DNA of 32,728 nt from a virus. The position numbers and the translations under genes are program-made. This document shows positions 1 to 32,728 of the stretch, piece after piece. The stretch lies in the IMG/VR virus record IMGVR_UViG_3300020118_000214, positions 1-32,728 of that record. The stretch is one strand, 5' to 3'. Below the pieces are notes generated by a model, which did no database searches, was not told the DNA's origin, and saw only the letters and a program-made list of their open reading frames with translations. Each line of letters starts with the position of its first letter. Position 1 is the first letter of the stretch.

Positions 1-228
1 GCGGCCGCGGGCGCCGCGACCTACGTCTCGGCAGCGACCAACGGCACCACGCGGACCAACGGCCTGGTGATCGGCCACGGCGCGGCGGGCCCGGGTGGAT
101 GGGTGGCTCCCAACGTCGACTCGGTGAAGATCCTCCCGGGCGGCAACGCGTCCTCCTACGACTTGTTGAACGTGTGCGCCGCCGCCTCGCTGACCTTCGA
201 GTGGTCGGCTGAAGTCGTCGAACAATAA
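1..228 (+). CDS. C-terminal end of a probable virion protein (partial)
   Basis: Reading frame 1 is open from the first base and ends at a TAA at 226-228, giving the last 75 residues of a protein that starts outside the window. The fragment is rich in Gly, Ala, Thr and Asn, contains one Cys near the end and has no charged helices, which fits a beta-rich virion component such as a fibre tip or decoration domain. A strong ribosome binding site for the next gene follows within 20 bases, so it probably belongs to the same operon as the fibre-like genes downstream. I do not recognise the family. Confidence 0.6.
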   Translation, partial: AAAGAATYVSAATNGTTRTNGLVIGHGAAGPGGWVAPNVDSVKILPGGNASSYDLLNVCAAASLTFEWSAEVVEQ

Positions 229-245
229 AAGGGAGGAGGCTCCCG

Positions 246-572
246 GTGCTCTTGGAAGGTCCGGGCACGTGGCGCTTCACTGTCGGGCGCGAGCGCTCGC
301 ACAGCGAGTTCGCCTGCGTCACTTCGTCCGGACCCGCGGAGGTCCTCGTCCAGGTCGACGGGGACACGGTGGACCACGTCTACCTCTCCGGCGACTCCAC
401 CCACACCTGGTGGACGAGTAACCCGTTGCTCTGCGAGGCCGCAGTGGACGGCGTGGTCGAAATCCAGCTCGTAGGCAAAGCGGCGATGCGGCTGGAGTGG
501 CCGTCCCTCAAGTTGAATAAGGGTCCGGCACCGGCACGCAAGGAGACGGTCACCCGTAAGGCGAGGAAGTAG
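246..572 (+). CDS. Small beta-rich virion-associated protein, unknown function
   Basis: This encodes 108 residues from a GTG start at 246, chosen because GGGAGGAGG (231-239) lies about 6 bases upstream. The first 90 residues alternate hydrophobic and polar positions with many Val, Thr and Trp residues, as expected of a beta-sandwich. The last 18 are Lys/Arg-rich. It sits 3 bases before the repeat protein at 576 and is probably co-translated with it. Position among fibre-type genes suggests a virion or fibre-attachment role, but this is inference and no family was recognised. Confidence 0.65.
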   Translation: MLLEGPGTWRFTVGRERSHSEFACVTSSGPAEVLVQVDGDTVDHVYLSGDSTHTWWTSNPLLCEAAVDGVVEIQLVGKAAMRLEWPSLKLNKGPAPARKETVTRKARK

Positions 573-575
573 GCA

Positions 576-2606
576 ATGGCGACCAAGCGCGTCATCACGC
601 GTGTCGTCATCGACATCGGCTCCGGCGCGGTCGAGGAACTCCAAGGCTACGACTACGACGGGCCCTGGGCGCTCGCCACGTCCAACCCGGGTATCGTCGA
701 CGACGATCGCTGGGGCGACATCGTCAATCCCATTCGATCCGCCGGACTGGCGGCGGGAATCGAGACGAGCGCTCGAGCGCTTTCCACTCAGGTCGCGATC
801 GCGACGGTGAAGCTGGATCAGAGCGAGAACGCCGCCAACCTCTTCCGCACCATCGACGAGTACCACGACTGGGCGCCGGTCAACCGCGGACCGCCGTTCG
901 TATTGCCTGGCACCGAGTACCAGCCGCTACCGTGGAATCTCTCGCTAAGAGACCCGGAGGAGATCCCCGCAGGGCTACTCTTCGGGCAGCCGGAGGAGTT
1001 ACCGCCCTACCCCGTCCCGCCCGTTACCTCGCCGCCATGGCCGGATCCAAACCTGACCAGCTGGCCCTCTATCGAGGTGTGGCTGTTCGACGTGCAGGAG
1101 CCGGCGGGCTCATTCTTCGGGCAACCTGACGAGGATCTACCGTGGCCTTGGCGCACATTGAGCGGTCCACCCTGGCCAGCGCCCAATGCCACCGCCTACC
1201 AGGCGACGCAGCAGTGGACGGCCGACGTCCAAGAGCCAGCCGGTGCGCTCTTCGGGCAACCGGACGAAGACTTCCTATTCAGCCAAGTAGGGCGCGCGCC
1301 GCCGTGGCCACAGCCGGCGAGCCTGTTCCAACCGCTGCCCTACCGCATCGGGTCCGATAGCGAAGATCTACCGGTCGCGGACTTCTTCGGCCAACCTGAT
1401 GAGGACTTGCCGTGGCCCCGAGCCACGACATCTGGGCCGCCCTGGCCGGTGCCAGCTACGCTCTCACAGCCCTTGCCATACCGCGCTGGGTCGGACAGCG
1501 AGGACCTGCCAGTTGCGGATTTCTTCGGGCAGCCGGACGAAGACTTCCTGCAGGCGCCCAACACCGGGGCACCGTTCGCCAAAGGCGCGGAACTCTACCA
1601 ACGGCTCCCGTACCCCTGGACAGACGCCGAGGACCTCCCCGTCACCGACTTCTTTGGGCAGCCGGACGAGGACCTCCCGTGGCCTTGGCCCACGCTCTCG
1701 GGACCGCCGTGGCCCCTGCCGCTCACGACGACCCAGCAGTCCATCAACCAGTGGGCCACCGACGTGCAGGAGCCGGCGGGGACTCTCTTTGGCCAGCCGG
1801 ACGAGGACTTCTGGGCGCTGCGTCCCCCGGCACCGCAGCCACTGACGTTCCAGCCGCTCTATCAGATCGCTACCGACGAGCCGCTGACGGTCGCCGCCAC
1901 CAACGCCCTCGACGACTCGGGCGCACCACAAGTGCCGCAGCCCCCGCTGGTCGCTAGCGCGCAGGTCTACCTACCGGACCCGGAGGAGATCCCCGCCTCG
2001 TTGCTACATGGCCAACCTGACGAGGACCTCCCACCGCCTCTGCCATCGCCGGTTAGCGTCGGCAATCTGTTGGTCGGATTCGTCGACGACGCAGCGCCAC
2101 CGCAGGTGTTCGACAGCGACGACTTCCCGCCGGTGGTGCAGCCGCCAGCGCCGGTGTCCAGCCCGGTGCCGCTGGTCGCAGATGATCCACCCCCGCAGAT
2201 GTTCGACGCCGACGACACGTTGATCCCCCCTGCCACGCAGAGTGCCATCGCAGTCGTACAGCCGGCGCTCGCGCTCGAGGAGGACCTGCCGCAGACGCCG
2301 ATCGCCCCAGTCTTCGACTGCGACGATCGCGCCCCCGTCGTGCCGCAGCGCACGAGGTGGAACGCCGTCACGACTTGGTTGTGGGACGCGCTCGACAGCG
2401 TCGTCCAGGTGCTGCCCAAACCCCCACCGTTCGCCCGCGTCGGAGGCTCCTCGAGCTCCGCGCAGAGCGCGCAAGCCTCGCAGGCCCAGCCCTCCAGTAG
2501 CGCGCCTTCGACGGCTACCCAACCCGGCGCTCCCAACACTCAATCGAACAGCGGATCTGCTACGGTGGTTCAGCTGCCCGGCAGCGGACCGACCAAGGTG
2601 GGTTGA
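576..2606 (+). CDS. Trp/Pro-rich 45-residue tandem-repeat protein, probable virion component
   Basis: This 676-residue protein begins at ATG 576, preceded by GAGGAAG. Residues 1-110 are a non-repetitive head. From about residue 120 a unit recurs with the core FGQPDED followed by LPWP or FW-type sequence and a PPWP stretch. The core Phe is at residues 136, 181, 226, 271, 317, 360 and 405, and a degenerate HGQPDED is at 478, so the period is 43-46 residues. Residues 500-600 carry a second, weaker acidic repeat (PQVFDSDD-like). The C-terminus (about 620-676) is Ser/Ala/Gln-rich and low in complexity. No catalytic motif, signal peptide or TM segment is visible. Context suggests a virion surface or fibre-linked protein; function unknown. 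Confidence 0.75.
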   Translation: MATKRVITRVVIDIGSGAVEELQGYDYDGPWALATSNPGIVDDDRWGDIVNPIRSAGLAAGIETSARALSTQVAIATVKLDQSENAANLFRTIDEYHDWAPVNRGPPFVLPGTEYQPLPWNLSLRDPEEIPAGLLFGQPEELPPYPVPPVTSPPWPDPNLTSWPSIEVWLFDVQEPAGSFFGQPDEDLPWPWRTLSGPPWPAPNATAYQATQQWTADVQEPAGALFGQPDEDFLFSQVGRAPPWPQPASLFQPLPYRIGSDSEDLPVADFFGQPDEDLPWPRATTSGPPWPVPATLSQPLPYRAGSDSEDLPVADFFGQPDEDFLQAPNTGAPFAKGAELYQRLPYPWTDAEDLPVTDFFGQPDEDLPWPWPTLSGPPWPLPLTTTQQSINQWATDVQEPAGTLFGQPDEDFWALRPPAPQPLTFQPLYQIATDEPLTVAATNALDDSGAPQVPQPPLVASAQVYLPDPEEIPASLLHGQPDEDLPPPLPSPVSVGNLLVGFVDDAAPPQVFDSDDFPPVVQPPAPVSSPVPLVADDPPPQMFDADDTLIPPATQSAIAVVQPALALEEDLPQTPIAPVFDCDDRAPVVPQRTRWNAVTTWLWDALDSVVQVLPKPPPFARVGGSSSSAQSAQASQAQPSSSAPSTATQPGAPNTQSNSGSATVVQLPGSGPTKVG

Positions 2607-3478
2607 TGCCGAACACGTTCTACATCAAGCAGGGAGACCTCCTGCCCGTCATCCGTTCCACGCTCTATGACGCGAACGGAGATCCAATCGACTTGACCGG
2701 CGCCAACGTCACCTTCGTGATGCGGCTGCCGGGCGCGCCCAACCTCCAAGTCCGCGCGGGCGCGACCATCGTGGACCCAGTGGGCGGCGTGGTGCAGTAC
2801 GCCTGGCAGGAGGGCGACACCAACGTCGTGGGGGGCTTCGCCGCGGAGTGGTCAGCCAGCATCGGCGGGCAGCAGATGACCATCCCCAACTTGAACTACC
2901 TGACCGTCCAGGTGAGCAACAACCTCCAGACGGGCGTGGGGCCACCGCCGCCACCACCGCCGCTGAGCCCGCCCATCAGCTACGTCTCCCAACTCCTCGT
3001 GGTCACGAGCCCGAAGGCCTCGGACGGCGTCTCCGTCAACGCCACCGGTATCGCCGCGAACGCCCCGGGCAACGCGATGACCGGGCCGTTCTCCAACCCC
3101 GACGTCCCGCGCACGTTAAGGGTCGCCTTCGGACTGGGCTGGGACGGTGGTGCGGTGACGCTCAACGGGCTGGACCAATTCGGCAACCCCATCTCCGCAA
3201 CGGTCGCGGCGAACCCGGGCGGTTTCACCGACAGCACCCAGGTGTTCTCCTCCGTGACGAGTGCGTCCAAGGCCGCCGTGGGGGCTTCTGCCGCGGTGGC
3301 GACGCTGGGGTTAGGCGCGGGGCTGGGCATCCTGGCTGTCCTGGCGAACGCGAACGCGATGGTGTCCGCGGACAACATCCAGGAAGGGGCGACCATCGAC
3401 GCGGTGAACAACTCCTTCACGCCCGAGACGCCGCCCGACGGATCCGTGACGTACGCGCTCTTGGTCAACGTGAAGTAA
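2606..3478 (+). CDS. BppU-like baseplate/fibre protein
   Basis: The ATG at 2606 overlaps the previous stop (TGATG), so translation is coupled; this gives 290 residues. A TTG three bases earlier is less likely. Residues 2-95 follow the pattern of the BppU N-terminal domain, which attaches receptor-binding parts to a baseplate: an IKQGD-type opening, a DANGDPIDLTGA turn and then F-V-M-R. A poly-proline linker lies near residues 112-122. The C-terminal half is a Gly/Ala/Val-rich beta domain with a hydrophobic Ala-Gly stretch near residues 225-255. It lies between the repeat protein and two beta-helix proteins, so an adaptor holding fibres is plausible. The family call is from pattern recall. Confidence 0.6.
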   Translation: MPNTFYIKQGDLLPVIRSTLYDANGDPIDLTGANVTFVMRLPGAPNLQVRAGATIVDPVGGVVQYAWQEGDTNVVGGFAAEWSASIGGQQMTIPNLNYLTVQVSNNLQTGVGPPPPPPPLSPPISYVSQLLVVTSPKASDGVSVNATGIAANAPGNAMTGPFSNPDVPRTLRVAFGLGWDGGAVTLNGLDQFGNPISATVAANPGGFTDSTQVFSSVTSASKAAVGASAAVATLGLGAGLGILAVLANANAMVSADNIQEGATIDAVNNSFTPETPPDGSVTYALLVNVK

Positions 3479-3493
3479 AGATCGAGGGGACCC

Positions 3494-5179
3494 ATGGGCA
3501 ATCTAGCTGTGCTGGTGTCGGTGCTGCTTGCGCAGGCAGGCAACTTGAACGGGCGCCTGGTGCCGGCGCCGGGGCCCGACGGCGGCGTCATCCTCAAGCG
3601 CGGGTGCTTCCAGCTGCCCGACGGCTTCCAGATGTGCGGCGCCAGCTCCTTCATCGCAGGCACCACCGCATCGATGCAGCTCTTCGTGGACCCGGCCATC
3701 GGCTCCGACAACGGCAAGTGCACCTCCTCGGGCGTCGGCGCGTGCGCGACCATCCCCGCGGCCTACGCGAAGATGCCCAAGCTCGTGAGGCACCCGGTCA
3801 CCGTCTCGATGGCGTGCGGGACATACGACGCCGGCGCCTTCGTCGAGGGAGATGTCTTCGCTTACAACCCCGCCCTGAGCGGCAGCTACACGCCCGACGC
3901 GGGCTTGGCCCCCTTGCTCCTCTTCACGGGCACAATGCAGAACGTCACCCCGGCCACCGGGCCAGGCACGGGCACGCTGAGCTCCGCGACCGCGGGCAGT
4001 CCGCCACCCACAACCTGGGGGACCTTCACCCTCAACTCCGCCGGCTGGACGGTCAACGACTTGGCGAACAAATTCATCACCATCACCTCCGGGACGGCCG
4101 CGGGGGAGAGCCGGGCCATCGTCTCCAACACCAGCAGCACCGGGACGATCGCCGGCACCTGGAACACCACCCCCGACTCCACCAGCCACTTCGCCATCCA
4201 GCTGCCCTGCACGCACATCAAGGACGGCTTGAGCGAGGAGCCGAATCTGCTCTCCCTGTTCAACAGCGGAGGTCCAGGCCCCGAGCAGTCGGGCGCGGCG
4301 TTCATCGTGCGAGAGGCGCAGGCGGCGCCGATGATCCTCTCCCCGCAAGTCGTCATCCAGAACGTGGACGTCCAAGTCAAGAAGGGTGGCGACGGGCTGC
4401 TCTTTGAAGGTCCAGGCACCAACGCCCTGATTCAAAACGTCACGCTCACCAACGCCGGCGGCACGGCCAACACCGGAAGCGGCAACGGCTTCATCGCGGT
4501 GGAGAACGGCGCGATGGCCAGCGTCCAGTACGCGATCTGCACGGGCAGCGTCGCGGAGAACTGCATCAACAACAGCTACCAGGGGATGCTCACGGGCGCC
4601 TACGGGCAGCTGACCACGTTCGGGAACATCTTGAGCCCGGCCAGCGGCTCGCTCTCACCGGAGATCATCTTCGGCGGCACGGCCTACAATGCCCAGAATC
4701 AGTACACCTGCGGTGGCGGGGTCATCGCCTGTCAGGACGTCAGTGGCGCCTACGTGACCGAGTGGGGCAGTCACTTCGTCGACGTGGGGCCCACCGGCTA
4801 CGGCGTGTTCGTGGACGACACGGTTGGCGGCGGGGCGATGCAGCTCATCTGGTACCAGAACCAGATGACGGGCCCGAGCAGCAACTCGACCGAGGCCTTC
4901 TTCTTCAGCGGCGCCAACTCGGTGACGCTTCGTTTCATCACCGCCGGCACCACCATCACCAACTTCGGCTACGCCTTCTATTTCGGTGCCGAGCGCGCTC
5001 GCGTACAGAGCTATAGCGGAAACACGCTGCCCACCGTCACTGGCTCGGTCAACGCAGACATCGCGCTCTACGGCTTCACTGCCACGGGCTTCTACTCTAT
5101 GGCGAACTTGAACGCGCTGACCCCCGCGACCATCGCCGATCTAGCGACCGGGAACGCGATCTCCAACACGGTCCCGTAA
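3494..5179 (+). CDS. Right-handed beta-helix tailspike-like protein with exported N-terminus (paralogue 1)
   Basis: This encodes 561 residues from ATG 3494 with GAGGGG upstream. The N-terminus has a hydrophobic run ending AQA at residue 15, which resembles a Sec signal peptide although it lacks Lys/Arg. After a short linker there is an LFVDPAIGSDN-type motif near residue 63 and a RHPVTVS motif near 97, both shared with the gene at 5199. A TSGTAAGES module with DNT-like turns follows, then Gly/Asn-rich beta-helix coils from about residue 270 on, as in pectate-lyase-like tailspikes. Several Cys residues could form disulphides outside the cytoplasm. Likely role: host-surface glycan binding or cleavage. 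No catalytic residues can be assigned. Confidence 0.7.
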   Translation: MGNLAVLVSVLLAQAGNLNGRLVPAPGPDGGVILKRGCFQLPDGFQMCGASSFIAGTTASMQLFVDPAIGSDNGKCTSSGVGACATIPAAYAKMPKLVRHPVTVSMACGTYDAGAFVEGDVFAYNPALSGSYTPDAGLAPLLLFTGTMQNVTPATGPGTGTLSSATAGSPPPTTWGTFTLNSAGWTVNDLANKFITITSGTAAGESRAIVSNTSSTGTIAGTWNTTPDSTSHFAIQLPCTHIKDGLSEEPNLLSLFNSGGPGPEQSGAAFIVREAQAAPMILSPQVVIQNVDVQVKKGGDGLLFEGPGTNALIQNVTLTNAGGTANTGSGNGFIAVENGAMASVQYAICTGSVAENCINNSYQGMLTGAYGQLTTFGNILSPASGSLSPEIIFGGTAYNAQNQYTCGGGVIACQDVSGAYVTEWGSHFVDVGPTGYGVFVDDTVGGGAMQLIWYQNQMTGPSSNSTEAFFFSGANSVTLRFITAGTTITNFGYAFYFGAERARVQSYSGNTLPTVTGSVNADIALYGFTATGFYSMANLNALTPATIADLATGNAISNTVP

Positions 5180-5198
5180 CGCCCGAAGGGAGCACTTG

Positions 5199-7160
5199 AT
5201 GAGCTCGATTCTGCCGATCCTGTTGCCGATCTTGGTGGGCGTCACGCCGATCATCAAGGGCGAGGGCTTGAGCGTTACTCAGTTCGACGCCGGGCTCGTC
5301 AACGCCCAGAGCGTCGTGGCGGTCCAGGTAGACGCCGGCACCGCCAACGTCCAGACGCTCAACGTAAACGGTTTCATCGTCACAGGCAGCACCGTGGGGA
5401 GCCTGACGCTGTTCGTCGATGGCTCCCTCGGCAACGACTCAAATGGCTGCACTTCGTCCGGGTCTGGCGCGTGCCTCACGATGCAAGGGGTGGAACGGAA
5501 GATCCCGAAGAATATACGCCACCCGGTAACGGTGTCGGTGGCGACCGGCAACTATGCCTGCTCGAGCTGGGAGAACTTCAACTTTTCCTCTGACTTCGCT
5601 TCCGGGCAATACGGATCGCTCTGGGTCCACGGCACCACGCAGGCCGCGAGCATCACTGGCTCGCAGAGTGGCACTGTCGCCAGTGCCACCGACATCACCA
5701 ACGTGGCCGGCGTGCTGCCGACCGTCACCGCGAGCGGTAGTCCAGGCTGGACTCCACACGCCTTGCGCGGTCTGCTCTTCAACGTCACGAGCGGCACCGG
5801 CGCAGGCGAGACCCTCACCATCTCAGACAATACGGCATCGGTGCTCACCCTCGCCGGCGGATATTCGACCAGCACAGCGTTCTGGCCGGCATCTTCCGTG
5901 ATCGTCGGGATGTGCCAGCCGTTCGATGAGTACACCAAGCCAGACGCCACCAGTCACTTCGCCATTCTCACCAATGGGACGCACATTACGAGCGACTGCG
6001 CCGTGCCCACCGGGCCTGGAACGGGGAACTTCATGGGCGCCGCTCCGGCCCAGGCCCTCGACACCTACGGGATCCTCATCACCGGTGTGCGCGGGGGCGG
6101 TTACCAGGGCTCCTACACAAACGCGGGGAACACCGAGCAGGGTTACTGCAGCCCCCAGGCCGGCATCGCTTTCACCAACTTCGACTTCAACGACGCGAAC
6201 ATGGGAGCTGGGTTCTACGGCTACAACTCCGACTCCATCCAGGTGCGCTGGAACAGCTTCTCAAACATCTACTTCTGGGATGCCATCTGGCAGCACGTCG
6301 GGCGCGCCAGTCTCTTCAGCAACTATTCCACCAGCGGCTGCCTGTTGGGCAGCGACGCGTACAGCGGGGACACTGTGCTGTTGGTTGGCAACGTCGTTGG
6401 GCTCCTCGACAACTCCAAGGGCTGCCTCCAGTACGATGGTCAGTCCATCACTCCAGGTCCCAGGGTCCTGCTCACCGGGCTCAACAGCTACTACACGCAC
6501 GGGTTGCGCTCTGGCTTCAACGTCGTCGGCACATCGATCTTTCAGGAGTTTGACGACACGATCAGCGGGCCCAGTGTCGCTGCGGTCGTCATCAATCAGT
6601 CCAACACGGCAGTCACCTACACTGCGTCCTTCGGCACGCAGGCCTGGATCTCTGACAACAATTTCTTGCCGACTGGCGGGGAAGGCGTCTTTGTCGGACC
6701 CGGCACCTATCTCTACTCGACCGGGAACGCCGGGTCGGGCGGAACGTTCGGCTATAAGATCGTCGGGCCCGTCACCGCCTACTTCGATTCAAACCCGAAC
6801 GACACGCTCACCGGCTCGACCGGCAACATCTGCCAAGACCCGGGCTGCGCCAGCGCGGTCCAGTACGGAGACGTCAGCACAAAGAACATCTTCTTCGCCC
6901 CGCAAGGGGGCGCGCATAACACGCAGACCGGCAACCTGTCGGTGCCTACCACGACTGGGTGCACCGACAACTCGGTCACAGCCCGAGGGGCGATCGTCAA
7001 CACGCCCTGCTACGCCAGCCCGGACTCCAACCCCAATAGCGCCGGCGGCGCAACTTGGTCGTGCTACCCGTCTGCCGCAGGCACCATTCAGCTTCGCCTA
7101 TGCTGCGTGACGGCGACCTGCACCGCTAACAGCATCAAGTGGAACGTGGGGCAGCAATGA
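5199..7160 (+). CDS. Right-handed beta-helix tailspike-like protein (paralogue 2)
   Basis: The ATG at 5199 follows GAAGGGA at a good distance and gives 653 residues; a TTG just upstream is less likely. The N-terminus is a long hydrophobic stretch (residues 4-19) without basic residues or a clear cleavage site, so it may be a membrane segment or a packing helix. It shares with the preceding gene the LFVD-x-x-x-G-x-D motif, a CTSSG-x-GAC block, the RHPVTVSV motif and a TSGTGAGE module. Asn/Gly-rich coils fill the middle. The last 75 residues are Cys-rich, suggesting a disulphide-stabilised tip. A second host-recognition spike is the most likely role. Confidence 0.7.
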   Translation: MSSILPILLPILVGVTPIIKGEGLSVTQFDAGLVNAQSVVAVQVDAGTANVQTLNVNGFIVTGSTVGSLTLFVDGSLGNDSNGCTSSGSGACLTMQGVERKIPKNIRHPVTVSVATGNYACSSWENFNFSSDFASGQYGSLWVHGTTQAASITGSQSGTVASATDITNVAGVLPTVTASGSPGWTPHALRGLLFNVTSGTGAGETLTISDNTASVLTLAGGYSTSTAFWPASSVIVGMCQPFDEYTKPDATSHFAILTNGTHITSDCAVPTGPGTGNFMGAAPAQALDTYGILITGVRGGGYQGSYTNAGNTEQGYCSPQAGIAFTNFDFNDANMGAGFYGYNSDSIQVRWNSFSNIYFWDAIWQHVGRASLFSNYSTSGCLLGSDAYSGDTVLLVGNVVGLLDNSKGCLQYDGQSITPGPRVLLTGLNSYYTHGLRSGFNVVGTSIFQEFDDTISGPSVAAVVINQSNTAVTYTASFGTQAWISDNNFLPTGGEGVFVGPGTYLYSTGNAGSGGTFGYKIVGPVTAYFDSNPNDTLTGSTGNICQDPGCASAVQYGDVSTKNIFFAPQGGAHNTQTGNLSVPTTTGCTDNSVTARGAIVNTPCYASPDSNPNSAGGATWSCYPSAAGTIQLRLCCVTATCTANSIKWNVGQQ

Positions 7161-7267
7161 AGCCCAGGAAGCAAATCGGCGAGCTAAAGCCGACCTGTCT
7201 AGAGCCCTGGTGTTGATAACCTGTTGATCGCTGGCGCAGACGTCTGCGCAGCCGGTAAGGTGAATTT
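7161..7267 (+). promoter_or_regulatory. Intergenic leader before the head module
   Basis: This 107-base gap holds the palindrome above and two near-direct copies of TGTTGAT about 11 bases apart at 7211 and 7222. AAGGTGA at 7257-7263 is a plausible ribosome binding site for the GTG at 7268. GATAAC at 7215-7220 resembles a -10 box but has no convincing -35 partner. A promoter for the head module is likely here but not proven. Confidence 0.35.
7234..7249. promoter_or_regulatory. Intergenic 16-bp perfect palindrome, copy 1
   Basis: GCGCAGACGTCTGCGC is a perfect palindrome in the gap between the fibre genes and the head module. Its 14-base core (7235-7248) recurs exactly at 12115 and 18521, always between genes. 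A GGTAA follows 5 bases after the core. It could be an operator or activator site, or a module-border sequence. The stem-loop it could form (6 bp, ACGT loop) has no following T-run. Confidence 0.65.
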
Positions 7268-9799
7268 GTGCGGCCTACTTACCTGCACTTAGACGCGCAC
7301 GAGGGGACCGTCTGGGTCGCCATCGTGCTCCCGCCGGCGATCCAGGAGATCCTTGCTGGTCTTCAGGTGGGGGAGCAGCACGACAACGGCGTAGGGCCTC
7401 ACATCACGCTGGTCCACGCCGGCCGCAAGGACTCGGTCGACCCGGAGAATTTGATGGACGCGATCGAGGCGGTCGGCCGCATCGCAGCGCTGCACCCGGC
7501 GCTCGCCTTCCGCTTCACCGGCGTTGGGAAGTTCGCGCCATCCCCGCAGAGCGGGGCCAAGACGCCCGTCTACCTGGTGCCGTCCGCGGTGGGTCTGGCC
7601 GAGCTGCGCACGGACGTGATGCGGGCGATGAAATCCTGCGGCGTCTCGCCGAGCGCCACCTTCGACTTCGTCCCCCACGTCTGCTTGGGCTACGTGGACG
7701 ACCCAAACCCGCCCTTGCCCTCGGTGCCAAACATCACCTGGACCACGGAGGAGATCTCATTCTTCGTCAACCCCGAGCGCTACCGGATGCCGCTGTCGGA
7801 TCTGCCGCGCAAGGACCACGAGGTCGGCGAGGAGTCGGCTGTCTTTGCCACCCTATTTAAGCGTGGTATGCCTGATCCGGTGGCGGCGCCCGACGCTGGA
7901 CGCGCGCACTACCCGGCCCAGAAGGACGGGCCGAAGCCGGATTACGAGACCTTCGGAGGGGCGAGCCCGATGAATCGACGGGACATCGTTCAAAAGCGCG
8001 GCGGCAAGTGGGTGCTCCTCTCGCACGAGGGGAAGGTCTTGGGCGAGCACGGCTCCGAAGAGGAGGCTCGCTCCCAGGAGTCCGCCATCAACATCGCCAA
8101 GGCTCGCGCCGCCGGGCACCACATCGCCAAGCCCACCGACTCCGACGACTTCCAGCAGTTCTTGACCAAGCAGAACGTCGGCGACCCGGATCTGGAAGAG
8201 GAGGGCATCCCCGAGCGTCGCGGCGGCAAGTGGGTCATCGTCAAGAACGGCGAGGTGGTCGGCGAGTACGACCCGGACGTGGAGCAGCTCCACCTGATGA
8301 ACGGCTTCGCCAACCCCAACCTCGCCAAGTCGGGGCCCGAGGTCGGCTCACGCGCGGCGCAGGTGGGCGGGGAGCCGGACGTCCAGGAGACCTTCGGGGC
8401 CATGCCGAACATGGTGAAGAAGGACGCCAAGCGCTACGACATCGGGCAGCTGGCCAAGCCGGTGAAGATGAGAAACGGCTGGCTCAAGTGCGACGCGTTC
8501 CTGACTCGCACCGGGGTGTTCCCCTACCGAAACCCCGACGGGAGCGTCCGCCGCGAGCTTCGCCTGGCCTCTGAAGTCTTCCACCCCGACGCGCTGGCCT
8601 CCTTCTCGATGGCGCCCGTCACGGACGACCATCCCCCGGAGTTCCTCAACTCGAAGAACACCGGGAAGTACCAGCGGGGCCACATGGGCGAGCGCATCGA
8701 GCCCGACGGCCACTTGGTTCGCGGGACGATGCTCCTCACCAGCGACGCGTTGCTCAAGAAGATGGAGCGCGGCGACGCCCGGCAGGTCAGCTGCGGTTAC
8801 ACCTGCGATCTCGAGGACAAGCAGGGCGTCACCGACGACGGCGAGCGCTACGACTGCGTTCAGAGAAACATCCGTGGGAACCACGTGGCCATCGTTCCGG
8901 TGGCTCGAGCTGGGGAAGAGGCCCATGTCCGCATGGACAGCAGCGCTTGGGCAATGGTATCGATCAATGAAGAGGGCGGGGAATCCTCGTCCGCTGCCTC
9001 GGAGGGCGCGCACTTGAAGACCATCAAGATCGACGGCAAGGAGTACGTGGCGGGCTCGAAGGAGGCTGAGCGGGCCTTGGGCGACTGGAGGAAGCGGATC
9101 GACTCCGTCGGGACGCAGCTCAAGTCGATGGTCGAGCACACCGACGACATGGGCGACTATGCCGCCAAGCTCGACGAGGTGAAGAAGCTCCACGACACCG
9201 CGCGGAAGCTCCACGACGCCGCCTTCATCGCCCACACCGCGGCCAAGGGCGCGCACGACGACGCCGCGGCGGCGATGCAGCAGGAGTACGAGGAGCACAA
9301 GAAGCTCCTCGAGCAGCAGCAGCACAAGTCCGACTCCCTGGCCAAGGAGAACGAGGAGCTCAAGAAGAAGCTCGACGCGGCGCCGGCGGAGATCGCAGAT
9401 CGACTCAAGGCTCGCTCCACGCTCGAGGCGGCCGCCCGACTGGTGCTGGGCAAGAAGGAGAAGCTCGACGGGCTCTCCGACCGCGAGGTGAAGGAGAAGG
9501 TGCTCGCGAAGACCGACCCGGACTTGAAGCTCAAGGGGAAGAACGACGCCTACGTGGACGCCCGCTTCGACGTGGCGATCGAGGAGTTCCAGCCCGAGGA
9601 GCACGCGGACTCCGTCGTCACCGACGACGAGGCGGAGGACTTCGAGCCCGGGGACCCGGCCCGCTCCGACGGGATGGACGACGAGTGGGCCAACAAGCCC
9701 CACCGCGACAAGGCGGAGGCGCAGGCGGCGATGGAGTACAGAAACCGCAACCTCTGGCGGGAGCCGCTCGCGCCAGAGGCTCGAGACGTCCACCGGTAG
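7268..9799 (+). CDS. 2H phosphoesterase / DUF2213-type prohead protease / scaffold fusion
   Basis: This encodes 843 residues from GTG 7268. Residues 5-175 look like a 2H phosphoesterase (2'-5' RNA ligase-like) with H45-I-T47 and H137-V-C139; the second motif has Cys where Ser/Thr is usual. Residues 235-345 hold two GGKWV-type small repeats (RGGKWVLL and RGGKWVIV). Residues 395-560 match the DUF2213 prohead-protease pattern, with H455 (in DDHPPE) and S508 (in VSCGY) as likely catalytic residues. Residues 590-780 are a Lys/Glu-rich coiled coil typical of an internal scaffold cleaved by the linked protease. The acidic tail ends by residue 843. Capsid genes follow directly, as expected. The family calls are from motif recall. 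Confidence 0.8.
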   Translation: MRPTYLHLDAHEGTVWVAIVLPPAIQEILAGLQVGEQHDNGVGPHITLVHAGRKDSVDPENLMDAIEAVGRIAALHPALAFRFTGVGKFAPSPQSGAKTPVYLVPSAVGLAELRTDVMRAMKSCGVSPSATFDFVPHVCLGYVDDPNPPLPSVPNITWTTEEISFFVNPERYRMPLSDLPRKDHEVGEESAVFATLFKRGMPDPVAAPDAGRAHYPAQKDGPKPDYETFGGASPMNRRDIVQKRGGKWVLLSHEGKVLGEHGSEEEARSQESAINIAKARAAGHHIAKPTDSDDFQQFLTKQNVGDPDLEEEGIPERRGGKWVIVKNGEVVGEYDPDVEQLHLMNGFANPNLAKSGPEVGSRAAQVGGEPDVQETFGAMPNMVKKDAKRYDIGQLAKPVKMRNGWLKCDAFLTRTGVFPYRNPDGSVRRELRLASEVFHPDALASFSMAPVTDDHPPEFLNSKNTGKYQRGHMGERIEPDGHLVRGTMLLTSDALLKKMERGDARQVSCGYTCDLEDKQGVTDDGERYDCVQRNIRGNHVAIVPVARAGEEAHVRMDSSAWAMVSINEEGGESSSAASEGAHLKTIKIDGKEYVAGSKEAERALGDWRKRIDSVGTQLKSMVEHTDDMGDYAAKLDEVKKLHDTARKLHDAAFIAHTAAKGAHDDAAAAMQQEYEEHKKLLEQQQHKSDSLAKENEELKKKLDAAPAEIADRLKARSTLEAAARLVLGKKEKLDGLSDREVKEKVLAKTDPDLKLKGKNDAYVDARFDVAIEEFQPEEHADSVVTDDEAEDFEPGDPARSDGMDDEWANKPHRDKAEAQAAMEYRNRNLWREPLAPEARDVHR

Positions 9800-9891
9800 C
9801 AGACAAGGTAGTCGCGTAGTCCTGTGAGCTTTTAGGGAGTTCGACGTCTCACCGCTGGCTGGAAGGCCGGCACGAACGGAAGGGAAAGAAG

Positions 9892-10470
9892 ATGGCACCA
9901 CAGCTGAGCTACTCGGAGCAGGCGGCCGCCTTCGCGGGCCTTTTGGGCGGAGACTCGGTCGAGGGCTCCGTCATCGACTCGGGGCTCAACGGCGAGACCA
10001 GCGCCGGGATGCCATTCGGAATCTTCGTGGTCGCGAGCGCGGGCGAGACGATCGACACCGCCGGCACTCCTCCCTTGGAGGGCACTCCCGGGGTGTACAA
10101 GCTTCCGGCGGCGGCTTCGGGCGTGAGCTCGAACTACCGCAACGGCGGCTTCGTGCTCCACAGCCACGAGTACGACAAGCGGCTCGACTTCGACGTCAAC
10201 GGCAGCATCCTCCCCAAGCGCCAGCTGAACATCCTCAAGAAGGGGCGCGTCTGGGTGCAGGCGACCACCGCGATGGCGTTGAGCGATGACGTCTTCGTCC
10301 GCTTCACGGTCAACGGCGCGCTCGCGCTGGGCACCATCGGCAACACGGCAGACTCTGGCAAAGCCCAGAAGCTCTGGGGCGCGCGCGTCACCACACCCAT
10401 CACCGCGGCCGGGTTGTGCGAGATCGCCTGGGATGCGGCGGCCTTCGTGGTCGGCGATCAGGCGCCGTAA
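9892..10470 (+). CDS. Probable capsid decoration/structural protein
   Basis: This encodes 192 residues from ATG 9892 after a GGAAGGGAAAG ribosome binding site. The sequence is almost all beta: an N-terminal ALA/GLY segment, an LKKGRVWV motif near residue 120, a DDVFVRFTVNG motif near 133, and a C-terminal AAFVVGD. This pattern occurs in small phage structural proteins encoded directly before the major capsid protein and thought to be cement or spike proteins. It lies between the protease/scaffold gene and the capsid gene, which supports that role. The exact family is not certain. Confidence 0.7.
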   Translation: MAPQLSYSEQAAAFAGLLGGDSVEGSVIDSGLNGETSAGMPFGIFVVASAGETIDTAGTPPLEGTPGVYKLPAAASGVSSNYRNGGFVLHSHEYDKRLDFDVNGSILPKRQLNILKKGRVWVQATTAMALSDDVFVRFTVNGALALGTIGNTADSGKAQKLWGARVTTPITAAGLCEIAWDAAAFVVGDQAP

Positions 10471-10609
10471 GAGACGAAAGGCCCCTGGGGTACGAATTCT
10501 TGGGTGGCGTGGGAGGGCGGCGACGGGGCCGCCTGGCAGTGGGGAGGATGGAAAAGTCTTTCGGGAGCTGCACCAGCGCGCTGCGGTTGAGGCGCAGGAG
10601 AAGGACCAG
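10471..10609 (+). other. Gap before the capsid gene with possible lost N-terminal coding sequence
   Basis: No separate gene is convincing here. An ATG at 10548, directly after GGGGAGG, opens a frame one base out of register with the capsid frame. A single base added in the AAAA run at 10551-10554 would join it to the capsid frame. The part before 10540 shows only short G/C-rich complementarity. Confidence 0.35.
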
Positions 10610-11614
10610 ATGGGAGCTGCAAGACGACTCAGTGAGACCGACGCGCGCTTCGTAAACCGGACGCCAGTGCGGCGGCGGGACGCGGGCATCACGCAGTTCA
10701 CTCACCTGGACGCAGGGGAGAACATCTTCCTCCTGCGGCAGATCGAATTCATCCAAACCCGCAGCTACGACGTGAAGTTCCCGCTTCTGTACGCGCGGAA
10801 ATTCATCCCGATCAACAACCAGGTGGATCGGGCGGCCGCGACGTACACCTACCACTCGTACACCCAGGTGGGCATGGCCGCGCTCATCGCGTCCTACGCG
10901 GACAAGCTGCCGCAAAACGACGTGTTCGTGACGGAAACGTCGATCCAGATCAAGACCGCCGCCAACGGGTACCACTACTCGGTGCTGGAGATCCGGCAGG
11001 CGATGCGGGCGAACGTGCCCCTGGATCAGAAGAAGGCGAACGCGGCCCGCCGCTCGATGGAGGTCCTCATCGACCGGATCCTGGCCGTGGGCGATTCGGC
11101 CTCTGGCCTGGTGGGGATGATCAACCAGCCCAACGCCCTCACCTTCACCGTCCCCAACGGCGCCGCGGGCAGCCCGGACTGGGCCTCGAAGAAGCCGCTC
11201 GAGATCCTCTCGGACATGGTGAACATCTGCGTGTTCATCCCGAGCAACACCGGCAACGTCGAGGAGCCGAACGCAATCCTCTTGCCGCGCTCGCAGTACA
11301 CGCAGATCGCCACCACGCCGATGCTGGGCGCGAACGTGGCGACGGAGCTCACCATCCTCGAATACTTCAAGCGGAACCAGCCGCAGATCGAGGTCGGCAT
11401 GTGGCCCTTGCTCAAGGGTCAGGGCACCGGGTCCACGGACCGGATGATCGCCTACAACCGCGACCCCGATAAGTTCGAGGGGATCATCCCGCAGGAGTTC
11501 GAGCAGTTCCCGCCCGAGCAGGAGGGGCTGCGCTTCAACGTGGCCTGCCACGCGCGCATCGGAGGGGTGGTCTTCTACTACCCGCTCTCGATGGCCGTCG
11601 GCGACGGGATCTAG
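10610..11614 (+). CDS. Major capsid protein (DUF2184-type)
   Basis: This encodes 334 residues from ATG 10610, the only standard start in this frame after the previous gene, with AGGAGAAGG just upstream. Features of the DUF2184 capsid family are visible: RRRDAGITQF near residue 24, DAGENIFLLRQ near 37, SYDVKFPLLYARKFIPINN near 55, and a TYTYHSYTQVG stretch. The fold is expected to be HK97-like, consistent with the protease upstream. A strong terminator follows 38 bases after the stop. The frame is open upstream of the ATG with capsid-like sequence (VFRELHQRAAVEAQEKDQ), which suggests the true N-terminus may be longer; see findings. Confidence 0.9.
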   Translation: MGAARRLSETDARFVNRTPVRRRDAGITQFTHLDAGENIFLLRQIEFIQTRSYDVKFPLLYARKFIPINNQVDRAAATYTYHSYTQVGMAALIASYADKLPQNDVFVTETSIQIKTAANGYHYSVLEIRQAMRANVPLDQKKANAARRSMEVLIDRILAVGDSASGLVGMINQPNALTFTVPNGAAGSPDWASKKPLEILSDMVNICVFIPSNTGNVEEPNAILLPRSQYTQIATTPMLGANVATELTILEYFKRNQPQIEVGMWPLLKGQGTGSTDRMIAYNRDPDKFEGIIPQEFEQFPPEQEGLRFNVACHARIGGVVFYYPLSMAVGDGI

Positions 11615-11652
11615 CTCCACGCCATCCTTCCACCCACAGCACGGATGAAGTG

Positions 11653-11694
11653 CAGCGCGGGCTCCTCGTACAGGGGTCCGCGCTGTTTCATTTT
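11653..11694 (+). terminator. Intrinsic terminator after the major capsid gene
   Basis: CAGCGCGG (11653-11660) pairs exactly with CCGCGCTG (11678-11685). Pairing continues inward through GCTCCT/AGGGGT with two G-T pairs, leaving a CGTAC loop, and TTTCATTTT follows. This is a 14-bp GC-rich hairpin plus T-tract. The T-tract runs straight into the GGAGG ribosome binding site (11695-11699) of the next gene. Confidence 0.85.
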
Positions 11695-11707
11695 GGAGGT
11701 CAAAGTC

Positions 11708-12094
11708 ATGCCTCGCTTGAGAGACTTGGACGGCCAATTCGTGGGTCAGGTCGACCCGCAGACGCACTCCTTCGGCTACGTGGACAGCATCGAGGAAGCC
11801 CAGGGGGTCTCCTTCCAGTGCCCCAAGTGCGCAGCGGCGAGCCCCTACGGGCCCGGCAGCTGCGCCCCTGACGGGGTGGGCTACCGAGGCGTCCACTACG
11901 TGCTGTGCTGGTTCGCCCAGCCGCGCCGAGCTCCGCGGGTGCCCGACAGCATGAAGCCTGGACCCGGGCGCTGGTACTTCGCGGGAACGGGCCTTGACGA
12001 CCTGACCTTCACCGGCCCGGGCGCCAACTCCGTCCAACTCCTCGGGGAAGGGTGCGACTGGCACGGCTACGTGAGCAACGGCAGGGCGGACTAA
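11708..12094 (+). CDS. Small Cys/His-rich, probable zinc-binding protein of unknown function
   Basis: This encodes 128 residues from ATG 11708, chosen for the GGAGG at 11695-11699. A longer in-frame start at 11645 would lie before the terminator hairpin and is rejected. Visible metal-ligand candidates are C38-P-K-C41, C52, H63, C67, C116 and H119. The C-terminal part has a GPGANSV-x-LL-x-x-x-C-x-W-H-G pattern that I recall from small phage proteins next to capsid genes, sometimes misnamed ammonia monooxygenase. It can be transcribed only by read-through of the terminator or from a promoter hidden in it. Its role in head assembly or elsewhere is unknown. Confidence 0.7.
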   Translation: MPRLRDLDGQFVGQVDPQTHSFGYVDSIEEAQGVSFQCPKCAAASPYGPGSCAPDGVGYRGVHYVLCWFAQPRRAPRVPDSMKPGPGRWYFAGTGLDDLTFTGPGANSVQLLGEGCDWHGYVSNGRAD

Positions 12095-12114
12095 GGCAGA
12101 GTCGGCGGTCGGCG

Positions 12115-12128
12115 CGCAGACGTCTGCG
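12115..12128. promoter_or_regulatory. Intergenic palindrome, copy 2
   Basis: CGCAGACGTCTGCG is a perfect 14-base palindrome and an exact copy of the core at 7235 and 18521. It lies in a 109-base gap after the Cys-rich gene and before the gene at 12204. TTGACG at 12159-12164 could be a -35 box, but no good -10 follows. A GGTAAA is at 12164, 35 bases beyond the core. Confidence 0.65.
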
Positions 12129-12203
12129 TTGCCTCCCCTGCCCTCCCCGTCCTACAACTTGACGGTAAACCCCGTAGCCTCTCCAACGAAAGGGAGAACA
12201 CCC

Positions 12204-12767
12204 ATGAGCAGCGGAAGCGTCCAGACGGAACGACAGAAGAGCTTTGCCGGCAAGCCCGCGGCGGCAACCGAAGGGGTCGGCCAGGCGGCTGTGGCTGCGG
12301 CCGGCGAATACGACGAGAACCTCCAGCCTGTCGTCGGCCCGTTCGTGTTGATCGAGAACACCAGCGCCAAGCTCCACGGCATCGGGCTTCCCCCGCCCAA
12401 GCGCAAGAACGAGAAGGGCGAGGAGACCAACGAGTACGTGGGTGTCCTGGCGATCGACCCCAAGGTGAAGCTCCAGCCGGGGATGAACAAGGTACCGCAG
12501 GAGGATTGGACCGAGGCCAAGACGCAGAAGATGGTGCAGATCCACATCAAGCGCGGCATCTTCCGGGAGCACCTCAAGGCCAAGAACCTCTCCGAGATGG
12601 AGATCGGCGACGCGCTGGCCGTCATTCCCAAGACGTACGACAGGAAGCTCTTGGGCGAGTGGCACCAGGTGGACAAGCGCCCGGAGGTGCAGGAGTCACT
12701 CAAGGCCCAGTTCGACTTGCTCAAGCGCCAGCACCGCGGCGAGGGCGAAGAGAGCGGCTTGACCTAA
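12204..12767 (+). CDS. Conserved-context phage protein of unknown function, between capsid and connector genes
   Basis: This encodes 187 residues from ATG 12204 with AAAGGGAGA upstream. Residues 1-40 are a low-complexity Ala/Gly head. A central region (about residues 85-135) reads L-x-PGMNKVPQEDWTEAK followed by a helical IHIKRGIF segment. The same pattern recurs in the 77-residue product of the next gene. The C-terminus is charged and helical. Such proteins are often encoded between the capsid and head-completion genes in phages, where a minor capsid or connector role is suspected. No signal peptide or catalytic motif is seen. Confidence 0.65.
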   Translation: MSSGSVQTERQKSFAGKPAAATEGVGQAAVAAAGEYDENLQPVVGPFVLIENTSAKLHGIGLPPPKRKNEKGEETNEYVGVLAIDPKVKLQPGMNKVPQEDWTEAKTQKMVQIHIKRGIFREHLKAKNLSEMEIGDALAVIPKTYDRKLLGEWHQVDKRPEVQESLKAQFDLLKRQHRGEGEESGLT

Positions 12768-12818
12768 GCCGCTTCAGGCCCGAGAGTGTTGAGACACCCC
12801 CTAGGAGGTCCATTCAAA

Positions 12819-13052
12819 ATGGCGACTGTATTCAGCAAGAAAGGGGCCCCGATGGGGCTCAAGTTCCCTGCGGTCGAGGGAAAGTCCAAGGCCGTCGACC
12901 TCACTCTCCACCCCGGGCCGAACGTCGTGAAGGACAGCGACTGGGCCGAGGCCAAGAAGCACGAGATGACCAAGCTCCACCTGGAGCACGGCCACCTGGT
13001 CGAGGGTGACGGCGACGCCAAGTCGAAGAAAGAGGAGAAGCCCGCCAAGTAG
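12819..13052 (+). CDS. Small phage protein sharing the PG-N-V / W-EAK domain with its neighbour
   Basis: This encodes 77 residues from ATG 12819. AGGAGG at 12803-12808 sets the start, and an upstream TTG at 12786 precedes that site. The core LHPGPNVVKDSDWAEAK plus a helix ending GHL matches the core of the 187-residue protein before it, so the two are probably duplicates of one domain. A Lys/Glu-rich tail of about 15 residues ends the protein. A hairpin terminator follows within 11 bases of the stop, so this is the last gene of its short operon. A connector or minor head role is inferred from position only. Confidence 0.65.
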   Translation: MATVFSKKGAPMGLKFPAVEGKSKAVDLTLHPGPNVVKDSDWAEAKKHEMTKLHLEHGHLVEGDGDAKSKKEEKPAK

Positions 13053-13062
13053 GTGGGCCCCT

Positions 13063-13113
13063 GAGGAGTCCCGCCGTTTCAACACCCCCTTTTCGGCGTG
13101 GGCTCCTCTTTTT
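13063..13113 (+). terminator. Hairpin with T-tract directly before the tRNA gene
   Basis: GAGGAG (13063-13068) pairs with CTCCTC (13103-13108). Inside it CCC pairs with GGG and GCCG with CGGC, with one- and two-base bulges. TTTTT follows at 13109-13113. The tRNA starts 3 bases later. It may end the operon above, or the hairpin may serve as a processing signal for the tRNA. Confidence 0.65.
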
Positions 13114-13115
13114 GT

Positions 13116-13189
13116 CGCAGGGTGGAGAAGGCTGGTATCTCGCCAGACTCATAATCTGGAGACCGCGGGTTCAAGTCCCGCCCCTGCAA
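13116..13189 (+). tRNA. tRNA with CAT anticodon, initiator (fMet)-like
   Basis: A full cloverleaf of 74 bases can be folded by hand. The acceptor is GCAGGG/CCCTGC with a C1-A72 mismatch, then U8, a 4-bp D stem (GAGA/TCTC), anticodon stem CCAGA/TCTGG with loop CTCATAA (CAT at 13150-13152), variable loop AGACC and T stem GCGGG/CCCGC with loop TTCAAGT. The C1xA72 mismatch and the A11-U24 pair are bacterial initiator tRNA signatures. However, the anticodon stem lacks the usual three consecutive G-C pairs; only the middle pair is G-C. CCA is not encoded: A73 is followed by TGAGG. It lies between a hairpin and the ribosome binding site of the next gene. Confidence 0.9.
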
Positions 13190-13202
13190 TGAGGAGTGGA
13201 CG

Positions 13203-13577
13203 ATGCCGCTGACTCGAATCACCGGGGACGTGTCGATCACCTGGGACGACGTAGTCGGGTTGGCCCCGGAGCTCTCCAGCCTGACCGCGGTGCAGCAGCA
13301 GGTGTGTCTCCAGACGGCCGCGGATGAGATCACCCTGGCCAACTGGGGGGCGCAGGAGCGGGTCGACCGCGCGGCGCTCTTCTATGCGGCGCACATCGGG
13401 ACTGGCATCCGGATCGGCATGTGGGGCCAGCCCTTGACGGACGTCACCGTGGGCGAGGTGAAGAAGGGCTTCAAGCAGCGCAGCGACCGCGCCTGGCCCT
13501 TCGATCAAACGAAGTACGGGATGGAGTACCAGCGGCTGGTGCGCCTGTGGCTCCCGCGCTTCTCCCTGGGGGCTTAG
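13203..13577 (+). CDS. Head-completion / head-tail connector protein (DUF4054-type)
   Basis: This encodes 124 residues from ATG 13203, with GAGGAG at 13191-13196 starting just after the tRNA. The mostly helical sequence contains a WGAQERVDRAALFYAAHIG helix, a VTVGEVKKGF segment and a C-terminal TKYGMEYQRLVRLW motif. This is the pattern of DUF4054 proteins, which bind beneath the portal as adaptor or head-completion proteins in siphoviruses and myoviruses. The gene order (capsid, this gene, then a gp10-like protein) fits. The next gene begins 6 bases after the stop. Confidence 0.8.
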   Translation: MPLTRITGDVSITWDDVVGLAPELSSLTAVQQQVCLQTAADEITLANWGAQERVDRAALFYAAHIGTGIRIGMWGQPLTDVTVGEVKKGFKQRSDRAWPFDQTKYGMEYQRLVRLWLPRFSLGA

Positions 13578-13582
13578 GGCCC

Positions 13583-14116
13583 ATGGCCCGCGCCCGCGCG
13601 AGCTTCAAACTTCTCGATCGAGACAAGGGCTACGAGCGCATCGTGGAGGAGCTCAAGGAGTTGGGCCACGGCGGCGCCTTTGTCAAAGTCGGCCTGATGG
13701 GCGAGTTGAAGGACAGCCACCAGGGCGAGGAGTTCACCTCGGTCGACATCGGCTTGGTCCACGAGTTCGGCAGCCCCGCGGCCGGCATCCCGGAGCGCTC
13801 GTGGCTGCGCAGCGCCTGCGACAAGTACCAGGACGACTGGAACGCGCTTCGGTTGAGGCTCGTCCGACTCGTCTACGACGGCAAGCTGGACATCGAGACC
13901 GCGCTGGGGCTGATGGGCGAGCGCGCCGCAGCGGACGTGAAGGCGCACATCACCGACGGCCCGGAGATCCCCCCGCCCAACGCCCCTTCGGTGCTCGAGC
14001 GCAAGCAGGCGAAGGGGACCGCCGGCGGGGACGTCCGGACGCTGGTGGACTCCGGTAGATTCGTGGGCGACATCACCTACCAAGTGGTGATGGGCGAGGG
14101 CGGAGGGCACGAGTGA
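13583..14116 (+). CDS. HK97 gp10-like head-tail joining / tail completion protein
   Basis: This encodes 177 residues from ATG 13583, just after the previous stop; longer upstream starts would overlap the connector gene. It contains the segment VDIGLVHEFGSPAAGIPERSW, which matches the VHEFG plus IPERSF signature of tail-completion proteins of the HK97 gp10 class. A long helical region follows, and a C-terminal DSGRFVGDITYQV segment is typical of the same family. It probably acts in the neck. The stop overlaps the next start (GTGA), so translation is coupled. Confidence 0.75.
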   Translation: MARARASFKLLDRDKGYERIVEELKELGHGGAFVKVGLMGELKDSHQGEEFTSVDIGLVHEFGSPAAGIPERSWLRSACDKYQDDWNALRLRLVRLVYDGKLDIETALGLMGERAAADVKAHITDGPEIPPPNAPSVLERKQAKGTAGGDVRTLVDSGRFVGDITYQVVMGEGGGHE

Positions 14117-14361
14117 AGGACAAGTCCCAGCTGGAGCTGGACCGTCTGAGGGCGGAGCTCAGCGCTGCGCGCAACGCGCTCGCGCAGTACGCCCGAAGCT
14201 CGAGCTGGGCGCACGGCGTGGCGGGCTTTCGCAGCACGCTGCACAAGCCGTGGGCGCCGGCGGCCAAGGCGCTGGGCATGGACCCCTCTCGCCCGCCGAC
14301 AGACTTGGAGGTGGTGATGAGGCTCTCGGAGCTCGAGCGGAACGGGGTGTCTCGTGGATGA
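14113..14361 (+). CDS. Small helical protein of unknown function in the connector operon
   Basis: This encodes 82 residues from GTG 14113, overlapping the previous stop by 4 bases. Residues 1-30 form a charged, heptad-like helix rich in Leu, Arg and Glu. Residues 60-82 are a second helix. The gene overlaps its neighbours at both ends, which supports it being real. No family is recognised. A small neck-associated or chaperone-like role is possible but unproven. Confidence 0.55.
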   Translation: MKDKSQLELDRLRAELSAARNALAQYARSSSWAHGVAGFRSTLHKPWAPAAKALGMDPSRPPTDLEVVMRLSELERNGVSRG

Positions 14362-14908
14362 CTTGAGCGATGCGATCCTTTTGTGCGAGTCGGGCAACTC
14401 CTACACCGTGACGCGCTTTCCCGCGGACGCGAACGTGGGGGGGCGCCTCGTGCCGTCGGTTGCGCCGAAGGCCCCCTGGGCGCAGCAGACCCGATACCAG
14501 AAGCTGGGCTACCTGGTGGGGAACGGCGGCGAGGCCTACCAGCTGGTCACAGCTGGCATCTCGGCGAACACCGGGAGCGGCCCGGCAGGGCAAGGCTCGG
14601 GCATCGTCGACGGCAGCGCGGTGTGGAACTGGGTGGGGCACGCGGCGACCCAATTCGTGATTGACGCCTCCATCCAGCCCGTCCCGGGCGAGGACCTGGA
14701 TCGACTGAATGAGCTCTACCGCACCAAGGAGGTGCGCTGGCTCTTTTGCAAGACGACCCTCCAGACGGAGAGCGCCGAGGAGGCCTCCACGCCCCAGGAG
14801 GCAGATCAGATCCAGGTGGACGGGAGCATGTGGAAGGTGGTCTCCGAGCACGCCTGGGACAGCCTCGGGAACTACCGCAAGGTGCTGATTGCGCGGATCG
14901 GCCGCTAG
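14354..14908 (+). CDS. Probable head-closure protein with inserted carbohydrate-binding-like module
   Basis: This encodes 184 residues from GTG 14354, overlapping the previous gene by 8 bases. The outer parts follow a known phage head-closure pattern: a short YTVTRF segment, FVIDASIQPVPGEDLDRL, and a late DQIQVDGSMWKVVSEHAW with a GNYRKVLI-type end. Between them, residues 42-95 are a module with W42, G52, Y62, an AGISAN turn, GPAGQGSGIVDG and W91-N-W-V-G95. A module of the same pattern lies in baseplate J at 27525-27683. Such modules often decorate virion proteins and may bind host sugars. This gene ends the connector cluster. Confidence 0.65.
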   Translation: MDDLSDAILLCESGNSYTVTRFPADANVGGRLVPSVAPKAPWAQQTRYQKLGYLVGNGGEAYQLVTAGISANTGSGPAGQGSGIVDGSAVWNWVGHAATQFVIDASIQPVPGEDLDRLNELYRTKEVRWLFCKTTLQTESAEEASTPQEADQIQVDGSMWKVVSEHAWDSLGNYRKVLIARIGR

Positions 14909-14967
14909 GCTGTAGGGTGTCAGGAGCCTCACCTTTCACCGCTTCGACCCGAGGAGGGACCCTCACC

Positions 14968-15456
14968 GTGAAGACTTTGGGAAAGACTCTGTTCACGCTC
15001 GCGCTCTGCGCCTTCGTCGGGACCATGGCCCTGATGACCAAGCGCGCCCACGCCGCAGACTTGTGGCAGTTCCAGCTCACCTCCACCGACGCCGGACCCA
15101 CCGAGGTCGAGGCCCTGCGCACCCAGCAGCAGTACGACATCTGGTGCAACATCCCGTCCGTCTTCAAGACTGACCGGCTCGGAGCCGGGACGACCGGACT
15201 GGGCGGGACCGCGGTGCTGGGCGACGGCGGCATCTTCATGAGCGTCGACGTGCCGGCGCAGGTGTTTCAGCTGCCGGCGTCTACCGCCGCGCTCTCCTAC
15301 GCCAACTGGAACGGCAACGGTCTGCAGGGCGGGGCCTCGGTCGCCAACATCCCGCGCGGCCGCTTCTTCTCCGGCAACCACAACGGCATCTGGGCCCTGG
15401 CGATCGACGCCGGAAACCCGGCGTGCAACGTGTCCTTGGTGGTGGGCGGTCAGTAA
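14968..15456 (+). CDS. Exported small beta protein with Sec signal peptide (paralogue A)
   Basis: The GTG at 14968 lies about 9 bases after GAGGAGGG and gives 162 residues. Residues 1-29 are a textbook Sec signal peptide: K2 and K6, a hydrophobic core over residues 8-23 and an A-H-A cleavage motif before A30. The mature part is beta-rich, with Cys near IWCNIP and near the end in CNVSLVV. The next gene's mature protein has a similar opening (GDLW compared with ADLW) and end (CNVFLVA), so the two look paralogous. It sits between neck genes and the tail terminator gene. It may be an exported surface or virion decoration protein; function unknown. Confidence 0.75.
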   Translation: MKTLGKTLFTLALCAFVGTMALMTKRAHAADLWQFQLTSTDAGPTEVEALRTQQQYDIWCNIPSVFKTDRLGAGTTGLGGTAVLGDGGIFMSVDVPAQVFQLPASTAALSYANWNGNGLQGGASVANIPRGRFFSGNHNGIWALAIDAGNPACNVSLVVGGQ

Positions 15457-15511
15457 GCCGTCCGCCTTCTAAGCTTCTTCACGCTCTTTAAGCTCAAGGA
15501 GGCAGAAGCCG

Positions 15512-15901
15512 ATGAAGAAGGGAGCACTGTTCGCCCTGCTGGTCGGCTTCGCCGCCATGGCTGGGGACCTCTGGGTGGGGAACATCCAGGGGACCGTCGC
15601 GGGAACGAGCTACAACAACACGAGCACGACGGCCGCCACCGGCGCCTTCCCGCTCAAAGCCGGAGTCACCTACGCGGTGCAGTGCCAGGCGGACTCCTGC
15701 ATCACGAGCGGAAGGGATTCCGGCACGCTGGCGAGCTGCACGTTGATCATCGACGGCGGCACGGCGACCACCGCGGTGCAGGTGGGTGCGGGGCAGCTCT
15801 ACGACTTGCCGCTCCCGCCCCCGCATGCGGTCATCGCGGTGCAGGACCAAAACGGGGGGACGCCCAACTGCAACGTCTTCCTGGTCGCAAACCCGAACTA
15901 G
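15512..15901 (+). CDS. Exported small beta protein with Sec signal peptide (paralogue B)
   Basis: This encodes 129 residues from ATG 15512 with AAGGAGGCAG upstream. The N-terminus has K2-K3, a hydrophobic core and a likely AMA cleavage site at residue 17, followed by GDLWVGN. The mature part has paired Cys residues (QCQADSC near residue 60, SC near 75, NC near 120) that could form disulphides in an oxidising compartment. The end CNVFLVA resembles the end of the preceding gene's product. The gene is compact and directly followed by the third beta-helix gene. Virion-linked or host-surface role; no family recognised. Confidence 0.7.
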   Translation: MKKGALFALLVGFAAMAGDLWVGNIQGTVAGTSYNNTSTTAATGAFPLKAGVTYAVQCQADSCITSGRDSGTLASCTLIIDGGTATTAVQVGAGQLYDLPLPPPHAVIAVQDQNGGTPNCNVFLVANPN

Positions 15902-15917
15902 CAGCGAGGTACACGCC

Positions 15918-17903
15918 ATGAAGCGAGCGGTGCTGGTCCTGTTGCTCGCCGGCGCCCAGGTGGCGTCGGCCGCTGGTCTTCTGACGCCGGGGCGCGGCGC
16001 ACGCGCGAGCGCACACATCTCGCCGGCGGCGACCGCTTCGCTGGCCAGCCCCAACACCGGCGGACTGATCCAGACCTACTGGGTCAACTGTTCGACCGGG
16101 TCAGACGGCAACAACGGCCTCTCCAGCTCCGCGCCGCTCCTGCACATCCAGACGGCGATGGACGCCGTCCCGCTGATCGTCCGCGGCTACTACCAAATCA
16201 ACGTGATGGGCGGCAGCACGTGCGCCGAGTCGCTCTTCGACAACCACATCTACGGCACCGGCCTGTTCGTCAACGCGACGCTCACCGGGACGGGCGCGAT
16301 CAACATCGTCGGTCAGCAACTGAACACGCCGACGCTGGGCAGCGGCGGGTCTACGTCTGGCACGCTCGGGGCCGACCCGGCGCAGCCTGGTGTCACGTGG
16401 TCCGCTACCATCGGCGCCAACTGGGCGGCTCACGAGCTCAAGGGCATGTTCCTGCAGGTCACTAGCGGGTCCATCAGCGGGCAGATCTACCCGATCGCCG
16501 ACAACACGACGACGACGGTAGACCTCCCAGCGCTGCTCGGCGGAGGCATCGGGAACTCCACGTTCAACATCGTGACCTTCGGGCAAACCATCACGGACGC
16601 GCCGTCGACGTTCGCGACCGTGACCGTCGACAATGTTTCGGGCTACGGCGGCTTCGCGAGTTCTTCTGGTCCGTTCGGCGGCCTGATGATCAACAGGATG
16701 AACATCCACGGGTCCAACGTGATGGGGGTCAACCTCCAGGCGGGACAGGTGGTGCTCACCGAGTGCAAGGTCGACGCGACGAACGAAGGCGTTCAGGCGG
16801 GGCCTGGCTCCGCCGGGCTCAACCTGCAGAGGTCGTACATCGCGCCGAACACCAACGGTATCGCCACCCAGGGCACGCCATTCATTCAGCTAGAAGGCGT
16901 GGTGATCAACGGTGGCACCGGCGCAGGCATCTTGACTGAAGGACGTAGCTACATCAACGTGGGGGTCAGCGCCCTCATCATCCAGGGCACATGTACCGGT
17001 GGTGGCTCCTGCGGTGCCATCGACCTCGCAAACAACTCCGAGTTGGTAAACATCCCCTACGCGGCCGACGTTGTCTTGAGGAACGGCGTCGTTGGTCTGC
17101 TCCTGGGCGGCGGTTCTCAGGCGCACCTCAGTAACCTGGTCTCGACCGTGAACAGCAGCGACGGGATCAAGTTCGACAGCCTCGACAACGGGTTCGGGCA
17201 GAACAGCCTGGTCCTGGGTCAATCACAGATCACCAGCAACGGTCGAGACGGGATCCGCATCGAGTCCACGCACAACACCCTGAACGTCACCGCCACGGTC
17301 TCGTCGAACACTGGCACTGGCGTGAACATCGTGCCGCGTGCAGCTGGCGCTCAGCCCAGCCACAACGTGGTCGCGATCTCTACGGGCTCTACTTTCGCAA
17401 CCAACGGTCACGACGTCTCGCCTGACGGCAGCACCTTCTACACGATCGCCAACGTGAGGGGAGCGTCGGGCGCCTTCGTGACCGACACCTCGGCGCTCGA
17501 CAACCGCGTCTACTCTGGCACTCTGACGGTCGGCAACGGCTACCTGCGCTCCACGGACATGACGTTCAGCTGCTTCAACCAGCTGACCACCCTCACCACC
17601 GGCACGTTCTGTCAGTTCGGCCCGTTCAGCAACACCGGCACCCTTAAGGACTGCACCTACACCAACTCGGTGGCCGGCGGTGGCAGCGCGACGGAGACCA
17701 TCAAGGTCGCGACGGCTGCAGGGTGCGCGTCCGGCGTGCTGGCCACCATCAGCGAGCCAGGCGGCGCGTCTGCCTTTACGGCCACCGCCGCCACCATCAA
17801 CTCCTCGGCGATGACCGCCTCGACGTTCTTCGCCTGCATCACCGCGAACGCGACGACGGCAAACGTCGCCGGCGTGCTGACCTGCCACTACACGCAACCG
17901 TAA
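15918..17903 (+). CDS. Secreted right-handed beta-helix protein (paralogue 3)
   Basis: This encodes 661 residues from ATG 15918. The N-terminus is a clear Sec signal peptide: K2-R3, a run of Leu/Val, and cleavage after ASA at residue 18. A YWVNCSTGSDGNNGLSS block near residue 55 resembles the DUF1565-like opening of beta-helix proteins and parallels the LFVD motifs of the genes at 3494 and 5199. A TSGSISGQ module with a DNT turn is also shared. Residues 230-540 contain Asn/Gly-rich repeat coils (NGGTGAGI, NSSDGIKF, SNTGTGV). The last 110 residues are Cys-rich. A polysaccharide-binding or -cleaving spike or secreted enzyme is likely. Confidence 0.75.
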   Translation: MKRAVLVLLLAGAQVASAAGLLTPGRGARASAHISPAATASLASPNTGGLIQTYWVNCSTGSDGNNGLSSSAPLLHIQTAMDAVPLIVRGYYQINVMGGSTCAESLFDNHIYGTGLFVNATLTGTGAINIVGQQLNTPTLGSGGSTSGTLGADPAQPGVTWSATIGANWAAHELKGMFLQVTSGSISGQIYPIADNTTTTVDLPALLGGGIGNSTFNIVTFGQTITDAPSTFATVTVDNVSGYGGFASSSGPFGGLMINRMNIHGSNVMGVNLQAGQVVLTECKVDATNEGVQAGPGSAGLNLQRSYIAPNTNGIATQGTPFIQLEGVVINGGTGAGILTEGRSYINVGVSALIIQGTCTGGGSCGAIDLANNSELVNIPYAADVVLRNGVVGLLLGGGSQAHLSNLVSTVNSSDGIKFDSLDNGFGQNSLVLGQSQITSNGRDGIRIESTHNTLNVTATVSSNTGTGVNIVPRAAGAQPSHNVVAISTGSTFATNGHDVSPDGSTFYTIANVRGASGAFVTDTSALDNRVYSGTLTVGNGYLRSTDMTFSCFNQLTTLTTGTFCQFGPFSNTGTLKDCTYTNSVAGGGSATETIKVATAAGCASGVLATISEPGGASAFTATAATINSSAMTASTFFACITANATTANVAGVLTCHYTQP

Positions 17904-17916
17904 GAGGGGATGATCG

Positions 17917-18138
17917 ATGCGCCAACACACTGCCCGCCTGATGCTCGTCGCGATCCCCTGGGCGTTCGCGCTTGTCGGCACGTCTGTCCAGTGCGAGCGG
18001 CAGCGCGGCAAGCGCTACAACGTCGAAGCCGACGCCCGATGCACCGCCACCGGCGGCACCTGGTGGGATCCAGGCGAGGAGTGCCTCCAGGCAAAGTCTG
18101 GCCCGCCGCCCAAATCCCGCTCCGTCAGTGCTAAGTGA
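17917..18138 (+). CDS. Small exported Cys-containing peptide
   Basis: This encodes 73 residues from ATG 17917, after GAGGGG. An ATG 7 bases earlier is in another frame. The N-terminus has three basic residues and a hydrophobic stretch (residues 8-22) fitting a signal peptide, with C26 soon after. The mature part has C-x-A-x-G-G-x-W-W and a final EEC, so a disulphide-bonded mini-domain is likely, and the tail is Lys/Pro/Ser-rich. The stop overlaps the following ATG (TGATG). It lies in the exported-protein block; function unknown. Confidence 0.55.
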   Translation: MRQHTARLMLVAIPWAFALVGTSVQCERQRGKRYNVEADARCTATGGTWWDPGEECLQAKSGPPPKSRSVSAK

Positions 18139-18179
18139 TGGAGCCCACCACCCGCCGTTACCTTCGAGGAGCCAAGTCC

Positions 18180-18413
18180 GTGAAGACTCTCTTGACCCTG
18201 GCGATCACCTTCTCCGCCTGCGCCACGACGCCGGCCGGCATCCGCCGCGAGGCCATCGCGCGAATGGAGGACTGCGTGAAGGCCGCCCAGCAGCCGGAGC
18301 TCGCCCGCGGCCCTTGCACCGACGACGTGCAGGGCTACTGCGCGGCGCACCACATCAGCTGTGACTCGGAGTGGCTGTGGCAGGCGGTCCAAACCAATCT
18401 CCCGGACGAATGA
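18180..18413 (+). CDS. Small lipoprotein (possible outer-membrane spanin subunit)
   Basis: The GTG at 18180 was chosen because CGAGGAG (18165-18171) lies 8 bases upstream and because it places the signal peptide at the N-terminus; an ATG at 18138 would add 14 residues before it. The 77-residue product starts with a short hydrophobic run ending TFSAC, a slightly unusual lipobox with C14 as the lipidated Cys. The mature part is helical and has four further Cys residues. Small lipoproteins in phages are often o-spanins, but the extra Cys residues and lack of Pro-richness leave that open. Its stop overlaps the next start (ATGA). Confidence 0.55.
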   Translation: MKTLLTLAITFSACATTPAGIRREAIARMEDCVKAAQQPELARGPCTDDVQGYCAAHHISCDSEWLWQAVQTNLPDE

Positions 18414-18520
18414 GCGCGCTGCGCGAGGCGCTGCTCGTCTCGCTGCTCGTTGTGGCCTCCACCTTCGGGACTCTGGTCTTGGTGGGCTTCGTGCTCTCTG
18501 GCGGGTGCGCCGGGGGTTAG
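18410..18520 (+). CDS. 36-residue single-TM peptide
   Basis: The ATG at 18410 overlaps the preceding stop by 4 bases. The ORF reads M-S-A-L-R-E-A and then about 22 hydrophobic residues rich in Leu and Val, ending GGCAGG. It has the shape of a small membrane peptide such as an anti-holin, holin-like or lysis-regulating peptide, or it could modulate the lipoprotein it is coupled to. The TAG stop (18518-18520) runs into the palindrome at 18519. The coupled start is the main support. Confidence 0.45.
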   Translation: MSALREALLVSLLVVASTFGTLVLVGFVLSGGCAGG

Positions 18521-18536
18521 CGCAGACGTCTGCGCT
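18519..18536. promoter_or_regulatory. Palindrome, copy 3 (18-bp perfect)
   Basis: AGCGCAGACGTCTGCGCT is a perfect 18-base palindrome whose 14-base core matches the copies at 7235 and 12115. It overlaps the stop of the small membrane peptide and lies 18 bases before the tail module's first ATG. TAAAAT at 18543-18548 resembles a -10 box, but no -35 is visible. GGAGGG at 18537-18542 is the ribosome binding site of the next gene. Confidence 0.65.
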
Positions 18537-18554
18537 GGAGGGTAAAATCGTCCT

Positions 18555-19139
18555 ATGGGGTTCAATTTACAGGCGTTCGACAGCGCCCTGATGACTCAGA
18601 TCGTCGCTGCCACGGCAGCCCTGCTGCCCGACGGGCAGGCGCAGGTGGTGTTCGCCAACCAGAACGCTCGGGCGCCGAACGAGGACTACGTCACGGTCAA
18701 GCCGGACGGCCCGTTCTCGGTCGGCACCGGCAAGGCCCTGGTGGAGAGCTACGACAACACCCAGCCTCAGGGGCAGGAGGTGGGAAAAACCTACCAGGGC
18801 CCGGCGGAGATGCGCCTGTCCATCCAGGCCTTCACGGTGGGCTTCGAGAACGCCATCCCCATCCTGGAGGCCATCCAGATGGCCTTTCAGACCAGGCCTG
18901 TGTTGGACGCGCTCGAGACCGCTGGCATCACGGTGATCGATCACGGACGCATCCAGTCGGTGCCGAAGGTGTACGGCTCCGACATGGAGGGGCGCGCGGT
19001 GCTGGAGATGCGTCTCTACGTCCAGCAGTCGATCACCGTGCGGACCGGGTACATCGCGAAGATCAACGGGGCGGCGCCGCTGGCAAATGGCACCTGGAAC
19101 CCCGCCAGTGGTGGCCCGACCGGCACTTTCACCGAATAA
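18555..19139 (+). CDS. Tail terminator / neck protein (gp12-like)
   Basis: This encodes 194 residues from ATG 18555 with GGAGGG about 12 bases upstream. The order of elements (an N-terminal helix, NQNARAPNEDYVTVKP, a GPAEMRLSIQAFT strand, a helix with AFQTRP, and a late SVPKVYGSDMEGRAVLEMRLYV) matches phage neck terminator or tail-completion proteins that cap the tail tube before head joining. Its place directly before the sheath region fits. It starts the tail module after the third palindrome. Confidence 0.75.
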   Translation: MGFNLQAFDSALMTQIVAATAALLPDGQAQVVFANQNARAPNEDYVTVKPDGPFSVGTGKALVESYDNTQPQGQEVGKTYQGPAEMRLSIQAFTVGFENAIPILEAIQMAFQTRPVLDALETAGITVIDHGRIQSVPKVYGSDMEGRAVLEMRLYVQQSITVRTGYIAKINGAAPLANGTWNPASGGPTGTFTE

Positions 19140-19176
19140 CGGGCGGGTGGTATTTAGTCGAGGGAGGGCTGCCGGG

Positions 19177-19824
19177 TTGATCCACCACCATGATCCGATG
19201 CACCTGGTGAAGACCTGGGCGATGCCCGGCGTCCTTGGCCTTGTGGGGACATACCTCCTCGCTACCGAGGAGGACTCCCCCGCGCTCTTCGCCGGCGCGC
19301 CGCACTGGCTCAATCAGCTGCGCTGGGCGCTGGGCCTGGCCACTGTGGCGATCACCTTCCTGGTCGCCCTTCGCCGGGCCATCTCGGAAAGCGACAACCG
19401 GACCAAGACGGTCGTCACCGCGGCGCACCAGGAGACCGCGGCCGCGCTGGCCAAGCAGTTCGAGCAATTCCGCCGGGAGCAGTCCGCAAAAGACAAGGCG
19501 CAGGAGCCCATCGCCCCCCAGCTCTACGCGCTGCGCAAGCAGATGGTGGACATGGGGGACTTGTCCGAGCAGGTGCATGCCTCCGCCTTCGAGATCGGCG
19601 AATTGCGAAATCGACAGGAGAAGGCCGAGAAGGACTTGAACGCCCTCCACGCCTGGAAGCGCGAGATGATGCCGTGGCGGCAGCAGATGGACGAGTGGCG
19701 CAAGGAGCACGAACAGCGGCGCATCCAGTCAGAAGCGGTGCTGACGGAGCTGGTCGACAAGTGGCGCAAGAAGTTCGAGGAAGATCGAGAGAAGACCAAC
19801 CCCGGGCGGGGCCTGTCGGACTGA
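19177..19824 (+). CDS. Membrane protein with long coiled coil, unknown function
   Basis: A TTG at 19177, about 8 bases after GAGGGAGGG, is preferred; ATG 19198 is the alternative and lacks a close binding site. The product has 215 residues. Two hydrophobic segments lie near residues 15-30 and 50-70. From about residue 75 to 205 it is a Glu/Lys/Gln/Arg-rich helix with heptad spacing and many Trp/Met residues late. It lies between the tail terminator and sheath genes, an unusual site for a membrane protein. It could be a holin- or spanin-like lysis protein or a membrane-bound assembly factor; no family recognised. Confidence 0.6.
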   Translation: MIHHHDPMHLVKTWAMPGVLGLVGTYLLATEEDSPALFAGAPHWLNQLRWALGLATVAITFLVALRRAISESDNRTKTVVTAAHQETAAALAKQFEQFRREQSAKDKAQEPIAPQLYALRKQMVDMGDLSEQVHASAFEIGELRNRQEKAEKDLNALHAWKREMMPWRQQMDEWRKEHEQRRIQSEAVLTELVDKWRKKFEEDREKTNPGRGLSD

Positions 19825-19856
19825 GGCTGGAGACAGCTCGGGAGCGCGTGCTATAC

Positions 19857-19881
19857 CGAAGTGGACGCAGGGGTAACTTCG
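19857..19881 (+). promoter_or_regulatory. Small inverted repeat in the sheath leader
   Basis: CGAAGT (19857-19862) pairs with ACTTCG (19876-19881) across a 13-base loop, just before the GGAGGGG ribosome binding site of the sheath gene. CTATACC overlaps its left end and weakly resembles a -10 box. It may modulate sheath translation; evidence is limited. Confidence 0.25.
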
Positions 19882-19897
19882 AGCGGAGGGGTTGACC

Positions 19898-21247
19898 GTG
19901 GCGCTCTCGGATTTCATCAGCATCAGCATTTCGATCTCCGCCGCGCGGGCGACGGGCCCGGGCTTCGGAACCCCGCTCATCCTGAGCCACAACGCGACCT
20001 GGGTGGAGCGCGTGCGGACGTACTCGAGCCCCGCCGGCGTGCTGGCTGACTTCTCGGCGCACGCGCCGGAGTACCTCGCGGCCTTGGCGATGTTCGCCCA
20101 GTCCCCATCCCCGCCGACCATCAAGATCGGCCGCTCCGCGGTGAAGCCCACCCAGCAGTTCGACTTGACCCCAGTGGTGCACGACTCGACCACCTACACG
20201 GTCAACATCCTGGACACCTCAGGCGTCAGCCACGCGGTGACGTTCACCTCCGGGGTAGGCGCCACCGCCTCCTCCATCATCACGGGCCTCAAGGCCGCGA
20301 TCGACGCACTCTCGCTGGCGCTCACCACCTCCAACCAGGGCCCCAACACCTTCTTGCGCGTGCTGGCGAACAACGCCGGGGACTTCTGGGGCGTGTGGGT
20401 CGACTCCAAGCAGACCTCGGGCTTCTTGGGCATCGCGCAGACGCAGGCGGACCCAGGGGTCGCCACTGACCTCGCGGCCATCCAACTCGAGGATCCGGGC
20501 TGGTACGGCTTGGAGACGTTGTTCAACTCGAAGGCCCTCATCGTAGCCGCGGACGGCTGGGCCGAATCGAACACCAAGCTCTACATCGCGGCTTCTGTGG
20601 ACACTGCGATCCCCAACACGGTGAAGTCGGGGGCGACCGACGTGGCGGCCACGCTGCAGGCGGCCGCGGACACCCGGGTCGCGGTCTACTACCACGCCAT
20701 CCCGCAGGAGTTCGCGGACGCGGCGGTGCTGGGGGTCTTCCTGCCGATGATCTCCGGATCGGAAGTGTGGGCGTTCAAGACGCTGGTGGGGATCACCGTC
20801 GACACCCTCACCGAGACCCAGCGCACCAACGTGCTCGCGAAGAACGCCAACGTGATCGAGCAGGTGGCGGGGGTGAACATCGAGAACCAGGGCAAGGTCG
20901 CCCTTGGCGAGTGGATCGACGTGGTGCGCTTCCGGGACTGGCTCGCCAGCGACATGGGGATCCGCATCTACAACCTCCTCGTGGCCGCGCAGAACAAGGT
21001 GTCCTTCGACGACGACGGCATCCCCAAGGTGGCGGCGCAGATCCGCGCATCGCTCAAAGCCGGGCAGCGCGCCGGCGGCATCGTGAAGGGGGACGAGGGG
21101 CCGGGCGTGTTCTCCGTGACGGTCCCGCTGTTGTCCGCGGTGAACCCGACGGACCGGACCAACCGCAACCTGACGGGGGTGCAATTCACCGCGCAGCTCG
21201 CCGGGGCGATCGTCGCCACCACCATCACCGGTTTGATCACCGAGTAG
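19898..21247 (+). CDS. Contractile tail sheath protein (DUF3383-type)
   Basis: The GTG at 19898, 7 bases after GGAGGGG, is preferred over a TTG at 19892 that touches the binding site; this gives 449 residues. The N-terminus (ALSDFISISISIS), the RVRTYSSPAGVLADF block and APEYLAALAMFAQSPSPPTIKIGR are typical of DUF3383 sheath proteins. A later QGKVALGEWIDVVRFRDWL segment and a C-terminal beta domain ending in the GAI-x-x-TTI region complete the pattern. It forms the contractile outer tail layer and defines myovirus morphology. The tube gene follows after 22 bases. Confidence 0.9.
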   Translation: MALSDFISISISISAARATGPGFGTPLILSHNATWVERVRTYSSPAGVLADFSAHAPEYLAALAMFAQSPSPPTIKIGRSAVKPTQQFDLTPVVHDSTTYTVNILDTSGVSHAVTFTSGVGATASSIITGLKAAIDALSLALTTSNQGPNTFLRVLANNAGDFWGVWVDSKQTSGFLGIAQTQADPGVATDLAAIQLEDPGWYGLETLFNSKALIVAADGWAESNTKLYIAASVDTAIPNTVKSGATDVAATLQAAADTRVAVYYHAIPQEFADAAVLGVFLPMISGSEVWAFKTLVGITVDTLTETQRTNVLAKNANVIEQVAGVNIENQGKVALGEWIDVVRFRDWLASDMGIRIYNLLVAAQNKVSFDDDGIPKVAAQIRASLKAGQRAGGIVKGDEGPGVFSVTVPLLSAVNPTDRTNRNLTGVQFTAQLAGAIVATTITGLITE

Positions 21248-21269
21248 TCTTTAGAGGAGGGAAGCGCCC

Positions 21270-21716
21270 ATGCCCCCGCAACCTGAAGCGACTTACGCGG
21301 CCGACGCTGTCGACATCGTGTTCGGCGGCGTGAAGATCACCGGCTACGGGGAGGACAGCTTCTGCGTCATCAAGCGCAACTCGGCGCTCTACGCCACCAA
21401 GGTCGGCGCGGACGGTAGCTACGCGCGAGCGAGGCTCGCCGACAGGAGCGTGACGGTGGAGATCACCCTCCTGCAGACCTCGCCCAGCAACGACTACCTC
21501 ACCTCGATGGCGATCCTGGACCGCATCGGGCAAGGTGTGGCGGAGTTCCAGGTGACCAACAAGCTCTCCCCGGGGGAGTTGGCCCACGCGGACCGCGCCT
21601 GGGTCCAGGAGCTCCCGCAGACCGAGCTCCAGAAGGAAGTCGGGGAGAAGAAGTGGGTGTTCGGCAGCGGCAACATGCAGCTGTCGCACGGCGGTAACCC
21701 CGGCTCGACCGGCTAG
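21270..21716 (+). CDS. Tail tube protein (DUF3277-type)
   Basis: This encodes 148 residues from ATG 21270, after GAGGAGGG. It is rich in beta strands with segments known from DUF3277 tube proteins: YAADAVDIVFGG near the start, GEDSFCVIKRNSALY, then RSVTVEITLLQTSPSNDYL and a final KKWVFGSGNMQLS. Tube proteins of this type stack as hexamers inside the sheath. The adjacent sheath and assembly-chaperone genes support the call. The Gly/Ser tail is short. Confidence 0.88.
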   Translation: MPPQPEATYAADAVDIVFGGVKITGYGEDSFCVIKRNSALYATKVGADGSYARARLADRSVTVEITLLQTSPSNDYLTSMAILDRIGQGVAEFQVTNKLSPGELAHADRAWVQELPQTELQKEVGEKKWVFGSGNMQLSHGGNPGSTG

Positions 21717-21778
21717 GCAGCATGTCTTAAAGCGCTCGGGCCCCGCTTCAGGAGCTCCGAGAAGGGAGAACGCACAGG

Positions 21779-22306
21779 ATGTCAGACGCGAAGCTGGTCA
21801 CGAGGACCATCGACGGGATGGTCTTCAGCATCGGGATGCTCACCGGGCGGCAAACTTCCCGGATGGGCCACCGACTGTCCAAGAACATCTTCCCGGCCGT
21901 GGGGAAAATTCTCTCCGGATTCGTCGACCAAGACAGCAAGGACCTCCTCGACTTCGACGTGAAGAAGATCCTCGCGAGCGTGGGCGACGCGCTGCCCAGG
22001 CTTTTCGAGACGCTCTCGGAGGACGAATTCATGGACATCCAGGACGTCTTCTTCGCGCAGGTGACGATGCAGGGCCCCGGGAAGGAGACGATCAGCGTCT
22101 CGCAGACCTACGACGCCATCTTCCGCGGACGCATGTCCACCGCGATGAAGCTGCTTCTTGCCTGCATCGAGGTCAACTACCGCGATTTTTGGCACGGGGA
22201 GGGGCTCGAGAAAGCCGTCGAAAAGGTAAAGCAGTTACGCTCCAAGCTCTCTCCCCGGACGTCGAAATCTGCTGGCCCATCTGGCGCCTCGTCACCGAGC
22301 GCATAG
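21779..22306 (+). CDS. Tail assembly chaperone, short form
   Basis: This encodes 175 residues from ATG 21779, preceded by GAAGGGA. It lies between tube and tape-measure genes, as tail assembly chaperones do. Residues 1-145 are helical with a TIDGMVFSIGML start and a late RDFWHGEGLEKAVEKV. The last 20 residues are Ser/Pro/Ala-rich with no visible structure. A second frame overlaps its end by 118 bases and continues chaperone-like sequence, the classic sign of a -1 programmed frameshift that makes a longer form. It keeps the tape measure soluble during tube assembly. Confidence 0.8.
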   Translation: MSDAKLVTRTIDGMVFSIGMLTGRQTSRMGHRLSKNIFPAVGKILSGFVDQDSKDLLDFDVKKILASVGDALPRLFETLSEDEFMDIQDVFFAQVTMQGPGKETISVSQTYDAIFRGRMSTAMKLLLACIEVNYRDFWHGEGLEKAVEKVKQLRSKLSPRTSKSAGPSGASSPSA

Positions 22307-22464
22307 CCACGCTCGAGGAGATCGACCGGTACTGGACCATCCTCGACATCGCCGACGCCAACGAAGCCCTGGACGCTCTGGCGGAGGCCAGGGACAGGCT
22401 GGAGAAGAAGAGCAACGAGGAGGCCCAGGCAAAAGCGCAGGCGCAGCGAGGTCAGGTAGAGTGA
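22189..22464 (+). CDS. Tail assembly chaperone frameshift extension (-1 frame)
   Basis: This frame is -1 relative to the short form, has no good start of its own (only a TTG at 22189 without a binding site) and contains SPDVEICWPIWRLVTERI and LDIADANEALD, patterns of chaperone C-terminal domains. It is probably translated as a fusion by -1 slippage. Candidate slip sites are the five-T run at 22186-22190 (codons GAT TTT TGG) and the four-A run at 22221-22224 (GAA AAG). The C-terminus is a charged coiled coil. The tape measure starts 7 bases after its stop. Confidence 0.65.
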   Translation: MARGGARESRRKGKAVTLQALSPDVEICWPIWRLVTERIATLEEIDRYWTILDIADANEALDALAEARDRLEKKSNEEAQAKAQAQRGQVE

Positions 22465-22471
22465 GGCAGCC

Positions 22472-24052
22472 GTGATCGTCCGAGAGCTGTTCGCCAAGCT
22501 GGGTCTCGAGTTGGAGGAGAATAAGTTCCTCCAAGCCCTGGGCCTATTCGAGCTCCTCAAGGAAGGCGCGGAGCTGATGGGCGAGGCCTTCGAGAAGTTC
22601 GGAGAGACCCTCGAGGAGGCCGTCATCGGCACGGCGGAAGCCGCGCACCACCTGGAGCTCTTGTCCCAGGAGGTGGGGGTCAACACGACGGCGCTGCAGG
22701 AGCTCGCCTACGCCGGGCAGTTCGCCAACTTGAGCGCGGACGAGATGGCCCAGTCGATGGGCAAGCTCGCGCGCACCGTGCAGCAGGCCCGAGAGGGCTC
22801 GGTGCAGGCGCAGGCGGCCTTCACCCAGGTTGGGGTGGGGATCTTCAACGCCAACGGGCAGGCCAAGGGCGCCGACGAGCTGCTCTTGGATATCGCAGAA
22901 CGCTTCAAGGCGATGCCTGACGGGATGCGGAAGACGGCGCTCGCGATGGAGCTCTTCGGGCGCTCCGGCAAGCAGCTCATCCCCCTGCTCAACAAGGGCA
23001 AGGAGGGGATCGGCGCCCTACGGCAGGAGGCGCAGGAGCTTGGCGTGGTGCTGGACGAGGAGACCGTCGAGGCGGGCTCGGAGCTCTCCTCCACGCTCAT
23101 CTCCCTCAAGTCCTTCGCCACCGGGCTTTTGCGTACCTTCGGCGCCCCGCTGCTCAAGCCGGTCGCGGAGCTGGGGCGCGCATTCCTGGAGTGGGCGAAG
23201 GCCAACCGGGAAGTCATCCGGAGCAACATCGAGGGATTCGCCAAGAGGTTGGTCTCCATCGTCAAGGGGCTGGTCTCCGTCGTGGCGTTCCTCGCGCGGA
23301 ACTTGAAGGCGCTGGGCATCCTGCTCGTCTCCGTGCTGGTCCCAGTGGTCGCCTCGATGCTGCCTGCGGCGATCACCGCCCTCATCGGCTTCTTCGGGGC
23401 GCTCGATGCGGCCGCCATCGGCGCGGCCATCAGCGCGGCGGCGGCGTGGCTCGCCGCGGTGGCGCCGTTCGCCTTGGTCGCGGCCGCGATCGCCGCCATC
23501 CTGGTGCTGCTCGACGACGTGCGCGGCTTCTTCGAGGGAGAGGACTCCTTCATCGGGGCCTTCGGCTTCAAGATCGTCGACAACATCGTCAAGAGCGTCA
23601 GCAGCGCGATCAAGGTGTTCGAGGACAGCTTCGCGAACTTATTCGCCTGGCTGGTGGAGAACGCGGCCGCAGCAGGACAAAAGATGCTCGAGTACCTCTC
23701 CTTCGGGCTCTACAAGGGCGACAAGGGTAAGGCCGCCGGTCAGGCGGCGTACGAGTTGGCCACGGCCGGTAACGCGTTCAACAACTCGTTGCTGGGCTCG
23801 CTGGCGGGCGGGGCGGCATCGATGGCGATCTCCCCACTCACCTCCCTCTTCGGTGGCGGCGCGAGCCCGGGAGCATCTGCTGCCGCTGCGCCGGCGGGCG
23901 GTGGAAAGAACGTCGTGGTCAACGCCAACTCCCCCATCACGGTCAACACCCAGCCTGGGCAGAGCCCCCACCAGGTGGGCGAGGAGGTGCGCAAGGTGGT
24001 GCGCGAGGAGCACGGGCGCTTGATGCAGGAGGCGGCTGCGGCCACGCACTAA
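22472..24052 (+). CDS. Tail tape measure protein
   Basis: This encodes 526 residues from GTG 22472. The N-terminal 250 residues are amphipathic helices, including a LELLSQEVGVNTTALQELAY-type segment and AMELFGRSGKQLIPLL, both widespread in tape-measure proteins. Residues 268-350 are strongly hydrophobic with Ala/Ile/Val-rich helices that could insert in the host inner membrane. The C-terminus is Gly/Ala/Pro-rich and then a charged helix. Length sets tail length; at about 0.15 nm per residue a tail near 80 nm is expected (inference). It is short for a myovirus. Confidence 0.85.
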   Translation: MIVRELFAKLGLELEENKFLQALGLFELLKEGAELMGEAFEKFGETLEEAVIGTAEAAHHLELLSQEVGVNTTALQELAYAGQFANLSADEMAQSMGKLARTVQQAREGSVQAQAAFTQVGVGIFNANGQAKGADELLLDIAERFKAMPDGMRKTALAMELFGRSGKQLIPLLNKGKEGIGALRQEAQELGVVLDEETVEAGSELSSTLISLKSFATGLLRTFGAPLLKPVAELGRAFLEWAKANREVIRSNIEGFAKRLVSIVKGLVSVVAFLARNLKALGILLVSVLVPVVASMLPAAITALIGFFGALDAAAIGAAISAAAAWLAAVAPFALVAAAIAAILVLLDDVRGFFEGEDSFIGAFGFKIVDNIVKSVSSAIKVFEDSFANLFAWLVENAAAAGQKMLEYLSFGLYKGDKGKAAGQAAYELATAGNAFNNSLLGSLAGGAASMAISPLTSLFGGGASPGASAAAAPAGGGKNVVVNANSPITVNTQPGQSPHQVGEEVRKVVREEHGRLMQEAAAATH

Positions 24053-24055
24053 GTC

Positions 24056-24682
24056 ATGGCGACCTACCAGGGGACTGTCATCATCGCTCTGCCGTCCGGG
24101 ACCGCGCTGGAGTTGGACGCGTCCATCTCCGAGTCGCACGACTTGAGCGTGGAGGTGACCCAGTGGCCCGTCGAGCAGGGCACCGACATGACGGACCACA
24201 AGAGGGTCAAGCCGGACATTTTGCGGATCAACGGCATCAAGAGTGACACGCCCATCCTCACCCAGGCGGAGTTGGCGGCCGCGGGCATCGTCACTTCAGA
24301 CTCGAACGGCAACTGGAAGCCGCCTGGCATCGTCGACGGGGCCTACCGCTTCCTGCGCTCGCTGGCGGCGAGCAAAGACAACGTGTCGATCGCCACGAAG
24401 AAGTGGAACTACGACGACATGGCGCTCACCTCGCTCAGCGTCCCCGAGGGGCCAGGTCACGAGGACATCCTCGACTTCACCGCGGTGTTCCAACAGATCC
24501 GCGTGGTGAGCAACAAGACTGTGCAGGTGGTGACGCGCACCCCTTCCGGACAGCCCACGCAGAACAACGGCAAGCAGGCCACCGCCCAGGCAACCGCCGC
24601 GCAGCAGAGCAAGACGATCCTCAAGCGATTCTCAGACGCGACGGGGCTCAGCACCAGCTTGACCAACCTGCTCTCGCACTAA
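24056..24682 (+). CDS. Dit-like baseplate/tail tip protein
   Basis: This encodes 208 residues from ATG 24056, 3 bases after the tape measure stop. No close ribosome binding site is visible, so coupling with the tape measure is likely. The first 150 residues fit the Dit-like phage tail protein pattern: SHDLSVEVTQWPVEQGTDMTDH followed by KPDILRINGIKSDTPI, then a helix and DILDFTAVFQQIRVV. This protein connects the tube to the baseplate hub. The last 50 residues are a Gln/Thr/Ala-rich linker and helix. Confidence 0.75.
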   Translation: MATYQGTVIIALPSGTALELDASISESHDLSVEVTQWPVEQGTDMTDHKRVKPDILRINGIKSDTPILTQAELAAAGIVTSDSNGNWKPPGIVDGAYRFLRSLAASKDNVSIATKKWNYDDMALTSLSVPEGPGHEDILDFTAVFQQIRVVSNKTVQVVTRTPSGQPTQNNGKQATAQATAAQQSKTILKRFSDATGLSTSLTNLLSH

Positions 24683-24686
24683 AGAA

Positions 24687-25019
24687 ATGGCCTCGGTCAT
24701 CATCCCCATCTCGGTCGGCGTTCCGGATCAACAGCTCCAGGTGGAGCTCGACTCGGTGACGTACACCTTGCGCTTCGTGTGGAACGCTCGAGCCAACGGT
24801 TGGTTCGTCAGCCTGATGGACGCCGAGGAGAACCCGGTCCTCATGGGCCGGCGGCTGGTCGTCTCCTGGCCCATCTGGGGTCGCTTCGTCGGTCGGCCCC
24901 TGGTGCCCCCAGGGCTCTTCGAGGCGATCGACACCAGCGGGCAGGACTTGGAAGCGGGCCTGGATGACTTAGGGGACCGCGTGCAGGTGATGTACACGCC
25001 CGAGGCGGACCTGACGTGA
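24687..25019 (+). CDS. Baseplate plug-like protein (DUF6983-type)
   Basis: This encodes 110 residues from ATG 24687, 4 bases after the previous stop, so translation is probably coupled. The sequence has PDQQLQVELDSVTYTLRFVWNARANGWFVSL, a pattern I recall for small baseplate plug proteins of contractile phages, and an all-beta body with VMYTPEADLT at the end. The last four bases overlap the next gene (GTGA). Confidence 0.7.
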   Translation: MASVIIPISVGVPDQQLQVELDSVTYTLRFVWNARANGWFVSLMDAEENPVLMGRRLVVSWPIWGRFVGRPLVPPGLFEAIDTSGQDLEAGLDDLGDRVQVMYTPEADLT

Positions 25020-25891
25020 CGCAGCTGCTCCAGCGCAAGTGCGTGGTAATCGTCGGGCCGCCCGACGCTGCGCTGCGCATCGAGGACTTGCGCGTGCGCT
25101 TCACGGTGCACAAGGACTCCTCCATCAAGCCCAACACGGCCGAGGTCCGCATCACCAACCTCTCGCCGAGTTCAAGGAAGCGGGTGCAGAACCGCGGGGA
25201 CCCGCTCATCATCCAGGCCGGCTACGAGGGGACCATCTCCACCCTGTTCTCAGGGCGCATCCGGACCTCCGACAACGTGCGCGAGGGTCCGGACTGGACC
25301 ACGCTCATCCGCAGCGGCGACGGGGAGAACGCCTACGCTTTCGCCTCCATCTCGACATCCTTCCGCGCGGGCACCTCCAAGTCCGCCGTCCTGACAGCGC
25401 TCGGCAACGCACTCGCCAACTTCGTGACGGACCCAATCGATGTGCGCGACGCGCTGAACACCTTCAGCGGGATCTCCGGGAGCGTGCGGCAGAACCTGGT
25501 GTGCCACGGCAAGGTGGTCGACTACCTGGATCCAATCCTCCGCCAGGCGGGCTACGAGTGGAGCATCCAGGGCGGGCGGCTGCAGGTGCTCAAGGTGGGT
25601 GACACCACGGCGCAGGCTGCTTTCGAGCTCTCCCCCACCTCCGGGATGATTGGCTCCGCGGAGCACGGCGCGGGAGACGGGAAGTTTCCCGAGGCGAAGG
25701 CCTCCATCATCAAGGTCCGCTGCCTGCTCGAGCCGCAGATCCAGCCCGGCCGGAAGATCAGCCTCGTCTCCGCGAGCGTGACGGGCATCCTCCGAGTCAT
25801 CGAGGGCGACTACATCGGGGACACGGGAGGGGGGCAGGCTTGGCACAACGAGCTGCAGGCCAAGCCTGCTCCCGGGAGTGTGGTCCAGTGA
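25016..25891 (+). CDS. Baseplate hub protein (gp27-like)
   Basis: This encodes 291 residues from GTG 25016, overlapping the previous stop. It has an N-terminal beta domain with DLRVRFTVHKDS and AEVRITNLSPSSRKRV, a common opening in hub proteins, followed by GDPLIIQAGYEG and FSGRIRTSDNVREGPDW. A later GYEWSIQGGRLQVL and the C-terminal GILRVIEGDYIGDT agree with the family. It carries the spike at the tail tip and probably forms a trimer. The next start overlaps its stop (GTGA). Confidence 0.8.
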   Translation: MTQLLQRKCVVIVGPPDAALRIEDLRVRFTVHKDSSIKPNTAEVRITNLSPSSRKRVQNRGDPLIIQAGYEGTISTLFSGRIRTSDNVREGPDWTTLIRSGDGENAYAFASISTSFRAGTSKSAVLTALGNALANFVTDPIDVRDALNTFSGISGSVRQNLVCHGKVVDYLDPILRQAGYEWSIQGGRLQVLKVGDTTAQAAFELSPTSGMIGSAEHGAGDGKFPEAKASIIKVRCLLEPQIQPGRKISLVSASVTGILRVIEGDYIGDTGGGQAWHNELQAKPAPGSVVQ

Positions 25892-26694
25892 ACTGCGCTC
25901 CCGACTTGCGGCGCGAGCCGTCCTTCGCGCAGGTGCTCTCCAACGCGCTGGCGGCCTTCGGGCTAAAGCTCCACACCAGCTGCCCGGGGGTGATCATCAG
26001 CTACGACGCGCAGAAGCAGGTGGCTGACGTGCAGCCCCAGGTGCAGCAACCCAAGCTGCAGGACGACAGCACCGTGGTGTTCGAGACGCCACCGGTCATC
26101 CCCAACGTGCCCGTGGAGTTCCCAGGGGGAGGAGGCTTCCGGATCACCTGGCCCGTGCAGAGCGGGGACCCGTGCATCCTGGATTTCCAGGAGTGCCCCA
26201 TCGACGCCTGGCTGCAGAACGGCGGCTCGGTCAACCCCGAGGATCTCTCCCGCTTCGAGTGGCACAACGCCGTGTGCAGGATGGGCGTTCGCACCAACAA
26301 CGCCGTGTGGAAGGGCCTCGCACAGCGGGGCATCAACGTTGGGGTCGACGGGGGACCGCAGATCGTCCTCACCTCCTCCGGCGTGGAGCTCGGCGCGCAG
26401 GAATCGGACCCAGCGATCGAGCCGGTCATCAAGGGGCAGACCTTCTCCACGGCGGTCGATACGTTGGGGGGTGCGTGGGACACGTGGCTGGGCGCGGTCG
26501 AAACTTGGGTCGCGGCGCTGACCGCCTACGCGCAGGCGATCAAAGCCATCGCGGATCCAACCAACGCCGCCACCCCGGTGCTTGTCGCGGCGAACGGAGT
26601 TTTGGCGACTGCCGCGGGCACGATGATCAGCGCGATCGCGACCTTCGAGAGCGGCGTGACCAACGCGCTCTCGGGGACCGTGAAGACGAAGTGA
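25888..26694 (+). CDS. Membrane-puncturing baseplate spike (Gp138 N-terminal domain)
   Basis: The GTG at 25888 overlaps the hub stop; an ATG-type start at 25840 would overlap the hub gene by 52 bases, so GTG is chosen, giving 268 residues. Residues 20-150 show the Gp138 spike pattern: VIISYDAQKQVADVQP, NVPVEFPGGGGFRITWPVQSGDPCILDF and a DAWLQNGG turn. A short beta-helix-like region (VDGGPQIVLTSSGVELG) follows. The C-terminal 70 residues are an Ala-rich helix, longer than a simple spike needs. It pierces the host outer membrane on contraction. Confidence 0.8.
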   Translation: MNCAPDLRREPSFAQVLSNALAAFGLKLHTSCPGVIISYDAQKQVADVQPQVQQPKLQDDSTVVFETPPVIPNVPVEFPGGGGFRITWPVQSGDPCILDFQECPIDAWLQNGGSVNPEDLSRFEWHNAVCRMGVRTNNAVWKGLAQRGINVGVDGGPQIVLTSSGVELGAQESDPAIEPVIKGQTFSTAVDTLGGAWDTWLGAVETWVAALTAYAQAIKAIADPTNAATPVLVAANGVLATAAGTMISAIATFESGVTNALSGTVKTK

Positions 26695-26714
26695 GGTAGG
26701 CTCGGAGAAACTCG

Positions 26715-27098
26715 ATGGCCGACGGGGATCTCGCGCTCGACGTGAACGGCGACCAGCTGTTCGACTCCACCGGGGACTCCGTGCAGCTTAAGGGAGTCCA
26801 GGCGGTCGCGGAGGACGTGCGCCGGCGCATTCTCTTCTTCCTGGGCGAGTATTTCTTGGACGTCGAGGGGGTCGGCGTGCCCTGGATTCAGCACGTCTTC
26901 GGGCAAAAAAATCCGGATCTGACGACCATCACCTCGGACCTCACCACCGCCATCCTCGGTGCGCCCGACATGCTCACGCTGGACGCCCTCGACCTCGAGT
27001 TTGACACCACGCAGCGCACCATGCAGGTAGGGTGGCAGGGAACCACGAGCTTCGGGCAGACTCCCTACCTGACGGTGGGAGTGCCTGCCCCGGCGTAA
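26715..27098 (+). CDS. Baseplate wedge protein (gpW/gp25-like)
   Basis: This encodes 127 residues from ATG 26715. The sequence includes LKGVQAVAEDVRRRILFFLGEYFLDVEGVGVPW, the gp25-type helix-plus-strand core that seeds the sheath, and a TLDALDLEFDTTQRTMQVGW stretch near the end. It lies directly before the J-like wedge gene, as in P2-like and other contractile systems. A run of six A bases at 26906-26911 within the gene is a minor oddity, but the reading frame is intact. Confidence 0.8.
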   Translation: MADGDLALDVNGDQLFDSTGDSVQLKGVQAVAEDVRRRILFFLGEYFLDVEGVGVPWIQHVFGQKNPDLTTITSDLTTAILGAPDMLTLDALDLEFDTTQRTMQVGWQGTTSFGQTPYLTVGVPAPA

Positions 27099-27113
27099 GG
27101 GAGGGAGAGTCTT

Positions 27114-28511
27114 TTGGCAACGTTCGGCGTGACGCCCCAGGGCTTCGTCAAGATGACGGTGCTGGACGTCCAGTCGGCCATCCAGGACGACTTCCGCAAC
27201 ACGTTCGGGCAGCAAGTCCCGGTCAACCCTCAGAGCTTGAACGGGCAGTACATCAACATCTGGGCGGAGCGCGAGGCCTCCGTCTGGGATTTGCTCGAGC
27301 TCGTCTACAACGACTTCGATCCGGATCAAGCCCTCGGCACCGGGCTCGACGGCATCTGCGCGCTGACCGGGACCCGCCGACAAGACCCGAAGTCCTCCAT
27401 CGTCACCGAGACGCTCACGGGCGTGCCCGGTGTCGTCGTGGCCGCGGGGAAGATCATCACGACTGTCGGGAGCAACATCCCCTTCCTCACCGACGCCTCG
27501 GCGACCATCGCCTCGGTGCCGGCTTGGGTCGGAAACACCAACTACTCGAGCGTCGGCACGCGCGTCACCAACGCGGGCAACGTGTACCAGCTCATCGGTC
27601 CCGGGGTGAGCGCTGCATCGGGAGGGCCCTCAGGCACCGGTAGCAGCATCCTCGACAACACGGCCATCTGGCGCTTCCTGGGAGCTGGGACGGGCGCGGT
27701 CGACGTGCTGGCGATGTCTCAGAATCAAGGCCCGCTCGAGGCCCCCTCGGGGACGCTCACGCAGATTCAGACTCCGGTCGCCGGCTGGAACGGGGCGATC
27801 AACGTGCTCGACGCCACGCTCGGCAGCGACGAGGAGACGGACGCTGCGCTGCGCATCGACCGCGAGGCGCAGCTGCGCGTCCCATCAAACGCTGCAGTCG
27901 GGGCGATCCGCACCGCACTGCTCAGAGTCAGCGGCGTCACCTCCGTGACGGTGCTGGAGAACGTCAGCGACGTCACCGTCGACACGATGCCGCCGCACTC
28001 GGTGGAGTGCGTGGTGATCGGCGGGGCAAACCAGGACATCTGGAATGCCCTGGTGACGACCGTCGGAGCCGGCGTCGACAACATGGTGGGCAACACATCT
28101 GGCACGGCGACGGACAGCCAGGGGGTGACGCACATCGTGGCGTTCACCCGTCCCACCAACGTGCCGATCTACGTGACGGTAAATCCCATCGTTGACCCGG
28201 GGAAGTTCCCGGTGGACGGCGCGACGCAGATCAAGGACCTGGTGGTGACCTACGGCGATCAATTCGTCGCGGACCAGGACGTCGTCTCCTACCTCATCGG
28301 CGCGGCGATCATGAACGGCGTCGCAGCCCCCAACCTGCCGGCGATCCCCGGTGTGCCCGGCGTGCTGGACCCTGGCAACGGCGGCGCGGGCATCTTGATC
28401 AGCACGACGATCAACCCGACCCTCCAGACCACAGTGCCGATCAGCGCTCGGCAGATCGCCACCTTCGACACCTCTCGCGTCACCGTCAATCCGACCAACG
28501 GGAACCTCTAA
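27114..28511 (+). CDS. Baseplate J-like wedge protein with inserted module
   Basis: This encodes 465 residues from TTG 27114, after GGGAGGGAGA at 27100-27109. Key J-like features: DDFRNTFGQQVPVNPQS near residue 24, an EREASVWDLLELVYNDFDPDQALG helix, and GSDEETDAALRIDREAQLR near 240. Residues 138-190 are an extra module with W138, VTNAGNVYQLI, GPSGTG and a W-R-F-L-G end, like that in the gene at 14354. J-like proteins form the baseplate wedge ring. The stop overlaps the next ATG (TAATG). Confidence 0.85.
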   Translation: MATFGVTPQGFVKMTVLDVQSAIQDDFRNTFGQQVPVNPQSLNGQYINIWAEREASVWDLLELVYNDFDPDQALGTGLDGICALTGTRRQDPKSSIVTETLTGVPGVVVAAGKIITTVGSNIPFLTDASATIASVPAWVGNTNYSSVGTRVTNAGNVYQLIGPGVSAASGGPSGTGSSILDNTAIWRFLGAGTGAVDVLAMSQNQGPLEAPSGTLTQIQTPVAGWNGAINVLDATLGSDEETDAALRIDREAQLRVPSNAAVGAIRTALLRVSGVTSVTVLENVSDVTVDTMPPHSVECVVIGGANQDIWNALVTTVGAGVDNMVGNTSGTATDSQGVTHIVAFTRPTNVPIYVTVNPIVDPGKFPVDGATQIKDLVVTYGDQFVADQDVVSYLIGAAIMNGVAAPNLPAIPGVPGVLDPGNGGAGILISTTINPTLQTTVPISARQIATFDTSRVTVNPTNGNL

Positions 28512-29512
28512 TGCGCACTCTGCTCCTCGCAGTGGCCCTGACAGCTCGAGCGGCCCTGGCCCAGACGCTCTTCGACGGCGGCGCGCCGGCGCTCCCCATC
28601 ACCAAGCAGGACGCCCGCATCCGGACCACTCCGCTGAACCAGACCTACACCGCGGCGGACATGAACTCCGTGAGCGGAAACATCTACCTCATCGAGCAGG
28701 CGCTCTTAGGTGACGGAGGCACCGCCAACTACTCACAATTGAGCTCCGGATGGCTCAAGGCCTTCGACTGCGACTTCAGCGCGCAGGCCAACACCGCGCT
28801 CGACGGTGGGGACGGCACCGTCTACACCATCTGCGGCCTCCCCTGGACCACCACAGGTCGCGGCGCGGGTTCCAATACGTGGGGCTACGCGGAGATCGAT
28901 GCCGGGCTGACGCTGGTGCAATACGACGCCGGCGACACTGGCTCTGGCTACTGCATGGGGAACAACTCGGGCACGGTTACAGGCATCTACACCTCGCTCT
29001 ACTCGATTATCCCGAACTTGACCCCCAGCACCGGCATTCGCGCGACGGTGCAGTGGACCGGGGCTCCGAACGCCACTACATCGCACGACGCGATCATCGT
29101 CACGGCGAGTCCGTGGAAGGCTCCCTCCCCCAACTTCAACATGGGGCCCTGCCTGCGCTATGGGTGGACCACGCAGCTCGCCTTTCAGTGCGTCAACTCG
29201 AGCAACACCTCGAGCGCGTGGGGGGCATCTGGCTTTCCCGGGGGCAGTCCCTGGAATGCCCCGTCTTGGACACGCATCACCGCAAGGCTGGGCTACGGAG
29301 ACGGTCAGGCGCACTGCGCGGTCAACGACGGTGGTGTCACAGTGGATTGGATGCCGGCGGCCGCAGTGCCCAGCACAACCGTGACGGCGGGCTCCCTCAA
29401 TGGCTTTGACCCGCCGAACGTCTACCTGCTCCTGGCGGCGGGCAGGACCACCAATGCCAGCCCTCCTCTCATCGGCTCCATCAAGCGCGTCATACTCGAG
29501 TACAAGCCCTAA
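28511..29512 (+). CDS. Exported lectin-like/fibre protein coupled to baseplate J
   Basis: This encodes 333 residues from ATG 28511, overlapping the stop of the J gene (TAATG), so expression is coupled. Residues 1-17 form a clear Sec signal peptide (R2, a Leu/Ala-rich core, cleavage after ALA). Residues 40-65 have TYTAADMNSVSGNIYLIEQAL, a pattern seen near the base of tail fibres. The rest is a beta-rich, concanavalin/LamG-like domain with several Cys residues and SWTRITARLGYGDG. Its position between the J and DUF2612 genes argues for a virion role, yet it carries an export signal. Lectin function is inferred. Confidence 0.65.
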   Translation: MRTLLLAVALTARAALAQTLFDGGAPALPITKQDARIRTTPLNQTYTAADMNSVSGNIYLIEQALLGDGGTANYSQLSSGWLKAFDCDFSAQANTALDGGDGTVYTICGLPWTTTGRGAGSNTWGYAEIDAGLTLVQYDAGDTGSGYCMGNNSGTVTGIYTSLYSIIPNLTPSTGIRATVQWTGAPNATTSHDAIIVTASPWKAPSPNFNMGPCLRYGWTTQLAFQCVNSSNTSSAWGASGFPGGSPWNAPSWTRITARLGYGDGQAHCAVNDGGVTVDWMPAAAVPSTTVTAGSLNGFDPPNVYLLLAAGRTTNASPPLIGSIKRVILEYKP

Positions 29513-29515
29513 GCG

Positions 29516-30151
29516 ATGCCAGCCCTGTTCCCATTCCAGCTGCCCTTCGAGGAGGGAAGCTCACCGTACGACCCGGTCCACGACACCGACGTCCTGGACG
29601 AGTGTCTGGCGCGGCTGGCCGAGCAGTACAAGAATAAGCCGAACATCGCGGCCTACGTGGGGATCCTCTCGCGGCGGCTGCAGCTGCTCGAGGACACCGC
29701 ATGGGACATCCTCACGCTCCGGCGGATCACCAGCGCCACGGGTGCGCAGCTGGACGTGCTGGGGAAGATCGTCGACCAGCCGCGAAACGGTCTGGGTGAT
29801 CCCGACTACACCAACTGCATCATGGCCAAGGTGTTCTGCAACAGGAGCTCGGGCTCCGACGAGGACATCTACACCGTCTTCAACTACGTGCTCCTGCCCG
29901 GGCTAACGCAGGGCATCTTCTACCAGCTGGACTGCGCCTTCGAACTGGTCATCTCCAACGGGGTGCTGCCTGCGCCGTGGAACACGATCTTCCTCACGTT
30001 CCTGCGCCAGGCCAGGATGGCGGGGGTGAGAGGCGTGCTGCGGTACTTGAACAGCCCGCTGAATCAAAGCTTCACGTTTGCCGCTCACGGCGGTGGACCT
30101 GGCCCAGGGTTGGGGTTCAATCAGGGAAAGTTCGCGAGCGCCTACGCGTGA
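29516..30151 (+). CDS. Baseplate protein (DUF2612 / tail protein I-like)
   Basis: This encodes 211 residues from ATG 29516, 3 bases after the previous stop. A helical first half contains DECLARLAEQYKNKPNIAAYVGILSRRLQLLEDTAWDI and then ATGAQLDVLGKIVDQPRNGL, which matches the DUF2612 pattern. The second half has FELVISNGVL and a helical ARMAGVRGVLRYLN. It links the J ring to fibres. The last 20 residues are a Gly-rich GFNQGKFASAYA-type tail. Confidence 0.85.
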   Translation: MPALFPFQLPFEEGSSPYDPVHDTDVLDECLARLAEQYKNKPNIAAYVGILSRRLQLLEDTAWDILTLRRITSATGAQLDVLGKIVDQPRNGLGDPDYTNCIMAKVFCNRSSGSDEDIYTVFNYVLLPGLTQGIFYQLDCAFELVISNGVLPAPWNTIFLTFLRQARMAGVRGVLRYLNSPLNQSFTFAAHGGGPGPGLGFNQGKFASAYA

Positions 30152-30162
30152 GGGGTTGATCG

Positions 30163-31191
30163 ATGCCAGCACCGAAGCCATCAGAAGACGCCGAGTGGGC
30201 AGACGGCCCGTCGTCCCCTTCGCCCGTCATCACGGATCCGCCGCTTGGGAAGAAGCAACAGGGGTGGGTCGACAACGAGGCGCCGCCGGCGGAGTACTTC
30301 AACTGGTGGATGAACACCATCTTCCAGTGGCAGGCGTACCTGCGGGACTTCGAGGGAAACGTCCACACTTGGACCGCTGCCAACACCTTCAACGCGCTCA
30401 GCACCTTCAACGCGCCGGGCAGCTCCTCCGCGGCGATCTTCAACGCGAACGCCGCCGGCTTCTCGCACTACGCCGCTGAGTTCTACGACGGCGCAGCTGG
30501 CAACGGGGCCATCTTCGTCGGGGGCTCTCACAGCAACCTGGTCAACGCAGTCAGCACCGGGGCGGGCTTCGCCGCGGTAGCCGGGTTCACTCAAGGAGCC
30601 GCCGGGATCGGCACGTCGGGTGTCGCCGCTTCAGGAGCTGGCGCGGGCGGGTCAGGCGTCTTCGCTGGGTCTCAAGATCCCAACGCGTGGGGTCTTCAGA
30701 TCAGCACTAACCAGGCGAGCCCCGTGGTCGGCGCCGGCAACCTGAAGCAGCAGACCGCGCCCAGCGCGCCGGGTGACGGCGATTTCTGGAACGACAAGAA
30801 CGCGCACACTTTCAACGTCCAACTCAACGGCAAGACGGTGCATGCGTACCCGGACGACGCCGCCGCCGGGTTGAGCTTCAGCGCGGGCTGGGCGAGTAAC
30901 GGCGCGTTCACCTGTAGATCGGCGAAGAACATTGCCGGCGATGTCAGGCTACAGGGGGAGCTTGTCGCTTCTGCGGGGAATTTGGCGACCAGTCTCTTCA
31001 CGTTGCCGAGCGATCAAAAGCCGACTCAAAACACCACCATCACCTGCACCCTTCTTCGAAGCGGCACGCCGAACTTGACGAACCTGACGATCTTCTCGGC
31101 GACGGGGATCGTGGCGTGCAACATCGCGGGCGGCACTGCCAACGGAGACATCATCCTGCTCGACGGCATCACCTTCCCGACAGCGTTCTAA
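30163..31191 (+). CDS. Tail fibre protein
   Basis: This encodes 342 residues from ATG 30163 after GAGGGG. Residues 1-70 contain KKQQGWVDNEAPPAEYFNWWMNTIFQWQAYL, a widely shared N-terminal segment of phage tail fibres that joins them to the baseplate. A central region (80-200) is Ala/Gly/Ser-rich and beta-helical, and includes AGDGDFWNDKN-like sequence near 205. The C-terminus is a beta domain likely to bind the host receptor. No signal peptide is present, in contrast to the exported gene two positions upstream. Its stop overlaps the stop of the minus-strand gene by 4 bases. Confidence 0.8.
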   Translation: MPAPKPSEDAEWADGPSSPSPVITDPPLGKKQQGWVDNEAPPAEYFNWWMNTIFQWQAYLRDFEGNVHTWTAANTFNALSTFNAPGSSSAAIFNANAAGFSHYAAEFYDGAAGNGAIFVGGSHSNLVNAVSTGAGFAAVAGFTQGAAGIGTSGVAASGAGAGGSGVFAGSQDPNAWGLQISTNQASPVVGAGNLKQQTAPSAPGDGDFWNDKNAHTFNVQLNGKTVHAYPDDAAAGLSFSAGWASNGAFTCRSAKNIAGDVRLQGELVASAGNLATSLFTLPSDQKPTQNTTITCTLLRSGTPNLTNLTIFSATGIVACNIAGGTANGDIILLDGITFPTAF

Positions 31192-31688
31192 GGCGTCGCG
31201 GGCTGATCGAGGCTGCGATCGGCGTGCTCGCTGTAGTCGATCTCGGTGTCGTCGTAGCCGTTGTTACCCCAGCCACTGTGCAAGATGGAGTCGAGACCGT
31301 CCTTTGCGTGGAACATCTCGTGCGGCAGGAAGATCGCCTGCTTGTCGACGTAGATCTTCCCGCTGACGGGGTCCCAGTGCCCCGAAACGAGACTGCCCAT
31401 GTAGTGACCGCCGGTGGCGGCCCATCTGTGGATCGTCAGTCCGTGAAACGTGGCGCAGAACTTGTCGCTCGAGACCGTCCCATGCTTGTCCATCAGCTGT
31501 CGGACGAGGGCCAAGTCTTTCGCCATCGTCTGCTGATTCATCGGCGCTTCGGACTCGACGTTGATCCCGCAGTCGAAGCTGTAGTGGTAATTCGCGGGCC
31601 CACTGCTCGCTTGATCGGCGTCGCTGCCCCCGGATCCATCTCCGCAGGCCCCCCAGCTCAGTGCAGCCAGCATCATCAATGCGCGCAT
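31188..31688 (-). CDS. Secreted lipoprotein with HExxH metallopeptidase-like motif
   Basis: The only minus-strand gene. ATG at 31688 (reading leftwards) follows GGGAGAAC and gives 166 residues; a start at 31718 would put 10 extra residues before the signal. Residues 1-14 form a short lipoprotein signal ending SWGA-C15, a slightly irregular lipobox. The linker is Gly/Ser/Asp-rich. H123-E-M-F-H127 is a zinc metallopeptidase motif, with H137 as a possible third ligand. C40 and C78 could pair. No other domain is recognised. It faces the + strand fibre gene and looks like a cargo (moron) gene. Confidence 0.7.
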   Translation of the reverse strand: MRALMMLAALSWGACGDGSGGSDADQASSGPANYHYSFDCGINVESEAPMNQQTMAKDLALVRQLMDKHGTVSSDKFCATFHGLTIHRWAATGGHYMGSLVSGHWDPVSGKIYVDKQAIFLPHEMFHAKDGLDSILHSGWGNNGYDDTEIDYSEHADRSLDQPATP

Positions 31689-31743
31689 CTCGTTCTCCCT
31701 AATCCTCACTCTAAACACGACTAAGTCGGAACGTCGAGAAGAA

Positions 31744-31836
31744 GTGAGTTAGCTTGCTCACGCTGCACATACAGTTATAGTCAATCGGATGCTCACCGTC
31801 AATCCAGCGCAGCGCGAGGTGTGAGCAGGTGTAAGC
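31744..31836. repeat. Short repeats in the divergent control region
   Basis: TGCTCAC occurs at 31755-31761 and 31790-31796 and in inverted form at 31821-31827. GTGAG at 31744-31748 forms a small inverted repeat with the first copy. AGGTGTGAGC and AGGTGTAAGC are tandem 10-base direct repeats at 31817-31836. This arrangement fits binding of a regulator to the lipoprotein promoter and to the control region of the lysis genes. Confidence 0.45.
31774..31802 (-). promoter_or_regulatory. Sigma70-type promoter of the lipoprotein gene
   Basis: On the minus strand TTGACG (31802-31797) and TATAAC (31779-31774) are separated by exactly 17 bases, matching 10 of 12 consensus positions. Transcription would start near 31767, giving a leader of about 80 bases. 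The spacer carries a GTGAGCA copy (31796-31790) that recurs nearby and may be an operator. Confidence 0.75.
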
Positions 31837-31845
31837 CCCGGGGCG

Positions 31846-31863
31846 TGATACTGTTTTTGCCCC
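31846..31863 (+). promoter_or_regulatory. Possible -10 box close to the lysis gene start
   Basis: GTGATACTG contains GATACT (31847-31852), a fair -10 match, just 12 bases before ATG 31864. No ribosome binding site lies between, so a leaderless mRNA is possible. The -35 region is weak. Confidence 0.3.
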
Positions 31864-32373
31864 ATGGACCCCCTCGACCGAGTGCACCCGTGGCCTGTCC
31901 CGCTCTCCAACGGGAGCGACGCGCGCAGCCCCGCCGCTTACCTTGCTGTCTTGACGGCGTTTCAGTTCAACTCGAATCCGCGCTACCAGCCTTCGCCTGG
32001 CGTCACCTGGTGCAACATCGCGGCTGCGGACGGCGGCTTCGCCCTCGGTGCGCTCGTCCCCCACGTCTGGAGCACGCCGCAGTCCGGACAGTGGAGTGAG
32101 CACACCGCGAACCAAACCATCGACTGGCTGCTCACGACGGGCAAGGACTACGGCTGGAAGAGCGTGAGCGCGGCGGCCGCGAAGCAGGCGGCCGCGGATG
32201 GCCTGCCCACGCTCGTCTGTTGGAAGAACCCCGCAGGGCACGGGCACCTAGGCTGGGTGCAGCCCGACTGGTCACTCGCCCAGGCCGGCGCGAAGTGTGG
32301 CTACGGCATCCCGTTCACCGACGTCTTCACCGCGGCGATGGCGTCTGAGCTGCTCTACTTCGTTCACCCGTAG
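31864..32373 (+). CDS. Probable endolysin (papain-like Cys/His hydrolase)
   Basis: This encodes 169 residues from ATG 31864; no strong ribosome binding site is seen. C50 in TWCN at the start of a predicted helix and H126 or H128 in GHGHLGWV are placed as in CHAP/NlpC-like peptidoglycan hydrolases, where Cys leads a helix and His follows on a strand. A middle helix (TIDWLLTTGKDYGW) also fits. There is no cell-wall-binding domain and no signal peptide, so a holin would be needed. The next gene encodes a membrane protein, consistent with a lysis cassette. Confidence 0.65.
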   Translation: MDPLDRVHPWPVPLSNGSDARSPAAYLAVLTAFQFNSNPRYQPSPGVTWCNIAAADGGFALGALVPHVWSTPQSGQWSEHTANQTIDWLLTTGKDYGWKSVSAAAAKQAAADGLPTLVCWKNPAGHGHLGWVQPDWSLAQAGAKCGYGIPFTDVFTAAMASELLYFVHP

Positions 32374-32410
32374 GCGTGTTAGGTTGGTGAGCACATCCAA
32401 GGAGGGGGCC

Positions 32411-32728
32411 ATGCTCAAGGAGCCCAAGTGGCTCGCGGCGCTTTTTGCCGCGCTTTCCCCGGGTCTGCTGGTGATGGGGCACTACGTGCCCGCGCAGTGG
32501 TCCGGGCCTGTTCAAATCTTAGGCATCGTGCTCGCTGGCTTGGGAGGCCTCCACCTTCCCGCCCCAGACTGGGTGAAGACCACGCACCCGCTCATCCCCT
32601 CTGGGATGCTCGGCGCGGCCGGTCTGGTCATCCCGTTCCTGTACAACACGGCGGCCACCACGCCGCCTGGCGTCACCCAGACGGTGGTGTACGGCACCTG
32701 GTGCCTCGTGTCGTTCCTGGGCGGCTAC
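32411..32728 (+). CDS. Multi-TM protein, possible holin (partial at right edge)
   Basis: ATG 32411 follows AGGAGGGGG at 32399-32407 and stays open to the last base (106 residues seen). Hydrophobic segments lie near residues 7-25, 33-48, 62-81 and 91-106, with short polar loops between; KEPKW at the start is basic. Position directly after the endolysin suggests a holin or related lysis membrane protein. The 3' end is outside the window, so length and topology are unknown. Confidence 0.6.
   Translation, partial: MLKEPKWLAALFAALSPGLLVMGHYVPAQWSGPVQILGIVLAGLGGLHLPAPDWVKTTHPLIPSGMLGAAGLVIPFLYNTAATTPPGVTQTVVYGTWCLVSFLGGY

Follow-up and report, generated by a model that had tools for sequence, protein, structure and literature searches.

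Gene content of the locus and its genomic setting

The window, i.e. the whole stretch of DNA that was analysed, is a complete IMG/VR record of 32,728 bases and represents a fragment of a contractile-tailed phage, in which six consecutive reading frames with Sec, lipoprotein or membrane N-termini are inserted between a head-closure gene and a tail terminator gene (Table 1; genes are named by the coordinate at which they begin). This arrangement had been proposed from the sequence alone and was borne out here: our scorer called five signals between 14968 and 18413 and left 18410 as a membrane peptide, and both flanking genes, 14354 and 18555, were recognized by PHROG matches. The former also matched the Pfam E217 collar protein gp28 (PF22755) at an E-value of 9.5e-4, a match that falls short of the cutoff.

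Table 1. Signal-bearing and related genes of the window with the two genes that flank the cluster
Feature	Position	Strand	Details
Cys-rich paralogue, weak signal (hydrophobic, uncharged N-terminus)	3494..5179	+	561 aa, 10 Cys
Cys-rich paralogue, weak signal (hydrophobic, uncharged N-terminus)	5199..7160	+	paralogue of 3494 and 15918
Left neighbour, head-closure/collar	14354..14908	+	phrog_939 (head protein), E 1e-8
Sec-signal protein, 162 aa, mature part with 2 Cys	14968..15456	+	GTG start, GGAGG Shine-Dalgarno, score 11.3
Sec-signal protein, 129 aa, 4 Cys	15512..15901	+	ATG start, AAGGAGG Shine-Dalgarno, score 12.9
Sec-signal protein, 661 aa	15918..17903	+	ATG start, score 12.9
Small Cys-containing protein	17917..18138	+	ATG start, good Shine-Dalgarno, score 11.1
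Predicted lipoprotein, 77 aa, mature part with 5 Cys	18180..18413	+	GTG start, GAGGAG Shine-Dalgarno, lipobox FSAC, score 12.6
36-aa peptide, single membrane segment, without signal peptide	18410..18520	+	start overlaps stop of 18180 (ATGA)
Right neighbour, tail terminator	18555..19139	+	phrog_7975, E 3e-7
Sec-signal protein between baseplate J-type gene and 29516	28511..29512	+	score 11.2
Lipoprotein-like gene outside the assembly operon	31188..31688	-	score 10.2, borderline; HExxH-like PHEMFH motif

The structural genes of the window include a head protease (phrog_530), capsid (phrog_264), sheath (phrog_205), tape measure, hub and baseplate J, and its capsid, protease, hub, spike and J are homologous to those of phages PLPE, ZF40, 138, 56 and phi1422 (tblastn). 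Judged by sequence, the genome carrying the cluster is a dwarf myovirus of the phiPLPE group, whose members have genomes of approximately 45 kb with the gene order terminase-portal-head-tail-baseplate-fibres (PMC3391216). The fragment of 32.7 kb contains neither terminase nor portal.

Among the genes of the cluster, the product of 14968 is probably related to that of 15512 and to that of gene 28521 in the relative G001, the alignment of the three keeping Cys residues and a C-terminal CNV. The 15918 protein is a paralogue of 5199 (BLASTP E 5e-7) and of 3494, and the latter two are in turn paralogues of each other (E 4e-25); it may be of beta-helix or tailspike-like type. The AlphaFold model of 15512 was all-beta at low confidence (pLDDT 51) and that of 15918 reached a pLDDT of 34, both being of too low quality to support a fold search. 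The N-terminus of 17917 could be either a signal peptide or a membrane anchor, and the small lipoprotein and membrane genes 17917, 18180 and 18410 may be a separate matter from the rest of the cluster. The signal-bearing proteins of the window matched no Pfam, PHROG or NCBIfam family and nothing useful in the PDB, where 28511 gave no match and 15918 a single weak and unrelated one. The window additionally encodes a fibre-type gene without signal, 30163, so the exported proteins are not its only candidate fibres.

A simple sigma-70 scan of the + strand between 14000 and 19200 found neither promoter nor terminator, which leaves the possibility of a moron with its own promoter and terminator unsupported, and this absence argues weakly for late co-transcription of the cluster with its neighbours. 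No PADLOC model matched, and an anti-phage defence system is accordingly not supported.

Signal prediction exceeds the chance level

Signals were called with a purpose-written gene caller and a heuristic Sec/lipobox scorer, not with SignalP. Applied to lambda as a control, the scorer recognized Lom, Bor, Rz1 and Rz. In the window, 6 of 39 called genes were signal-bearing (14968, 15512, 15918, 17917, 18180 and 28511), compared with 0.14 expected from shuffles. The chance rate of the scorer was estimated as 0.37% from shuffled sequences and 0.56% from internal pseudo-N-termini, which makes the probability of such an excess about 8e-9, or 2e-6 at a cautious rate of 1%. Among 483 called genes of eight comparison phages (lambda, Mu, one part of T4, Enc34, 56, 138, ZF40 and PLPE), the scorer flagged Lom, spanins, lysozymes or endolysins and small or non-assembly genes, but not one head or tail assembly gene. 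Chance prediction was rejected on the combined evidence of shuffles, pseudo-N-termini and comparison phages.

Further signal-like N-termini had been noticed elsewhere in the window, and these fared unevenly. Gene 28511, whose ATG overlaps the stop of the J-type gene 27114, was confirmed by the scorer, and the minus-strand gene starting at 31688 was borderline; 3494 and 5199 failed, because no positive charge precedes their hydrophobic run.

The suggestion that Cys residues in the mature parts fit an oxidising compartment agrees with the composition of the window, where predicted mature parts contain 2.31% Cys versus 0.82% elsewhere (p=4e-6). The same test applied to the relatives G001, G007 and G008 was negative.

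Signal-bearing genes recur in the same slots of related genomes

Related contigs were collected through the capsid (48) and through a sheath alignment (30), the two sets partly overlapping; a single-sequence sheath query and the 15918 protein each found no IMG/VR relatives. Synteny among the relatives of the window was good, and L044 differs from the others in the orientation of its tail module, which is inverted with respect to the head module. Nothing separates the head-closure gene from the tail terminator gene in L002, L004, L005, L009, L012 and L045. G001 has two signal-bearing genes in this position and a third just before the head-closure gene, L006/G007 has one between head closure and tail terminator, and L104 has one between a neck gene and the tail terminator. 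Signal-bearing genes also follow the capsid gene in G007, L006, L007, L028, L029 and L035, and the slot between J and the next baseplate gene is occupied both in the window (28511) and in G001 (39314), the N-termini of these two proteins being similar (E 0.003). In G008, a relative of 42% GC, long fibre-like signal-bearing genes lie in the fibre region, and one of them starts on the stop of a signal-less fibre-adaptor gene. The same slots hold unrelated signal-bearing genes in different relatives. On the sheath tree, which leaves out L104 owing to miscalled genes and for which the trait label pools different slots, at least four gains or losses are needed. The trait is not universal, as G004, a member of the window's clade with myxophage-type genes, lacks such a cluster.

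Some of the proteins found in relatives can be assigned to a type. The signal-bearing product of L006 4574-5230 ends in the tailspike domain K1-lyase_C (PF24146, E 4e-21); this region matches signal-less tailspike or minor tail proteins of Streptomyces phages and also L013 5546, which immediately follows the capsid gene and has no signal either. Together with the PHROG tail fiber match of Mx8 p64, it accounts for the fibre or spike domains recognized in signal-bearing proteins of relatives. A second family, represented by G001 29376 and G007 37356, combines a signal with two conserved Cys residues and was found elsewhere only in Mx8 and Mx9 among 50,697 phage records; despite divergence of sequence, its members in G001, G007 and Mx9 keep the charge, the hydrophobic core and AxA-type cut sites of the signal.

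Cultured phages carry the same feature

The signal feature extends beyond the window genome to the isolated phages Mx8, Mx9 and phi1422. A signal stands at the beginning of the putative tail-fibre gene in both Mx8 and Mx9, and further signal-bearing fibre-like genes follow. In Mx8 the N-terminal domain of this fibre is preceded by the signal and starts at residue 26-30, whereas in genes of Bradyrhizobium phage ppBjS10J-1 and Stenotrophomonas phage BUCT555 it starts at residue 3-4, and the later part (tip) of the putative fibre is common to a signal-less fibre of the myovirus G007. The conserved gene with signal and Cys pair lies in Mx8 on the + strand (L069 17863-18173), opposite the annotated p65 (-); it is a single frame in Mx9, whereas the Mx8 record has it broken into two. 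In the papers on Mx8 that were consulted, no mention of the signal feature was found. Phi1422 is a lytic phage of Bdellovibrio (PMC3391216), and its fibre region has two signal-bearing genes, gp68 and gp75. In its relatives 56, 138, ZF40 and PLPE (Aeromonas, Vibrio, Pectobacterium, Iodobacter) no signal-bearing assembly genes were found.

The host of the window phage is probably a myxobacterium (Myxococcota), a predator living in soil, as suggested by its kin and not by the window itself. On the sheath tree G001, G007 and G004 group with the window in one clade; the first two contain the family otherwise seen only in Mx8 and Mx9, and G004 has endolysin and integrase-type genes in common with these phages. 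The window's GC content of 66% fits Myxococcota. A genome scan for the host yielded only a distant Gemmatimonadota MAG, and the host assignment accordingly rests on the genes of G001, G007 and G004.

Possible export of fibre-type proteins and their fate

Particles of tailed phages are taken to be assembled wholly in the cytoplasm, and export tags on fibre-like phage proteins are for this reason unexpected. We interpret the cluster as a set of phage-encoded, Sec-exported fibre, tailspike or decoration proteins placed where the late assembly operon tolerates insertions, a reading whose merits and doubts we weigh as equal. Its components differ in strength: export of the cluster proteins appears very probable, and the larger members are likely to be of fibre or decoration type, while for docking on virions, given export, the balance is level or tips slightly towards doubt. 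The sequence-only reading had left a choice between action on the host envelope and joining of the virion after export. Export itself is upheld by prediction, and joining of the virion gains some ground from the fibre and spike domains in relatives and from Mx8 and Mx9, not from the window's own proteins.

According to the proposed route, the cluster would be transcribed late with the head and tail genes, as its operon position suggests, and the signals would direct the products to Sec, with predicted cleavage by signal peptidase I, or by peptidase II for 18180. The mature domains would then fold in the periplasm, several of them with disulfides if their Cys content is a guide, and at lysis the exported proteins would come into contact with completed particles and attach to them as accessory adhesins, a step suggested mainly by Mx8 and Mx9. 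According to the annotation of T4, its short tail fibre gp12 can be added after completion of the phage, which makes late docking conceivable in principle; in the literature searched no precedent was found for docking after export. More broadly, and rather tentatively, phages of predatory bacteria (Myxococcota, Bdellovibrionota) may use an unrecognised assembly route, whereby fibres and decorations, including the Mx8/Mx9 tail fibre, would be Sec-exported, folded in the periplasm with disulfides, freed of their signal and attached to virions at lysis.

The most serious competitor, which we consider a real though minority possibility, is that the proteins, once exported, remain with the infected cell, in the periplasm, in the outer membrane or on the surface, where they might block superinfection, mask receptors and so spare progeny from loss to debris, or serve as host-surface adhesins similar to the mosaic adhesive trimer (MAT) proteins of Bdellovibrio. 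The signals and the presence of a lipoprotein gene in the cluster are consistent with such action, the exported lambda proteins Lom and Bor are envelope proteins, and the surface of Bdellovibrio displays signal-bearing trimeric MAT proteins related to phage fibres (PMC10769870). The Mx8/Mx9 fibre nevertheless retains an N-terminal domain that otherwise stands at the start of genes in phage fibre position, and the genes of the cluster lie inside an assembly operon, not in an early or lysogeny region. Moreover, a lysogenic benefit cannot explain the signal-bearing genes of phi1422, which is a lytic phage.

An unlikely alternative of narrower reach assigns 17917, 18180 and 18410 to lysis, as a spanin- or holin-like membrane set beside unrelated exported genes. 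A lipoprotein with an overlapping small membrane peptide would suit this function, and lipoprotein and membrane genes are present in the fibre region of phi1422 too; no endolysin, however, is adjacent to 17917-18520, 18180 is not proline-rich, and no match to a spanin or holin family was obtained. As it covers three genes only, this alternative is compatible with Sec-exported fibre or decoration proteins in the remainder of the cluster.

That the hydrophobic N-termini serve membrane interaction or anchoring in the virion, the proteins remaining uncleaved in particles assembled in the cytoplasm, seems improbable: the signals were predicted by a home-made scorer alone, 14968 and 17917 are atypical and 3494 and 5199 lack a positive n-region, but the conserved signal architecture of the diverging G001/G007/Mx9 family, the lipobox of 18180 and the signal-less homologues that begin directly at the domain all speak against it.

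Comparison with known systems

A close parallel to the cluster is the fibre region of Mx8 (p64-p67) and Mx9 (p14-p15), which likewise contains a run of signal-bearing fibre-like genes and shares the signal and Cys-pair family and the fibre tip with the window's relatives G001 and G007; these phages are, however, podoviruses, and the run lies in their fibre/lysis region instead of separating head from tail genes. Capsid, protease, hub, spike and baseplate J of the phiPLPE group belong to families that the window also has. Members of this group with non-predator hosts have no signal-bearing genes in the assembly region, whereas phi1422 has them in the fibre region. Tailspikes with K1-lyase_C resemble the L006 protein in this domain, although the related phage tailspikes and minor tail proteins examined had no signal peptide. 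Lom, Bor and superinfection-exclusion lipoproteins are also exported through Sec or lipoprotein signals of phage genes, but they are small envelope proteins, not of fibre type, and do not form multi-gene runs in an assembly operon.

The MAT fibres of Bdellovibrio are signal-bearing, related to phage fibres and varied in their tips (PMC10769870). A signal peptide is also predicted in the window proteins; the MAT fibres differ in being chromosomal and in having a common conserved N-terminal domain of about 130 aa. PDB searches with phi1422 gp68, two G008 fibres and window 28511 gave no match at all, and that with window 15918 only the weak, unrelated one; none of the solved MAT tips was matched, and membership in the MAT family is therefore not supported.

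In the literature searched, from which subscription journals were mostly absent, no paper was found to describe tailed phages with signal-bearing fibres. Signals in front of fibre or tailspike domains are scattered over the sheath tree as well as present in cultured phages, and if the predictions are correct, either some parts of the virion are produced outside the cytoplasm or phages display adhesins of their own on the host; both alternatives are open to testing with laboratory phages. Such genes might also be a source of the phage-like MAT adhesins by which Bdellovibrio recognises its prey.

Other features of the window

A tRNA-Met (CAT) gene is located at 13115-13190 within the head operon. 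The head maturation protease (7268-9799) represents an unusual fusion, its N-terminal residues 45-178 matching an RNA ligase PHROG. The 676-aa protein encoded at 576-2606 consists mostly of GQPDEDLPWP...GPPWP repeats and lies upstream of a BppU_N-domain protein (2603-3478), which is followed by the two Cys-rich paralogues 3494 and 5199. A small domain with the pattern Y..G..V.NGGN.Y......GGPSGTG..I.DG...W is present within both 14354-14908 and 27114-28511 of the window and also in L010 (3054-3755), L011 (5914-7449, with a weak CBM_5_12 match) and L104 (1874-2674). It is carried by different virion proteins, namely head closure, J, tail terminator and sheath, and looks like a mobile surface-decoration domain.
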